64,000 nucleotides of DNA from Cordylochernes scorpioides (lineage: Eukaryota > Arthropoda > Arachnida > Pseudoscorpiones > Chernetidae), in the NCBI GenBank assembly GCA_030710605.1, contig CP092868.1, positions 29,708,011 to 29,772,010 of the forward strand, read 5' to 3'. A program made the position numbers and the translations under genes. Positions within the stretch are counted from its first letter, which is position 1. Every line of letters starts with the position of its first letter. Positions 1 through 64,000 of the stretch are shown here, in pieces. The notes below the pieces were generated by a model. The model searched no databases and was not told the origin of the DNA. It saw only the letters and a list, made by a program, of their open reading frames with translations.

Positions 1-9
1 ATCTGATGA

Positions 10-90
10 TCTTACAGTAGCTTTCTTAACTTCTTTAAGTCAGCTTATTAGAGGTCTTCCTCACTTTCTTCAATTTTTCTCAACATCAAT
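10..90 (-). pseudogene. non-LTR retrotransposon fragment, end of ORF2
   Basis: Read on the minus strand this gives a short RGRPLISWL-like stretch, the C-terminal linker common in RTE/CR1-type LINE ORF2 proteins. It appears to belong to the same decayed copy as the minus-strand fragment at 480-720. The two pieces are separated by an inserted inverted-repeat element. Family assignment rests on motif recognition only. Confidence 0.5.
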
Positions 91-204
91 ATCTTTTATA
101 TTCCATTTAATTTCATTAGGTCTCCAAAGTAGGTCAAATTTGATTAGCATATTTAGGATTCTAGGAGACAATCAGTATCAATTTCATTTAAGATTTCAAT
201 ATTT

Positions 205-461
205 GTTCTTTTAAAATTTCGTACAAATAAATTTACTGGTAATGTGTTTCTTTTTAATAATATCATCAAATATTATCTCTACAGACTTTACTGCAATGGT
301 ATAAATTATTGAATGAGAAGGCTTGGCTCATCAGTAGTGAACCCTCTCAGCGATTTCGCCAAATTAATCTCTAGACAGCTCTTAGAGATAATATTTGATG
401 ATATTATTTAAAAAAAACACATTGCCAGTAAATTTATTTGTACAAAATTTTTACGATAGAG
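205..461. mobile_element. MITE-like element with about 70-bp inverted arms
   Basis: The arms at about 211-281 and 386-455 are near-perfect inverted copies, containing TACAAATAAATTTACTGG and AATATCATCAAATATTATCTC. The centre carries the CTGCAATG...GAATGAGAAGGCTTGGCTCATCAGT type sequence. Related fragments occur at 1660-1690, 2016-2060, 2750-2860, 11640-11680, 46220-46320 and 48775-48860. It interrupts a LINE remnant. No coding capacity was seen. Confidence 0.7.
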
Positions 462-479
462 GGCAATTAAATTTATAAA

Positions 480-720
480 TTTAATTTGTTCTTTTATCTG
501 TTCATGGCACTCTGAATAGATTTCTCCATGTCCATATTTCAAAAGCTTCAATTTTTCTCTTTTTTTCTGAGAGTCCAGCTTTCATATCCATAAATGACTA
601 TGGAATTACTAATGCTTCTACAATTCTCTTTATTGTATTGAATCAAATGCTTATATCTTTCATAATCTTGTTCAATTTCATCATTACGTCCCTTCTCATC
701 GTACATCAAAAGATGTACGC
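480..720 (-). pseudogene. non-LTR retrotransposon ORF2 fragment
   Basis: The minus-strand translation contains YGYESWTLRKKEK followed, in a shifted frame, by KIEAFEIWTWRNLFRVP and TDKRT. This is the typical post-reverse-transcriptase region of RTE/CR1-like LINEs (YGSESWTL...RRLEAFEMWCWR...W). It contains frameshifts and is not functional. Confidence 0.7.
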
Positions 721-737
721 TTTTTCCAAAGAAAAAA

Positions 738-870
738 TACCTCATATAATCACTTCCCTGAAGAAAGTGACAGTTAGTCACTGAAACATTGGGAATTAAA
801 TAAATTATTGATATAGCTATATTTTTTATAAATAAACTTCCAAACAACAAATTATCTTCAAAATAATATT
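738..870 (+). repeat. Penelope-like terminal fragment with GAAAC motif
   Basis: The segment CTGAAGAAAGTGACAG, a GTGAC/GTCAC stem and TGAAACATTGGG resembles the conserved terminal motif of Penelope-like elements, which can carry minimal hammerhead ribozymes. A second copy lies at about 2625-2755. The core reads CTGAAGA rather than CTGATGA, so activity is doubtful. Confidence 0.4.
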
Positions 871-892
871 TATTAAAATAATGAAATCATAT

Positions 893-1206
893 CCTGAGAC
901 CAGGAGCACATATGCTTTTTAGATGGCAGAGAGAGCGCCATCTAGTGGAACATAAATCAACTAAACATTGATTTAACCTATTCCCTGATATTTGGTCAAA
1001 TTAATTTCTTGATAAATCAAGTAAATTCATCTACGAACGCGTTTCTCGCTGTTGGCGCTCCTTAGCGTGGAGTAGACTATACCACTACGACCAAAAAGAT
1101 TTTTGGTCCCAAAGGCTTCTTGAGAAACCAAGAAACGTTTAGTTGAGTTCTGTTCCACTAGATGGGGCTCTGCCATTCTAAAAAGTACAAGTCCTCGTGG
1201 TCAGGA
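893..1206. mobile_element. MITE-like element with long terminal inverted repeats
   Basis: The ends are inverted copies: the left reads CCTGAGACCAGGAGCACAT and GCCATCTAGTGGAAC, and the right carries their complements (GTTCCACTAGATGGGG, CTCGTGGTCAGG). Total length is about 314 bp and there is no open frame of note. A left-half copy lies at about 19622-19740. Confidence 0.7.
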
Positions 1207-1689
1207 AATACCTTTTTTTGTTGTTTTTAAATAATATACCATATAAAGTATAATGTCAAAATTAAGAAACCAAGAAATATATCAATGAAAATTAAAAATT
1301 TACCTAAAACTTCACAAATGATAATAAAACCATATTAAGTGGCTATTTTCTCAAAAAGTACCTCATAAAAGACAGAGTTGTCCCAGAATGGGAAAAAGAT
1401 TTCTCGGCAATCAAGTTTGAATTCTCTGGATAACATTAAAATGGCATGCAACAGAATTCTGCACTCACAGCGCCTCCCAGTGAGAGTCAAGGGAGGTATT
1501 TGACGTTGCTCTATTGGTCCAGTGGGACCAGACCTTTAAATAACTTTGAAAGATCTGTGAACCGAAACACGGTAATTTTTATTTTGGTTATTTGTTGTTC
1601 TAAGAACATAAAATAAATTACTACTAAGGCTTTATATATTTCTTTAATTTGTAATAATTATTTTTGGCAAATGTGTTTCTTTTTCACAT
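1207..1689. other. AT-rich spacer, nothing recognised
   Basis: No supported gene, RNA or clear repeat was seen. A less AT-rich patch at about 1455-1550 has no persuasive reading frame. Confidence 0.5.
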
Positions 1690-2015
1690 ATCAAATATAG
1701 ACCCAGGACTCGAGACACCTACTGCTGGAATGCCCACTCTTCTTTAGTGCTAGACAACAGACAGTAAATAATGTTGTATATCTATATCAATTTGTAAATA
1801 GCAGAGAGAGAATTATCATAGATTTAACTATTTTTGTAAATATATTTATGACTCTATATATCTTTCTAACCTGGAAGGATCAGGTTTCTAATATATCTTT
1901 TTTTATTAATTCATTTTATAAGAATATGTTTATAACTGTTCCTGTTTACAAAATGTAAATAAACGCAATTATCCCTAGCCGAGATATCGCGTTTTGTGTA
2001 TTAAAATAAATTGAT
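1690..2015 (+). pseudogene. 3' end of the same LINE family as the 24.7-kb element
   Basis: The frame starting near 1691 reads TQDSRHLLLECPLFF, matching IQDARHLLLECPIF in the longer copy at 24.7-29.2 kb. A 3' UTR follows, ending in CGCAATTATCCCTAGC and GAGATATCGCGTTTTGTG. This terminal segment is also present at about 29120-29160 and, on the minus strand, near 38720. It is a 5'-truncated dead copy. Confidence 0.8.
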
Positions 2016-2099
2016 ATCAAATATTATCTCTACAGACCTCTCTTTTTTTACTGCAATGATAAAAGTTATTGATTCAGAAAAAAATATATATAGCCATAT

Positions 2100-2420
2100 C
2101 AATCAATGATGGTAAACGTAGGGAAACAGCACCTTGAGACACCTGGAGCTGTTTCGCGAGTTTCTCCTGCGTTACTGTCCTCATCCAACAAAGCTTGCAG
2201 TTCAGCGTCCTCGAACTTTTGGTGCGGTTTTCCACATGGTTAATTATCAAGTTCGAATTCGCCACTTTGGAATTTTTTAAACCACCTGTAACACTGCGAT
2301 TTGCTCAGAGCGTGGTCGCCGTAAACTTCCTCGAGCATTCGGTGGGCTTCAGTGGCATTTTTCTTCCAGTTGAAGGCGAATAACAAAACTTCCCTCAAAT
2401 GGGCACTTTTTGGCTTGGAA
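2100..2420 (-). pseudogene. mariner transposase N-terminal fragment
   Basis: The minus strand encodes HLREVLLFAFNWKKNATEAH, then LSKSQCYRWFKKFQSGEFEL. This is the first helix-turn-helix region of mariner-type transposases. In another frame it continues to a second helix-turn-helix-like part (QEKLAKQLQVSQGAVSLRL). A stop follows the first part and the catalytic region is absent. It is a dead fragment. Confidence 0.85.
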
Positions 2421-2624
2421 TTCGCTATTTTCCACGGGCTCTAGACATTTTCCACGATTTGAATATTTCTAAAACTGCACGCGTGCTGATGCCACGTGAG
2501 TCAAAAAACAAAACGCCTTCAACAGCGTCAGCTCAAATAAAGTTGCATAGCGCCCTCTGGCGTCCATTTTCGCGTTTCATACTAATAGACCTGGTATTTA
2601 ATTCCTGACATTCCAGTGACTCCC

Positions 2625-2755
2625 TTTCACTCTCCTCATGGGAATGTCAATGTGACAGTAAATCACCGAAACGTCGGGAGTTAAATACATCATTGGTTGA
2701 TGTGGCTTTGTTTTCTCTGAATCAACTTCAAACTAACAAATAATCTTCGGAAAAG
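2625..2755 (+). repeat. Penelope-like terminal fragment (CCGAAACGTCGGG)
   Basis: This contains ATCACCGAAACGTCGGGAG, a motif typical of Penelope-like element termini and of hammerhead 3' cores. It is followed by about 90 bp similar to 770-870. No reading frame is supported. Confidence 0.45.
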
Positions 2756-3337
2756 TTATTGAATGAGAGAGAATACTCAATAATTTTGATCATTGTAATA
2801 AGAGGTCTGTAGAATTCTGTATTTGATATGTGAAAAGAAACACATTACCACAAAAAACAATCGACAAATTCTTCGACATTATCATCAAACATGTTCCGAA
2901 CATGAACTCCCCAAATGGCAGGGATCTGTCTAGATTCAATGCGGCTTTAAGCTCCTGATCCGGACGTGCCCTCGGAGAGAGCTACGTCGATTGTATATAT
3001 CTCTCTTCATTCCTACCATTATTATTACCTTATATCTCCCTTTGAGTGTAAAGATTGACGAGATGTCAATAAAGTTGTTTAATTGTCACAAAAAACACTA
3101 TTATAATTTTAACGATGTATCATCTAAGGATGTTTACCAAAAAAAAAGATATATAAATTCGATGGAAAAGACATCAAAACTATTATGATACAGTACAACT
3201 AATAGAGAAGACAGACCTGAAGAAAGAAAGATTGAAAAGGAGAGAAAAATATGGGCAACAATCATCAGCAAATATATCGACTTGTATTCGCGTAACAGCC
3301 TGTTAAAGGACGTCCTTGTCTGAAAGCTCACAGCCTT

Positions 3338-3345
3338 TATATAAA
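3338..3345 (+). promoter_or_regulatory. upstream TATA-like box, copy A
   Basis: TATATAAA lies in a segment conserved with 49095-49102 in copy C (context CACAGCCT and AAAGA). It is about 590 bp upstream of the first coding exon, so its relation to the gene is uncertain. Confidence 0.3.
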
Positions 3346-3753
3346 GAAACACATCACGTCTACCTTTGGTTTCTTCTAACAAGACACGATAAATCTACAA
3401 TAAAATATTACAAATGTCTACTTTAAAAATAGGGTATTCGTACTAAAGGAATATTAGAAGTTTCTAAACATCTCTATTTACAATATCAACGAAAGCTAGC
3501 ATAGCGATGAAAGAGTTTCAGGGATTATTAAATGTAGGTCATTCAGCTCATCATGAAATCTGCAAAGAGAAAAGAGACTTTTGATATGCGACATTGATTG
3601 AAATCGTTCACAATGTTTAGACTGTCGATGAAACACCATTGGCGATGCTGTTTGGTGAATTTTCTCTTTACAGTTCAAAAACGGGTGAGTTTGAATCAGT
3701 AATTGCAGTGAAGAGCTTAGTATTTCCTCTGTCGGAACTCAAATCAACGCTTT

Positions 3754-3761
3754 TATAAATA
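3754..3761 (+). promoter_or_regulatory. TATA box of the modular gene, copy A
   Basis: TATAAATA sits in a block conserved at 49508-49515 in copy C. It is about 180 bp upstream of the MGCFGFF exon, which would place a start near 3785. The matching block in copy B (about 17290-17330) has lost the perfect TATAAATA, so B may be weaker or silent. Confidence 0.45.
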
Positions 3762-3934
3762 TACGATATTAAGGAACATATATCTATTAGTGTATCCTCT
3801 AAGAAGTATTAATTTACTATGTTATGACGTGATTGTTACCGAGAAATCACAACAATCTAGCGAGCAAGCGTACGAAGTGAACCAAGCGAATTCTTATAGC
3901 GAACAAGCAATAAAAGCGAATAAACCAAGCAAAC

Positions 3935-3975
3935 ATGGGCTGTTTTGGCTTCTTCAAGTGTTGTCGGCGCAAGAA
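3935..3975 (+). CDS. first coding exon, MGCFGFF peptide, copy A
   Basis: ATG is followed by 13 full codons (MGCFGFFKCCRRK) and two bases, AA, before a perfect donor GTAAGTC at 3976. If the donor is not used, the frame closes at once as a 14-residue peptide ending in KK, because the donor supplies the TAA. Gly2 and Cys3 form a classic N-myristoylation plus palmitoylation context, and the CCRRKK tail is polybasic, suggesting membrane attachment. The exon is conserved in copies B and C. Splicing to E1 (starting with G at 8067) restores a Lys codon and continues in E1's open frame. The 5' leader is rich in AAGCGA/AAGCAA repeats. The protein family was not recognised. Confidence 0.6.
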
Positions 3976-4347
3976 GTAAGTCAACAATCTCCCAAAACAA
4001 ATTCATCTCCACTATGCACCAGAAGCAAATGTGCATTTTATCGGAAAAAATAACTTTAAAAAAAAAAACGAAAAATATCTAACCAACTATTTATTATTCT
4101 AATTTGATTATCAAATCACATTTTTTGTTTGTATTCAGTGAATTTATCATAATATTCTGGTCTAAAGTAGAAGGAATGTGATATACAAGGATGAAAGAAA
4201 TGTTATAAAGAAAAAATTAAAGAATAATCTTTGGAAAACACACTTTTATAATAAGAACATATAACAAATGAGAAAATATATGGAATCAGTTGGTGATATT
4301 AATAAAAATTTTCCCTGATAAGTTGAACAAACCACCTGGAGCAATAA

Positions 4348-4425
4348 ATTATCAAAAGAACAAAATCTTGAGGCGAAGTTTCTTGTAATTTCTTCTACAC
4401 CTCAACATTTTGTTCTTTTGATAAT
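4348..4425. repeat. inverted repeat with 18-bp arms
   Basis: ATTATCAAAAGAACAAAA and its complement TTTTGTTCTTTTGATAAT flank about 42 bp. The same arrangement is present in copy C near 50120-50200. It could form a hairpin in the intron-1 transcript. Confidence 0.6.
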
Positions 4426-4710
4426 GTTCCCTTGTCTATTAAAAAATAGCTTGAACCATTATATGTATATTATCACGTAGAAAATTAGGAAAGATAAACT
4501 TCAGGATGACGCAGCAATATATTTAAGAAACAAGTACAAACTAAAATTGATAAAATATAAGAGAATCAAAAAGGGAAGTATACAGAGTTGTAATATCATT
4601 CTCTTCGCGATGAACGTTATGGCCCATTGTATGTATTACATCCCAAACACGATGTGACGCCAGTTATCTCTGTCTTGAGCTCGTATACAGAGTAGCAAAA
4701 TATCAAAGTG

Positions 4711-4790
4711 TATATATAAGGGCGTATCTGGATCTGTAAAGACAAAAACATTTTTTCTTCTTTACAGATCCAGGTATGCTCTTTTATATA
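4711..4790. repeat. intronic hairpin, copy A
   Basis: Arms of about 33 bp (GGGCGTATCTGGATCTGTAAAG and a near-complement CTTTACAGATCCAGGTATGC) surround a short A/T-rich loop. The element is conserved in copy C at 50491-50582, where the arms extend to GTTTATATAAAA. Confidence 0.7.
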
Positions 4791-5239
4791 AACTTATTTG
4801 ATGAATCGCCTTTTGACTCAAAATAAATATCAAAATTAATAATGAACATAAATACTTCGTTACAAAATTATTTAATTAAATATTTTCGTTGAATATTCAT
4901 TGGAAAAACAATTATCTATTTCAGAATATATTACAGAATATTACTACTTATATGTTTCAAGTTGAATATATCAACATTCTGTTCGAACCTTAAACACAGT
5001 GTGTTCAGCCACCGAGAATTTGACAGAGTAGCAAAATATAAACGTCAAAATTGATAATTTGTTAATAAAATAATTAATACTTTTCTACAATATCAATATT
5101 ATTTTTTAATAAAACCTTTAAGTAATGTATTTTCATTTAAATAATACAAATATATTTTTTAAAAAACACTTTTTTAGTGTCAACAGCAATAAAAAGAAAT
5201 GCTGACATTCAAATTCACGAGCTTATATCTATAACTAGG

Positions 5240-5812
5240 CGAATGACCTGGCTTCGCCCGAGAAATCCCTTGGGTGCAATTTCCTTCATACTAAAAGTAT
5301 ATCAATAATAAATATTAGAAGTGCCATAGAATAGCAATACAGAAGTAACACATAAACTACAGGAAAAAGGTGTGTATGATGGCATAAATTGTATTATATT
5401 AGGGTTTAGGTATTTGATTTAATTAATATAGTTGATATAATAATATATATATTTATTTATATTATATATCATATAAATGAGTTTTAAAAATTGTAAAAAA
5501 AAATGCATCGGCCGGGAATCGAACCCGGGCCGCCCGCGTGGCAGGCGAGCATTCTACCACTGAACCACCGATGCTTTAAAAAATGGCCATATTTAGGTAT
5601 TCATTCCATTCCGGATTAGTCCGCGTAAAAAAAGTTCTTCAAATGAAAAAAAGAAATAGCCAAAAACACTAATCAAAATGCAGCCGAAAATTTTCCTCAC
5701 GTTTATAAAAAGCGACATGCAAAATTTGGTACCAATTGGTTCAGTAGTTTTTGAGTTTATCGCGAAACAGACAGACAGACATTGACTTTTATATATAGAG
5801 AGATAGAGATAG
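5240..5812 (+). repeat. degenerate retroposon segment around the tRNA-Gly gene
   Basis: TGACCTGGCTTCGCCCGAG near 5246 and the ending TTTATCGCGAAACAGACAG(ACAG) with TTGACTTTTATATATAG near 5755-5800 are phrases seen at the 3' ends of LINE-derived and SINE-like repeats in many invertebrates. The tRNA-Gly gene lies between them. Assignment is from recognition of these phrases only. Confidence 0.35.
5504..5574 (-). tRNA. tRNA-Gly: tRNA-Gly (anticodon GCC)
   Basis: The complement reads GCATCGGTGGTTCAGTGG (acceptor and D arm), then CTGCCAC with anticodon GCC, then GGTTCGATTCC in the T arm and a matching acceptor GCCGATGC with discriminator A. The length of 71 nt is normal for animal tRNA-Gly(GCC). 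The A and B boxes are intact. It lies in intron 1 of copy A, antisense to the gene. Confidence 0.95.
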
Positions 5813-6016
5813 AGAGTACTTCATTACTCAATTCAACCAATAAGATAAAAATATATTAAGCACTGTTTAAATAATTAACTTACGCTGATTGGATGCTTAA
5901 GGCCACGTGATATTAGCGAACCAATCAAAGGGCAAACAAACTGGACACCATATACAAAAGCAACAAACTATATGGTGATGACACTTAATATTGAGATACT
6001 AAATCTTCGTGATACA

Positions 6017-6256
6017 CAGTAGAACCTCCATGAGAAGACACTCGCGCTAGAGGACACTTCTCTACAAAGGACAGTTTTCATTTGCAAAATATTTTTTTTT
6101 TTTTACTATTTAGTAACTCCAGTAAGAGGACAGAAAAGAGATTCGGCCTGCAAAAAGCAGAGCAATGGACGATATAGACTCCAAGTAAGAGGACACCTTT
6201 CTCTAAAGGACAATTAGACTCTGTAATTAAGTGTATTTTACAGGGAGGTTCTGCTG
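6017..6256. mobile_element. Tigger-like MITE
   Basis: The ends CAGTAGAACCTCC and GGAGGTTCTGCTG are inverted copies of the CAGTAGAACC terminus typical of pogo/Tigger elements. The interior repeats a GAGGACACCTCTC theme. It is one of at least eight copies in the window and has no transposase. Confidence 0.8.
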
Positions 6257-7239
6257 TATATAAAACATGAAAGAATTTCTCGCCGTCAATAAAAGGATTG
6301 AAATGGCTCAGCATTTTGTTTGCACTTGAAATGAATATGTAAATTAGTAGTTGAGGGGACTAATATTCATCGCGAAACCATCATACCAACTCCTCTCGGA
6401 CCTAAATTCATGAAAATATGTAAATTTAGGTGAAACAAATATATCCACACCAGCCATAATTACAACTCCTTCTGACCTATCTTTATACTGTGTTGATATT
6501 TTACCGGATAGAACAAATATTAATATGGCCCTCATCAGCCTTTTTAGAACAAATATTGACGATAAATGCAGAAAAAAGTTAGCTACATACAAAACTTTTC
6601 ATCTTTATTTATAAAAATAAGGATATGTAAATGTATTTTTATATCATTTGGATATGTGACAAGAATTTATAGATGTTGGTTCTTTTTTTCCGATATTAAA
6701 ATTTTCAAGGCACTTGGAATGTTTGCTCATTTTTCAACATATAGTACCATATATATCTTAATTCTACAAGGCTACAGTTCTACAATACTAAACTTGTACA
6801 ATCTCTCATAACGGAATATGAAAAATGTTTAGAAAGTCTAATTCAACAAGTTCATGACTTCACAGCAGTGTCACCAATTTAATCAACCAGAGGTTACTTA
6901 AACTATTATATTGTGTTCAATAATTCCCTTATATATAACTCTGAGATCTATTGGATTTTAAAGGTATAGATAATACATGACAAAGCTAAACATATTCCAA
7001 ATAAATATATTTTCACAACATATTGAGCCCATTATCTTGTATTTATTATGAAAGACAAACACTTTGTTGCTTGATTTAATTATTGAACTAAAAAACAATT
7101 ATTGTTTATTGTGTAATGAAAAATAAAGCTTATTGGTTGATTGAGGTCACATGATAGTAGAGAACCAATCAGCTAGAGAATAAACCTCTACCCCTTACCC
7201 ATATACACAAATACATATAAACTGATTAAGACATATAGT

Positions 7240-8066
7240 ATATTAGATGGCAGAAAAGTAATGGGAATTGAAGAGAAGATAAAGATTTGTTCTGATAACT
7301 ACTGTATGATGGAGAGGAGATTCGAGATAGCTGTTAACACAATCTTGCTAGAGGGATTTATCTAATGTTTCTTTGCAGAAGTAGAAGGTTCGTCGTGAGC
7401 AAGGATAGACGCAAATGATGACATGACAAACATTTTGTATTTCGGCTCTAACTTGAATAACATAGGCATATCCTTTTGTTAATGCTCATTTAGCATCAAC
7501 TGCAAGCAATGCAATGAAACTACAGACAACTCTACTTACATTTAGAGAGTAACGCTGATTTTATTAAATAGAACTTTCAAATTATTGAAAAAAAACATCT
7601 TGGAGATTTTGGGTATAGATTATATCTATCTGGAAGGTTGGTTATTGGTGTAAGTGAAAGCATTATGTTTTTAAGGAGCATCGGGGAACTCTTTATACAT
7701 GACAAAACTAGGGATTGACTCCACTCCCCTCCGATACGTAAGGTAAAGAATGAATGGCTTATATATTCCCAGGATATTGTCACGAAGAACTTTGAAGTTA
7801 CACCTGAGACATTGATCCTGAGTCTACTGACTCTTTGCTTTGCATATTGTTTTGATTGACTGAGAGAGAATATTGATATCATGTCGATTTGAGATACTGA
7901 TAGAGAGAGAGAGACGATGATAGATTGGGTTTGAGGGAAGGTTCTCTATATCTGAATATGTATAGTGTATTATTGGGAGTTATAGATATATATAGCAATT
8001 GTGTAGTGATAGTATTGAATGCAATGAGATATATCTGTACTGACAGTATTCTTTCCGTGGTTACAG
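7240..8066 (+). repeat. conserved 3' part of intron 1 upstream of E1
   Basis: This is clearly similar to about 21230-22044 (B) and 52510-53327 (C), including GATAGATTGGGTTTGAGG and the acceptor context GTGGTTACAG. It probably belongs to the intron, but I cannot exclude an alternative promoter. Confidence 0.5.
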
Positions 8067-8518
8067 GACAAAGGGTCGCAAACAGGGCACTCACACCCCC
8101 AATGTGACACCACCACCCACACCCCTCACCCCCGGCTCGCCATCCCCATACTTTAGCGCCATAGACACTAAGTTCTATGAGCCGGGGTTCCTCCACTGTA
8201 GGGTATACATGCCAGAACCACTTTGGGGGGGTTCACTGGACAACACCCTAAACACCGACATGCGCCGCCCTACATTCTCTAGGCACACGTCTGAACACTT
8301 CTGGGTGGAGACAGCAGTCTGCTGGCCCATACTCAACAGAGATGTTGGGTTTGGGTCATCGGGCTCTGTCCCCTCCCTTCTGTAGGGCCCCACTCTCACA
8401 GCCATAGGTCCAACAGCACAAGACAACATCCACTCACATAACATGCGCGGAACTTCCATCCTATCCTTACAGCAACACGGATGTTGTCTTCTTGGAGCGC
8501 CGCTGTGGACCTTGGCAG
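8067..8518 (+). CDS. GC-rich exon E1, copy A
   Basis: This 452-nt exon is bounded by GGTTACAG and CAG/GTAAGC, and is much richer in G+C than its surroundings. In the frame entered from exon 1 it encodes TKGRKQGTHTPN, a Pro/Thr-rich run (PPPTPLTPGSPSPYF) and a stretch with YEPGFLHCRVYMPEPLWGG. It reaches TAG at 8383-8385, giving a 119-residue product with exon 1. The same frame stays open after the TAG to the donor, leaving phase 1. All three copies keep the length, frame and TAG, with about 4-6 differences per pair over 452 bases. Large minus-strand frames overlap it, but lack splice or start support. Function is unknown. Confidence 0.55.
8420..8490. repeat. 12-bp perfect inverted repeat in E1
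   Basis: AAGACAACATCC at 8420-8431 and GGATGTTGTCTT at 8479-8490 are exact complements, separated by 47 nt that include a pyrimidine-rich cryptic acceptor ending at TTACAG (8472). Both arms are unchanged in copies B and C. In RNA this could form a stem that hides the cryptic acceptor. Confidence 0.6.
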
Positions 8519-8921
8519 GTAAGCTATCTCTTTTTTCTCATTCTTTTATATATACTTTTAACTGTAGAAATTTTAAAAGTTTAAAGTCTATTAATATTCT
8601 AATAAGAAAAATATTGCATATTTCAAATTCTGTTCCTATTTTTAAATATATTTTTTTTCTCTAGAGAAATTAATAACTATTTATATATTTTTTAAAAGTA
8701 TAATTTGGTTTAAGATACTCACATGAAATATATAGAAAGAAATTTTCATTGCTAATTCACTAATTTACTAAAGTTATAACAAACTAAAAATAAGACAGTG
8801 TTATAAGTTTTCATAATGTAATTATATATCAATAAAATAAGTTAAGACTGTATTTATTAAATACGTAATACTATAAATAAGTTCGAAGATAGGTTTTAAT
8901 TCATGTTTTTGTAACGTGTAG

Positions 8922-9008
8922 TGGGGGCAGCGATCAAGCGTCGTTCTGGCAGCGACGACGCCTATGATCATGATGGCGCCCCAACGTGGGTGTCATTAAC
9001 TACTTCCG
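8922..9008 (+). CDS. exon E2, copy A
   Basis: The exon is bounded by AACGTGTAG and CCG/GTAAGTA and is 87 nt, phase 1 in and out. With the G carried from E1 it reads VGAAIKRRSGSDDAYD, then HDGAPTWVSLTTS, without a stop. The GAPTW part aligns with PTG...W in E4, E6 and E7, so E2 looks like a diverged member of the same exon family. Whether it is translated depends on the upstream TAG in E1. Confidence 0.5.
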
Positions 9009-9357
9009 GTAAGTATAGTTAGGTTAATCGAATAAACCTAGTTTCATATGTTCCTTAGAAATTGGTATAACTGGTTAAGACCGCTGTGCAAGAATGATTA
9101 TAAAAAGACTTAATTTATATATAAGTGGATATTCTGGGTCCATTAGGAATTTTATTGAATAACAATTTGTTTTAAAATAATTTTCTGAATATACCTATTT
9201 AATACTTTCTTTTTCAAATATTTGTGGATTGCTCAGTGTTTTTTTTTATTATTTTTTTTTTGAATGGTATTCTATAAGTATGATTTTTAATTTAAATAAT
9301 CTCTAATTATTTACTAATTATATATATTTAGAATGTTGAGATAAATTTGTGTTGCAG

Positions 9358-9479
9358 GAGAGGAAGTGCCGTTTGGGCAATGGCAGCATTTCTAATGGGG
9401 CCATTCTGTGAAACCAGACTGGCATCTTGTCAGCCATGGCTGGTGTAACGATGGCCTCGACATTGAGAAATTTTCCTCT
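9358..9479 (+). CDS. exon module E3, copy A
   Basis: The module is bounded by GTGTTGCAG and TCT/GTAAGTAAC and is 122 nt. In the phase-1 frame it begins GEEVPFGQWQHF and then stops (TAA), and the stop is conserved in all three copies. It could therefore be an alternative short C-terminus. Another frame is open for about 30 codons (AAFLMGPFCETRLASC), but with no phase support from E2. Coding status is uncertain; exon identity is better supported. Confidence 0.4.
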
Positions 9480-9808
9480 GTAAGTAACAAGTCAAGTTGA
9501 CCACTTACACTCTATTTATCTAGGCATCAATAATGGCTATCAAAGACCTAACTATGTAAAATTATTGATGTACAAAATTGATAACATTTGAAAACATCAG
9601 AAGTGATATAAATATTTTCAGTTCATACATGAACCACTTTTATGTAATTTCACTATTATAAGTGTTATATTGATATCGTTGCAATATGGTCAAATCCTTA
9701 TAAAGAACACTACAATATATAGATATCTTAATTAATAAATCAAAATTATCATAAATATAAAAGACGAATTTTTAACTGATTGTTATAAAAATGTATTTTG
9801 TATTGCAG

Positions 9809-9954
9809 GAGAGGCCTTGTCGTTTGGGGGGGCGGCAAGTCCTCTGCTATCTAACTAGCAATAAAGCTTGGGGCGGATGGGCGAAGATTTGGGCATCTTC
9901 GTCTGCAACATCTGTTGGGACTACAGCATCTAACAATGGAGCTTCTTTCTATCT
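9809..9954 (+). CDS. exon module E4, copy A (frame-shifted)
   Basis: Good splice sites (TATTGCAG and TCT/GTAAGTA) bound 146 nt. The start GEALSFGG matches the shared module motif. One extra base in the G-run after GTTT then throws the frame off. In the downstream frame it stays open as SNKAWGGWAKIWASSSATSV and on to GASFYL, matching the intact exon in copy C. This may be a pseudo-exon, or it may use frameshifting. Confidence 0.4.
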
Positions 9955-10212
9955 GTAAGTACAGTTGTATTTTTCAATTAAACTTAGTTTAACGCCATAT
10001 TCCTTTCCACAATAGGAAATTAATGAAAATATCTCCTTGTTCATCATATCTAATTTTCGTAAATTTCAATTTTCTTAATAGATGCTCTCAATCATCTTCA
10101 TATTGCACACAGAATTCTCTTAAATAGCATCATCAATATGACATATTGTGATTAATCGTTAATTTTGTATCATTAATATTTTAAGTGTGTTAAGAATAAT
10201 TTTGTATTGCAG

Positions 10213-10357
10213 GAGGGGATGAGCCGTTTGGGCAGCGGCGAGTCCTCTCTACATTTCTAAGGGCGCCACAATGTGAAACTGGACAGGCAAATATCCGCAC
10301 ATCTTTGTCAGCCATGTCTGGTGGAACTATGGCGCCGACATTGAGGAATTTTCCTCC
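10213..10357 (+). CDS. exon module E5, copy A
   Basis: The module is 145 nt, from TATTGCAG to TCC/GTAAGTA. In the phase-1 frame it is fully open: GGDEPFGQRRVLSTFLRAPQ, then CETGQ and on to PTLRNFPP. The same frame is open in copies B and C, with only 3-4 base differences per pair. If the donor is not used the frame closes immediately at the TAA inside GTAAGT. It leaves phase 2, so it does not join in frame to another phase-1 module, which fits alternative rather than serial use. Confidence 0.5.
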
Positions 10358-10629
10358 GTAAGTAAAAATCTTAGTTATTCTGTGTCTATCTTTAAAAATT
10401 GAGCTAATGTCAAATAATGTTATATAACACGTTAAAACATAAAAGTTATCATCAGATAATATTTTGGTTTATAAAAAAAAACTTTAAAGTCTTTCTGTTT
10501 TCTATTGCTTTATTTTTTATAATTCTCTTAATAAATGTTATTTATTTGTAGCATGATCAATCTCTTTGGAAATTATTATATTTTGATATCCAATAATTCA
10601 TTTCCTTCAATCAAAAGCTCCCACTCTAT

Positions 10630-10960
10630 CTCAATGCTTTAGGACAGGTCAGGGAAGGTGTGCTGAGCTGATGAAGTTATGGGGCTACACCAAAGATCCA
10701 AATTGTGCCTGCAACGTCCCACAATCAATGTCCCATATACTAGATGACTGCCCGCTGTACAAATTCAATGGAGGAATCTCCAATCTCCATTCTGTCACCC
10801 CGGAAGCCCTGAACTGGCTGAAGGCCTTGCCTCTCAGACTTTAATGACCGATATGTCCTCACTTCTTTTTTCTAGATTTAATTCATTTTGTCTCCTCTCT
10901 AATTGTAAATACGCTGCTGTATCACCTCATAAGCATAAATAAAAATATTTTAATGAAAGT
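10630..10960 (+). pseudogene. RTE-like LINE 3' end inserted in copy A
   Basis: The frame from about 10640 reads GQGRCAELMKLWGYTKDPNC, then CNVPQSMSHILDDCPLYKFNG and ends LKALPLRL with TAA. This is the C-terminal zinc-knuckle region and end of RTE-clade ORF2 (H-D-CPL motif). A short 3' UTR and a CATAAGCATAAATA tail follow. It interrupts the E5-E6 intron of copy A only, so it inserted after the duplication. Confidence 0.85.
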
Positions 10961-11069
10961 TTTAAACTATAATAACTTTTTTATATATTGAATATATGAA
11001 TGTTAATCATTAGAGAGATTTCAAAATAAAGTGTATCAAGAAGGTTTAGGTATATTTTTGTGATGGCAG

Positions 11070-11190
11070 GAGAGGTAGAGCAGTTTGGGGGAGCGACGAT
11101 ACCTCTATCATGTTACTGGCGCCACAACGTGGGGTTTGAAGGGTGAAAATTTGGACGGCTTCGTCCACAAAACTGCGGCATTTTTCATAT
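11070..11190 (+). CDS. exon module E6, copy A (frame-shifted)
   Basis: The module is 121 nt, from GATGGCAG to TAT/GTAAGTA. The phase-1 frame begins GEVEQFGGATIPLSCYWRHN and meets a TGA. Shifting by one base at the five-G run gives a fully open frame, ERRYLYHVTGATTWGL and on to KTAAFFI, which aligns with the PTG...W part of E4 and E7. The ancestral module was probably coding and this G-run is one base too long. Confidence 0.4.
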
Positions 11191-11817
11191 GTAAGTACAA
11201 CCGAATCTACCCTCGTTTATAGGCCATTACAATGTCTGATTACAAATATCTAATCTATCATAAATTATATTTTTGTAAAATATCGATAAAATTGAAAAAC
11301 GCAAATATCTAGATGATTTTATTAGACCCTAAATCAATATTGTGAATTCCCTTCTTGTTTTCATAACCAGTATATCATAAATAGAAAGTTATAATTTGTT
11401 TAATACATTCACATTAATAATTGTAACCCAGCCTTTTTCTTTTAATGCAATTATTATAATATAATATTCATTGTCCTATTATATGTCTTGATAAAGACTT
11501 TTGTGTGATATATTTTAAATTATTTAGTAACTCAAATTTAGGACATCAATGATATATTTAGTTTATATTAAGAAAATTCAAAACTATTATAGACGTTTAT
11601 GATTCTTTTTAAAAATAAACAATTTATACTGCCCTTACTGAAATGGAAAAATTAATGGGAGGGCCTGGCTTATCAGTGATATTTTTTATTTTTAAAATGA
11701 ATCGTACGCGTCTATAATAGTTTCAAATACTCATAACAGATTGCGCGTTAATGCATCATAATGGTTTATATCAAACAGATTATGATTTGTATATTCATGA
11801 TTTATTTTGTGATGCAG
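11191..11817 (+). other. E6-E7 intron, copy A
   Basis: AT-rich sequence between donor GTAAGTAC and acceptor GTGATGCAG. It contains a fragment of the dispersed MITE-like family near 11640-11680 (GGGAGGGCCTGGCTTATCAG). No coding exon is seen. Confidence 0.5.
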
Positions 11818-12083
11818 GAGGAGCGGAGTCGTTTGGGCAGCGCGACGTTTCTCATCATCCAACTGGCGACATAACTTGGTTATTGAGTTGCGAAGTTTTA
11901 GACTTCGTCAGCGATGCATCGCGAACTGTGGTGATGCTTATTGGAGCAGATTTCCAAGTGCAAGAAAAGATGAATTGTAATGACCAAATGCAGGTCATTA
12001 ATGTCGCATTATCTGGAACCTTTATCATATGTCCAAGAATCGCATATTTGGAAAAGTTTCTAATATCATGTTCTTCAAGCTGA
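11818..12083 (+). CDS. terminal exon E7, copy A
   Basis: The acceptor GTGATGCAG is followed by a phase-1 frame open for 87 codons. It starts GGAESFGQRDVSHHPTGDI and ends ISCSSS with TGA. No GTAAGT-type donor follows, so this is probably the last coding exon. The opening motif aligns with E4 of copy C (GEALSFGERQVLCYPTGN), which argues that both are coding relatives in the same frame. No known domain, transmembrane segment or signal was recognised. Confidence 0.5.
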
Positions 12084-13498
12084 ATGAGAAAGGAGATAAT
12101 CATTACGGTCATCTTTGAAGAGAATCTCTTTGCTCAAGATAATAAGAAATGGGAATGATATCTTGTGTGGTTGGCACATCTTTCAAGAGTTTAAATGTGA
12201 AATTTGCCGCAACCTTATGCCTTTATGAACTTAGCAAATATTTGCTTCATTAATTGCTCCTGAAACAATTGCAGGTCAATGCGAATTTGATTATGTTAAA
12301 AATGAAGATTGATTATTTTGGCAATTCAAGATGTTCAATATATTGATTAATTTTCCAAGTTTTCGTGAAATCTGCGTGATGCAGCAGTATTCCGTTCAAC
12401 AACAAGAGTAAAATGGAATGAAGAAATTTTAAATCTCGAAACTCAAAAATGCTTCCTTAAATCTCAAAATATTGCTTGAAAATTATAGACGAATGATATT
12501 AAAAGCTAACATGGCTTCATCTTCGCTCTGAAAAATCAATATGTTATGAAATGTTGCCATCATTAATCAAAATTAAATTCTATTTGAATATTCAATAGAC
12601 CAATACAAACTCAATTTCATCTTTATTTATTCAGTAATTATTAGATATTTGATTGCCTGAAAGCTTTATAAAATATTCAAATACATAGGTAAGCGTGCTG
12701 TCTCGTGAAAGCCAAAATGATCTCATGCGGAGATATTAACAACTCAGCTAAAATTTCGACTCAACGTAGAATCACTAAAATTTGTTTAATGTTTGGATTT
12801 GAGAAGTTTCCTAATTCCTTTCTAATTCAGAAAAATAATTGCAATATCATTGTGCCTGAAGATCAAGATATAGTAATATTGCTCTATATGTTTGGCAAGA
12901 ATAGCGAATGCTCATAAGAACTCTTTTGCTGCTTTTAATGGAAGCGCGCAAATGCCAAAATCAAAAATTATATTGAGCTATCGTTAATTTGGTTTCCTCA
13001 TCTACTAATCCTATCACGAGAGCTCTCCAGTTGATTCCCATATAGCTTTATATAAAAGCCTCAAGATATTGAAAATCAAATACTTTCTTTTTTTTCAAAC
13101 AACTATCATGAGAGTTCATATTCCTTCCTTCCCAAGAATTTAGTGATTTGACTTTTTTTTTTTGGAAAAGATAATCTCTTCAAAATACCTCATTGCATTT
13201 TTCAATAATTCCCACTGCAATCAATTTCAACTGTCTTGAAGCTGCTATAATCAATTCAATGCCTGTCATCAATGAAGATTTCTATCGTATCAATATTTGC
13301 CAATTCAGCCCAAATTTTCGCAACCAGTAAAGAAGCTTTATAATAAATGCAAGAAGATTAATCTGCAATCATTAGAAAATCCTAATAAATCTCGTTTTTA
13401 GAACATTCTATAATGGATATCAAATGCTGCCAATGCCATTTCATAGAGCAGTGTTTTTCTCCTAATTTGTTTGATGCCAAGGCATAAAAACTTAATAT
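12084..13498 (+). other. downstream region or 3' UTR, copy A
   Basis: AT-rich sequence between E7 and the 60-bp array, closely matched to about 56760-58320 in copy C. Phrases such as GGAAGCGCGCAAATGCCAAA are conserved. AATAAA-type signals are scattered and none stands out. No convincing gene was seen. Confidence 0.5.
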
Positions 13499-14602
13499 AT
13501 CAAGGAATAATCAATCAACTTATTATATAACTCTCTTGCTCGCATACAAAGTTCATCCTATCAAGGTATAATCAACCAACTTATTATATAACTCTCTTGC
13601 TCGCATACAAAGTTCATCCTATCAAGGAATAATCAATCAATTTATTATATAACGCTTGCTCGCATACAAAGTTCATTCTATGAAGGAATGACTCCATCAA
13701 CTTATTATGTAACGCTTGCTCGCATACAAAGTTGATCCTATCAAGTAATGTCCCAATCATCTTATTATGTAACGCTTGCTCGCATACAAAGTTCATCCTA
13801 TCAAGGAATGTCCCAATCATCTTATTATGTAACGCTTGCTCGCATACAAAGTTCATCCTATCAAGGAATATCCCAATCAACTTATTATATAACGCTTGCT
13901 CGCATACAAAGTTCATCCAATCAAGGAATGCCCCAATCAACTTATTATGTAACGATTGCTCGCATACAAACTTCATCCTATCAAGGAATGTCCCAATCAT
14001 CTTATTATGTAACGCTTGCTCGCATACAAAGTTCATTCTATCAAGAAATGCCCCAATCAACTTATAATGTAACGCTTACTCGCATACAAAGTTCATCCTA
14101 TCAAGGAATATCCCAATCAACTTATTATATAACGCTTGCTCGCATACAAAGTTCATCCTATCAAGGAAAACCCCAATCAACTTATTATGTAACGCTTTCT
14201 CGCATACAAAGTTCATCCAATCAAGGAATGTTCCAATCAACTTATTATGTAACGCTTGCTCGCATACAAAGTTCATCCAATCAAGGAATGCCCCAATCGA
14301 CTTATAATGTAACGCTTGCTCGCATACAAAGTTCATCCTATCAAGGAATGTATCAAACAACTTATTATTTAACGCTTGCTCGCATACAAAGTTCATCCAA
14401 TCAAGGAATGCCCCAATCAACTTATAATGTAACGCTTGCTCGCATACAAAGTTCATCCTATCAAGGAGTGTCCCAATCAACTTATTATGTAACGCTTGCT
14501 CGCATACAAAGTTCATTCTATCAAGGAATGCCCCAATCAACTTATTATGTAAAGATTGCTCGAATACAAACTTCATCCTATCAAGGAATACCCAAATCAT
14601 CT
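13499..14602. repeat. 60-bp tandem array, about 18 units, copy A
   Basis: Units of 60 bp share CTTGCTCGCATACAAAGTTC, ATCCTATCAAGGAATG and CCCAATCAACTTATTATG. The first few units are 61-62 bp because of a TCTCTTG variant. Because 60 is a multiple of three, most frames stay open on both strands. The forward frame from 13748 gives a 20-residue repeat (RIQSSSYQGMSQSTYYVTLA) for about 280 residues, ending at 14674. Variants between units change residues in every frame, so coding is not shown. An array of 13 units occurs at the same place in copy C. Confidence 0.9.
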
Positions 14603-16110
14603 AAATGCTTGCTTGCTTTTAAAAAGCTTTATTCCCAAGTGCCCCTTGGTAACTTCTGCCAAATTTGTCATTGACTCTAAATATTAGAATTTTACAATGC
14701 GCATTATATCAGAATTCAAGCCAGACTTTGTTCTTGTAAATTATAATTCCAACATCCATCATTGCTTACCAGTTTCTTCTCGTCTCCATATGGCTATGAA
14801 AACCATGGACCCAGGATTCATTAATGCACAGACCATAAGACTAAAACTTTTATGATTCCAGATTCTTTGGCGGTCATCAGCTACCGAACATATCATATTA
14901 ACTCTAAATATTTATTATCCCAGAAATCTCTCCCTCTTCAATGCTCGCCATAATCTGCTGATCTTTACATTGCCATGAATGTCATCATCTTAGCTTTCTA
15001 TACTAACGAGAATGCCAGTAATAATCTACCAAGCCCTGTATTGCTATGATTATCATAATCTAAAGAATTTCCAATGCCCCAATAAGCTGCCAAGTCCTAT
15101 ATTACTATGAAATTCATGAACCCAATGCCGATTATAAGCCACAATATATATATATATATGATGTGATCATCATGATACAAAAAATTGTCAATACCATACT
15201 GCTATGAATACCATGCTCCCCCCCCCCCCCCATACGCCTCCAAATTCCATATTACTATGAAAGTCACGAACCCAATGCCGAGTATGAGGCACCAAACCCC
15301 ATATTCCTATGATTTTCCTGAACAGAAAATTGTCAATGCCCCCATAAGCTGTCAAGCCCCATATTACTATCAAAGTCACGAACTCAATGCCCATTATGAG
15401 CCATCAAGCCCCACAATGCTATGGTTATTATGATAAACAGAATTGTCAATGCTATATTGTTATATTTATAATAATCCAAAGAATTATCAATGTCCCAAAT
15501 GGCTGCTAAGTCCCATATTACTATGAAAGTCATGTTATCAATGCCAGTCATGAGCTGCCAAGCCCCGTATTACAATTATTATCATGATATAACGAGTTCC
15601 ATAAGTTGGCAAATCCCAAAACCCTGGTACGAAATACCAATCCACATGTTCTATGATTATCATAATCTAAATATTCTTCAATTTCCCTTTTTAAAATTCA
15701 AAGTTTCATATTGCTATGAATGTTTAATCGCCGAATTCTGAAATCCCCTACAATCTGATAAGCTACACGTAGCTATTGAATACCATGGTGCCAAACAATC
15801 TCAATGCCTACCATAAACAGCCATGTTCCCCATTGCTATAAATTCCTTGTTAACAACATTTTGCATTGTCCGCCATACGCTGCCAAGACCTATATTGTTA
15901 TAAATATATAATACCAATATCTATCAAAGCTATCTACAGTTTCCAAGACATATAATACAATGTATATTATTATTTCCGGTTTTCTCCAATGCCCATCTTT
16001 ATCTACAAAGGATATTTTGCTATGAATGCTATCTTCCAAATATTCCACAATGCTCATCATCAGCTGTTATATCTCAAATTGCTTATGATTCTCATGATTC
16101 AAACAATCTA
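14603..16110 (+). repeat. degenerate short-period repeats, copy A
   Basis: Repeated phrases CATATTACTATGAAAGTCA, CCCAATGCC and ATAAGCTGCCAAG recur at roughly 60 bp with many indels. Broken frames read like CQAPYYYQSHELNAHYE. A run of C at 15218-15230 and a TA run near 15145 lie within it. Similar sequence follows the array in copies B and C. It may be the decayed extension of the 60-bp array. Confidence 0.6.
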
Positions 16111-16415
16111 AACATGAACTTTATTCATTTCCAAATTTTGTTTCAAACAGATAGGCAACCATCAGCTGCGCTATACCTTAAATGTATCATTATTCGATTG
16201 TTCTGGAAACATTTCAATCCCCCATTAACTTTTCCATTGATGCTGCAAGAATCCAAATTCAAGGAAATGTCTGGAGAGAAAATACATTGTATATGGAAAA
16301 TGAAATAAAAGGTTTAGAGCATATACTTGTGATAATATTTTTCATCATTTCACAAAATTTCAAATGTGGTTCTTGCAAGAATACATAACTAAGTATATTG
16401 AGCTCTTATTACAAC

Positions 16416-16485
16416 AAACAGCAACAAAAAAGATTTTTATTAGGGCCCATTACCCTGTATGGGTTGGCGATACAACAACAAAATA
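16416..16485 (-). repeat. LINE 3' terminus with TTG-rich tail
   Basis: The complement reads CCCATACAGGGTAATGGGCC, then CTAATAAAAATC and a TTGTTGCTGTTTGTTG tail. It matches in kind the 3' end at about 46925-46985 (TATAGGGTCAGTGACCCTAA with TTG repeats). Only the terminus is present. Confidence 0.6.
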
Positions 16486-16897
16486 ACACAGTATTTTTTC
16501 TCCCTTTCATCATGTGCACGTGAGCCTTTGTTTGAAATGGGAATTATTTACACATCTGTTCTAAAACTTTCCTCACTACCTCTTTTGAGTATGAATCTAT
16601 TTCCAAATTGATCTGTAGAAATTATAGAGTTCTATTGCTATATTTTTCTTTTCTGAAATAGTTCTAAGCGTCTTCAGTGGGTTGCTAAATCATCAGAAGG
16701 TGTTTTTAAGAGTTTTTATTGAGCTCTTATTATAAGTTTATCAAATACTCTAAAGATATGTAAACGTGAAACAATACCAAGCTACCACTCGTGTACAGGC
16801 TAATAGGATTCTGTCCATCCCATGTTTATCTTATACCATATAGAACAACCCCATGTAATATACATAACCTTAAAGATAGAGGTTGCCTGGCCTGCAT

Positions 16898-17022
16898 TTA
16901 TATTTCTGTGAAAAATAGACACTTCGGCCAGTTAGAGTTTTTTTTTTTTTTTATTATCTCAACGTTTTTTCAATTATCAAACTCTAACTAGCCGAAGTGT
17001 CTATTTTTCACAGAAATATTTA
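16898..17022. mobile_element. short fold-back element with 40-bp arms
   Basis: The left arm carries TTCTGTGAAAAATAGACACT and TCGGCCAGTTAGAGTT. The right arm at about 16979-17022 is its complement with one or two changes. The loop is T-rich. It is probably a MITE. Confidence 0.7.
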
Positions 17023-17119
17023 ACCTTGTATCATAAACCTTTGTAGATAGTTTAAGTAATGCGTGGTAGCGTGTAGAGCTTGCATAAAGCGAATGGTGTA
17101 CACGGCAGAAATACATTGG

Positions 17120-17178
17120 AGTTTGGTGGAGAATCGCCAGCGGGTATCCAGCGACACCATGCATTTCGCGATCTACGG
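17120..17178 (+). repeat. 59-bp conserved block related to 40171-40229
   Basis: This matches 40171-40229 at 54 of 59 positions, with GAATCGCCAGCGGGT and ATTTCGCGATCTACG shared. Both copies keep a frame reading SLVE(N/H)RQRVSSDT..FAIY. Here it lies about 330 bp upstream of the copy-B first exon. Confidence 0.5.
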
Positions 17179-17510
17179 GCGTATAGGCAGTAATTGGCGT
17201 AGAGATTTGATACATTTTCTCTTTTCTATTCCAAAAAGAGTTTGTTCAGCCAAGTAATGGCAGTGAAGAGCTTGGTACTTTCTCTGTCGATTTATAGATC
17301 ATTTCTTATGTATAGACGATATTAAGAATCATACATTCTATTAGTATATTCCCAAAGAAGTGAGAATTGACTATGTCAGGATATGATTGTTATCGAGAAA
17401 TCACAACAATCTAGCAAGCAATCAAGCGAGCAAGCGTAAAAAGCGAATCAAGCGATCAAAGCGAATTTATCAAAGCGGGCAAGCAATTTAAGCGAATAAA
17501 CCAATCAAAC

Positions 17511-17551
17511 ATGGGCTGTTTTGGCTTCTTTAAGTTTTGTCGGCGCAAGAA
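17511..17551 (+). CDS. first coding exon, MGCFGFF peptide, copy B
   Basis: Encodes MGCFGFFKFCRRK plus a split Lys codon, ending at donor GTAAGTC (17552). It differs from copy A by Phe for Cys at position 9 and one silent change. Gly2/Cys3 and the basic tail are kept. The TATA block upstream is degraded compared with A and C. Confidence 0.55.
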
Positions 17552-18061
17552 GTAAGTCGTCTTTTGTGAATATTTCACCGCAATACACCAGGAATTGAAT
17601 ACAATTCACGAGGAAAACGATCATTTAAAAAGAAATAAAAATTATTTAAATTATTTATTATTCTGCTATGTTAACGAAAAATCAAATTTTTGCTGTTATT
17701 CAGTAAATTAGTCAGAATTTTCGAGTCAAAAATAGATATAAATAATAAAATTTCTGATTACTGGTACTATTACTGTTATTCCTGCATGTGTCCTACATTT
17801 CTCTTCAAAGAATCTGTATAAAACTAAGAAATCTTAATATAGATTTTTGTTGTTGTTATGTAAAAAAATGGATGTAAATTAATTCATGATGAAAGAAATG
17901 TTATTAAGAGAAGAATTTTAAGAGACTAATCCTTTATAAAAAAAACTCTTTATTTAATATGAGAAAAATATAAAACAAATGGAAAAATTCAGGGAATTAG
18001 GTAGTAAAACTAGTAATCTTTTGATCATGCAAGTGAAAGTTGATGATGGCTTGGACCATTA

Positions 18062-18376
18062 TAAAACGACACTTGAAGTCACACCGCATGAGTTTCTCTT
18101 AAACGAAAAATCAAATTTTTATTTCAAGGTAAAATATCGACTATTTTTAACCTTTTTGATGACGTATGAAAAGGTGAATTGTGAAGAGTAATGTCGAACG
18201 GAAAAATAAGGGATCCCTGGACACTTTTATTTTTCCGTTCGACATTACTCTTCACAATTCACCTTTTCATACCTCATCCAAAAAGGTTAAAAATAGTCGA
18301 TATTTTACCTTGAAATAAAAATTTGATTTTTCGTTTAAGAGAAACTCATGCGGTGTGACTTCAAGTGTCGTTTTAC
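18062..18376. mobile_element. fold-back element with about 148-bp arms
   Basis: Arms 18062-18209 and 18228-18376 are near-perfect inverted copies (CGACACTTGAAGTCACACC against its complement), with an 18-bp centre containing GGGATCCCTGGACAC. Related elements lie at 42990-43145 and 43495-43876. In RNA this would form a very long duplex. Confidence 0.85.
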
Positions 18377-18929
18377 AATCACAGGCCGCAGTATATTATA
18401 TTGGACCATTATATTTACAATAAATAGATTTAATATTCTAATTGATTATTTAGGGATCTCTATTACAGAATATTGTTTCATATATATTCCAAGTTGAAAG
18501 TCAATATACAGATGGAGTCTTAAACACTTAGAAATGCTATTTACATGCAATGCTAATAATTCAGATAATATATACATGAAAAAACTTAAGTCTAAATCAA
18601 GTCTAAATTTTAAGTAGACAAATAGTCTCAGACATATATGTATGATAAGTGCTACGCTGCCTGGAGTACAGGAGCTCCATTTTTGACTCCTTTCTTCCTG
18701 TGGTGAATCTGTATAAGACCGGTGGTCTTAATAAAGCTTTGTGTGATAAGTCAAAGGAAAACAAAAAGCTAAAAAAGTAATTAAAACACATATAAATACA
18801 TATGATACATATAAACTAAAACCTTATTAATATATATGATGACTGAATATACAGTCATGGACAAAAACTAAGGAAGTGGAAAGTCTTTATTTTCGCCGTT
18901 TTGTATTTTTTTAAGGAGATATAGAGGCA

Positions 18930-19390
18930 ATTTTGTTCGCACTTGGTAATCTTGTGTGTCTTCGATAAAGTTCACTGTAATATATTTCACAGTTATTGTC
19001 TGTGAATCCCGATATACATGGTAAAAGGTACAACTTCCTTAAGTTTTGTTCACACTTGGTTATCTTGTGTGTCTTCAATAAAGGTCACTGTAATATCTTT
19101 CAGAGTTATTGTCTCAATCCCGATATACATGCTAAAAGGTACAACTTCCTTAAGTCTTGTTCATACTTGGTTATCTTGTGTGTCTTCAATAAAGGTCACT
19201 GTAATATATTTTAGAGTTATTGTCTGAATCCCGATATACATGCTAAAAGGTACAACTTTCTTAAGTCTTGTTCACACTTGGTTATCTTGTGTGTCTTCAA
19301 TAAAGGTCAAGGTAATATCTTCCACAGTTATTGTCTGAATCCTGATATACATGCTAAAAGGTACAACTTCCTAATGTTTTGTCCAAGAGT
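18930..19390 (+). repeat. tandem repeat, period 111-113 bp, about 4 units
   Basis: ACTTGGTTATCTTGTGTGTC recurs at 18941, 19054, 19165 and 19276, with AATCCCGATATACATG and AAAAGGTACAACTTCCTTAA between. A Tc1-like terminus phrase, ACAGTCATGGACAAAAACTA, lies just upstream at about 18851. The repeat may sit inside a decayed Tc1-like element. Confidence 0.8.
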
Positions 19391-19621
19391 GCATATTAAA
19401 ACTAGAGCATTATCTCGTCGAACATGTGATACAAAGTTTCAAGAAAAGTTAAACTTAAAAATGTATATGTGTAATAGATTCAAACATTTCCCAGGTCGCA
19501 AAAATGTGCCATTACAGACAAAGTTCATCAAGCATCAGATCCCTATATATATATTTATGCAAATATAATAGAAAAAAATAATAAAAAGGTCAGGTGTTGA
19601 TATTAAAAATAAAAAGCATAT

Positions 19622-19740
19622 CCTTACCAGGAGTACATGTGCTTTACAGAAGGCAGAGCGCTATCCGGTGGAAATGAAATCAACTAAACATTGATTTAGC
19701 TAGTTCCCTGATATTTGGCTAACCCAATTAGTCTGAAAAT
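19622..19740. repeat. half copy of the 893-1206 MITE
   Basis: CCAGGAGTACATGTGCTT, GGCAGAGCGCTATCC and AAATCAACTAAACATTGATT match the left half of the element at 893-1206. The right half is missing. Confidence 0.6.
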
Positions 19741-20289
19741 ATTAATAGAGAAATATCCACGCACGCGAATCATAAATAACACACTAATATTATTTGTATT
19801 CAATAATAAACAAGAATAATAAGAAATAATTAAAACATTTTTTTTAGTATCACACACACACACACACACAACAAAAATAATATTCTTATATTCAAATTCT
19901 CGATCATATATTTATCATAGCACTTCATTGCTTAATGTAACCATTGAGATAAAAAAAAGACTTTTTCAAATATTTGTTATTTAAGGAGCTTGTTAAATCT
20001 ACGTAAAAAGTATCTTATGTTTTATTTCACTACACATTCGACTTACATTCCAAAATTGATAAGAATCCATGGTGATCTATGAAGTAAGGTTCACAAATCA
20101 ACTTTCACATCTGTAATAAACTCTAAGTTGTAATAACAGTAATGACAATACAAACCATTAAAGTATTAACTATTAATATGAAAAAGCATATATAAAAACC
20201 TATTGTGATATAAATTTATATTAAAACTTTTTCCTTCATTTTTTGTAGTTATTTTCAATTGTGAAGATCCAACTTTCTATAAATAATCT

Positions 20290-20720
20290 TTCCTGCTTTC
20301 AGAGATGTTATCCAATCAAAAGGAAAAGCACCCATTTACGCTGTATGGATTTTTGGGAAGTTATGGTATATAATTTGACTGTTGTCCAGTTTGGGCTTTG
20401 GATAATTATGATTGCATGATCGGTTAGTAAAAAAGGGCCATATTATTCTTTAAGGCTGACTTGTGCTGTTTCACTACTTCCAATGGTTTTCCTGTTTCGC
20501 CTATGTATACTAATGGGCAGGAGCTATTTAAGCAAATTCTGTATACTAGATTATTTTTCTGTTTCAGGTTTGAAAATATATTTGTTGATGGAATAGTGAA
20601 TTGTGTTCATATTTATCTGCTTCTCTGGTAACGGGTTGAAATTCCATAGAATTTGAACATTTTTATGATTCTCCTTTATTTAAAGTCAAGGAAGAAGGCA
20701 GAAATTCTATAGTTGATATG
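20290..20720 (-). pseudogene. Penelope-like element, GIY-YIG endonuclease remnant
   Basis: The minus strand reads NNLVYRICLNSSCPLVYIG, ETGKPLEVVKQHKSALKNN and then NHAIIIIQSPNWT. This fits the GIY-YIG endonuclease end of Penelope-like retroelements (YxIxC..C...YIGET....R..EH). Stops and gaps flank it. It is the coding counterpart of the Penelope-like terminal motifs at 0.7 and 2.6 kb. Confidence 0.75.
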
Positions 20721-22044
20721 GAATTTTTTTCTCCAATGCAATAAGCTAAGATAAAAACGCAACGATGATTGGCTAATAAGCTAAACACTGATTAGATGAT
20801 TTAGGTCACACCATAAAAAATAACCAATATGTGTGTGTGAGCAAATAAACTGGACACCTCCCACTTTACATATATCTACATAAACCGCACCTAAAACATA
20901 TATTCATATTACAAAACCTATCTGCTGGTAAATTGCAAACATTTTATATGCAATTTTCACTATACACAACAACTAACACTTCATCTTAATTCAATAGAAT
21001 AAATAGAAAAATTGATATCTCGCCACAATATGTAAATATAAGGAAGTAAATAGCGCAGTTTAATAGAAGAAGGTTTCAACAGCCATGCAAGGATAGCGTG
21101 TATAGTCTCGCGTTTCTACTAGTTTTTCTTTATAGACTCGTAGCATTGTTTACTGTACTTGAAAACTTGTAATCTTGATTTTATAATGAAATAAACTAAC
21201 TTTGTTGTGGGGTATTGAAATATTTCGTATATTATTGTAGATGTGATAAAGATGATTAGCTATTAAAGGATTGAAGAGAAGAGAAATGGAAAATGGGATT
21301 AATTCTGATAACTATCATATGATAGAGAGAATTCGAAATATGTGAAGCACAATCTTGTAAGATGGATTTATCTTATATGGTTGCACCTTTGTATAAGTTG
21401 AAGATAATCATTGAGAACATGGATAATATGAAAATTATAGCTTGGCATACATTCCGTATTCAATCCTTAATATGAGTACATAAGGCAAATCCTTTTGTTG
21501 TTAATGTCATTTAGCATCAACATCATGTATTTAAAGGAAACCCACAGACAATTTTGTTCATATTTACAGAGGAATATTGATTTTAATATATTTACCCTCC
21601 AAAACTATTGAAAGTACGTCCTCACGCTTTCGGGCATATATTATATCCATTTTCCATTGATATAAGCACCATGTACACAAGGAATACCATGGGAAGTATG
21701 TTGATAGATTAAACCAGCGAATTCACTCATGTGCATGGTTAAAAATGACTCTCTTAGTAATTCTCAGGGTATTGTTAAAAAGGACTTTGAAATTGCATTC
21801 AATAGCATTCTTCTAGAGTCTAATGTTTTTATTTAACAGTTTTGATTAACTGAGAGAGAATATTGAAAGAATGTCAATTCGAGATACTGATAGACGATGA
21901 TAGATTGGGTTTGAGGGAAGATTCTCTATATCTGAATATGTATAGTATAGGAATGAAAGTTGAATATCTATTGGAATTGTGTAGTGATAGTATTGAATGC
22001 AATGAGATATATCTGTACTGACAGTATTCTTCCCGTGGTTACAG

Positions 22045-22496
22045 GACAAAGGGTCGCAAACAGGGCACTCACACCCCCAATGTGACACCACCACCCACAC
22101 CCCTCACCCCCGGCTCCCCATCCCCATACTTTAGCGCCATAGACACTAAGTTCTATGAGCCGGGGTTCCTCCACTGTAGGATATACATGCCAGAACCACT
22201 TTGGGGGGGTTCACTGGACAACACCCTAAACACTGACATGCGCCGCCCTACATTCTCTAGGCACACGTCTGAACACTTCTGGGTGGAGACAGCGGTCTGC
22301 TGGCCCATACTCAACAGAGATGTTGGGTTTGGGTCATCGGGCTCTGTCCCCTCCCTTCTGTAGGGCCCCACTCTCACAGCCATAGGTCCAACAGCACAAG
22401 ACAACATCCGCTCACATAACATGCGCGGGACTTCCATCCTATCCTTACAGCAACACGGATGTTGTCTTCTTGGAGCGCCGCTGTGGACCTTGGCAG
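22045..22496 (+). CDS. GC-rich exon E1, copy B
   Basis: 452 nt with the same boundaries, frame and TAG (22361-22363) as copies A and C. Relative to A there is one Val-to-Ile change before the TAG and several silent changes. The frame after the TAG remains open to CAG/GTAAGC. The 12-bp inverted repeat is intact. Confidence 0.55.
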
Positions 22497-22904
22497 GTAA
22501 GCTATCTCTTTTTTCTCTCTCTTTTACATATACTCTTAACTGTAGAAATAAAAGTTTGAAAGTCTATTAATATTCTAATAAGAAGAAAAAATTGCATATT
22601 CCAAATTCTGTTATTATTTTTTGCTATATATTTTTTATCTAGAGTAATATTAAAAATTATATATTTTAAAGCAGAATTTGGTTTAAGATATACTTATAAA
22701 ATATATAGAAAGATATTTTCATTGCTAATTCACTATTTTACTAAAGTTAGTACAAATTTTTAAAATAGGACTATGATATAAACTTTTCATAATGTAATTA
22801 TATTTTTATAAAATAAGTTAAATCTGTATTTATTAAATATATATATACTTAAGACTATAAATAAGTCCTAAGATATGTTTTAATACTTTTTTTGTAACGT
22901 GCAG

Positions 22905-22994
22905 TGGGGGCAGCGATCGAGCGTCGTTCTGGCAGCGACGACGCCTATGATCATCATATTGGCGCCCCAACGTGGGCGTCATTAACTACTTCCG
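22905..22994 (+). CDS. exon E2, copy B
   Basis: 90 nt from ACGTGCAG to CCG/GTAAGTA, phase 1 in and out, one codon longer than in A. It reads VGAAIERRSGSDDAYD, then HHIGAPTWASLTTS, with no stop. The three-base length change preserves the frame. Confidence 0.5.
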
Positions 22995-23482
22995 GTAAGT
23001 ATATTTAAATTAATCGAATAAAAATCTAGCTTCATGTGTCATAGAAATTGGTATGACTCGTTATGACCGCTGTTCCAGAATGATTATAAAAAAGACTTAA
23101 TTCATATATAAGTGGATATTCTCGGTTCATTAGGAATTTTATTGAATAACAACTTGTTTTTAAAAAAATTTTCATAAAATTAATACTTTTGTATTGATAT
23201 GAAAATAGTCTTAAAAACGTGGAAGGAAATTTTAACTAAATTCCTGAAATGAATAAATAAAAATGTGTTCTGCTTGACACTAAAAAAAAAAAAAAACTTG
23301 TTTTTAAATACTTTTCTGAATAGACCTTTTTAATACTTTCTTTTTCAAATCTTTGTAGAGTGCTCAGAGTTTTTTTTTTTTTTTTTGAATGGCATTCTAT
23401 AAATATTTTTTTTATTTAAATGATCTCTAATTATTTACTAATTATATATATTTAGAATGTTGAGATCAATTTTGTATTACAG

Positions 23483-23604
23483 GAGAGGAAGGGCCGTTTG
23501 GGGAGCGGCAGCATTTCTAATGGGGCCATTCTGTGAAACCAGACTGGCATCTTGTCAGCCATGGCTGGTGGAACAATGACCTCGACATTGAGGAATTTTC
23601 CTCG
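23483..23604 (+). pseudogene. exon module E3, copy B, donor lost
   Basis: The acceptor TATTACAG and the GEEGPFGERQHF opening with its stop are present. The donor expected at 23605 reads GGAAAGT where A and C have TGTAAGT. This module cannot splice forward normally and could only be terminal. Confidence 0.5.
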
Positions 23605-23927
23605 GAAAGTAACAAGTCAAGTTGACCACTTACACTCTATTTATCTAGGCATCAATAATGGCTATCAAAGAACTAATTATGTAAAATTATTGATGTACAA
23701 AATTGATAACATGTGAAAACATCAGAAGTGATATAAATATTTTCAGTTCATACATGAACAACTTTTAGTAATTTCTCTATTAAGTGTTATTGATATCTTT
23801 GCAATATGGTCAAATCCTTATAAATAACACTACAATATATAGATATCTCAATTAATAAATCAATATTATCATGAATATAAACACAAATTTTTAACTGATT
23901 GTTTTAACGATGTATTTTGCATTGCAG

Positions 23928-24073
23928 GAGAGATCTAGTCGTTTGGGGGAGCGACAGGTCCTCTGCTATCCAACTGGCAATAAAGCTTGGGGCGATTGGG
24001 CGAAGATTTGGGCAACTTCGTCTGCAACATCTGTTGGGACTACAGCATCTAACATTGGAGCTTCTTTCAATCT
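23928..24073 (+). CDS. exon module E4, copy B (frame-shifted)
   Basis: 146 nt with good sites (CATTGCAG, TCT/GTAAGTA). The phase-1 frame hits TAG after GEI. Another frame reads ERSSRLGERQVLCYPTGNKA, then WGDWAKIWATSSATSVG and on to GASFNL, matching copy C after the G-run. The five-G run is one base longer than in the open copy. Confidence 0.4.
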
Positions 24074-24339
24074 GTAAGTACAGTTGTATTTTTCAATTAA
24101 ACTTAGTTTAACATCATATCCCTTTCTAAAATTAGGAAATTTTTGGAAATGTCTCCTTGTTTATCATCTCTAATTTTCCTAAATTTCAATTTTCTTAATA
24201 GATGCTTTCAATCATATTCATATTGCACACAGAATATATTCTCTTAAATAACATTATCAATATGACATTTTCTGATTAATCTCTTTGAATTTTTTATCAT
24301 TAATATTCTAAGTATGTTAAGAATAATTTTATATTGCAG

Positions 24340-24484
24340 GAGGGGATGTGCCGTTTGGGCAGCAGCGAGTCCTCTCTACATTTCTAAGGGCGCCACAATG
24401 TGAAACTGGACAGGCAAATATCCAGACATCTTTGTCAGCCATGTCTGGTGGAACTATGGCGCCGACATTGAGGAATTTTCCTCC
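24340..24484 (+). CDS. exon module E5, copy B
   Basis: 145 nt from ATATTGCAG to TCC/GTAAGTA. The phase-1 frame is open throughout: GGDVPFGQQRVLSTFLRAPQ and on to TLRNFPP. The following intron resembles the E3 intron of the same family (AAGCCAAGTTGA) rather than the E5 introns of A and C, suggesting exchange between modules. Confidence 0.5.
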
Positions 24485-24790
24485 GTAAGTAAAAAGCCAA
24501 GTTGATTAATAACTCCCATTTTTATCTTCCTGACAACTATTTCAACTAATGTCATATACCAAATATCTCACTATAAAAAAATTTTGCTGAGCAAAATTTA
24601 TAACTTGCGAAAACAAATATTCATTTAAATATTCATTTTACTTATTGTATAATTTATAAAAGTTTTATAAAGTGTTTAATTAAAAATATTATAACATTTT
24701 TTTTTTAATTGGCAATCACTGTTTTAGAGTTTAGTCATTTTTGAAAGCCTTTTCAATTGTTGTTTTCGCACAAATATGCAAAATTAGAAT

Positions 24791-25135
24791 ATGGAAATAA
24801 TTATTCAAACATTAAATGATAAGTTGGATGAAATTTATAACTATTTTGACAAAAAAGTTCAACAAAATCAAAAAAATCTAACTAAAAATGATATTACATT
24901 TTTGTCAACTATGGTTAGGCAAACCAAGGATGGTATTTCAACTTTAAAAGAAATAAATAACCAAGATATATTGGAACTAATGAAAACAACAATTACAGAT
25001 GTTATGGACCAAAAACTGAAAGGGATCCAAGATGAATTAGTTAAAACAACTCCAACATATGCTCAAGTAGCTCGTACAGAAACATCACAAGATTACATTA
25101 AAAAAAACAAAATTTACATAAGGAGTTCACAATAA
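24791..25135 (+). CDS. LINE ORF1, N-terminal part
   Basis: 114 codons beginning MEIIIQTLNDKLDEIYNYF, rich in Lys, Gln and Glu and probably coiled coil, ending with YAQVARTETS and then TAA. Such a coiled-coil N-terminus with a YAxVA-like end precedes the gag-like domain in many LINE ORF1 proteins. The stop overlaps the next ATG in TAATG. Confidence 0.6.
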   Translation: MEIIIQTLNDKLDEIYNYFDKKVQQNQKNLTKNDITFLSTMVRQTKDGISTLKEINNQDILELMKTTITDVMDQKLKGIQDELVKTTPTYAQVARTETSQDYIKKNKIYIRSSQ

Positions 25136-25878
25136 TGGCAACACCTATAAATGTGGAAGATAATACAAAAATGTATCAAACTATATCAAGCAAAGTTAAA
25201 AAGCTTAGGGACGAAGGAAAAAAAATAAAGATTAACAAAATTATAAATGCTAGGAAATCTGTAATAATAAAGACCCCTACAGAATCAGACATGGAATCTC
25301 TAAATGGTGAGTTAGGCAGGGCAGAGGAGCTCGCAAATATCAGCAAAATTTTTATCCCCAAACCAAGAGATCCTACAGTAGTAGTCAAAAATGTTAATAA
25401 ACTTACAGAAACCGCTAATTTTACTAAAACAATCTGCAGTATGAACCCTGAATTGAACGAAATGGAAAATGATATCCATGTTCTGTTTAGCATGAAATCG
25501 AACACGCCCCACCACAACATAGTTCTTAGGGTTTCTCCAAAGGTTTACCAGATCCTTAAAAATATGAATAATAAATTATATACTGACTTTGAACGCTGTT
25601 TTGTGGAAGATAAGATTCTGGTAAAACAATGTCAGAAATGCCTTCAATTTAATCCCAACCATAAATTGGCCGATTGTACTAACGTCGAGATATGCAAATT
25701 ATGCGGCGCGCAAGGAATTCATGATTGTTCAAAAATTTGCAATTGTTATAACTGTCTAAAACATCCTAAATTTAGAAACTCGCCGAATCATAGAGCTAAT
25801 TCCTCGGACTGTCCTCTATACAAAATACAGATAGACAGAATTATCCAACGAACGAGATATCATCCAACCGACAATTAG
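25135..25878 (+). CDS. LINE ORF1, gag-like zinc-knuckle protein
   Basis: 247 codons. The C-terminal third has cysteine-rich knuckles: CQKCLQFNPNHKLADC, then CKLCGAQGIHDC and CNCYNCLKHPKF...H...C. This is the triple CCHC pattern of Jockey/I/R1-type ORF1, an RNA-binding nucleoprotein. It starts at the ATG overlapping the upstream TAA. It may be a separate cistron or the remainder of a frameshifted single ORF1. Confidence 0.75.
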   Translation: MATPINVEDNTKMYQTISSKVKKLRDEGKKIKINKIINARKSVIIKTPTESDMESLNGELGRAEELANISKIFIPKPRDPTVVVKNVNKLTETANFTKTICSMNPELNEMENDIHVLFSMKSNTPHHNIVLRVSPKVYQILKNMNNKLYTDFERCFVEDKILVKQCQKCLQFNPNHKLADCTNVEICKLCGAQGIHDCSKICNCYNCLKHPKFRNSPNHRANSSDCPLYKIQIDRIIQRTRYHPTDN

Positions 25879-25922
25879 GCAAATTTCGCAGCTAAGATTT
25901 TTGTTTATTTAGTTTGAATATC

Positions 25923-26886
25923 ATGCAGGGAAAAGGAATTAAATGTTTACAACAAAATGTAAGAAAAAGTATCTTGGCACTGAATGAGCTTCAAGCTTCT
26001 ATAAAAGACAAACCCACCAGATATCATCCTAATACAGGAACCTTATCTGATTGATAGAGATGTAATTTTCGATTTGGAATCTCAAATAGTGCATTCAACG
26101 ACATATGAACAAATTTACACTGCAACGATCTTTATGAATAAGAGTTTAAAATTTAATAAAATCAATAAATTCACAAACTCCTTTTGTACAACCACTTCTT
26201 TAAATTCAGCAAAATCAAATACTATTATCGCAAACTTTTATATACATCCACATAGATTTAATGACACTCATCGAAAATTTATCCAAGAGCTTCTGGAGAC
26301 CTACAATCAACAACCTATTATACTATGTGGTGACTTTAATTCTAGACACCCAGTCTGGTTTGATCCGACAACAAACTCCAATGGTTTCAAATTCCACTCC
26401 ATCATAGATGAACATAACCTATTTATTCATAATCTTAAGATACCCACCTGCCGAAATTCTAGCTTTATAGATCTTACGATTTCAAACAAAAAATTAATAA
26501 GTTTGGTACAAAACTGGAAGACGACTATATTGACGCACATTTCAGATCACGTAGCAATAACCTTTGACATTTATCACAATTTTAACAGGCAAAGGACAGT
26601 TCAAAACTCAACATGGAAATTTATAGAAAAAGATGCTGATTGGAAAACATTTACCGAAAAAATAGCAATACAAGACGTAGATAATATTATCACCATGATA
26701 AACCACGCGTCAAACATCAAAGATATTGACAACATTGTAAAGACTCTCACACAAATAATTAAAGAGGCAGCTTATCTGTCACTAAATGTCAAGACAAGAA
26801 GCGGAAATCATAAAACAAATACATACTGGTGGGATGGGAAGCTGGAGAAAATGAAAAACGATTTCCACTATATTAGAAATTTGTAA
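25923..26886 (+). pseudogene. LINE ORF2, endonuclease domain
   Basis: Starting near the ATG at 25923 (IKCLQQNVRKSILALNELQ), a frameshift near 26015 precedes ILIQEPYLIDRD. Then come PIILCGDFNSRHPVWFDP and ISDHVAITFDI. These are the N, E, GDFNxxH and SDH motifs of the exonuclease-endonuclease-phosphatase fold, which nicks target DNA. An in-frame TAA at 26884 ends this part. Confidence 0.8.
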
Positions 26887-28116
26887 TACCGACATGGAAA
26901 GGTCCTTGAAAAGACCTATAAATCAATGAGAAATAAATATTTAAATAAAAGTAAAAAGGCAAAAAAAGCGAGTTGGAGAATTTTTATAGAAGAAAGTCAT
27001 TCAAATAACTCATTTGGTAATGCTTACAGGATATTCAAGTCATTGAGATCGAAAAATAGAAATTTAGGATTACCACTAATAGATAATTTACCAGATCATT
27101 TAAAGACCGACAAAATAAAAGGTTTAATGAACGATCTATTTCAGGATGATAATGGAGGTTTGGATAAAGATGATCATATTTTGATTAGAAATTATACGCC
27201 TAAATATAAAAATAAAAGTAGTGTTTATATCGAATCTAAGGAAATAGAGGAAACAATTTTAAAAACAAATATTTAAAAAGCACCGGGCCCTGATTACATT
27301 AGTAACAATATGATTAGACAGGCTAAAATAAAAATAATCCCAATTCTGCATAAATTATTCAATAAATGTATAGAAATGGGATATTATCCGGATGAATGGA
27401 AAAAATCATTCTTCAAAATAATTCCAAAACCAGGCAAAACGAATTATGAAATAAATAAAAGTTATAGACCTATATCATTGACATCTAATCTATCTAAAAC
27501 ATTTGAGAATATAATAAAAAATAAATTAAGTAACTATTATTTAGAGAATAATTTAATGAGCTCAAGGCAGCATGGTTTTATGAAATCTAGATCAACAATT
27601 ACTGGAATGGATAAAATTATAGAAACTATATTGAAACATAAACAAAAAGAATTGACTTCCTTGATAGCTATAGATATTGCGGGTGCATTCGACAATGCAT
27701 GGTGGCCTGCTATTATAAAAAGAATGGATAATGATGATGTTCCTTCAGATTTAATACGGATCATAAAATCTTATTTGAATAATGAAAGGGAGGTGAAATT
27801 TACATACGAATCAGAAACTTTTTATAAGAAACTAACTAAAGGATGTCCACAGGGTGGACCTTTATCTCCACTTCTATGGAATATTTTGCTAAATGATTTG
27901 TTGATAAATTTTGATTCAATGAATGCAGATATTATATGTTATGCAGACGACGTTACAATAATTTGCTGGAATAAGACTATTGAAGGACTAAAAACCGCAA
28001 GTGAATACACCTTAAATTATGTGATCCAATGGTGTAATAGAAATAAATTAACGATCAGTACAGAGAAGACTAATATGCTATACCTACATAACAGACAAAA
28101 AATCCTATTAAGGTAA
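26887..28116 (+). pseudogene. LINE ORF2, reverse transcriptase domain
   Basis: The frame continues from the endonuclease part past the TAA at 26884 and is broken again by TAA at 27274-27276, in the middle of NI-stop-KAPGPDYI. RT motifs follow: KSYRPISLTSNLSKTFE, then IAIDIAGAFDNAWW, GCPQGGPLSPLLWN and CYADDVTIIC. YADD is the catalytic site. A frameshift near 28105 separates it from the C-terminal part. Confidence 0.85.
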
Positions 28117-28129
28117 TAACAATATAATA

Positions 28130-28972
28130 ATGCCGGTCAAGCAAGTAAAAATTCTGGGAATGAAATTTTCTAATCACAAATGGAAAAACAAAGTTAACTT
28201 TACACCGCATGTTAATGATATTCTGTGTAAGGCAGGACGTATGAAAAATTTATTATGTTCACTAAGTGGCAATATGTGGGGTTTAGACACTGAAAAGAGG
28301 TTAACTTTATTCAAAACAATCATTAGGCCTGTACTTACATACGGTTCTGAAATTTGGTTCAAATATTTAAACAATCGTTGTAAACAAAAACTGAACTCCA
28401 TGCAGTACCAGATCATTTTATGGGCAGTTAGAGCATACAAAACCACTTCATCAAACTGTGTGCATAGTTTGGCAAATTTTCCACTCCTAACAGACTATAT
28501 AGAATCCAGAATAATCAAATTTGATCTAGCTCAACTGTCCATTGAAGATCTAATTACTTACGAACCCCATGCTCCAAGTATAGTCAAATCATTCTTACAC
28601 GCAAAAATGAATGAAATTTTTGAGAACACTAATGAAATTTTCAGAAGCTTTTTCGTATTAGGAATTCCAAGATTTTTCCGTCCAAATTTTTATAATATCC
28701 AATTCATTACAGATCATGGCAATTTTGGGAAATTTTTGGCAACTATCGGCGCCGTGAAGGAACCAGGATGCTTCTGCGGAGGTGAAATTCAAGACGCGAG
28801 ACATCTACTTCTGGAGTGCCCAATTTTCCGGGATTTTAGGGAAAATAGATTTGGTCGTATTGGACAGCTTGATGAATTTGTAGACAAAAAAGAAAAGTAT
28901 AAAAATTTTGATCAATTTTGTAAATACATATACAACTTTCTCTTGAATTGGAAAAAAGAGAAGGAATCTTAG
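28130..28972 (+). pseudogene. LINE ORF2, C-terminal region with zinc knuckle
   Basis: About 280 codons following the RT. It includes VKILGMKFSNHKW, TLFKTIIRPVLTYGSEIWF and the knuckle CFCGGEIQDARHLLLEC. This is the usual thumb/linker and C-terminal knuckle of Jockey/R1-superfamily ORF2. It is out of frame with the upstream RT. Confidence 0.8.
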
Positions 28973-29119
28973 AAAAAAAAAAGAACTGCGATGCTTGCTC
29001 TGTGTGTTTTGCTTTGTTGTTTGTTTTTCTCTTTGGACAATTTTCTTTAGTTAATTTATGTAAAATAATGAATTGAACAGGATTGTATATAGCCGAATTG
29101 CTGTAATGCAGTGAAATGT

Positions 29120-29190
29120 ATTGACGCAAATATCCCTGAGTTTGGGATATCGCGTTTCATGATGTTAATAAAGTTAATAATAATAATATC
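29120..29190 (+). repeat. LINE 3' terminal hairpin and tail
   Basis: CGCAAATATCCC...GGGATATCGCG forms a 7-bp stem with a 7-nt loop (ATATCCC/GGGATAT). It is followed by ATGTTAATAAAGTTAATAATAAT. The motif recurs at about 1971-1995 and, in complement, at about 38718-38755, so it is a conserved 3' recognition structure of this family. Confidence 0.7.
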
Positions 29191-29425
29191 AGATTATATT
29201 TTCTGTTTATTAAGAACTTTAATGAATGTATTTCTGTTTTCTATAGAATTTTTGATAAATTGTTTAATAAATGTTACATATTTCGGTATTTTCTTATGTT
29301 CAGTAATCTTAATTACTATTACAATTTTATATGGATATTTTCAAGTAATGACTGCTAATTTTAGTCATTATAAATTCTCGAATAAAGCGTATAAAGAAGG
29401 TTTAGATATATTTTTGTGATGGCAG

Positions 29426-29554
29426 GAGAGGTAGAGTCGTTTGGGGGAGCGATGATACCTCTATCAATCTACTGGGGCCTCAACGTGGGGCTTGACGGGT
29501 GAAAATTTGGACATTAATCTGCAATGTCTTGAGGAATTGCGGCATTTTTTTTAT
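29426..29554 (+). pseudogene. exon module E6, copy B
   Basis: 129 nt from GATGGCAG to TAT/GTAAGTA. It opens GEVESFGGAMIPLSIYW and then stops (TGA). After a one-base shift the later part reads YLYQSTGASTWGLTGENLD, aligning with the PTG...W modules, but this frame has its own TGA just upstream. Splice sites remain good. Confidence 0.4.
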
Positions 29555-29781
29555 GTAAGTACATCTCAATTGATATCGATCCTCTGTTTATTTTACATTG
29601 TAATATGTAGGTTTACCTCAAATATTTATAATCTTTGGAAAATAATTCTGTGATAGAATGATAAATTTACAAAAAAAAAGCAATATTTTATATGTTTGCT
29701 AGACTACTAGATAAGAAAATATTATTAATGCACTTGTTTACTTCATAGTGAATTAATTATGAATAAAGCTTCATGTGTCTT

Positions 29782-29905
29782 TGTGCTGAGAACATGTAAG
29801 AAAACATGTACCTATGTTTTCCCACGTGACGCAGCGGAGCGTGACCTTGGCTGCACGGGTGAGTCAGTTGTTGTTTTGCTCTCTGTATAGATGGACATTA
29901 AAACA
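29782..29905 (+). repeat. Gypsy 5' LTR
   Basis: This 124-bp LTR starts TGTGCTGAGAACATG and ends ATTAAAACA. It differs from the 3' LTR at two positions, so insertion is recent compared with other elements here. The 5-bp target duplication GTCTT is at 29777-29781. The putative primer-binding site TGGTGGCAGCGATAACTGG starts at 29906, immediately after the LTR. Confidence 0.9.
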
Positions 29906-29987
29906 TGGTGGCAGCGATAACTGGATAAAATACGAACCCGTATATCGCAAAATATCGATTTTTGCGTACCTTGGAAGATAATTCAAC

Positions 29988-30371
29988 ATGGCTCAGATTC
30001 AACCTCCAGAAACTTTCGACTTCTCGACTCCCAACGAATGGCCCAAATGGAGGAAGAGATTCGAACGATACCTCGTGGTCAGTGGAATGAAGAAGAAAGA
30101 GGAGGCGGACAAGATCGATTTGTTCATGTACTTGATGGGCGACCGCGCGGATGATATATTCAGGACCTTCAAGTTCGATAAGGAGGAAGAGGCAACGAAA
30201 ATTGATTCAAGGCGTTCGACAGCCACTTCTGTGTCAGGAAGAATATTATCTACGAACGTGCGAAATTTAATTCAAGAATCCAAGAGGATCGGGAGCCAGT
30301 GGACGAATTCATCACTTCATTGTACAAATTGGCTGATAGTTGCGAATTTGAGGGTCTTCATGATCAGTTGA
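29988..30371 (+). pseudogene. Gypsy gag, N-terminal part (frameshifted)
   Basis: Begins MAQIQPPETFDFSTPNEWPK and continues through a retrotransposon gag region with WRKRFERYL. Near 30205-30215 the frame slips by one. The rest of gag continues in the frame of the long downstream ORF, so no intact gag can be made without frameshifting. Confidence 0.8.
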
Positions 30372-32467
30372 TCCGTGACCGAATAGTGGTTGGAGTGAGG
30401 GACAAAGCTTTATCTGAAAGAATGCAGTTGGACAGCGAACTGACTTTGGAAAAGGCGGTGAAAATGGTTCGACAGCAGGAAGCCGTTCGACAGCAGCAAG
30501 TCGACCTGCAGCGTCCCTCAACAAGCCAAAAGGTCAATCAGGTGAAGTTCAACTCGAAGAAACAATCACCGAAACAACAACAGCAGCCTTCGAGGAAGAA
30601 GGAGAAGTCAGCCAAAACAAGATCACGATGTCCAAAATGCGGAGGTTTCACCCACAGGGAAGGACAGGCTTGCCGTGCTGAAGGACAAAAATGTAACCTG
30701 TGTTCAAAAACAGGCCATTTTGCAAATTGCTGCCCAGATAAGCAGGCGAAGACTGCGGAAGTCAAAGCTGTTTCTGAACTTGATGAAGAAATTGGTTTTC
30801 TCCTGGAGGTCTCTGCTGTGGAGGATTCATCTAATCTCGATAATGATGAAGACGAGTGCAGGAGGCGATGGACAGCAGAAATCCAAGTGAACGGGAAAAA
30901 GGTGAAGTTTAAGCTCGACTCCCAGGCGGATGTTACATGTGTTCCTCTGTGTCTCTTCAAGAAGATAATGGGACAGCAACGACTAGTGAAAAGTGATATC
31001 AACATTAGAGCTGCTGAATTCTCCGAACTTCAGACTGTGGGTATGTTTATATCAACGCTGCGAAATGGCAATTATGAAATCAAGGAGAAGATTTATGTCA
31101 TTCGTCGTTTGAGTGAACCTCTTCTGAGTCGCCGGGCATGTGAGCTCTTGTACCTGGCGAGGCGAATTGAAGTGGTTGCGACGAGAATTAACCCGATCAA
31201 GGAATTCCCCGAAGTATTTGAAGGACTGGGACAGATCGGAAACCCTTACGAAATCAAATTGAAACCTGGAGCAAAACCATATGCTGTGCATACTCCTCGA
31301 CGGGTACCAATACCTTTGATGGAAAAGCTTAAACCAAGATTGGAAGAGCTCGAGAAGGCGGGAATCATAGCACAAGTTAACGTTGCGACTGAATGGTGTG
31401 CACCGACTGTGATTGCTGGTAAACCGAATGGCGACATACGACTCTGTGTGGATCTCTCAAGGCTGAACGAACATGTACAGCGCGAAGTGCATCCCATGCC
31501 AGTGGTGGAGCATATGCTGGGGCAACTGGGGGAAGCAAGATTCTTTTCGAAACTGGACGCGAACAGTGGCTTTCACCAGATTCCGTTGAGCCCGGACTGC
31601 CAGCATTTAACGACCTTCATCACTCCTTTTGGGAGATATAAATACTGCAGAATGCCATTTGGAATCTCACTCGCCCCAGAGTATTTTCAGAAGGTTATGT
31701 CAATAATCTTGCAAGGCATGGACGGTGTAATGTGTTACCTGGACGATATCCTGATATTTGCCTCCGACTCCAAGACTCACGATCGAATTCTTCGTTTAGT
31801 GCTCCGAAAACTGAAAGAGGCGAAAGTTACACTAAACAAGGCCAAGTGTGTCTTCGGCGTGCCAAGAATTAATTTTCTTGGGCACATACTGGATGAAGAC
31901 GGTATTCGACCAGATCCAGCGAAAATCGAAGCAGTGGCGAAGATGCCTGCTCCGACCGATGTTCATGGCGTAAGAAGATTTCTTGGCATGGTGAACCATC
32001 TGGGACGTAAACTCCGAACGACCTTGCCAATTGCACCAGAGAATCTTAATCCAAAGTTGGTGGACTCTCAGGCCCTGAAAAGAAAGATGGGGAGAAGGAG
32101 AAAGGATATGAAATCCAGATATGATCGACGCTGCGGAGCTACGGACATGGAGGAGCTATCCGAAGGTGACACGGTTTGGATTACAGATATGCGAACCTGG
32201 GGGATTGTAAAGAAAAAAGCATCGACACCAAGGTCGTATATGGTTGATACTCCAGTTGGGACTTTACGTCGAAACAGGTTCCATCTACGAAAAGGATATG
32301 CAGTGCAATATCCAGCCGACCCATCGACGCCGACCTTTTCGGGGGAGGAACTGGTTGAAAATGAAAAGACCCCAGTTGTGGATTATCCCTCTAACGACTC
32401 AGAAGACGGCCAGATAAGAACCCGGAGTGGACGAATTGTTAAACCTGTGGATCGCCTTCATTATTAA
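30299..32467 (+). pseudogene. Gypsy gag-pol with in-frame deletion
   Basis: 722 codons. Order: gag C-terminal part (FITSLYKLADSCEF), zinc knuckles (CPKCGGFTH...C and CNLCSKTGHFANCC), aspartic protease with FKLDSQADVTCVP (DSQ rather than DSG/DTG), then reverse transcriptase with FSKLDANSGFHQIPLS and CYLDDILIFA. After RFLGMVNHLG the frame runs straight into RKLRTTLPIAPENL and an integrase C-terminus ending RTRSGRIVKPVDRL. RNase H, the integrase zinc finger and the catalytic core are missing. It is short compared with the usual size, non-autonomous, and related to the Kabuki/K02A2.6-like Gypsy group by resemblance. Confidence 0.9.
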
Positions 32468-32527
32468 TTATATTATGCATTTAAAGTTTGTAATGTATAT
32501 ATATATTTCAAGTCTTAAAAAGGGGGA

Positions 32528-32651
32528 TGTGCTGAGAACATGTAAGAAAACATGTACCTATGTTTTCCCACGTGACGCAGCGGAGCGTGACCTTGGCTGC
32601 ACGGGTGAGTCAGTTGTTATTTTGCTCTCTGTATGGATGGACATTAAAACA
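32528..32651 (+). repeat. Gypsy 3' LTR
   Basis: 124 bp, two mismatches to the 5' LTR, preceded by polypurine tract AAAAAGGGGGA (32517-32527) and followed by the second GTCTT target copy. Confidence 0.9.
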
Positions 32652-32872
32652 GTCTTCCATTTATATAAACAGACAGACATATTAATATAGCTTCATAGTA
32701 TATAGCGCTCTCAACTGTTCCAATTATCAGTTTATAGTCCTCTTTATTAATACGCTTATTTTTAATTAATATTTCTTGAAATAATGCTACATTTTAAATG
32801 GTTTTGTAATTAATATTTATGTCATTATAATCAATTTATATTGATCAGATTGAAATTTCTTCTGTAATGCAG

Positions 32873-33050
32873 GAGGAGCGGAGTCGTTTGGGCAGCGGCG
32901 ATGCTTCTCATGATCCTACTGGTGACATAATGTGGAAATTGATCGACGAAGATTTGGGCGTCTTCATCGGTGATGCTCCGCAGAACTATGTCGATAATGA
33001 TTGGAGCAGCTTTCCAAGTTCAAGAGAAACTGACTTGACATGACCCTCTA
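32873..33050 (+). CDS. terminal exon E7, copy B
   Basis: The acceptor GTAATGCAG is followed by EERSRLGSGDASHDPTGDIM, then WKLIDEDLGVFIGDAPQ and on to SRETDLT with TGA. This is open in frame 0, whereas in A and C the matching PTGDI segment is reached in phase 1. An extra base near GGGCAGCGGCGA explains the offset. Protein-level similarity of the PTGDI part to A and C argues for coding ancestry. Confidence 0.45.
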
Positions 33051-33201
33051 CATATATGACGAACAATATTTTTACATTATCTGGCACCTTTACTCATATG
33101 TTCAAGATTTGGTGTTACACATTGAAAGCAAGCTTCTGTGATGCCACGGTATCTCAAGTAGCCCATAAATGATCTTTATATGTAAATGATGATGAATTGA
33201 A

Positions 33202-33301
33202 NNNNNNNNNNNNNNNNNNNNNNNNNNNNNNNNNNNNNNNNNNNNNNNNNNNNNNNNNNNNNNNNNNNNNNNNNNNNNNNNNNNNNNNNNNNNNNNNNNN
33301 N
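33202..33301. other. assembly gap (100 N)
   Basis: Exactly 100 undetermined bases. By comparison with copies A and C the 60-bp tandem array is expected here, so the true gap length is unknown. Confidence 0.95.
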
Positions 33302-35000
33302 TTCTTAATGCTTGTCATAGCTGCTGGTGTTTTTCACATTGCTACAATGCATCATCTCAGAATTAAAATACTGGAATTATATTCAGCAATTTCTATAATT
33401 GCCATGATCCCAGCTCCTTTAATGACTAGTCATAAGCTGCCAAGTCCCTGTTGCTATCAATTTAATTATGTCAAAAACCTGCAATTCAAGTCAAAGCTAA
33501 CAAGCTCCATTATTTCTATGAATATTTATGATTCAAATAATTATCAATGCCCCATAAAGCTATCAATTACCATATGACTCATGAAAGCCATGATCCCAAT
33601 GTTAGTTATGTTCTTCAAACCCATAATTTATGAATTTCTTAATCCAAATAATTCGCAATGTCCCCATAAGCTGCCAAGTTCATATTGTATGAATATATGA
33701 TCCCAATTCGGTTATAAACTTTCAAGCTCCATATTGCTATGATTATCATCATTCAATATTTTAATGCCCCTCATAAGCTGCCATGTCCATATTGCTATAA
33801 TTATCTTAATCCAAAATTGTCAATACCCCCCCCTCCATAAGCGGACAAATACCATATTAATATGAATGTCATGATCTCAATGTTTATTATAAGCTACCAA
33901 GCCCCCATATTGCTATGATATATCATATATAATCCAAAGAATTCTCAATCCCCCTAACTGCCAAATACCATTATTAATGATCCCAACGATTCAATACACG
34001 CATGAACCGACCATAACTCAAAAATTATCCATTCAATCCCTCTCTCAGCCCCCAAAAGCTATTCAATGTCCCATTAGTACTATGAATAGCATGGAAAAAG
34101 CATTCAAATATTCATAATGTTCCAATTTCTATGAAAGTTATAATTCTAGCATTCTCAAAGCTCCATAACCCAAAAATTATTTAATTACTCCTCCTCATAG
34201 CTGTCAATATGATTAAAATGGACTAATCATTCTAAAATGTCCATAAGCCTTAAATTTTCATTTCCAATGAATGCCATAATCTTAGCATTTCCAATGTCAA
34301 GTAAAAGCTACTAGCAATAATTGCTTTGAATAACCTATTCCAAAAAAGAATGCTTCAATGCCCATATAAGATGCCAAGTACTATATCCATCTAAGTACCA
34401 TGGACAAGCATTCTTCATATCTCCATAAGCTTCTAAGTTTCATTGTTATGAATATCATGATCTCGAATATCTGAAACCATGGCTTCAGTCTTATCAAGCC
34501 GCCATAGATTCCAATCCCCACATTCAACGAATAATAATACCAATTTTTATCAATAATGTTAAAATTATAAAACAATTTTCTATTCATTTATGGCCGAAGT
34601 TATCTTAATTTTAAGAACTGAATACTCCGGACAACTCTACCTTTACGATAATATTTTATCAAAGCTCGTATCAGTTATCAAGACTCATAATACCATGAAT
34701 ATCATGATTCCAGATATCCAATGTCCGTCATATGCAATGATCCTAGTATTCGCAATCCCTGCTATTGATCTAAAAATTCTCTCGCTCGACAATGTCTACA
34801 ATTGAATCTATCATCTATCTTTTTTATTGTACACCTATTTTTTAAACAAGAAGAATCCATTTGATCTGTCTTCCTAATGTATCCTGTATTGAATGATACT
34901 GGAAAAAACTCAATTCTCTCAATCATCTCTCTCATTTTGATGCCGTAAAAATCTAAATTCAAGCAAACGGCCGGCGAAAATAAAACCATGAATCTTGTAT
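33302..35000 (+). repeat. degenerate short-period repeats, copy B
   Basis: Repeated phrases CATATTGCTATGAATATCA, CCCAAT and CCCATAAGCTGCCAAG recur with many indels. The region matches about 59340-61200 in copy C. It includes a C-run near 33824. No coding frame is sustained. Confidence 0.65.
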
Positions 35001-36063
35001 GAAAAAAATTGTATAATATATTTACAATGTTTTCAAAAATTATTGTTTATATTTATTTATATATATAACCATTGACATTTAACAACAACTCCAGCATCGA
35101 TTATTATTCCCTAGATTACAGCTTCATCGTAGAATATTTTGATCAAGACCATCCAAAGTCCTTATCTGTGGGTATTACAAGTATAGGGATTTTAAAGGGA
35201 AAGCGACATGCTGTTGCATCCTTCTTTTAGTCCTGGTATAGGTATGTTGAAGTGAGGTATGACTCGTAGTTTATTTATTTCAGCCACTCGGATCTTGAGT
35301 CACTTGGATTCAAAAAATGGTGTATCATTGTCGGATAATAGCACAGAGCTGGTTGCCTATCTTGAAGGCAAATTCATGCCTCGTTTCATATAATAAGAAT
35401 TTTTGATATTACAAATACATCATATAAAACTAAGGGAAAATGTTGATTTAATAACGAATGTGATGGAGAAAAAGAGCTCGACTTAATTTTTAACGACTCA
35501 AATATATGTATAACTCTGTACACATTCTTTCTCTGACATTTTTTATTATCATTTTATGTAACTAATTATTCATGTGTACGTCAAAAAAAATATTGTTTTA
35601 TTAATTGCCTCGTTCAGTGTGTGCAAATCATTTTTCATGCCAGGTACTTTTTTAGGAGATTTGTACAGGTATTGCGTTATTTGACATAGGGTGTCTTGAG
35701 AACAATAATTTTCTTCTTTTTACCCATTTTAGGCCTTTTTTTTTCTTCCCTTATTGATACGGTTAATGGTGGAAACTAGTATTCTCATTTTTGTAAGTAA
35801 AAAAATAGAAGGTAAAATATCAAATTAATGTGAATAAAGAGTCAGATGTATTTTTAAAGTTTATTAATATGGGTATAACTTTTTAAAAAAGCAGTGGTAA
35901 ATCACGTTCAGTTCAATGCAATTGATATATTCTTCAAATCGATTACAGAACTAAAAACACGATAACTCAGTTAAGAAGTTGGAAATGGAATTAAATATTT
36001 CTGTCCTATGTCCCATAACTCCAGGTTGTAGTGCCTCCATTGATATATCGCACCTTGTCGGTA
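35001..36063. other. AT-rich spacer, copy B tail
   Basis: No gene was recognised. From about 35760 onward it parallels 61320 onward in copy C, including GAATAAAGAGTCAGATGTA and the segment before the Tigger-like MITE. Confidence 0.5.
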
Positions 36064-36237
36064 CAGTAAAACCTCCATGAGAGGACACTCACGCTAGAGG
36101 ACACCTCTCTACAAAGGACAGTTTTCATTGTCAAAATTACCATATTTGCTATGTAACAACTCTTCGGTAAGAAGACAGCTCTCCATAAAGGACATTTTGA
36201 TCTGCAATTAGGTTTCCTTTATAGAGAGGTTTTACTG
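36064..36237. mobile_element. Tigger-like MITE
   Basis: CAGTAAAACCTCC to GAGGTTTTACTG, flanked by TA on both sides. The equivalent copy is at 61615-61790 in unit C, so the insertion predates the B/C duplication. Confidence 0.85.
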
Positions 36238-36618
36238 TATTGAATTCTGAAGCCAGAATTCTTGAGTTCTACTTGAGTTTTTCATTTAATGTGATTTGTA
36301 GGAATTCCACTTTAAGTGTGATTAGAAAACTCTTCTGTGAGTGGTTGCATGTGAGAGTAGATCAAGAATCCAATTTGGAACATTCATGTTTAAAAATTCC
36401 TTTGAATCGCACTAATCCTAATGTTGGGGCGGCAGTATAAATAAGAGCCATCTATCCCTAGATTGTATGTAAACGCCTCCTGCAAATACTAGATAACTCA
36501 ATAGTGCCTCTCTTGAAGACTTCAGAAATATCTTGAGAGCGCTACTTTGGGAACCACGCTTCTAAACAGTCCTTATGTTAAAGCAACCTAAAATGAGGAA
36601 AAGAGAAAAGCCAAACAT

Positions 36619-36638
36619 GTCTCCGTGGCGCAATCGGC

Positions 36639-36675
<37 letters not shown>

Positions 36676-36691
36676 GAGCCACCCGGGGACG
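36619..36691 (+). tRNA. tRNA-Asn: tRNA-Asn (GTT), T-arm deletion
   Basis: GTCTCCGTGGCGCAATCGG, an anticodon loop with CTGTTAAC (GTT), and CGGGGACG matching the acceptor. One C is missing in the T arm (GGTTCGAGCC-ACC), so it is 73 nt against 74 in its neighbours. It may be impaired. The next copy starts 355 bp downstream in a tandem dimer. Confidence 0.8.
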
Positions 36692-36973
36692 TTTTTTTTT
36701 ATATCTATTGATACTTAATATCTGATAAATAATTATCATTATAATTGCTCTTTTAACTCGAATCTTCATGTGAATAAGTTGATAATATGTAAATAATGAG
36801 CCAACTTTGCCTAGACTTTCTGAACGCCCCCAAATCCTTTCCAACTCACTATTGCCCCTCTTAAAGATTTCAAAGCCTCTAGAGTGGTTACTGTCCCCTT
36901 TTAGGCATCACGGTTCTCAGCAATTTGTATAGATGGAGGAACCTAAAGTTATGTAAAAAGAAATGCTTAACAT

Positions 36974-37030
<57 letters not shown>

Positions 37031-37047
37031 GAGCCCACCCGGGGACG
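36974..37047 (+). tRNA. tRNA-Asn: tRNA-Asn (GTT)
   Basis: 74 nt with complete acceptor, D arm (a T variant in CGGTTAGCGCG), anticodon GTT, T arm GGTTCGAGCCCACC and a T-run terminator downstream. This looks functional. It forms a dimer with the copy at 36619. Confidence 0.95.
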
Positions 37048-37084
37048 CTTTTTTTTTTTAAATATGTTATATATATTATTAATA

Positions 37085-37259
37085 CAGTAGATCTCCCTGT
37101 AAAGGACACCTAATTACAAAGCCAAAGTGTCCTTTAGGGAGAGATGTAGTCTTAGCGGAGAGTTGCTGAATAAAAAAAAATGGTAATTTTGAAAATGAAA
37201 ACTGTCCTTTGTAGAGAGGTGACCTCTAGCGCGGGTGTCCTCTCATGCAGGTTCTACTG
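37085..37259. mobile_element. Tigger-like MITE
   Basis: CAGTAGATCTCCCTG to CAGGTTCTACTG with TA flanks, in the opposite orientation to 36064. The matching copy is at 62989-63168. Confidence 0.8.
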
Positions 37260-37559
37260 TACTAAATAATGACTTTGTGTTTTCACTCAACCCACCATGT
37301 GTATAATATAGAGAATTATCCTTATTTTTAAAAATATATAAGCACTTTTCTTAAAAACGGTATATTTTTTAGAATATTTTAACTGACATTCAAAAGTTTC
37401 ATAAATTTATCCTGGTAAGATGATGTTCTGCGCTCCAGGGGAACCAAGGTGTAAATATCTCTCTCATAAATTGTAACTTAAACACAGCTAAGGATTACCA
37501 CATGTGAAAAGGATGTGTACGGATTCTGCCCCACGGGGTCAAAAACATCCGTCACAGGG

Positions 37560-38090
37560 AAGTTGTTGGGCAAAGGAGATAATGGAATTATTGATTCCTT
37601 CCCTTGAACTAAATCCAATGGAAAAATCGCACCGCCATTGAAGATCAGGACCTACCCATGAGCTGAGAAACTGTAAGAGAATTTTTAAAGAATGAAAAAT
37701 ATTTTTTTTTTTATATCTTTCATAACTGATAACAACTCCGCCTTGCCGGTCCCAAGCCCGTATGAAAAAGGAGGAAGGGCAGCAGTAACAAGCTCACTAA
37801 AAACCTGGGCTCAACTGGTGCGGCTGATAGTACCCTGTAAGGTCTCCTAATCCAGAGATACAGGATGAGCAGCGTTTGTACTCCATGTTAGGAGCTGCTG
37901 CACTTGGCGTCTGTTCCTCATGTCAGAAGCGGCCATTTATTTTGGAACTAAGTCGGCCTGTTACTGAGTAGTGCTCCCAGTCTTAATGACAAAGGCAGAC
38001 GCATTCTACTTCACCAAGTCATGAAGGTTATCAAGAAGATGACTGATAACTTTCTATAATAATCATTACCTTATCTACATATCCCAAGTA
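37560..38090 (+). repeat. LINE 3' UTR-like segment, copy B
   Basis: Closely matches 63480-64000 (GGCTGATAGTACCCTGTAAG, TCATGTCAGAAGCGGCC). It is also recognisably related to the minus-strand 3' UTR at 42540-42640 (CCAGGGATATGGAGGAGC), which follows a LINE C-terminal frame. It is probably a truncated LINE. Confidence 0.55.
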
Positions 38091-38700
38091 CAAGTGATAT
38101 AGGCCATGATAAGTCTGGTTGGTAGTAGCCACTACCTTTTACTGTAAGTTGCACCACATGTCTACCTATGTATACAACAGTTCACTTTTTGTGTTCACAA
38201 CTATGCCAGTTTGAAAACTTGCACTCTCACTGATTTGATTGAACTTGTACAAGAATGGAGGATACTATTGAAGCAAGTAAAAAAGAGCTCATTGCGGGAT
38301 TCGATCCCGGGTCGTGTTTATTGAAAATTCGACATTGTGTGCCATTCCTCCAACAACCCCCTACGACCACAATTGTAAAATAAAAATGGACATAATACAA
38401 CCTCTAATAAGAGACTACCTCCATGAAAGACCAGATACATCTATGGTTTTTAGAAGATCTACCATGAGGAGTTATAGCAATACATGCAGCTTATAACTTC
38501 GATTTAACGTGCCTATTCTATGGTCAAATGTAAATGCTCAAAGATATAAAGGAAATTAATCAGGTCAAAATAAACCAAAACCTTACATGAAGTTTTACTA
38601 TTTAAATGTAGTGGATATCAATAAAAAGAGTATAATAATGTTTTTAAACAAGTGTATACATTTTTTTTAGTTCAAAATAATTCTGCATGTTACATATATC
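38091..38700. other. spacer with degenerate tRNA-like T arm
   Basis: No gene was recognised. At 38295-38316 GCGGGATTCGATCCCGGGTC resembles a tRNA or SINE B box in either orientation, but no cloverleaf could be formed. Confidence 0.4.
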
Positions 38701-39065
38701 TTTTATTATTTCAGCACACAAAACGCGATTTCCGGCTAGGGATAATTGCGTCGATTCACATTTTTAAAACAGAAACAGTTATAAACATATTATACAAGAA
38801 AGTAATCAAAAATAAAAAGAGAAACAATAATATATATTAGGAACCTGAACCTTTCAGGTTAGCAAGATAATTATAAATATATTTACAAAAAATAACCTAT
38901 GATAATTTTTTCTGCTATTTACAAATTGATATAGATCTACAACATTGTTTATTGTCTGTTGTCCATCGGTAAAGAAGAGTGGACATTCCAACAGTAGATG
39001 TCTCAAGTCCTGGATTTCCTTGCCACAGTGACAGCTAGAGTCCTCAACCGCTCCAATTGTTGATA
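38700..39065 (-). pseudogene. 3' end of the 24.7-kb LINE family, minus strand
   Basis: The complement reads VEDSSCHCGKEIQDLRHLLL with ECPLFF following, then the same 3' UTR and terminal CGCAATTATCCCTAGCCGG...CGCGTTTTGTG segment as at 1690-2015. It is 5' truncated. Confidence 0.85.
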
Positions 39066-39266
39066 AAAATCCCTTAAAATTTCCGTGGTTCGTTGTAAAC
39101 TGGGTATTATAAAAATTGGAACGGAAAAATGTTGGAATTCAAAACGGGAAAAAGCTTTGGAATGTTACATATGGAGATTTGAGTAAAGAGAAACTATTTA
39201 TCATTTAAGAAAAAGGCATCTTTTATCATCATTTTTTATTAAAAATTTAGAAGTATAAAAAAAAAA

Positions 39267-39283
39267 CGTCCCCGGGTGGGCTC

Positions 39284-39320
<37 letters not shown>

Positions 39321-39340
39321 GCCGATTGCGCCACGGAGAC
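39267..39340 (-). tRNA. tRNA-Asn: tRNA-Asn (GTT)
   Basis: The complement is a full 74-nt tRNA-Asn identical in all arms to the consensus here, with anticodon GTT. A run of A on the plus strand just before it gives a Pol III T-run terminator. It pairs with the copy at 39635, start-to-start 368 bp. Confidence 0.95.
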
Positions 39341-39634
39341 ATGCTTTACATGTTTCTCTTTTCATAACTTTAGGTTCCTTTATAAATACTAACTGCTAAA
39401 AACCGTGATCCAAAAAGGGGGACAGTATCGCTCTTTTTAGGCTTTGAAATCGTCAAGAGGGGCACTAGTGAGTTGGAAAGGATTTGGGGGCGTTCAGGAA
39501 GTCTAGGGATAGTTGGCTTTTTATTTACATCCTGCCAACTTATTTACATGAAGAATTGAGTTTTTAAAAGAGCAATTATATTTATAATTATTTATCAGAT
39601 ATAAGTATCAATAGATATTTAAGAAAAAAAAAAA

Positions 39635-39651
39635 CGTCCCCAGGTGGGCTC

Positions 39652-39688
<37 letters not shown>

Positions 39689-39708
39689 GCCGATTGCGCC
39701 ACGGAGAC
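39635..39708 (-). tRNA. tRNA-Asn: tRNA-Asn (GTT), one acceptor-side change
   Basis: 74 nt, anticodon GTT, T arm intact. Where the others read CCCGGGGACG this one reads CCTGGGGACG in sense orientation, a single change at the T/acceptor boundary. It is followed by a T-run and is likely still foldable. Confidence 0.9.
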
Positions 39709-40147
39709 TTGTTCCTTTTGTATTTTCCTAATCTTAGGTTCTTTTACCAATAATAATTTTTAGAACCATGATTCCTAAAGGAGACAGTACCGCTTTCCAG
39801 AGAGATCTAAAGTCTTCAAGGGGGTACAAAGTGAGTTCAGAGATATTTAAGGGAGGCGTTCAGGCAATCTATGGATCTGTGGCTTATTTACATACTGTAA
39901 ACGTATGTTAGATAATTGTAGAGGCATTTATGGTATTCCCTGTGGACACACACAAGCAGAGCTCTCAGAAAAGAATAAAGAAAAAGCTTTGAAGCTTTTG
40001 TAATGTAGACATGAAGAAAGCCATTATAGACAATTGACAGTTAAAATAATTTTATTGACATCTTGTCAATATATGCAAAGTGCACAGTCTGCCCTATTTA
40101 AAAAAAAAAGATAATTATATATATGCATCATACTATGTACAAAGAAC

Positions 40148-40282
40148 ATGGCGCCTCGGCCAGCGCTGCAGAGTTTGGTAGAGCATCGCCAGCGGGTCTC
40201 CAGCGACACCACGTATTTCGCGATCTACGAAAAATACGCCAATAAGCCACTTAATGAGAAAGAGTATCATGGACACATATAA
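40148..40282 (+). CDS. 44-codon ORF, possible exon or small protein
   Basis: ATG to TAA reads MAPRPALQSLVEHRQRVSSD, then TTYFAIYEKYANKPLNEKEY and HGHI. The first part is conserved in frame at 17120-17178 (SLVENRQRVSSDT..FAIY). The local G+C is higher than the surroundings. The composition looks protein-like, but no family was recognised. It could be an exon of a dispersed element. Confidence 0.35.
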   Translation: MAPRPALQSLVEHRQRVSSDTTYFAIYEKYANKPLNEKEYHGHI

Positions 40283-40339
40283 AAGAGCAAATATATCGAT
40301 ATCGAATGTAATTAAACCTGGTAGAGATCGCTAGAATCC

Positions 40340-40615
40340 CAAATATATAAATAAAGACTGACCTACTTTGAACACCTAATGAGAGAAAATGGTTTAGAAA
40401 AGATGTTGATGTTAGGAAAAATTGATGGAAGAGAGGAAGACTTGTAATGAGCTGGCTAGAAGGAGTCAAGAAAGATGCCGGTAGATGGGCTGCATTGATC
40501 GTCACTAACAGTTCAAATTGGAGAATATTTGTCCATATAGTCACTAAAAGTCGAACTCAACTTGATAAAACAAAATCAACAACAGAGGATACTCATAAAG
40601 GATTGGGAAAAGAGT
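40340..40615 (+). pseudogene. LINE ORF2 C-terminal fragment
   Basis: Plus-strand frames read LTYFEHLMRENGLEKMLMLG, then MSWLEGVKKDAGRWAALI and VTNSSNWRIFVHIV. This is the post-RT region of RTE/CR1-like LINEs (YFGHIMR...GKI.GRRGRGRP..SWL..IK). It has stops and is related to the fragment at 10-720. Confidence 0.75.
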
Positions 40616-40734
40616 AACTATATAATAATTTCATTAAGAAAAATGGTCTTTGATGTAACGATCTCAAGGAAATATTTGACATATCTTGTGGTTGTAAACA
40701 ATATATAGGTGTGTGCGTGTATATGTGTGTATAT

Positions 40735-41600
40735 ACAAGGTGCGTTCATTAATTTCCAGGACTGGTTAAAAAATAAAATAAATAAAAAAGCTAGAGAAAA
40801 TATTTTTTACAGAGTTGAATATTGGACATTCGACCACGCCTGACTGAAAGCACGAGTCTCGTGGCGCACGCGCCGATCTAAAAATAGAACAAAACAACTT
40901 CCTTGTAAGGTTCGCATTTCTAATTTTAAAATGGCCATTTTCGAAGAGCAGAGAATCTGCATTAAGTTTTGTTTTAAATTGAAAAAAAAAGTGATACTGA
41001 GACGTATGAATTGATTAAGAAGCTTTTGGCGATGCAGCTTTATCCCGTTCAAGAACTTTTTGAATGATTTTCACGCTTCCAAAAAGGTCGGGAAAAGGTA
41101 ACGATGATCAGCATACTGGGGGTCCAAGATCATTTCGTTGCGAGGAAAACAAGCTCAAAATAAAGGAGTTAATTAAATCTAACAGAAGAATTATCTTCAG
41201 TGACTAGACTATCTGTTTATTTGGGGATAATGAGGTGCTTAAGGGAGGCAGTGCGCCTTAAAAGACCTGAAAGATGGCAAAACAATGACTGGATACTTCA
41301 CGTCGGTAATGCGCGGCCGCACACAGCCCATGTTGTTTTGCAGTTTTTGGCCAAGCATTCAACCATACAGATCCCTCATCCACCCTATTCCCCCGACTTA
41401 GCCCCAATGACTTTTTCCTCTATCTAAATTGAAAATTAACTTGAATGGACGGAAATTTGACATCGAAGGCAACCTTGAGGAACCTCTCAAAAAGTGATTT
41501 TATCTCCTGCTTCGACGATTGGAAAAAAAGATGGAACGGGTGTATTGAGGCAGGAGGGGCATATTTTGAAAAATATTGAATTAATTGATTCAAATAATAT
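40735..41600 (+). pseudogene. mariner transposase, decayed and internally deleted
   Basis: From 40931 it reads MAIFEEQRICIKFCFKL, then frame-shifted SDTETYELIKKLF, then WILHVGNARPHTAHVVLQFL and IPHPPYSPDLAP. These are the N-terminal helix-turn-helix and the second catalytic block of mariner (normally xxDNARPHTA). The Asp is changed to Gly, and the region carrying the first catalytic Asp is largely missing. The upstream GGTGCGTTCATTAATTTCC may be the terminal repeat. Confidence 0.85.
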
Positions 41601-41978
41601 TGAATATTAAAATTTACAATGTATTATTCCCTGCAGCCACCAAACCCCCCACCGTACCATGAACTCTGAGACCGCAAATTCAATAGTTTATTCTGTCCTG
41701 TGATTCCCAAAATATGCCATATTCTTTGTCTTATTCCATATCAGTGCATATTGTAGACATGCAAATTCTCTATATATGTATACTTAAATTTCCGTTTTAT
41801 TGTTTTATTCACTATGTAAATCAGCTCTTTGCATAACTGTAGTATATTTTCGGCTTCTTTGTGTGTATATATATGGATTAGATCCGAAAACTTCAGTAGC
41901 GTAATTTTCCTGTCGAAGGGCGGTCGAGCCCGAAAGATTGAAATATTTTTTTTGCTAAAGTCTAGTTTAAAAAAAAAA

Positions 41979-41995
41979 CGTCCCCGGGTGGGCTC

Positions 41996-42032
<37 letters not shown>

Positions 42033-42052
42033 GCCGATTGCGCCACGGAGAC
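41979..42052 (-). tRNA. tRNA-Asn: tRNA-Asn (GTT)
   Basis: Complete 74-nt consensus sequence with anticodon GTT and T-run terminator. Its 5' flank (ATGTTTGGCTTTTCTC in plus orientation) matches the flank of the 36619 copy in complement, so flanks were duplicated with the gene. No partner copy is seen nearby. Confidence 0.95.
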
Positions 42053-42369
42053 ATGTTTGGCTTTTCTCTTTTCCTCATTTTAGGTTGCTTTAACAATAAA
42101 TACTGTTTAGAAGCGTGGTTTCAAATTTTCAAAGGGCACCTTCAACCATTTTCCAATGAAACCTCTAATTAAAAAAATCATAAATTTACAATTAGGTGTA
42201 TCGATGAAGTTGCAGTTTAAAATATAGGCTATTCAAAGCATATTCAAATTAAACTAATAACTAATTTACATATTTAGTGATAGAAGAGAGAGAAAATAGA
42301 GGTAACCCGGGCGCCTGGAGCATAAATCACCAACTACCCGGGCTATACAGCTACAGTCTAGAAGTCTGT

Positions 42370-42890
42370 TGTTGTTGTTTCTTATCCCCTTGTGTAAAGA
42401 TTACACGAATTCCATGAGTTCATGATCTCATGGAATGGGGTATAGGGGTTCAGCTTTCGTTGATCTATCACCATGATCCAGGCACACTTTGGTGAAAGTC
42501 TGACTTTGCTGTTATTTGAGGGCATTCCTAACATGGAAGCCTTTGCTGCCGACATAACATGAGTACAGACGCAGCTCCTCCATATCCCTGGAGTGGGACC
42601 ATTGCTGAGTCCATCAACCGGGTCAGTTGAACTAAGGATTTTTAAAGAGAAGTCTTTAAATCTTTTAAATTTAATCTTTAAAGAAGTCTCTAGTCGTGGA
42701 GAGTAGATTGCTGAGGTGAACCATGTAACCAGGTAGTTCCAGGCTGAGTCAGGAAGTAGGGACAGGGATGAAGTCTTGTACTCCAAGCAGCGTCTGTAGC
42801 CTGTGTAGCATACAAGCTGGACAGGAGAAGAGGAGGTGGTCCACAGTCTGTGACTCTTCCCGGCACTGAGGACATGTTGGTATTTAGTGA
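42370..42890 (-). pseudogene. LINE 3' end: zinc knuckle, 3' UTR and CAA-type tail
   Basis: The complement from 42884 reads PTCPQCREESQTVDHLLFSC, then PACMLHRLQTLLGVQDF and ends at TGA. About 400 bp of 3' UTR and AACAACAACAACAG follow. The CxxC...H...C knuckle is typical of LINE ORF2 C-termini. Related 3' UTR segments are at 37.7 and 63.7 kb. Confidence 0.8.
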
Positions 42891-42949
42891 TATAAAAATG
42901 ATGGCTAAATCTGTAAGGAATTAGATTCTAGAATTTGGAAATAGATAAA

Positions 42950-43145
42950 TATCTGCCTGGTAAGCGGAACACCTGTGGGTTCGATTTCCCATCCCTGGAC
43001 ACTTTTATTTTTCCCTTTATCATTACTCTTCACAATTCATCCTTTTCATACTTCATCCCTATGGTTAGAAATAATCGTCATTTCCCCTTAAACAATTTCG
43101 ATTTTTCGTTCAAAGAAACACATGCGGGATAATTTTCAAATGTCG
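42950..43145 (+). repeat. tRNA-like head joined to a fold-back arm
   Basis: TGTGGGTTCGATTTCCCA (B-box like) is followed directly by TCCCTGGACACTTTTATTTT and the same arm as the fold-back elements at 18.1 and 43.6 kb. It suggests a SINE-like source for those elements. Confidence 0.5.
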
Positions 43146-43316
43146 TTCTACAATCGGACTACCTTGTATATTTTAGGATAAGAAAATGTAATGTTAATAT
43201 TGTTTACATTATGATTGTTATTAATGTATTCTTAAAACATAGGCCGTTTTATGAACAGGACTAAAACGACATCCAGTTATAAGTCTTATTAAAGATTTAC
43301 CTTAAAAAGTTAAATA

Positions 43317-43483
43317 CATTAGAACCTCCCTGTAAAGAACACCTAATACCTAATTGCAGAGCCAAAGTGTCCTTTAGAGAGAGGTGTCCTCTTATCGGAG
43401 AGTTGCTAAATTATAAAAATGGTAATTTTGCAAATGAAAACTGTCCTTTGTGGAGAGGTGTCCGCTAAAGGGAGGTTCGACTG
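43317..43483. mobile_element. Tigger-like MITE
   Basis: CATTAGAACCTCCCTG (one base off the CAG terminus) to GGAGGTTCGACTG; internal GAGGTGTCC repeats as in the other copies. Confidence 0.75.
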
Positions 43484-43494
43484 TATATTTAACT

Positions 43495-43876
43495 CTAAAT
43501 ACTGTAATACAATATAATGCGGTTATGATTATAGAACGATGTTTAACAAGTTCTACAACAAATGTTCCTTTTTTACAGGACGAAAAATCGTAATTTATTT
43601 TAAGGAGAAAGTATGACTATTCCTATCCTTAGGGATGAAGTATGAAAGGATGAATTGTGAAGAGTAATGATGAACGGAAATCCCTGGACACTTTTATTTT
43701 TACGTTCATCATTACTCTTCACAATTCATCCTTTCATACTTTATACCTAAGGATAGGAATAGTCGTTTTTCTCCTTAACATAAAATTACATGTTAAAAAA
43801 ACAACAGTTTATCGTTCTGTGTGTGTAAAACTTGCGGTAAAACTTGTTAAACATCGTTCTAAATACTGTAAATTAA
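43495..43876. mobile_element. fold-back element
   Basis: Arms of about 170 bp (GAACGATGTTTAACAAGTT, GTATGAAAGGATGAATTG) are mirrored after a centre reading ATCCCTGGACACTTTTATTT. The core is shared with 18062-18376. Confidence 0.8.
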
Positions 43877-44087
43877 TGTTAAAAACTGATTACAACACGA
43901 TCTAATGATTCACATAATTCTTTTAACTATTCTCACACAACATACAATGAAGACATCTGCTACCCTATATTCTCATTTTTTTAATCCCTATAAAAGCGTT
44001 TTATATAAATTTGACTATTTGAGCATTTTTTCAACTTACTCACTCCCCATGAAATCCAATTAGAATTTTTTTTAAACAATCTATATA

Positions 44088-44362
44088 CACCTATCCCCCG
44101 ATTTACACGGTAGATACGTTCCTGAGAAAAAACTTGTAAATCGGGGGATAGGTGTACACAGAAATAAAATAAAATGCATTGACAGGTTAATATGTAGTCA
44201 GCACATAAGCTCGGGATTCCTCGTGAGATGTGTACACAGCGCATGTGTTCAATCACAGTAGCATTTAGTATAGTGCGATAAAACAAAAAAAAACTTATTT
44301 GGAAAACCGTGTAAAGGCGAAACGTGTAAAAAAAAGTACCGTGTAAATCGGGGGATAGGTGT
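44088..44362. mobile_element. TA-flanked MITE with CACCTATCCCCCG ends
   Basis: Terminal repeats CACCTATCCCCCGATTTAC and its complement, TA at both borders, and an internal third copy of the end near 44130-44152. A second complete copy is at 50757-51018. Size about 270 bp, no transposase. TA targeting suggests Tc1/mariner mobilisation. Confidence 0.85.
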
Positions 44363-44407
44363 AATCATAATAGATAATATTTAATTAATAGGTAATCCCA
44401 TAATATT

Positions 44408-44641
44408 ATGTTCAAATCAATAAGCTTGAGGGATAAGTCTCTTTTAAATACATTTATTTCAAGCTTTTGGCAAGCCTCGCATTACACTCGAGACACAGCG
44501 TCTCACAAATGTATATATAGATTAGATCCGAAAACTTTAGTTGCTAATATAATTTTTCCTGTCGGAGGCGGTTTGAGCCCGAAAGCTTGAAATAAATGTA
44601 TTTAAATGAGACTTATCCCTCAAGCTTATTGATTTGAACAT
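44408..44641. mobile_element. fold-back element with 60-bp arms
   Basis: ATGTTCAAATCAATAAGC...CATTTATTTCAAGC at 44408-44467 is the complement of 44582-44641. The loop contains GATTAGATCCGAAAACTT, also found alone at 41877-41895 next to a tRNA-Asn. Confidence 0.8.
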
Positions 44642-44890
44642 AGATAATATTTGTTAAAGCATTATTCGTAGGAATGCCATTCACTTACGGAGTCCCGAGC
44701 GAAGCTGAATCATAATATTTAAGTGAAATTAACGAATAGCACGAAAATCCAAATATTTGAATATTTGTAATAATCTCTAATCATAATAGATAATATTTGT
44801 TAAAGCATTTATTCGTAGGACAAACATTCACTTGGGGAGTACCCGGATGAAGCCGAGTCCTAATATATTGTATCGAATAGTTTTTGAATA
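44642..44890 (+). repeat. two-unit repeat, about 120 bp
   Basis: GATAATATTTGTTAAAGCAT then a TATTCGTAGGA...CATTCACTT...GGAGT and GAAGC(T/C)GA block occur twice, at about 44642 and 44787. The phrase resembles LINE/SINE 3' consensus blocks. No coding was seen. Confidence 0.5.
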
Positions 44891-45218
44891 AAATAATACA
44901 TTTTATTTCATAAATACACATTCTGGATATACATTCTGGTAAAACGGACCATTCATTTAGTTAATTATATTCTTTAGAGTAAAAACTCATCCCTGGATGG
45001 TTTAATTTTCATATTTTAATTAAGAAATTAATTACCTCTTAAACACTCAGGTTTAAAATGGAATTGAAATCTGGTTCGTTGTTAGTAAATAGAGAATTTT
45101 CTGTGAAGAGAGACAAAAGGTTAAAAAATGACAAGTTTTTTTTTAATGAAGAACTCGTCGTTTTTTACCTTATATCTCTTCTTAGCAATAATATCCTGCG
45201 ATTCTATCTATGGTAATA

Positions 45219-45596
45219 CAGTAGAACCTCCCTTTAGCGGACACCCCGCTAGAAGACACCTCTCCATAAAGGACAGTTGTCATTTTTGACAGTTACCATT
45301 TTTACAATTTAGCAACTCTCCAATGGTTGCAAGGTTTTCCCACTATATATTAAGTGCAATTCTCAACCTGCAACCCCAAAACACATTATTGACTGTATTG
45401 ATTCATCCATTGATGAGCTCTACTCTTCCCAGGCAGACACAATAAAAAGTCTCAAGCTTTACAAGCTTGATACCTTAATATGATTGAGTAGAGATAAGAA
45501 AGAAGAAGAAGAAGCAACTCTCCGGTAAGAGGACACCTCTTTCTAAAGGACACTTTGGCTCTGCAATTAGGTGTCCTTTAGAGGGAGGTTCTACTG
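45219..45596. mobile_element. Tigger-like MITE split by a LINE insertion
   Basis: CAGTAGAACCTCCC to GGGAGGTTCTACTG. The element is interrupted at 45322-45512 by a LINE 3' end. Confidence 0.85.
45322..45512 (+). pseudogene. LINE 3' end nested in a MITE
   Basis: The insert reads TPKHIIDCIDSSIDELYSSQ and then ADTIKSLKLYKLDTLI with TGA or stop, ending in an (AAG)n tail. It is flanked by an 11-bp target duplication, AGCAACTCTCC (45311-45321 and 45513-45523). This gives a clean retroposition event with known age order. Confidence 0.8.
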
Positions 45597-46220
45597 TTTA
45601 TAAAATATATTTGTATTCATGGAACAACACAAGAAGGTTGTCTCTCCTTGCGAGTGTGACAATAACAAAAAAATATACAGAGAGTATATGTTGCCAAAAC
45701 CAACACTCCTAAAATAGTGAAGGAAAGAAGAAGGGTCATGCTTTAAATCACATCGTTCCACGTCGTTCCTGGAAGCACCCCGCCAAATTTAACACGATTC
45801 AAATAAACAATGGACATCTATTTCTGCGACATCAAGTCACGCTGTAGTTGTTGTTCTGTTTCACTGATTCTACTGCGTAGTTGGTCTTAGAATAGACTGT
45901 GGCAAACTTCGAACTTGTATCCACCAAGTTTAATTATTCTTCGGTTTCTATGCCCTTCTTGAGAAGATCCTGGTGTCCAATGGACATATCTCAATTCTCT
46001 ATCTCTGAAATTTTTTCATTTGTGTATATTTTCACCTCTTTTGGTTCATTTTCGAGGTTCAAAGATGACACCTTGACTTAAAAATTTGTGTGTGTCTGTT
46101 TGTTCTTTTTGTTTGTTTTACCATTGACAATGCAAGTCAAATTTGTGTTTCAATCTCTATTTCTGAAAAAATTATAACTAATTTCTTACTCAATTTTTAT
46201 TACATATAATTAGAAGCTAT
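45597..46220. other. spacer, unassigned
   Basis: A broken minus-strand frame near 45900-46080 gives protein-like phrases (VSSLNLENEPKEVKIYTNEK), perhaps a decayed transposon gene. I could not assign it. Confidence 0.3.
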
Positions 46221-46600
46221 TTTTTACTACAGACCTTATACTGCAATGAATAAAAATGAATAAGGGGGAGGGCATGACTCATTAGAGGTGAACCTTCCCA
46301 GAAGTTCGCTATTTTAATCTCTAGACCTCTCTACTATTGTGTTAGACTGAATTTCTTATATACTCTGCATTTGTTATAGAATTAATTGTGTTTTAGAGAA
46401 CTCTATGCAAATATGTTTCTAGGACTATAAATACAGGGTACGCGGTACTACTTGAGAACATTGAATAATGTCGTTCTTTAGGTATATGTGTTCATCTATA
46501 TAAAACTTTAATATGTAACAAATGCTCATTTTCCTTTGTCTATTCATTTTTTCTAATGGACACCATTTTGTTCTCAAATAGCTGTCGCACCCTGTATATA

Positions 46601-46775
46601 CAGTAGAACCTCCATGAGAGGACACTCCCGCTAGAGGACACCTCTCTATAAAGAACAGTTTTCCTTTACAAAATTACCATTTTTTCTATTTTGACACTCT
46701 CCAGTAAGAAGACACCTCTCCCTAAAGGACACTTTGTGTCTGCAATTAGCTGTCATTTACAGAGAGGTTCTACTG
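46601..46775. mobile_element. Tigger-like MITE
   Basis: CAGTAGAACCTCC to GAGGTTCTACTG, with TA flanks and the shared interior. Confidence 0.85.
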
Positions 46776-46924
46776 TATATAAATTAAATTTATGATGTTA
46801 TTTAGCGCATCTCTATATTGAGCCTTTCCTTTCTTCAATAGCTTCTCTATCCAGTCCATCATTTAAATTCTTCTTCTTCTTGCCGTTCTCTTTCCATTTA
46901 CTTGAACCTTCATCACTTACTTCA

Positions 46925-47609
46925 TCAATCAACAACAACAACAACAACAAAAAAGCCTTTATTTAGGGTCACTGACCCTATACAGGATTCACCAGAGATA
47001 TGCATAAGAACAAAGCAGTGAGACAAAGGAAATAACGATATATACAGAGTAAGAAGAAAAAGAAAAAAAAACAAGAAAAGAAAAAAAAAGAAAGAGGGAA
47101 GCAAGAAATCAACACAAAAAGAGTAGCAGTAAAAAAGTGAGGAGTGAGTATCACTTGGCCTTCTTCTGAGATATGGACTTGTGGAAACCATAAAACGCCG
47201 TAGCAATATACTTATTCTGGGTCATATTGTCAATTATTGATGGAAGTGAAGCACAGAGTTGCCCAGTTTTGAGCATAAGGGTTCTTCTTTCTTCTTTCAG
47301 AGCAGGGCAATAAAAAATATAGTGAGTGATTTCATGTTTTAGTTTTGAATTACAGAAGGTACAAGTCGGGTCCTCACCGCAGAGCATCTTGGTGTGGTTT
47401 TCTCTAAAAAAACTTGAAAATATTCTAACTTGTGCGAGTAGTCTTACAACCGGGAAAGGAAAATCTCCTAAAAGGTATCCCTCCGTCATGAAAGATATGT
47501 GAATGTCTTTGTAGTGAGAGTAAAGCTTTGATTTATCCATTCTTGTAAGGTCGTTTTGTATAGATACTTCATCAATCATTTCCTCTTGAGATATGTTGCA
47601 TTCAATCAT
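46925..47609 (-). pseudogene. LINE ORF2 C-terminus with 3' UTR and TTG repeat tail
   Basis: On the minus strand 152 codons are open to a TAA-proximal end. They contain PTCTFCNSKLKHEITHYIFY, then CPALKEERRTLMLKTG and KYIATAFYGFHKS. The CxxC...H...C knuckle marks the C-terminus of a LINE ORF2. The 3' UTR ends in a TAGGGTCAGTGACCCTA hairpin and (TTG)7. It is 5' truncated but well preserved. Confidence 0.85.
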
Positions 47610-47652
47610 TGCAGACTTTTCTGATGACTATGTTCCTTTCCCAATCTTCTCG

Positions 47653-48605
47653 AGACTTCATTCTCTCAGCATTCATGGTTCCTATATGTAAAATGCTACT
47701 ATTTTGTTTGAATTAGGGACCTGTAAACAAACCAATCACTGAATGCGACATTTAAACCATACATCACTGGGCATCTTTCCAAAATAGCTGATAGAAGCTC
47801 ATCAACTGGTCACTATTCAAATAATCAATAGATTATTAATAATAGACTTCATTCTGTCAGCCCTCGTGATTCCTATATGTAAAATATCACTATTTTGTTT
47901 GAAATAGGGACCTGTAAGCCAATTAATCACTGAATTCAACATTTAAACCATACATCACCGAGCATCTTTCCAAAATAGCTGATAGAAGCTCATCAACTGG
48001 TCACTATTCAAATAATCAATAGAATATTAATAATAGACTTCATTTTTTCTGTCAGCCCTCGTGATTCCTATATGTAAAATATCACTATTTTGTTTAAAAT
48101 AGGGACCTGTAAGTCAATTAATCACTGAATTCAACATTTAAACCATACATCCCTGAGCATCTTTCCAAAATAGCTGATAGAAGCTCATCAACTGGTCACT
48201 ATTCAAATAATCAATAGAATATTAATAATAGACTTCATTCTGTCAGCATTCGTGGTTCCTATATGTAAAATGCTACTCTTTTGTTTGAATTAGGGACCTG
48301 TAAACAAATCAATCACTGAATGCAACATTTAAACCATACATCACTGGGCATCTTTCCAGAATAGCTGACAACAAATAATCAGCTCATCAACTGGTCACTA
48401 TTCTAAGCAATCAATAGAATATTAATAATAGACTTGATTCTGTCAGCCCTCGTGATTCCTATATGTAAAATGTCACTATTTTGTTTGAAATAGGGACCTG
48501 TAAACAAATCTTTCACTGAATGCAACATTTAAACCATACATCACTGAGCATATTTTCAGACTAGCTAACTGGTCACTATTCTAATAAATTAATAGAATCC
48601 GTTGC
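47653..48605 (+). repeat. tandem repeat, period about 192 bp, 5 units
   Basis: GACTTCATTCTGTCAGC begins units at about 47653, 47845, 48036, 48231 and 48431. Each contains TTCCTATATGTAAAAT, TAGGGACCTGTAA, ACCATACATCACTG and CTCATCAACTGGTCACTATT. Units differ by point changes. No reading frame is conserved. Confidence 0.9.
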
Positions 48606-49507
48606 TAGAGGATAGATTTCATATTGGAGTGGGTGTATTTTGTGTGTAATGGTGCATGTTTCCTGTTAAAAAAATAATTAAGGCCACACACACCAGAGGT
48701 TGTTTACGGGATGTGCCAGGTTGTCCGGAGTTATACCTCTGTCAACACACATAAAACAGTCAATTTGATCTTTTATCACTTTGATCATTGTAATAAGAGG
48801 TCTGTAGGGATAATATTTGATATGTGAAAAGAAACACATTGCCACAAAAAAACACTATTAGAAATTTTAACGATGTATCATCCAGGATGTTTACAAAAAA
48901 AACGATATATAAATTCGATGGAAAAGAGACATCGAAACTATTATGATACAGAACAAAAATAGAGAAGACAGACCTGAAGAAAGAGGCTTTGAAAAGGAGA
49001 GAAGAATATGGGCAACGATCATCAGCAAATGTATCGACTTCTATTCGCGTAACAGCCTGTTAAAGGACGTCATTGTCCGAAAGCTCACAGCCTTTATATA
49101 AAGAGACACGACACGTCTATCTTTGGTCTGTTCTAACAATATACGATAAAATCTACAATAAAATATTACACATGTATATTTTAAAAATAGGGTATTCATA
49201 CTCTCAAGGAAGATTAGGAACTTCTAAAGATCTCTATTAACAATATCAACGGAAACGATCATAGCGATGAAAGAGTTTCAGAGATTGTCCAATGTAGTCA
49301 ACTCATCATGAAATCTGCAAAGAGAAAAGAGACTTTTGATATGCGACATTGATTTAAATCGTTCACAATGTTTAGACTGTCGATAAAACATCATTCGCGA
49401 TACTGTTTGGTGGATTTTCTCTTTACAGATGGAAACGAGTGAGTTTGAATCAGTAATTGCAGTGAAGAGCTTAGTATTTCCTCTGTCGGAACTCGAATCA
49501 ACGCTTT

Positions 49508-49515
49508 TATAAATA
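49508..49515 (+). promoter_or_regulatory. TATA box of the modular gene, copy C
   Basis: TATAAATA in the same conserved context (AACGCTTT...TACGATATTAAGG) as copy A, about 190 bp before the MGCFGFF exon. Confidence 0.45.
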
Positions 49516-49702
49516 TACGATATTAAGGAACATATATCTATTAGTATATCCCCCAAAGAAGTCTTAATTTACTATGTCAGGACATAATTGTTACCGAGAA
49601 ATCACAACAATCTAGCGAGCAATCAAGCGAGCAAGCGTACGAAGTGAACCAAGCGATTTTCTTAAAGCGAGAAAGCAATAAAAGCGAATAAGCAAAGCGA
49701 AA

Positions 49703-49743
49703 ATGGGCTGTTTTGGCTTCTTCAAGTTTTGTCGACGCAAGAA
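49703..49743 (+). CDS. first coding exon, MGCFGFF peptide, copy C
   Basis: Encodes MGCFGFFKFCRRK plus a split Lys codon at donor GTAAGTC (49744), the same protein as copy B. Base changes from copy A are few. The acylation site and basic tail are unchanged. Confidence 0.6.
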
Positions 49744-50490
49744 GTAAGTCAACAAAATCTCCCAAAACAAATTCATCTCCACTATGCATCAGAAGAAAAT
49801 GTGCACATTTTATGGAAGAAAATAGCTTTTTAAAAAAAAACTAAAATTATCCAAACAACTATTCATGATTCTAATTTGATTATGAAATCACATTTTTTGT
49901 TGTTATTCATTGAATTTATCATAACATTCGGGTCTTAAGTGGAAGTAGTGTTATATACGAGAATGAAAGAAATGTTATAAAGAAAAAATTAAAGAATAAT
50001 ATTTGGAAAACACACGTTTATAATAAGAACATATAACAAATGGGAAAATATATGGAATCAGTTGGCAAAAATAAATAAAAATGTTCCCTGATAAGTTGAA
50101 CAAACCACCTGGAGCAATAAATTATCAAAAGAACAAAATCTTGATGCGAAGTTTCTTGTAATTTCTTCTTCAGCTCACCATTTTGTTCTTTTGATAATGT
50201 TCCCTTATCTATTAAAAAATAGCTTGAACCATTATAATTATATTACCCACGTAGAAAATTAGGAAAGACAAACTTCAGGATGACGCAGAAATATATTTAA
50301 GAAACAAACACAAACTAAAATTAATAAAATATAAGAGAAGGAAAAAGGGAAGTATACAGAGTAGTAATATCATTTCATTCGCGATCGAACGTTATGGCCC
50401 ATTGTATGTATTACATCCCAAACACGATGTGACGCCAACCACCTCTGTCTTGAGTTCATATACACACAGATTAGCAAAATATGAATATCA

Positions 50491-50582
50491 AAGTTTATAT
50501 AAAAGGGCGTATCTGGATCTGTAAAGAAAAAAAACATTTTTTTCTTCTTTACAGATCCAGGTACGCTCTTTTATATAAACTT
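50491..50582. repeat. intronic hairpin, copy C
   Basis: GTTTATATAAAAGGGCGTAT and CTGGATCTGTAAAG are mirrored by CTTTACAGATCCAG and its continuation, about 38-bp arms. Better paired than in copy A. Confidence 0.75.
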
Positions 50583-50756
50583 ATTTGATGAATCGCCTTT
50601 TGACTTAAAATAAATATCAAAATTAATAATGAACATAAATATTTAGCTACACTATTATTTTATGAAATATTTCGTTAAATATTTATGGTAAAACCAATTA
50701 CCTATTTCAGAATCTATCACAGAATATTACTCCTTATATGTTCCAAGTTGAATATA

Positions 50757-51018
50757 CACCTATCCCCCGATTTACACGGTAGATACGTTCCTGAGAAAAA
50801 CGTGTAAATCGGGGGATAGGTGTACACAGAAATAAAAATAATATGCATTGACAGGTTAAAATATGTAGTCAGCACATAAGCTCGGGATTCCTCGTGAGAT
50901 GTATACACAGCGCATGTGTTCAATCACAGTAAGATTTAGTATAGTGCGATAAAAACAAAAAAATAACTTATTTGGAAAACCGTGTAAAACAAGTACCGTG
51001 TAAATCGGGGGATAGGTG
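50757..51018. mobile_element. TA-flanked MITE with CACCTATCCCCCG ends, copy 2
   Basis: Inserted at TA: copy A at 4961-4981 preserves the empty site GTTGAATATATCAACATT. It is nearly identical to 44088-44362. Confidence 0.9.
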
Positions 51019-51050
51019 TATTAACATTCTGTGTGTTTAAACCTTAAACA

Positions 51051-51066
51051 CTCTCTCTCTCTCTCT
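51051..51066. repeat. CT microsatellite
   Basis: Eight CT units next to the MITE; absent from the matching place in copy A. Confidence 0.8.
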
Positions 51067-51239
51067 TATAACTGTAAATAAATAAAGTTAACTAAATTAA
51101 ATTAAAAATAAGACAAACTTTTACTGTGTGTGTGTGTGATTTTTATATGATATTTTATATATTACTACCTTACAATTAAAAAAAAAGAAAAATTTTGAAA
51201 AAAAGAAAATTTGAAAAATGTTAATCAAAGCCTGACTTA

Positions 51240-51345
51240 ATAGGCACATATATAAAAGCCTTTATTAAGTCATATATAGGCTAATAAACGGATTCACCGT
51301 AGAGTTATCTAAGAGAAAATAGTAAAAAGGTGAAAGCCATTTACA
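51240..51345 (-). repeat. LINE 3' terminus remnant
   Basis: AAAAGCCTTTATTAAGTCAT and ACGGATTCACCGTAGAG resemble the 3' UTR at 46953-47000 (AAAAGCCTTTATTTAGGGTC, GGATTCACCAGAG). Confidence 0.45.
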
Positions 51346-51498
51346 TGTATAATGCAGATGGAATATAGACAGAAACATAATTGAGACAATTATTATCATA
51401 CAGATTTGTATGATAAGTATCTAAGTAAAAGAAAAAGGTAAAAATAAAATGAATAAACACCTATATGAATTCATGATATAATTGTGAAAAAAGTTTTT

Positions 51499-51643
51499 AA
51501 ATTACAAAATATTTTCTCACAATAAATATTTCTTGTAAGATATAGTCGATGTTTTATTAAGCCCGTTGAAGAGCGATTATCACTTGAAAGCTAGCGTTTT
51601 GTAATAAAAGGAAACTCATTGTGAGAAAATATTTTGTAATTTT
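51499..51643. repeat. 25-bp inverted repeat
   Basis: ATTACAAAATATTTTCTCAC at the left is mirrored by GTGAGAAAATATTTTGTAAT at the right, with about 95 bp between. Confidence 0.7.
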
Positions 51644-53327
51644 AAACCTATATGTATATATCGAAACCATCATACCAACTCCTCTATACCTAGATTCATA
51701 AAAATATGTAAATTTATGAGAAATAATTATATCCCCACCAGCCATAATTTCTACTGGACATATCTTTATACACTATGTTAAAATATCACCAGATAGAACA
51801 AATATTGACAAAAAAAAGCTGAACAAATGTAACCACACACAAAAAATTTCATCTTTATTCATAAAAATAAGGATATGCAAATGAATTTTTATATCATTTG
51901 AATATGTGAAAATAATTTATATAAATGTTGGTCTCTTTTTTTCCTATATAAAGAAGTTCAAGGCATCTCAATTTTTTGCTGATTTTTCAACACATAGTAC
52001 CATATATATCTCTTAATTCTACAAGTCTACAGTTCTACAATACTACACTTGTACAACCTCTCATAACGGAATATGAAAAATGTTTAGAAAGTCTAATTCA
52101 ACAATGTTATGGATTCACAGCAGTGTCACCAATTTAATCAACCAGGCTACTTAATCTATTATATTGTGTTCAATAATTTCCTTATATATAACCCTGAGAT
52201 CTATTGGATTTTAAAGGTATAGATAATACATGACAAAGCTAAACATATTCCAAATAAATATATTTTCACAACATATTGAGCCCATTATCTTGTATTTATT
52301 ATGAAAGACAAACACTTTGTTGCTAGATTTAATTATTGAACTAAAAAACAATTATTGTTTATTGGGTAATGAACCTAAAGCTTATTGGTTGATTTAGGTC
52401 ACATGATAGTAGAGAACCAATCAGCTAGAGAATAAACTTGTGTGTGTTGTGTTGACCCCCTACACATATACACAAATATATATAAACTGATCAAGACATA
52501 TAGTATATTAGATGGCAGAAATGTAATGGGAACTGAATAGAAGATAGAGATTTGTTCTGATAACTACTGTATGGTGGAGAAGAGATTCGAGATAGCTATT
52601 AATACAATCTTGTTTGGGGATTTATTTTATGGCTGCAACTTGGAAGAAGTAGAAGGTAGCTAGTGCAAGGATGGCTCGCAAATGATGGCATGACAAACAT
52701 TTCGTATTTCAGCTCTAACTCAAATAACATAGGCAGATTCTTTTGTTGTTTAGGCTCATTTGCCATCAACTGCAAGCAATGCAATGAAACTACAGACAAC
52801 TTTACTTACATTTAGAGAGTAACGCTGATTTTATTAAATATAACTTTCAAACTATTGAGAGGTTACGTCTTGGCGCTTTTGGGGATAGATTAAATCTATG
52901 GGGAAGGTTGGTTATCGGTGTAAATGAAAGCATCATGATATTAAGGAGCATTGGGGAAACTCTTTATACATAACAAAACCAGGGATTGGCTCCACTCCAC
53001 TCTTCTACGTAAGGCGAAGAATGAATAGCTTAGAAATTCCTAGGATATTGTCACGAAGAACTTTGAAGTAACACTTGAGACTATGCTTTCTGAGTCTACT
53101 GACTCTTTGCTTTGAATACAGTTTTGATTAGCTGAAAGAGAAAATTAAAATAATGTCAATTTGAGATACTGATAGACAAAGATAGATTGGGTTTGAGGGA
53201 GGTTCTCTATATCTGAATATGTATAGTGTATGAATGGAAGTTATAGATATATATAGCAATTGTGTATTGATAGTGTTGAATACAATGAGATAGATCTGTA
53301 CTGACAGTATTCTTCCCGTGGTTACAG

Positions 53328-53779
53328 GACAAAGGGTCGCAAACAGGGCACTCACACCCCCAATGTGACACCACCACCCACACCCCTCACCCCCGGCTCG
53401 CCATCCCCATACTTTAGCGCCATAGACACTAAGTTCTATGAGCCGGGGTTCCTCCACTGTAGGGTATACATGCCAGAACCACTTTGGGGGGGTTCACTGG
53501 ACAACACCCTAGACACTGACATGCGCCGCCCTACATTCTCTAGGCACACGTCTGAACACTTCTGGGTGGAGACAGCGGTCTGCTGGCCCATACTCAACAG
53601 AGATGTTGGGTTTGGGTCATCGGGCTCTGTCCCCTCCCTTCTGTAGGGCCCCACTCTCACAGCCATAGGTCCAACAGCACAAGACAACATCCGCTCACAT
53701 AACATGCGCGGGACTTCCATCCTACCCTTACAGCAACACGGATGTTGTCTTCTTGGAGCGCCGCTGTGGACCTTGGCAG
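53328..53779 (+). CDS. GC-rich exon E1, copy C
   Basis: 452 nt, same boundaries, frame and TAG (53644-53646) as A and B, with one Asn-to-Asp change before the TAG. The Pro/Thr-rich segment and the 12-bp inverted repeat are unchanged. Introns on both sides differ far more between copies, including many indels. Confidence 0.55.
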
Positions 53780-54179
53780 GTAAGCTATCTCTTTTTTCTC
53801 TTTCTTTTATATATACTTTAAAAGTAGAAATTTTAAAAGTTTAAAAGTCTATCAATATTCCAATAAGAAAAATATTGCATATTTCAAATTCTGTTCCTAT
53901 TTTTAAATATATTTTTTCTCTAGAGAAATTAATAACTATTTATATATTTTTTAAAGTATAATTTGGTTTAAGATACTTATAAAATATATAGAAAGATATT
54001 TTAATTGCTAATTCACTAATTTACTAAAGTTATAACGAACTAAAAATAGGACAATGTTATAAGTCTTACATAATGTAATTATATATCAATAAAATAAGTT
54101 TAGGCTGTATTTATTATATACTTAAGATTATTAATATGTTCAAATATAGGTTTTAATACATTGTTTTTGTAACGTGCAG

Positions 54180-54270
54180 AGGGGGCAGCGATCGAACGTC
54201 GTTCTGGCAGCGACGATGCCTATGATAATCATAATGTCGCCCCAACGTGGGTCGCCATTAACTACTTCCG
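54180..54270 (+). pseudogene. exon E2, copy C (one extra base)
   Basis: 91 nt. An extra base near GTGGGTCGCCATT changes the exit phase from 1 to 2, although the frame up to NVAPTWVAINYF remains open. The splice sites are intact. Confidence 0.45.
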
Positions 54271-54604
54271 GTAAGTATAGTTAGATTAATTGAATAAACC
54301 TAGTTTCATATTTTCCATAGAAATTGGTATGACTGGTTATGACTGCTGTGCAAGAATGATGAGAAAAAAAGTTAATTTATATATAAGTGGATATTCTCTG
54401 TCCATTAGGAATTTTATCGAATAACAACTTTTTTTAAATATTTTTTTCTGAATATACATTTTTAATACTTTCTTTTTCAAATCTTTGTAGTGCGCACAGT
54501 GTTTTTTAAATAGAATTATATCAATATGATTTTTTATTTAAATAATCTCGAATTTTTTACCAATAATATATATTTAGAATGTTGAGATCAATTTTGTATT
54601 GCAG

Positions 54605-54726
54605 GAGGGGAAGTGTCGTTTGGGCAACGGCAGCATTTCTAATGGGGCCATTCTGTGAAACCAGACAGGCATCTTGTCAGCCATGGCTGGTGTAACCATG
54701 ACCTCGACATTGAGGAATTTTCCTCT
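54605..54726 (+). CDS. exon module E3, copy C
   Basis: 122 nt from TATTGCAG to TCT/GTAAGTA. The phase-1 stop (TAA) is at the same place as in A and B. With the phase-2 exit of E2 in this copy, the frame AAFLMGPFCETRQASCQPW is reached and stays open for about 30 codons to TAA. Confidence 0.35.
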
Positions 54727-55053
54727 GTAAGTAACAAGTCAAGTTGACCACTTACACTCTATTTATCTAGGCATCAATAATGGCTATCAAAGACCTAACT
54801 ATGTAAAATTATTGATGTACAAAATTGATAACATTTGAAAACATCAGAAGTGATATAAATATTTCAGTTCATTCATACATGAACCACTTTTTGTAATTTC
54901 TCTATTAAGTGTTATTGATATATTTGCAATATGGTCAAATCCTTATAAATAACACTCCAATATATAGATATCTTAATTAATAAGTCAATATTATCATGAA
55001 TATAAAACACGAATTTTTAACTGATTGTTATAAAGATGTTTTTTGTATTGCAG

Positions 55054-55198
55054 GAGAGGCCTTGTCGTTTGGGGAGCGGCAAGTCCTCTGCTATCCAACT
55101 GGCAATAAAGCTTGGGGTGAATGGGCGAAGACTTGGGCATCTCTGTCTGCAACATCTGTTGGGACTACAGCAATTAACACTGGAGCTTCTTTCTATCT
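55054..55198 (+). CDS. exon module E4, copy C (fully open)
   Basis: 145 nt from TATTGCAG to TCT/GTAAGTA. The phase-1 frame is open throughout: GEALSFGERQVLCYPTGNKA, then WGEWAKTWASLSATSVGTTA and on to GASFYL. This is the clearest coding example of the module, with the shortest G-run (GGGG). The matching segment is open in A and B downstream of their extra G. Confidence 0.55.
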
Positions 55199-55454
55199 GT
55201 AAGTACAGTTGTATTATTCAATTAAACTCATTTAAACACAATATTCCTTTCCACATTAGGAAATTTATTGAAATGTCTTCTTTTTATCATCTCTAATTTT
55301 CTTATATTCAAATTTTCTTAATACATGGTTTCAATCATCTTCACATTGCACACATAATTCTCTCAAATAGTATTATCAATATGACATATTCTGATTAATC
55401 TTTAATTTTTATCATTAATATTATAATTATGTTTAGAATAATTTTGTATTGCAG

Positions 55455-55599
55455 GAGGGGATGAGCCGTTTGGGCAGCGGCGAGTCTTCTCTACATTTGT
55501 AAGGGCGCCACAATGTGAAACTGGACAGGCAAATATCCGAACATCTTTGTCAGCCATGTCTGGTGGAACTATGGCGCCGACATTGAGGAATTTTCCTCC
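55455..55599 (+). CDS. exon module E5, copy C
   Basis: 145 nt from TATTGCAG to TCC/GTAAGTA, open in phase 1: GGDEPFGQRRVFSTFVRAPQ and on to FPP. Three base differences from copy A. Confidence 0.5.
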
Positions 55600-55942
55600 G
55601 TAAGTAAAAATCTTAGTTATTCTGTGTCCAAATATAAAAATTGTGCTAACGTCAAATAATGTTATATAAAACGTTAAAACGTAAAAGGTATCATCAGGTG
55701 ATATTTTGGTTCATAAAAAACTTTAAAGAACTTATTTCTGTTTTCTATAGCGCTATTTTATAATTCTCGAAATAAATGCTATTTATTTGTAGCATGCTTA
55801 GTCTCTGGAAATTATTATTAATATATTATATAATTTTTAATTGATGACTTTAATTTATAAAGTTAATATATATGAATATTAACAATTAGAGATTTCAAAA
55901 TAAAGTGCATCAAGAAGGTTTAGGTAGATTTTGTGATGGCAG

Positions 55943-56063
55943 CAGAGGTGGAGTCGCTTGGGGGAGCGACGATATCTCTATCACCCTACTGGCGCCACAA
56001 CGTGAGGTTTGACGAGTAAAGTTTTGGGCGGCTTCGTCCACGAAACTTCGGAATTTTTCAAAC
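55943..56063 (+). pseudogene. exon module E6, copy C
   Basis: 121 nt from GATGGCAG to ACGTAAGT. The phase-1 frame AEVESLGGATISLSPYWRHN then stops (TAA). The alternative PTG frame reads RRYLYHPTGATT and then TGA. Both frames are broken, so this exon is probably dead as coding sequence. Confidence 0.4.
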
Positions 56064-56600
56064 GTAAGTACAACTGAATCGACCCTCGTTTTTAGGCCAT
56101 TGCAATGTCTGATTACAATAATCTAGTCTATGATAGAATATTATTGTAAAATTTCGATAGAACATATAAAATGCATATAATTAGATTATTTTATTAGACC
56201 ATAAAGAGATAGCAATATTGTGAATGACCTTTTTACATATCCAATTTACCATAAAATTCTAATTTGTTTATAATATTCACATTGATAATTGTAATACAGG
56301 TCTTTTAATTATAATTAATTATTAATAATTTTATAAATAATATTTATAATGATATATTTTTTAATGAATCCATGTATTAGATTGTGTGTTTTATAGAAGA
56401 AGAAATAAGTTCCTGACTTGTGATACTTCTTCTATAGTGAATAGAGAGATGATCGTGGTCTTACTTTATTTCTTAATAAAGGCTTTAGTGTGTGATATAT
56501 TTGAATGATTTAGTAACTCAAATTTAAGACATCTAATTGATATTTAGCTTATATCAAATAGATTATGATTTGTATATTGATGATTTATTTTGTGATGCAG

Positions 56601-56758
56601 GAGGAGCGAAGTCGTTTGGGCAGCGCAACGTTTCTCATCATCCAACTGGCGACATAACGCGGAGATTGAGTTGCGAAATTTTGGGTTTCGTCAGCTATGC
56701 ATCACAGAACTGTGGTGATGCTTATTTGGAGCAGATTTCCAAGTGCAAGAGAAGATGA
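56601..56758 (+). CDS. terminal exon E7, copy C
   Basis: GTGATGCAG acceptor, then phase-1 GGAKSFGQRNVSHHPTGDIT, continuing RRLSCEILGFVSYASQNC to SKCKRR and TGA. Shorter than copy A because of a small indel, but homologous in the same frame. Confidence 0.5.
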
Positions 56759-58325
56759 ATTGTAATGACCAAATGCAGGTCATTAATGTCGCATTATCTG
56801 GAACCTTTATCATATGTTCAAGAATTGCATATTGGAAGAATTTCTTATGATATCATGTTCTTCAAGCTAAATGAGAATGGAGAAAATCATTGTGGTCATC
56901 TTCGAAGAGAATTTCTTTGCTCTCAAGATAATTAGAAATGTGAATGATATCTTGTGTGCTTGACGCATCTTTCAAGAGCTTTAAAATGAAATTTGTCGCA
57001 CTTTTGAAACCTTTATGAACTTAGCAAATATATTCTTTGCTAATTGTACCTGAACCTATTGCAGGTCGATGCGTATTTGATTATGTTAAAAAATGAAGAT
57101 TGATTATTTTGACAATTCAAGATGTTCAGTATATTGATTAATTTTCCAAGTTTTCGTGAAATCTGCGTGATGCAGCAGTATTACGTTCAACAACAAGAGT
57201 AAAATGAAAGAGGGAAATTTAAAACCCGAAATTCAAAAATGCTTCCTTTAAATCTCAAAATATTGCTTGGATATTATAGACGAATGATACTAAAAGCTAA
57301 CATGGCTTCATCTTCGCTCTGAAAAATCAATATGTTATGAAATGTTGCCATCATTAATCAAAATTAAATTATATTTGAATCATCAATAGACCAATACAAA
57401 CTCAATGTTTATCTTGAATATCTTCAGCAATTATTAGATATCTGATTGCTTGAAAACTTGTTAAAATTTCCAAATATGATAGATAAGCGTGCTACCTCTC
57501 GTGGAACCCAAAATGATCTCATGCAGAAATATTAACAGCTCAACTAAAATCTCGACTCAACAGAGAAAGACTACAAATTTGCTTATCGCTTGAAGATATT
57601 AGAATTTTCCTAATTCACTTATAAGTTATAATGAAAATTGCGATATCACTGTGCCTGGAGATATGGTTCTCAATATTTGACAAGAATAGAATGATCAAAA
57701 GAAACTCTCTTGCTGCTTTTAATGGAAGCGCGCAAATGCCAAAATCAAAAGTTTTTTAATGTAATATTGAACTATCTTTAATTTGATTTCCTTATCTACT
57801 AATCTTATCATTAGAGCTATCCTGTTGATTCCCATATAGCTTTATATAAAATTCCTAGATATTAAAAATCAAATATTTTTTTCTTTTTCAAACAACTCTC
57901 ATGAAAATTCATATTTCCTTCCTTTCCAAGAAATTAGTGATTTGTCTTTTCTTTTTTTTTTTTTTTTGGAAAAGGTAATCTCTTCAAAATACCTCATTGT
58001 ATTTTTCAATAATTCCCACTGCAATCAATTTCAACTGTCTCAAAACTGCCATAATCAATTCAATTCCTGTCATCAATGAAGATTTCCATCGTATTAATAT
58101 ATGCCAATTCAGCCCATTTTAAAATGCTCGCTTTACAACCAGAAAAAAAAAAGAAACTTTTTTTAAAATGCAAGAAAAAGGATATTCTGAAATCTTTAGA
58201 AAATCCTAATAAATCTCTTTTTGGAACCTTCTATAATGAATTTCAAATGCTTCCAAGTGCCATTTCATAAAGCAGTGTTTTTCCCCTAATTTGTTCGATG
58301 CCAATTAAGGATATCAATCATATGA
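56759..58325 (+). other. downstream region or 3' UTR, copy C
   Basis: AT-rich, matching 12084-13498 of copy A. A long T-run lies at about 57950-57967. No gene is supported. Confidence 0.5.
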
Positions 58326-58328
58326 AGC

Positions 58329-59095
58329 GCTTGCTCGCATACAAAGTTCATCCTATCAATGAATATCCCCATCACCTTATTATGTAACTCTTGCTCGCAA
58401 ACAAAGTTCATCCTATCAAGGAATGCCCCAATCAACTTATTATGTAACGCTTGCTCGCATACAAAGTTAATCCTATCAAGGAATGTCCCAATAAACTTAT
58501 TATATAACGCTTGCTCGCATACAAAGTTCATCCTATCAAGGAATGCCCCAATCAACTTATTATGTAACGCTTGCTCGCATACAAAGTTCATCGTATCAAG
58601 GAATGTCCCAATCAACTTATTATATAACGCTTGCTCGCATACAAAGTTCATATTATCAAGGAATGTCCCAATCAACTTATTATATAACGCTTGTTCGCAT
58701 ACAAAGTTCATCTTATCAAGGAATGTCCCAATCAACTTATTATGTAACGCTTGCTCGCATACAAAGTTCATCCTATCAAGGAATGCCCCAATCAACTTAT
58801 TATATAACGCTTGTTCGCATACAAAGTTCATCCTATCAAGGAATGTCCCAATCAACTTATTATGTAGCGCTTGCTTGCATATCAAGTTCATCCTATCAAG
58901 GAATATCCCAATCAACTTATTATGTAGCGCTTGCTTGCATATCAAGTTCATCCTATCAAGGAATATCCCAATCAACTTATTATGTAACGCTTGCTCGCAT
59001 ACAAAGTTCATCCTATCAAGGAATGCCCCAATCAACTTTTTATGTAACGCTTGCTCGCATACAAACTTCATCCTATCAAGGAATGCTCAAATCAT
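58329..59095. repeat. 60-bp tandem array, about 13 units, copy C
   Basis: Same unit as 13499-14602 (CTTGCTCGCATACAAAGTTC). Two adjacent units at 58860-58980 share GTAGCGCTTGCTTGCATATC, showing local unit duplication. Forward frame from 58543 runs 222 codons and exits the array into unique sequence; a minus frame runs 261 codons. Unit number differs from A (about 18), so the array changes size. Confidence 0.9.
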
Positions 59096-61200
59096 CATAT
59101 TGTTTGCTATCATCTGGAAATCTCAGTTCTATTTGTAAATGCCTCATTGAACCCTTGCCAAATTTCCTGCCCAGTACCATTTCGCTAAGAATAAGCACCA
59201 GCATTAATTAATGCCATCCATCAACTGCCCAGTCTCATAACGCTCCGAATTTTATTATCCCGACTTCCTTTACCTCAGTCATCAGCTACTAAGTCCCAAA
59301 TTATATATGTTTACTGCAAATTCTATGGCTCAGAAAATTTTAATGCTCGTCATAAGCTGCTGGTGTTTCCCCATTGTTATGAATGTCATCATCTCAGAAT
59401 TCTAAAATATTATAATTATATTCACCATAATTCACCATGTCTATAATTGTCATGATCCCAGCTTCTTTAATGACAGTCATAATCTGCCAAGTCCCATGTT
59501 GCTATCAATTTAATGATGCCAAAAACCTGCAATTCAAGTTAAAAGCTAACAAGCTCCGTATATTCTTATGCATAATATTATTCAAAGAATTCTCAATGCC
59601 ACCATAATCTGCCAAGTACCATATTGCTATGAATGTCATCAGCCCAATTTCAGTTATAAGCTTTAAAGCCTATATTGCTATGATTATCATAATTCAAATA
59701 TTTTTAATGCCCCCCATAAGCTGCCATGTCCATATTGCTATAAGGATCTTAATCCCAAAAATGTTCAATGCCCCCCCCCCCCTTCATTAGCGGACAAATA
59801 CCATATTACAATAAATGTCATGATCTCAATGTTTATTATAATCTACCAAGCCCCATATTGCTATGAATATCATATCCAAAGAATTCTCAATTCCCCCCAT
59901 AAGCTGCCAAATACCATTTTAATAATCACAACGATATTCAATACCAATCATAAGCCTCCATAACTCAAAAATTATTCAATCCATCCCTCTCTTGCTCCCA
60001 AAAGCTATTAAATCCCATAGTACTATGAATAGCATGTAAAAATCATTCAAAAATGTTACATAATGTCCCAATTTCTATGAATTTATAATTCTAGCATTCC
60101 TCAATGTTACCATAACCCAAAGATTATTCAATACCCTACCTCCCCTCTATAAGTTGTCAATGTTATTAACATGGAAACAAAATATTCTACAATGTCCCAT
60201 TAGCCTTATATTTCCCTTTCCAGTGAACATCATAATCCTAGTATTCCTCAATGTCAAGTAGAAGCTACTAAGCCAATAATTGCTCTGAATAACATATTCC
60301 CAAAAAAATGCTTCAATGCCCAATATAAGTTGCAAGTACTATATCATTCTAAGTGCCATGAACCAAGCATTCTTGAATATCTCCATAAGCTTCTAAGTTT
60401 CATTGTTATGAATGTCATGATCTCGAATTCTGAAACTCTTGGCTTCAGTCTTCGTCAATGACCGCCATTAGATTCCAATCCCCACATTCTACGAATATAC
60501 AATGCCAATTTTTATCATAATTTTTATAATTATAATGGCGCTTATGATCTTCGGAACCCCATAATTCTATGAATATCATAATCCAAATAATTCTCAATGC
60601 CACCATAAGCTGCCAAGTACCATATTGCTATGAATATCATGAACCCAATTTCGGTTATAAGCTTTCAAGCCTCATATTGTCATGATTATCATAATTCAAA
60701 TATTTCAATGCCCCCCCCCCCCCCCTCCATTAGCGGACAAATACCGTATTACTATGAATGTCATGATCTCAATGTTTATTATAAGCTACCAAGCCCCATA
60801 TTGCTATGATGTATTGTATCATATATAATCTTTAATAATAATAATAAATAATATTTATTAAAGCTCGTATCAGTTATCAGGACCCATAATACCATGAATT
60901 TCATGTTATCTAGTATTCTCCAATTTCCATCATGCAATGATCCTAGTATTCTGCAATCCCTGCTATTGATCTAAACAATCTCTCGCTCGACAATGTCTAA
61001 TCGGTGTTCTAATCATATATTTTATTCATTGACACCTATTTTCAAACAAGAAGAATCCATTTGATCTGTCATTCCTAATGTATCCTCATTGAATTATACT
61101 GGAAAAAAAAAACTGAATTCTCCCATCATCTCTCTCATTTTGATGCCATAAAAATTCTAAATCAAGAAAACTGCCAACGAAAATAAAACAATGAATATTT
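59096..61200 (+). repeat. degenerate short-period repeats, copy C
   Basis: CATATTGCTATGAATGTCAT, CATAAGCTGCC and CCAAGTACC phrases recur with a period near 60 bp. Long C-runs lie at about 59770-59782 and 60711-60726. It matches 33302-35000 and contains an internal duplication (about 59575-59870 against 60540-60820). Confidence 0.65.
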
Positions 61201-61614
61201 GTATGAAAAATAAACTTTATGTATATATTTACAAGAGTTTTCAAAACGTTTTGTTTTTATGTATAACCATTGACATTTAACATCAGCACTGCATTGATTT
61301 TCTCCAATATATAATGGTATTCTGATTTTTGTGATAAGTATAAATTGAAAGTAAAATATCAAATTAATGTGAATAAAGAACCTGATAGTATTTTTAAAGT
61401 TTATTAATATCTCTCAGGTTTAACTTCTATTAAAAACAGTGGTATATCTCCACATTCAGTTTTATGCAATCTAGACACTTTTATTTAAATTCATCACAGC
61501 ACCAAAAACAGGATAACTCATATTAGAAGTGGGAAATGGAATTGAATATTTCGCTCCTAAATCTCATAACTCCAGGTTGCAGTGCTTCCATTAATATATC
61601 GTACCCTATCGGTA

Positions 61615-61790
61615 CAGTAAAACCTCCATGAGAGGACACTCCGGCTAGAGGACACCTCTCTACAAAGGACAGTTTTCATTGTCAAAATTACCATTTGTTG
61701 CTATGTAACAACTCTCTGTTAAGAGGACAGATCGCTATAAAGGGAACTTTTGCTCTTCAACTAGGTGTTCTTTATAAAGAGGTTTTACTC
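61615..61790. mobile_element. Tigger-like MITE
   Basis: CAGTAAAACCTCC start; the end GGTTTTACTC has lost the final G. Orthologous to 36064-36237 in unit B. Confidence 0.8.
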
Positions 61791-61999
61791 TATTGAATTC
61801 TGAAGCCAGAAATCTTGAGATCTACTTGAGTTGTTCATTTAATGTAATTTGTAGGAATTCCACTTCTAAGTGTGATGAGAGAAACTCTTCTGTGTGTGGT
61901 TGCATGTGAGAATAGATAAAGAATTCAATTGGGTACATTCATGTCTAGAATAATTTTGAATCGCACTAATCCTAATGTTGGCGCGGCAGTATGTAAATA

Positions 62000-62360
62000 A
62001 AGAGCCATTGTCGGGAAAGGAATATGTTAATCTTCTGTATAGATTTGAAACTATGTAAGTTTAATTCATTTTTTTTTTTATTGTTTTATGTAAATACTTA
62101 TTTGTATATATGTTTATTCGCGACTAGAAATGAAATCAGATTTTGTAATTCACTGGTTGGACTCTCGTGTTGTTGCTTGGCCAATCATCGACAGATACCT
62201 GCCCTAGAGACAACAACGGAATTCCGCAGTTTTTTTTTTCTTGGAAACACTCTTCCCTACATAGAGAAAGGTTGGTGTTCTCCCCCCCGTGACCTGAAAT
62301 AGAGACTTTGGGCGTCTGGGAAAAATAGAGCCTGGGCACTGCGCCGCAGAACGCGACAGC
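62000..62360. other. insertion specific to copy C tail
   Basis: Between TAAATAAAGAGCCAT and AGCCATCTATCCCTAGA there are about 350 bp absent from the matching place in unit B (36430-36450). The short direct repeat AGCCAT at both ends fits a target duplication. The insert contains a T-run and a GC-rich end (CTGGGCACTGCGCCGCAG). Not identified. Confidence 0.45.
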
Positions 62361-62531
62361 CATCTATCCCTAGACTGCATGTAAACGCCTCCTGAAAATA
62401 CTACTTAACTAACTACTGCCTCTCTTGAAGACTTCAAAAATCTCTGGAGAGTGCTACTTTGGGAACCACGCTTCTAAACAGTCTTTATTGTTTGAAGAAC
62501 CTAAAATGAGGAAAAGAGAAAAGCCAAACAT

Positions 62532-62605
62532 GTCTCCGTGGCGCAATCGGCTAGCGCGTTTGGCTGTTAACCGAAAGGTTGGTGGTTCGAGCCCCCCCGG
62601 GAACT
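62532..62605 (+). tRNA. tRNA-Asn: tRNA-Asn (GTT), degenerate
   Basis: Anticodon GTT is kept, but an anticodon-stem C is T, the T arm reads GAGCCCCCCCGG, and the 3' acceptor is GGGAACT instead of GGGGACG. Probably a pseudogene. The unit is the counterpart of 36619. Confidence 0.7.
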
Positions 62606-62882
62606 TTTTTTTTTTTTTTATATCAATTGATACTTATATCTGATAAATAATTATCATTATAATTGCTCTTTTAACTCAACCTTTTATGTGAATAACATAA
62701 GTTGGCAGTATGCAAATAAAGCGCCTAGACTTCTTGAACGCCCCCAAATGCTTTCCAACTCACTAGTGTCTCTCTTGAAGACTTCAAAGCCTCTAGAGCC
62801 TGCCTCCTTTTTAGGATCAGTGTTCTTTGCAGTTTTATTTATTAAGGAACCTGAAGTTATGAAAAGAGAAAGTGCTAAACAT

Positions 62883-62902
62883 GTCTCCGTGGCGCAATCG
62901 GC

Positions 62903-62938
<36 letters not shown>

Positions 62939-62956
62939 TGAGCCCACCCGGGGACT
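62883..62956 (+). tRNA. tRNA-Asn: tRNA-Asn (GTT), T-loop variant
   Basis: Complete arms with anticodon GTT, but the T loop reads GGTTTGAGCC instead of GGTTCGAGCC, altering the invariant C56 of the B box, and the discriminator base is T. Function is doubtful. Counterpart of 36974. Confidence 0.75.
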
Positions 62957-62988
62957 TTTTTTTTAAATATGTTATAATATTATTAATA

Positions 62989-63168
62989 CAGAGTAGAACC
63001 TCCCTGTAAAGGACACCTAATTACAGAGCCAAAGTGTCCTTTAGGGAGAGATGTACTCTTAGCGGAGAGTTGCTAAATAGAAAAAAAAATGGTAATTTTG
63101 AAAATGAAAACTGTCCTTTGTAGAGAGGTGACCTCTAGCGCGGGTGTCCTCTCATGTAGGTCCTACTG
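62989..63168. mobile_element. Tigger-like MITE
   Basis: CAGAGTAGAACCTCCC (two bases inserted) to AGGTCCTACTG; orthologous to 37085-37259. Confidence 0.75.
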
Positions 63169-63479
63169 TACTAAATAATGACTTTGTGTTTTCACTCAAC
63201 CCACCATGTGAATAATATAGAGTATTATCCTTATTTTTAAAAATATATAAGCACTTTTCTTAAAAACTGTATATTTTTTAGAATATTTTAACTGATCTTC
63301 AAAAGTTTCATAAATTTATCCTGGTAAGATGATATTCTGCACTCCAGGGGAACCAGGGTTATAAATATCTCTCTCATAAATTTGTAACTTAAACACAGCT
63401 AAGGATTACCACATGTGACAACGATGTGTACGGATTCTGTCCCACGGGGTCAAAAACAGCCGTCACAGGGAAGTTGTTG

Positions 63480-64000
63480 AGCAAAGGAGATAATGGAATT
63501 ATTGATTCCTTCCCTTGAACTAAATCCAATGGAAAAATAGCGCCGCCATTGAAGACCAAGACCTACCCATGAGCTGAGAAACTGTAAGAGATTTTTTTTA
63601 AAGAATGAAAATTACATTTAAAAAAATATTTTTTATGACTGATAACAACTCCGCCTTTGCCGGTCCCAAGCCCGGTTGAAAAAGGAGGAAGGGCAGCAGT
63701 AACAAGCTCACAAAAAAACCTGGGCTCAGCTGGCCCGGCTGATAGTACCCTGTAAGGGGTTCTAATCCAGGGATACAGGATGAGCAGTGTTTGTACTTCA
63801 TGTTAGGAGCGGCTGTACATGGCGTCTGTTCCTCATGTCAAAAGCGGCCATTTATTTTGAAGCTAAGTCGGCCTGCTACTGAGTAGTGCTCCTAGTCTTA
63901 ATGACAAAGGCAGACGCATTCTACTTCACCCAGTCGTGATAGTTGTCAAGAAGATGACTGATAGCTTCCTATAATAATCATTTACCTTATCTACATATCC
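63480..64000 (+). repeat. LINE 3' UTR-like segment, copy C
   Basis: Counterpart of 37560-38090, with GGCCCGGCTGATAGTACCC and CTGTTCCTCATGTCAAAAGC. Continues to the window edge. Confidence 0.55.

Follow-up and report, generated by a model that had tools for sequence, protein, structure and literature searches.

The stretch of Cordylochernes scorpioides DNA analysed here, 64,000 nucleotides in length and referred to as the window, contains three copies of a real eukaryotic gene that is also present elsewhere in the genome. Our best explanation as a whole, which we consider probable without being firm about it, is that the three copies (A, B and C) are members of a multicopy gene family that combines an open reading frame (ORF) for a short protein, a structured dual-function exon, a series of non-coding modules and a probable terminal exon rich in repeats. 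We have at least 22 first exons from three contigs of the one genome (17 on C6, three on C8 and two on C18), and 20 of the 22 copies have a full-length second exon, E1. Ten stretches from contig ends showed none of seven telomere-type repeats. The original prediction of a locally duplicated gene family was sound as to the family and as to codon-level selection on the first exon and E1, but "local" was too narrow for copies spread over C6, C8 and C18.

Copies, exons and splice sites

A 41-nt first exon, the 452-nt E1 and six short exons occur in the same order in all three copies, as had been claimed, with copy A spanning 3935 to 12083 and beyond, copy B 17511 to 33 kb and copy C 49703 to 56.9 kb. 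All features lie on the + strand. In copy A, the first coding exon (3935–3975; MGCFGFFKCCRRK; 22 copies aligned) carries the ATG, leaves phase 2 and is followed by a GTAAGT donor. E1 (8067–8518; 20 full copies aligned) continues the ORF to a stop at 8383–8385 and then runs on for 133 non-coding nucleotides. The module exons follow at 8922–9008 (E2), 9358–9479 (E3), 9809–9954 (E4), 10213–10357 (E5) and 11070–11190 (E6). Copy B has its first exon at 17511–17551, E1 at 22045–22496 with the stop at 22361–22363, modules E2–E5 within 22905–24484 and E6 at 29426–29554. This copy is lengthened by a non-LTR retrotransposon at 24.7–29.1 kb, identified by eye, and by a Gypsy-like LTR element at 29.78–32.65 kb, for which an LTR pair was detected. 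In copy C the first exon lies at 49703–49743, E1 at 53328–53779 with the stop at 53644–53646, and modules E2–E6 within 54180–56063.

Module E7 probably opens a terminal exon of several kilobases with a 60-nt tandem array. In copy A this exon, comprising E7 and a repeat-rich tail, covers 11818–16320 with the array at 13482–14600, and would end near an AATAAA at 16304; the sequence at that end does not recur in B or C. The start of the probable terminal exon of copy B occupies 32873–33200, with a run of N from about 33202, and the part of that of copy C homologous to A occupies 56601–59101, with its array at 58313–59101. Probable terminal exons with the same kinds of array and degenerate repeats are found in C6 copies and in a single examined copy on C8, whose 60-nt repeat is related to the array at 74–81% identity.

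The matching splice sites claimed at first were largely borne out. A GTAAGT donor follows 70 of 75 internal module exons in the 15 C6 copies with modules in the examined DNA, and GTAAGT or GTAGGT follows 10 of 16 module exons in four C8/C18 copies. Among the exceptions is E3 of copy B, where GAAAGT stands in place of the GTAAGT of other copies. The predicted phases were arithmetically correct, with exon 1 leaving 2 and E1 entering 2 and leaving 1; however, since an in-frame stop closes the frame inside E1, the phases of later exons have no coding meaning. The six modules E2–E7 are paralogues of one 150-nt unit, and the proposal that they are coding in a shared frame did not survive: no synonymous excess was found in 18 frame tests (six modules in three frames), and lengths vary out of phase (E2 is 87, 90 and 91 nt in A, B and C; E6 is 111–129 nt among copies with a detected donor). 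Their donors are kept and their phases are not. By these tests the modules are non-coding, unlike the first exon and E1. The module motif may resemble a retroelement primer-binding site.

The short protein and its stop

Variants among the aligned copies show that the first exon and E1 encode a predicted short protein under purifying selection. The joint ORF is 119 residues long in 18 of the 20 full copies and 117 in another, and is frameshifted in the remaining one (locus L019). A further locus, L022, has an altered start codon and matches E1 over 248 nt only. Over the two exons, 28 variants are synonymous and 23 non-synonymous, where a synonymous fraction of 0.284 is expected (P 6.4e-5); by our own arithmetic, the variant counts correspond to a dN/dS of roughly 0.33. 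The first exon alone gives 7 synonymous and 3 non-synonymous variants in 22 copies (expected synonymous fraction 0.24) and E1 alone 21 and 20 in the 20 full copies (expected 0.284). The stop inside E1 is in place in every full copy, as TAG in 18 and TAA in 2 of the 20, and from the stop onward variants have no codon periodicity (6, 9 and 10 by position). Judged from these alignments, the stop is real, its sole change being TAG to TAA. Read-through was rejected on the missing periodicity; it is also opposed by a 1-nt deletion that shifts the frame end in each of the four C8/C18 copies that have E1.

In the libraries searched, the gene matched no known family, in agreement with the first impression. 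Pfam gave no match to the protein up to E 10, the PDB a single hit at E 0.4, a protein collection one candidate and no scored hit, and a set of viral contigs two pattern matches and no relative, such that a viral relative was rejected. A literature search with the N-terminal heptapeptide found no match, and no family match came from Rfam. If the proposal is true, the copies encode a protein family with no relative in any library that we searched. The structure predicted for the E1-encoded part of the protein in copy C (105 residues) has a mean pLDDT of 46.2. The protein has Gly2, Cys3, a basic N-terminus and a middle rich in Thr and Pro. Its N-terminus may be N-acylated, the Gly2/Cys3 motif being a candidate for this, and such acylation would place the protein at membranes.

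In the mechanism that we propose, the first exon and E1 would yield the 119-residue protein from a frame ending inside E1. Nonsense-mediated decay follows a rule of 50–55 nt for the distance from stop to junction. With the stop 133 nt before a junction and more junctions downstream, the transcript should be prone to this decay, which may keep protein output low and gated.

Divergence and folding of E1

In the aligned copies, E1 is far more alike than its introns, synonymous and post-stop sites included. Between C6 and C8/C18, divergence in E1 is 0.019 at codon positions 1 and 2, 0.051 at position 3 and 0.031 after the stop, compared with 0.37 and 0.39 in the flanking introns (about 100 and 130 bases). 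Third and post-stop positions are conserved about 7- to 12-fold beyond introns between contigs and, within the C6 array, where third-position divergence is 0.034 and that of introns 0.115–0.133, E1 about 3- to 4-fold. Such near-identity amid drifting flanks suggests that the RNA, or its copying, matters besides the protein: either the RNA is under selection, or E1 is homogenised between contigs, or both.

Folding bears on the first of these. E1 is predicted to fold better than its shuffled controls, with z -4.15 for copy C against dinucleotide shuffles (none of 100 folded as well) and z -4.56 for the ORF part of the consensus against codon-preserving shuffles (0 of 150); with mononucleotide shuffles, z is -5.9 in sense and -2.2 in antisense. 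Minor alleles in E1 number 41 for GC-to-AT and 11 for AT-to-GC changes, so that E1 is held GC-rich against AT drift. The strongest predicted hairpin, 31 pairs at -47.8 kcal/mol in the consensus, lies within the ORF at 8303–8377. In Rfam this hairpin showed a sub-threshold likeness to the microRNA family mir-641, at 18.9 bits (E 1.1) where the gathering score is 100, and a known RNA family was rejected on the Rfam searches. Among 66 variants, a number giving low power, pair-breaking changes were not depleted in the minimum-free-energy fold (25 against 26.4 expected, P 0.38) or the centroid fold (18 against 21.1, P 0.19), and no pair-preserving or compensatory change was found. Variable sites are not significantly scarcer in the best hairpin (7 of 75) than elsewhere in E1 (56 of 377; P 0.27). 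In the proposed mechanism, the mRNA would carry E1 as a dual-function exon whose fold is selected alongside the protein. A stricter version, in which the 452 nt of E1 are bifunctional, encoding an acylated peptide and forming a selected multi-hairpin RNA (with the 75-nt hairpin possibly giving rise to small RNAs), stay nearly identical in at least 20 copies on three contigs and belong to a transcript that continues into a non-coding module array and a satellite-like tail, is rather unlikely.

Concerted evolution is the strongest competitor, and we rate it as somewhat short of even. Ectopic gene conversion, possibly GC-biased, would homogenise E1 over C6, C8 and C18, the protein being ordinary. 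The ratio of between-contig to within-contig divergence is about 3 in introns, and in E1 about 2.0 at codon positions 1 and 2, 1.5 at position 3 and 1.0 after the stop; the equal post-stop values (0.031 between contigs, 0.032 within C6) are not predicted by pure constraint. Comparing 16 C6 copies with the four others, none of the 452 E1 columns has a fixed base difference, aside from one fixed 1-nt deletion, compared with 6 of 98 and 7 of 139 columns in the two introns. Conversion may also account for 8 polymorphic E1 sites shared across loci where 2.3 are expected by chance, although few sites free to vary would also yield shared sites and the introns share 17 and 26. Within C6, E1 distances are independent of flank distances (Mantel r -0.12, P 0.75; 14 of 16 copies), but there the two flanks are uncorrelated as well (r 0.10, P 0.25), and E1 distances do track the flanks when 18 copies are compared (r 0.48, P 0.0075). 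Base composition is in line with conversion as well, with GC3 of 0.64 in the ORF and GC of 0.18 in the next intron. Against conversion, introns within C6 are 87–88% alike and hence convertible, yet the drop in divergence still falls at the exon edges, and the excess of folding over codon-preserving shuffles is left unexplained.

It is possible, with a lower likelihood, that this is a repeat-rich non-coding RNA gene whose transcript acts as RNA, like architectural or stress lncRNAs, the small ORF being secondary. Such a gene would fit the six module exons, which are non-coding and retain their donors, the array and degenerate repeats of the probable terminal exon, a foldable E1 and several junctions downstream of the stop; it does not fit the ORF, where selection at the codon level is clear. 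A poison exon, where skipping of E1 would yield a true long protein from the modules, is highly improbable and largely refuted: although E1 contains a stop and is, together with its intron borders, highly conserved, as in cases described in PMC11791180 and PMC11357089, protein-level selection sits in E1 itself, and when the first exon was spliced straight onto one module after another, the products had 14–101 residues, no more than 68 for 78 of the 80 joins (made in 14 of the 19 copies that have modules; donor-less exons were extended by 200 bases). A decaying array of pseudogenes whose exon-like repeats arose by chance is barely credible and is refuted as a general case by 18 of 20 intact ORFs, the synonymous excess and the 70 donors kept, even if the two damaged loci, the lost E3 donor and large insertions of copy B and the failure to find 5 of the 75 module donors in C6 indicate that single copies may be dead.

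For the proposed family, either outcome for E1 would be useful, whether a coding exon conceals an RNA function or homogenisation between contigs is bounded by the exon. With many natural copies in one genome, the choice could be tested via related species.

Comparison with known systems

The spliced RNA of the Drosophila hsr-omega gene combines a short ORF with long tandem repeats; hsr-omega is a single gene with an ORF much smaller than the one here. This gene and other repeat-rich lncRNAs, as outlined in PMC9865238 and PMC9032817, are comparable to the present family, which differs from hsr-omega in its demonstrable codon selection and its first exons, of which there are at least 22. E1 also resembles the ultraconserved poison exons of splicing-factor genes, which PMC11791180 and PMC11357089 present as highly conserved exons with an in-frame stop upstream of junctions; unlike them, E1 itself bears coding selection, and in 14 copies no long conserved frame appeared when it was skipped. 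For mammalian BEX, WEX and GASP, the title of PMC1274310 describes coding and non-coding chimaerism sustained by gene conversion. The likeness, drawn from that title and not from gene relationship, is that parts of paralogues, non-coding ones included, are kept alike by conversion, whereas the copies here are on three contigs of one genome. Finally, synonymous constraint elements are coding sequences with very low synonymous change, which PMC4014394 associates with a believed second function. E1, with a third-position divergence between contigs of 0.051 beside introns at 0.37–0.39, is similar; unlike those elements, it is seen among paralogues of one genome, so that exchange between copies is an alternative.

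Copies of the gene in the window and the genome

The window (66% AT) carries three copies of the gene, A (3935-12083 and beyond), B (17511 to 33 kb) and C (49703 to 56.9 kb), and belongs to a genome of 2.62 Gb in 24 contigs, in which it spans positions 29708011-29772010 of contig C6. By self-comparison of the window, A and C are about 90% alike across long stretches, and B is alike in blocks. Checked exon by exon, the exons listed in the original prediction proved right: the 41-nt first exon, the 452-nt exon E1 and exons E2 to E7 are repeated in that order. The leader 5' of each first exon (e.g. 3858-3934) consists of short AAGCGAA/AAGCAA-like repeats, with units gained and lost between copies.

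In the genome, at least 22 first exons were found: 17 on C6, the contig of the window, all at 29.71-30.29 Mb, three on contig C8 and two on contig C18. The C6 count comprises 16 rows of the genome search plus copy B, which is absent from those rows; since 40 of 6797 candidates were scored, the total is a lower bound. Full-length E1 is present in the fetched DNA of 20 of the 22 copies, while the E1 match at locus L022 spans 248 nt and no E1 was found within 10 kb at L025. In the fetched stretches, 15 of the 17 C6 copies and four of the five C8/C18 copies have modules; none were found there at L017, L022 or L025. The gene family is real and spans several loci.

Coding signal

The first exon shows 7 synonymous and 3 non-synonymous variants across 22 copies (expected synonymous fraction 0.24), and the E1 frame 21 and 20 across 20 copies (expected 0.284); the expected fractions were computed with a fourfold weight on transitions over transversions. 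Pooled, with 0.284 applied to both, the synonymous excess is significant (P 6.4e-5). The E1 stop has an identical position in all 20 copies (TAG in 18, TAA at L021 and L026), and at L019 a 1-nt upstream insertion throws it out of frame. Protein lengths are 119 residues in 18 copies, 117 in one and 85 in one. Past the stop, the frame is open to the exon end in 15 of 20 copies; because no codon periodicity was found among the post-stop E1 variants, we take the stop as real. The idea that the modules share a coding frame is without support, none of six modules having a synonymous excess in any frame among C6 copies (14-16 rows each).

Preservation of E1

In the upstream intron, copies differ on average by 0.115 when paired within C6 (120 pairs) and by 0.369 when a C6 copy is paired with one of the four from C8/C18 (64 pairs). 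In the same order, mean divergence is 0.133 and 0.395 in the downstream intron, whereas in E1 it is 0.009 and 0.019 at codon positions 1+2, 0.034 and 0.051 at position 3, and 0.032 and 0.031 after the stop. The final 45 intron bases before E1 give 0.036 and 0.081. Compared with one another (6 pairs), the four copies from C8 and C18 diverge by 0.39 in introns and by 0.02-0.03 in E1. Between A, B and C, identity in 50-base windows passes from mostly 82-96% in introns to 94-100% in E1.

A possible homogenisation of E1 by gene conversion draws on the between/within divergence ratio, on polymorphisms shared in E1, on a GC3 of 0.64 in its frame and on zero fixed base differences: the single fixed E1 column is a 1-nt deletion of the C8/C18 copies, and two introns have 6/98 and 7/139 fixed columns. 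However, conservation has sharp edges within C6, although the introns there are alike enough for conversion to run on, which counts for constraint. Within C6, E1 distances are uncorrelated with flank distances, as are the two flanks with each other (14 of the 16, all but L017 and L019); over 18 copies, E1 distances follow flank distances moderately (r 0.48, P 0.0075).

Our main reading is that E1 may be a structured, dual-function exon under selection on its RNA. The folding energy of copy C E1, with the sequence taken one base late, is -166.3 kcal/mol (100 dinucleotide shuffles, z -4.15), and the ORF portion of the consensus, 315 nt long, gives z -4.56 against 150 codon-preserving shuffles. 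For the best hairpin (8303-8377), 16 of the 20 copies share an energy of -47.8 kcal/mol, with values of -44.1 to -48.7 in the remaining four. The structure is thus supported by energy and not by covariation, since E1 variants have no bias toward preserving predicted pairs and variable sites are not significantly rarer in the hairpin (7/75) than elsewhere in E1 (56/377). The feature of interest in this family is the base-by-base preservation of a single exon.

Modules, tail and neighbouring features

Three elements were recognised by eye: in copy B, a non-LTR retrotransposon at 24700-29100, lying between E5 and E6, that combines a zinc-knuckle gag-like part with an endonuclease/reverse-transcriptase part; also in copy B, a Gypsy-like LTR element at 29782-32651, lying between E6 and E7; and in copy A, at 10641-10844 in the E5-E6 intron, a fragment resembling a retrotransposon ORF 3' end. 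Self-comparison found 124-nt direct terminal repeats, 98% identical, in the Gypsy-like element, and tandem arrays at 18931-19382 and 47653-48566 with periods of about 112 and 190-200 bases. The window also holds seven tRNA-Asn(GTT) genes in groups of five and two with duplicated surroundings (36618-42053 and 62532-62956) and one tRNA-Gly(GCC) at 5504-5574.

No donor was found for E7, which continues into a repeat-rich stretch; in copy A this tail contains a 60-nt tandem array (13482-14600) and degenerate repeats. In the single C8 copy examined (L023, L038), repeats of these kinds follow E7. The AATAAA at 16304 is a possible end of the probable terminal exon in copy A, and neither B nor C gave a match to this end sequence.

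The module exons align as one unit of about 150 nt. On C6 their donors read GTAAGT in 70 of 75 cases and their acceptors are mostly of the TTTTGTNNTGCAG type; within the fetched stretches, C8/C18 copies differ in module number or order. A module string like TGGCGCC(C)CAACGTGGG (e.g. 8974-8990) may resemble a retroviral tRNA-Lys primer-binding site, and could hint at the origin of the modules.
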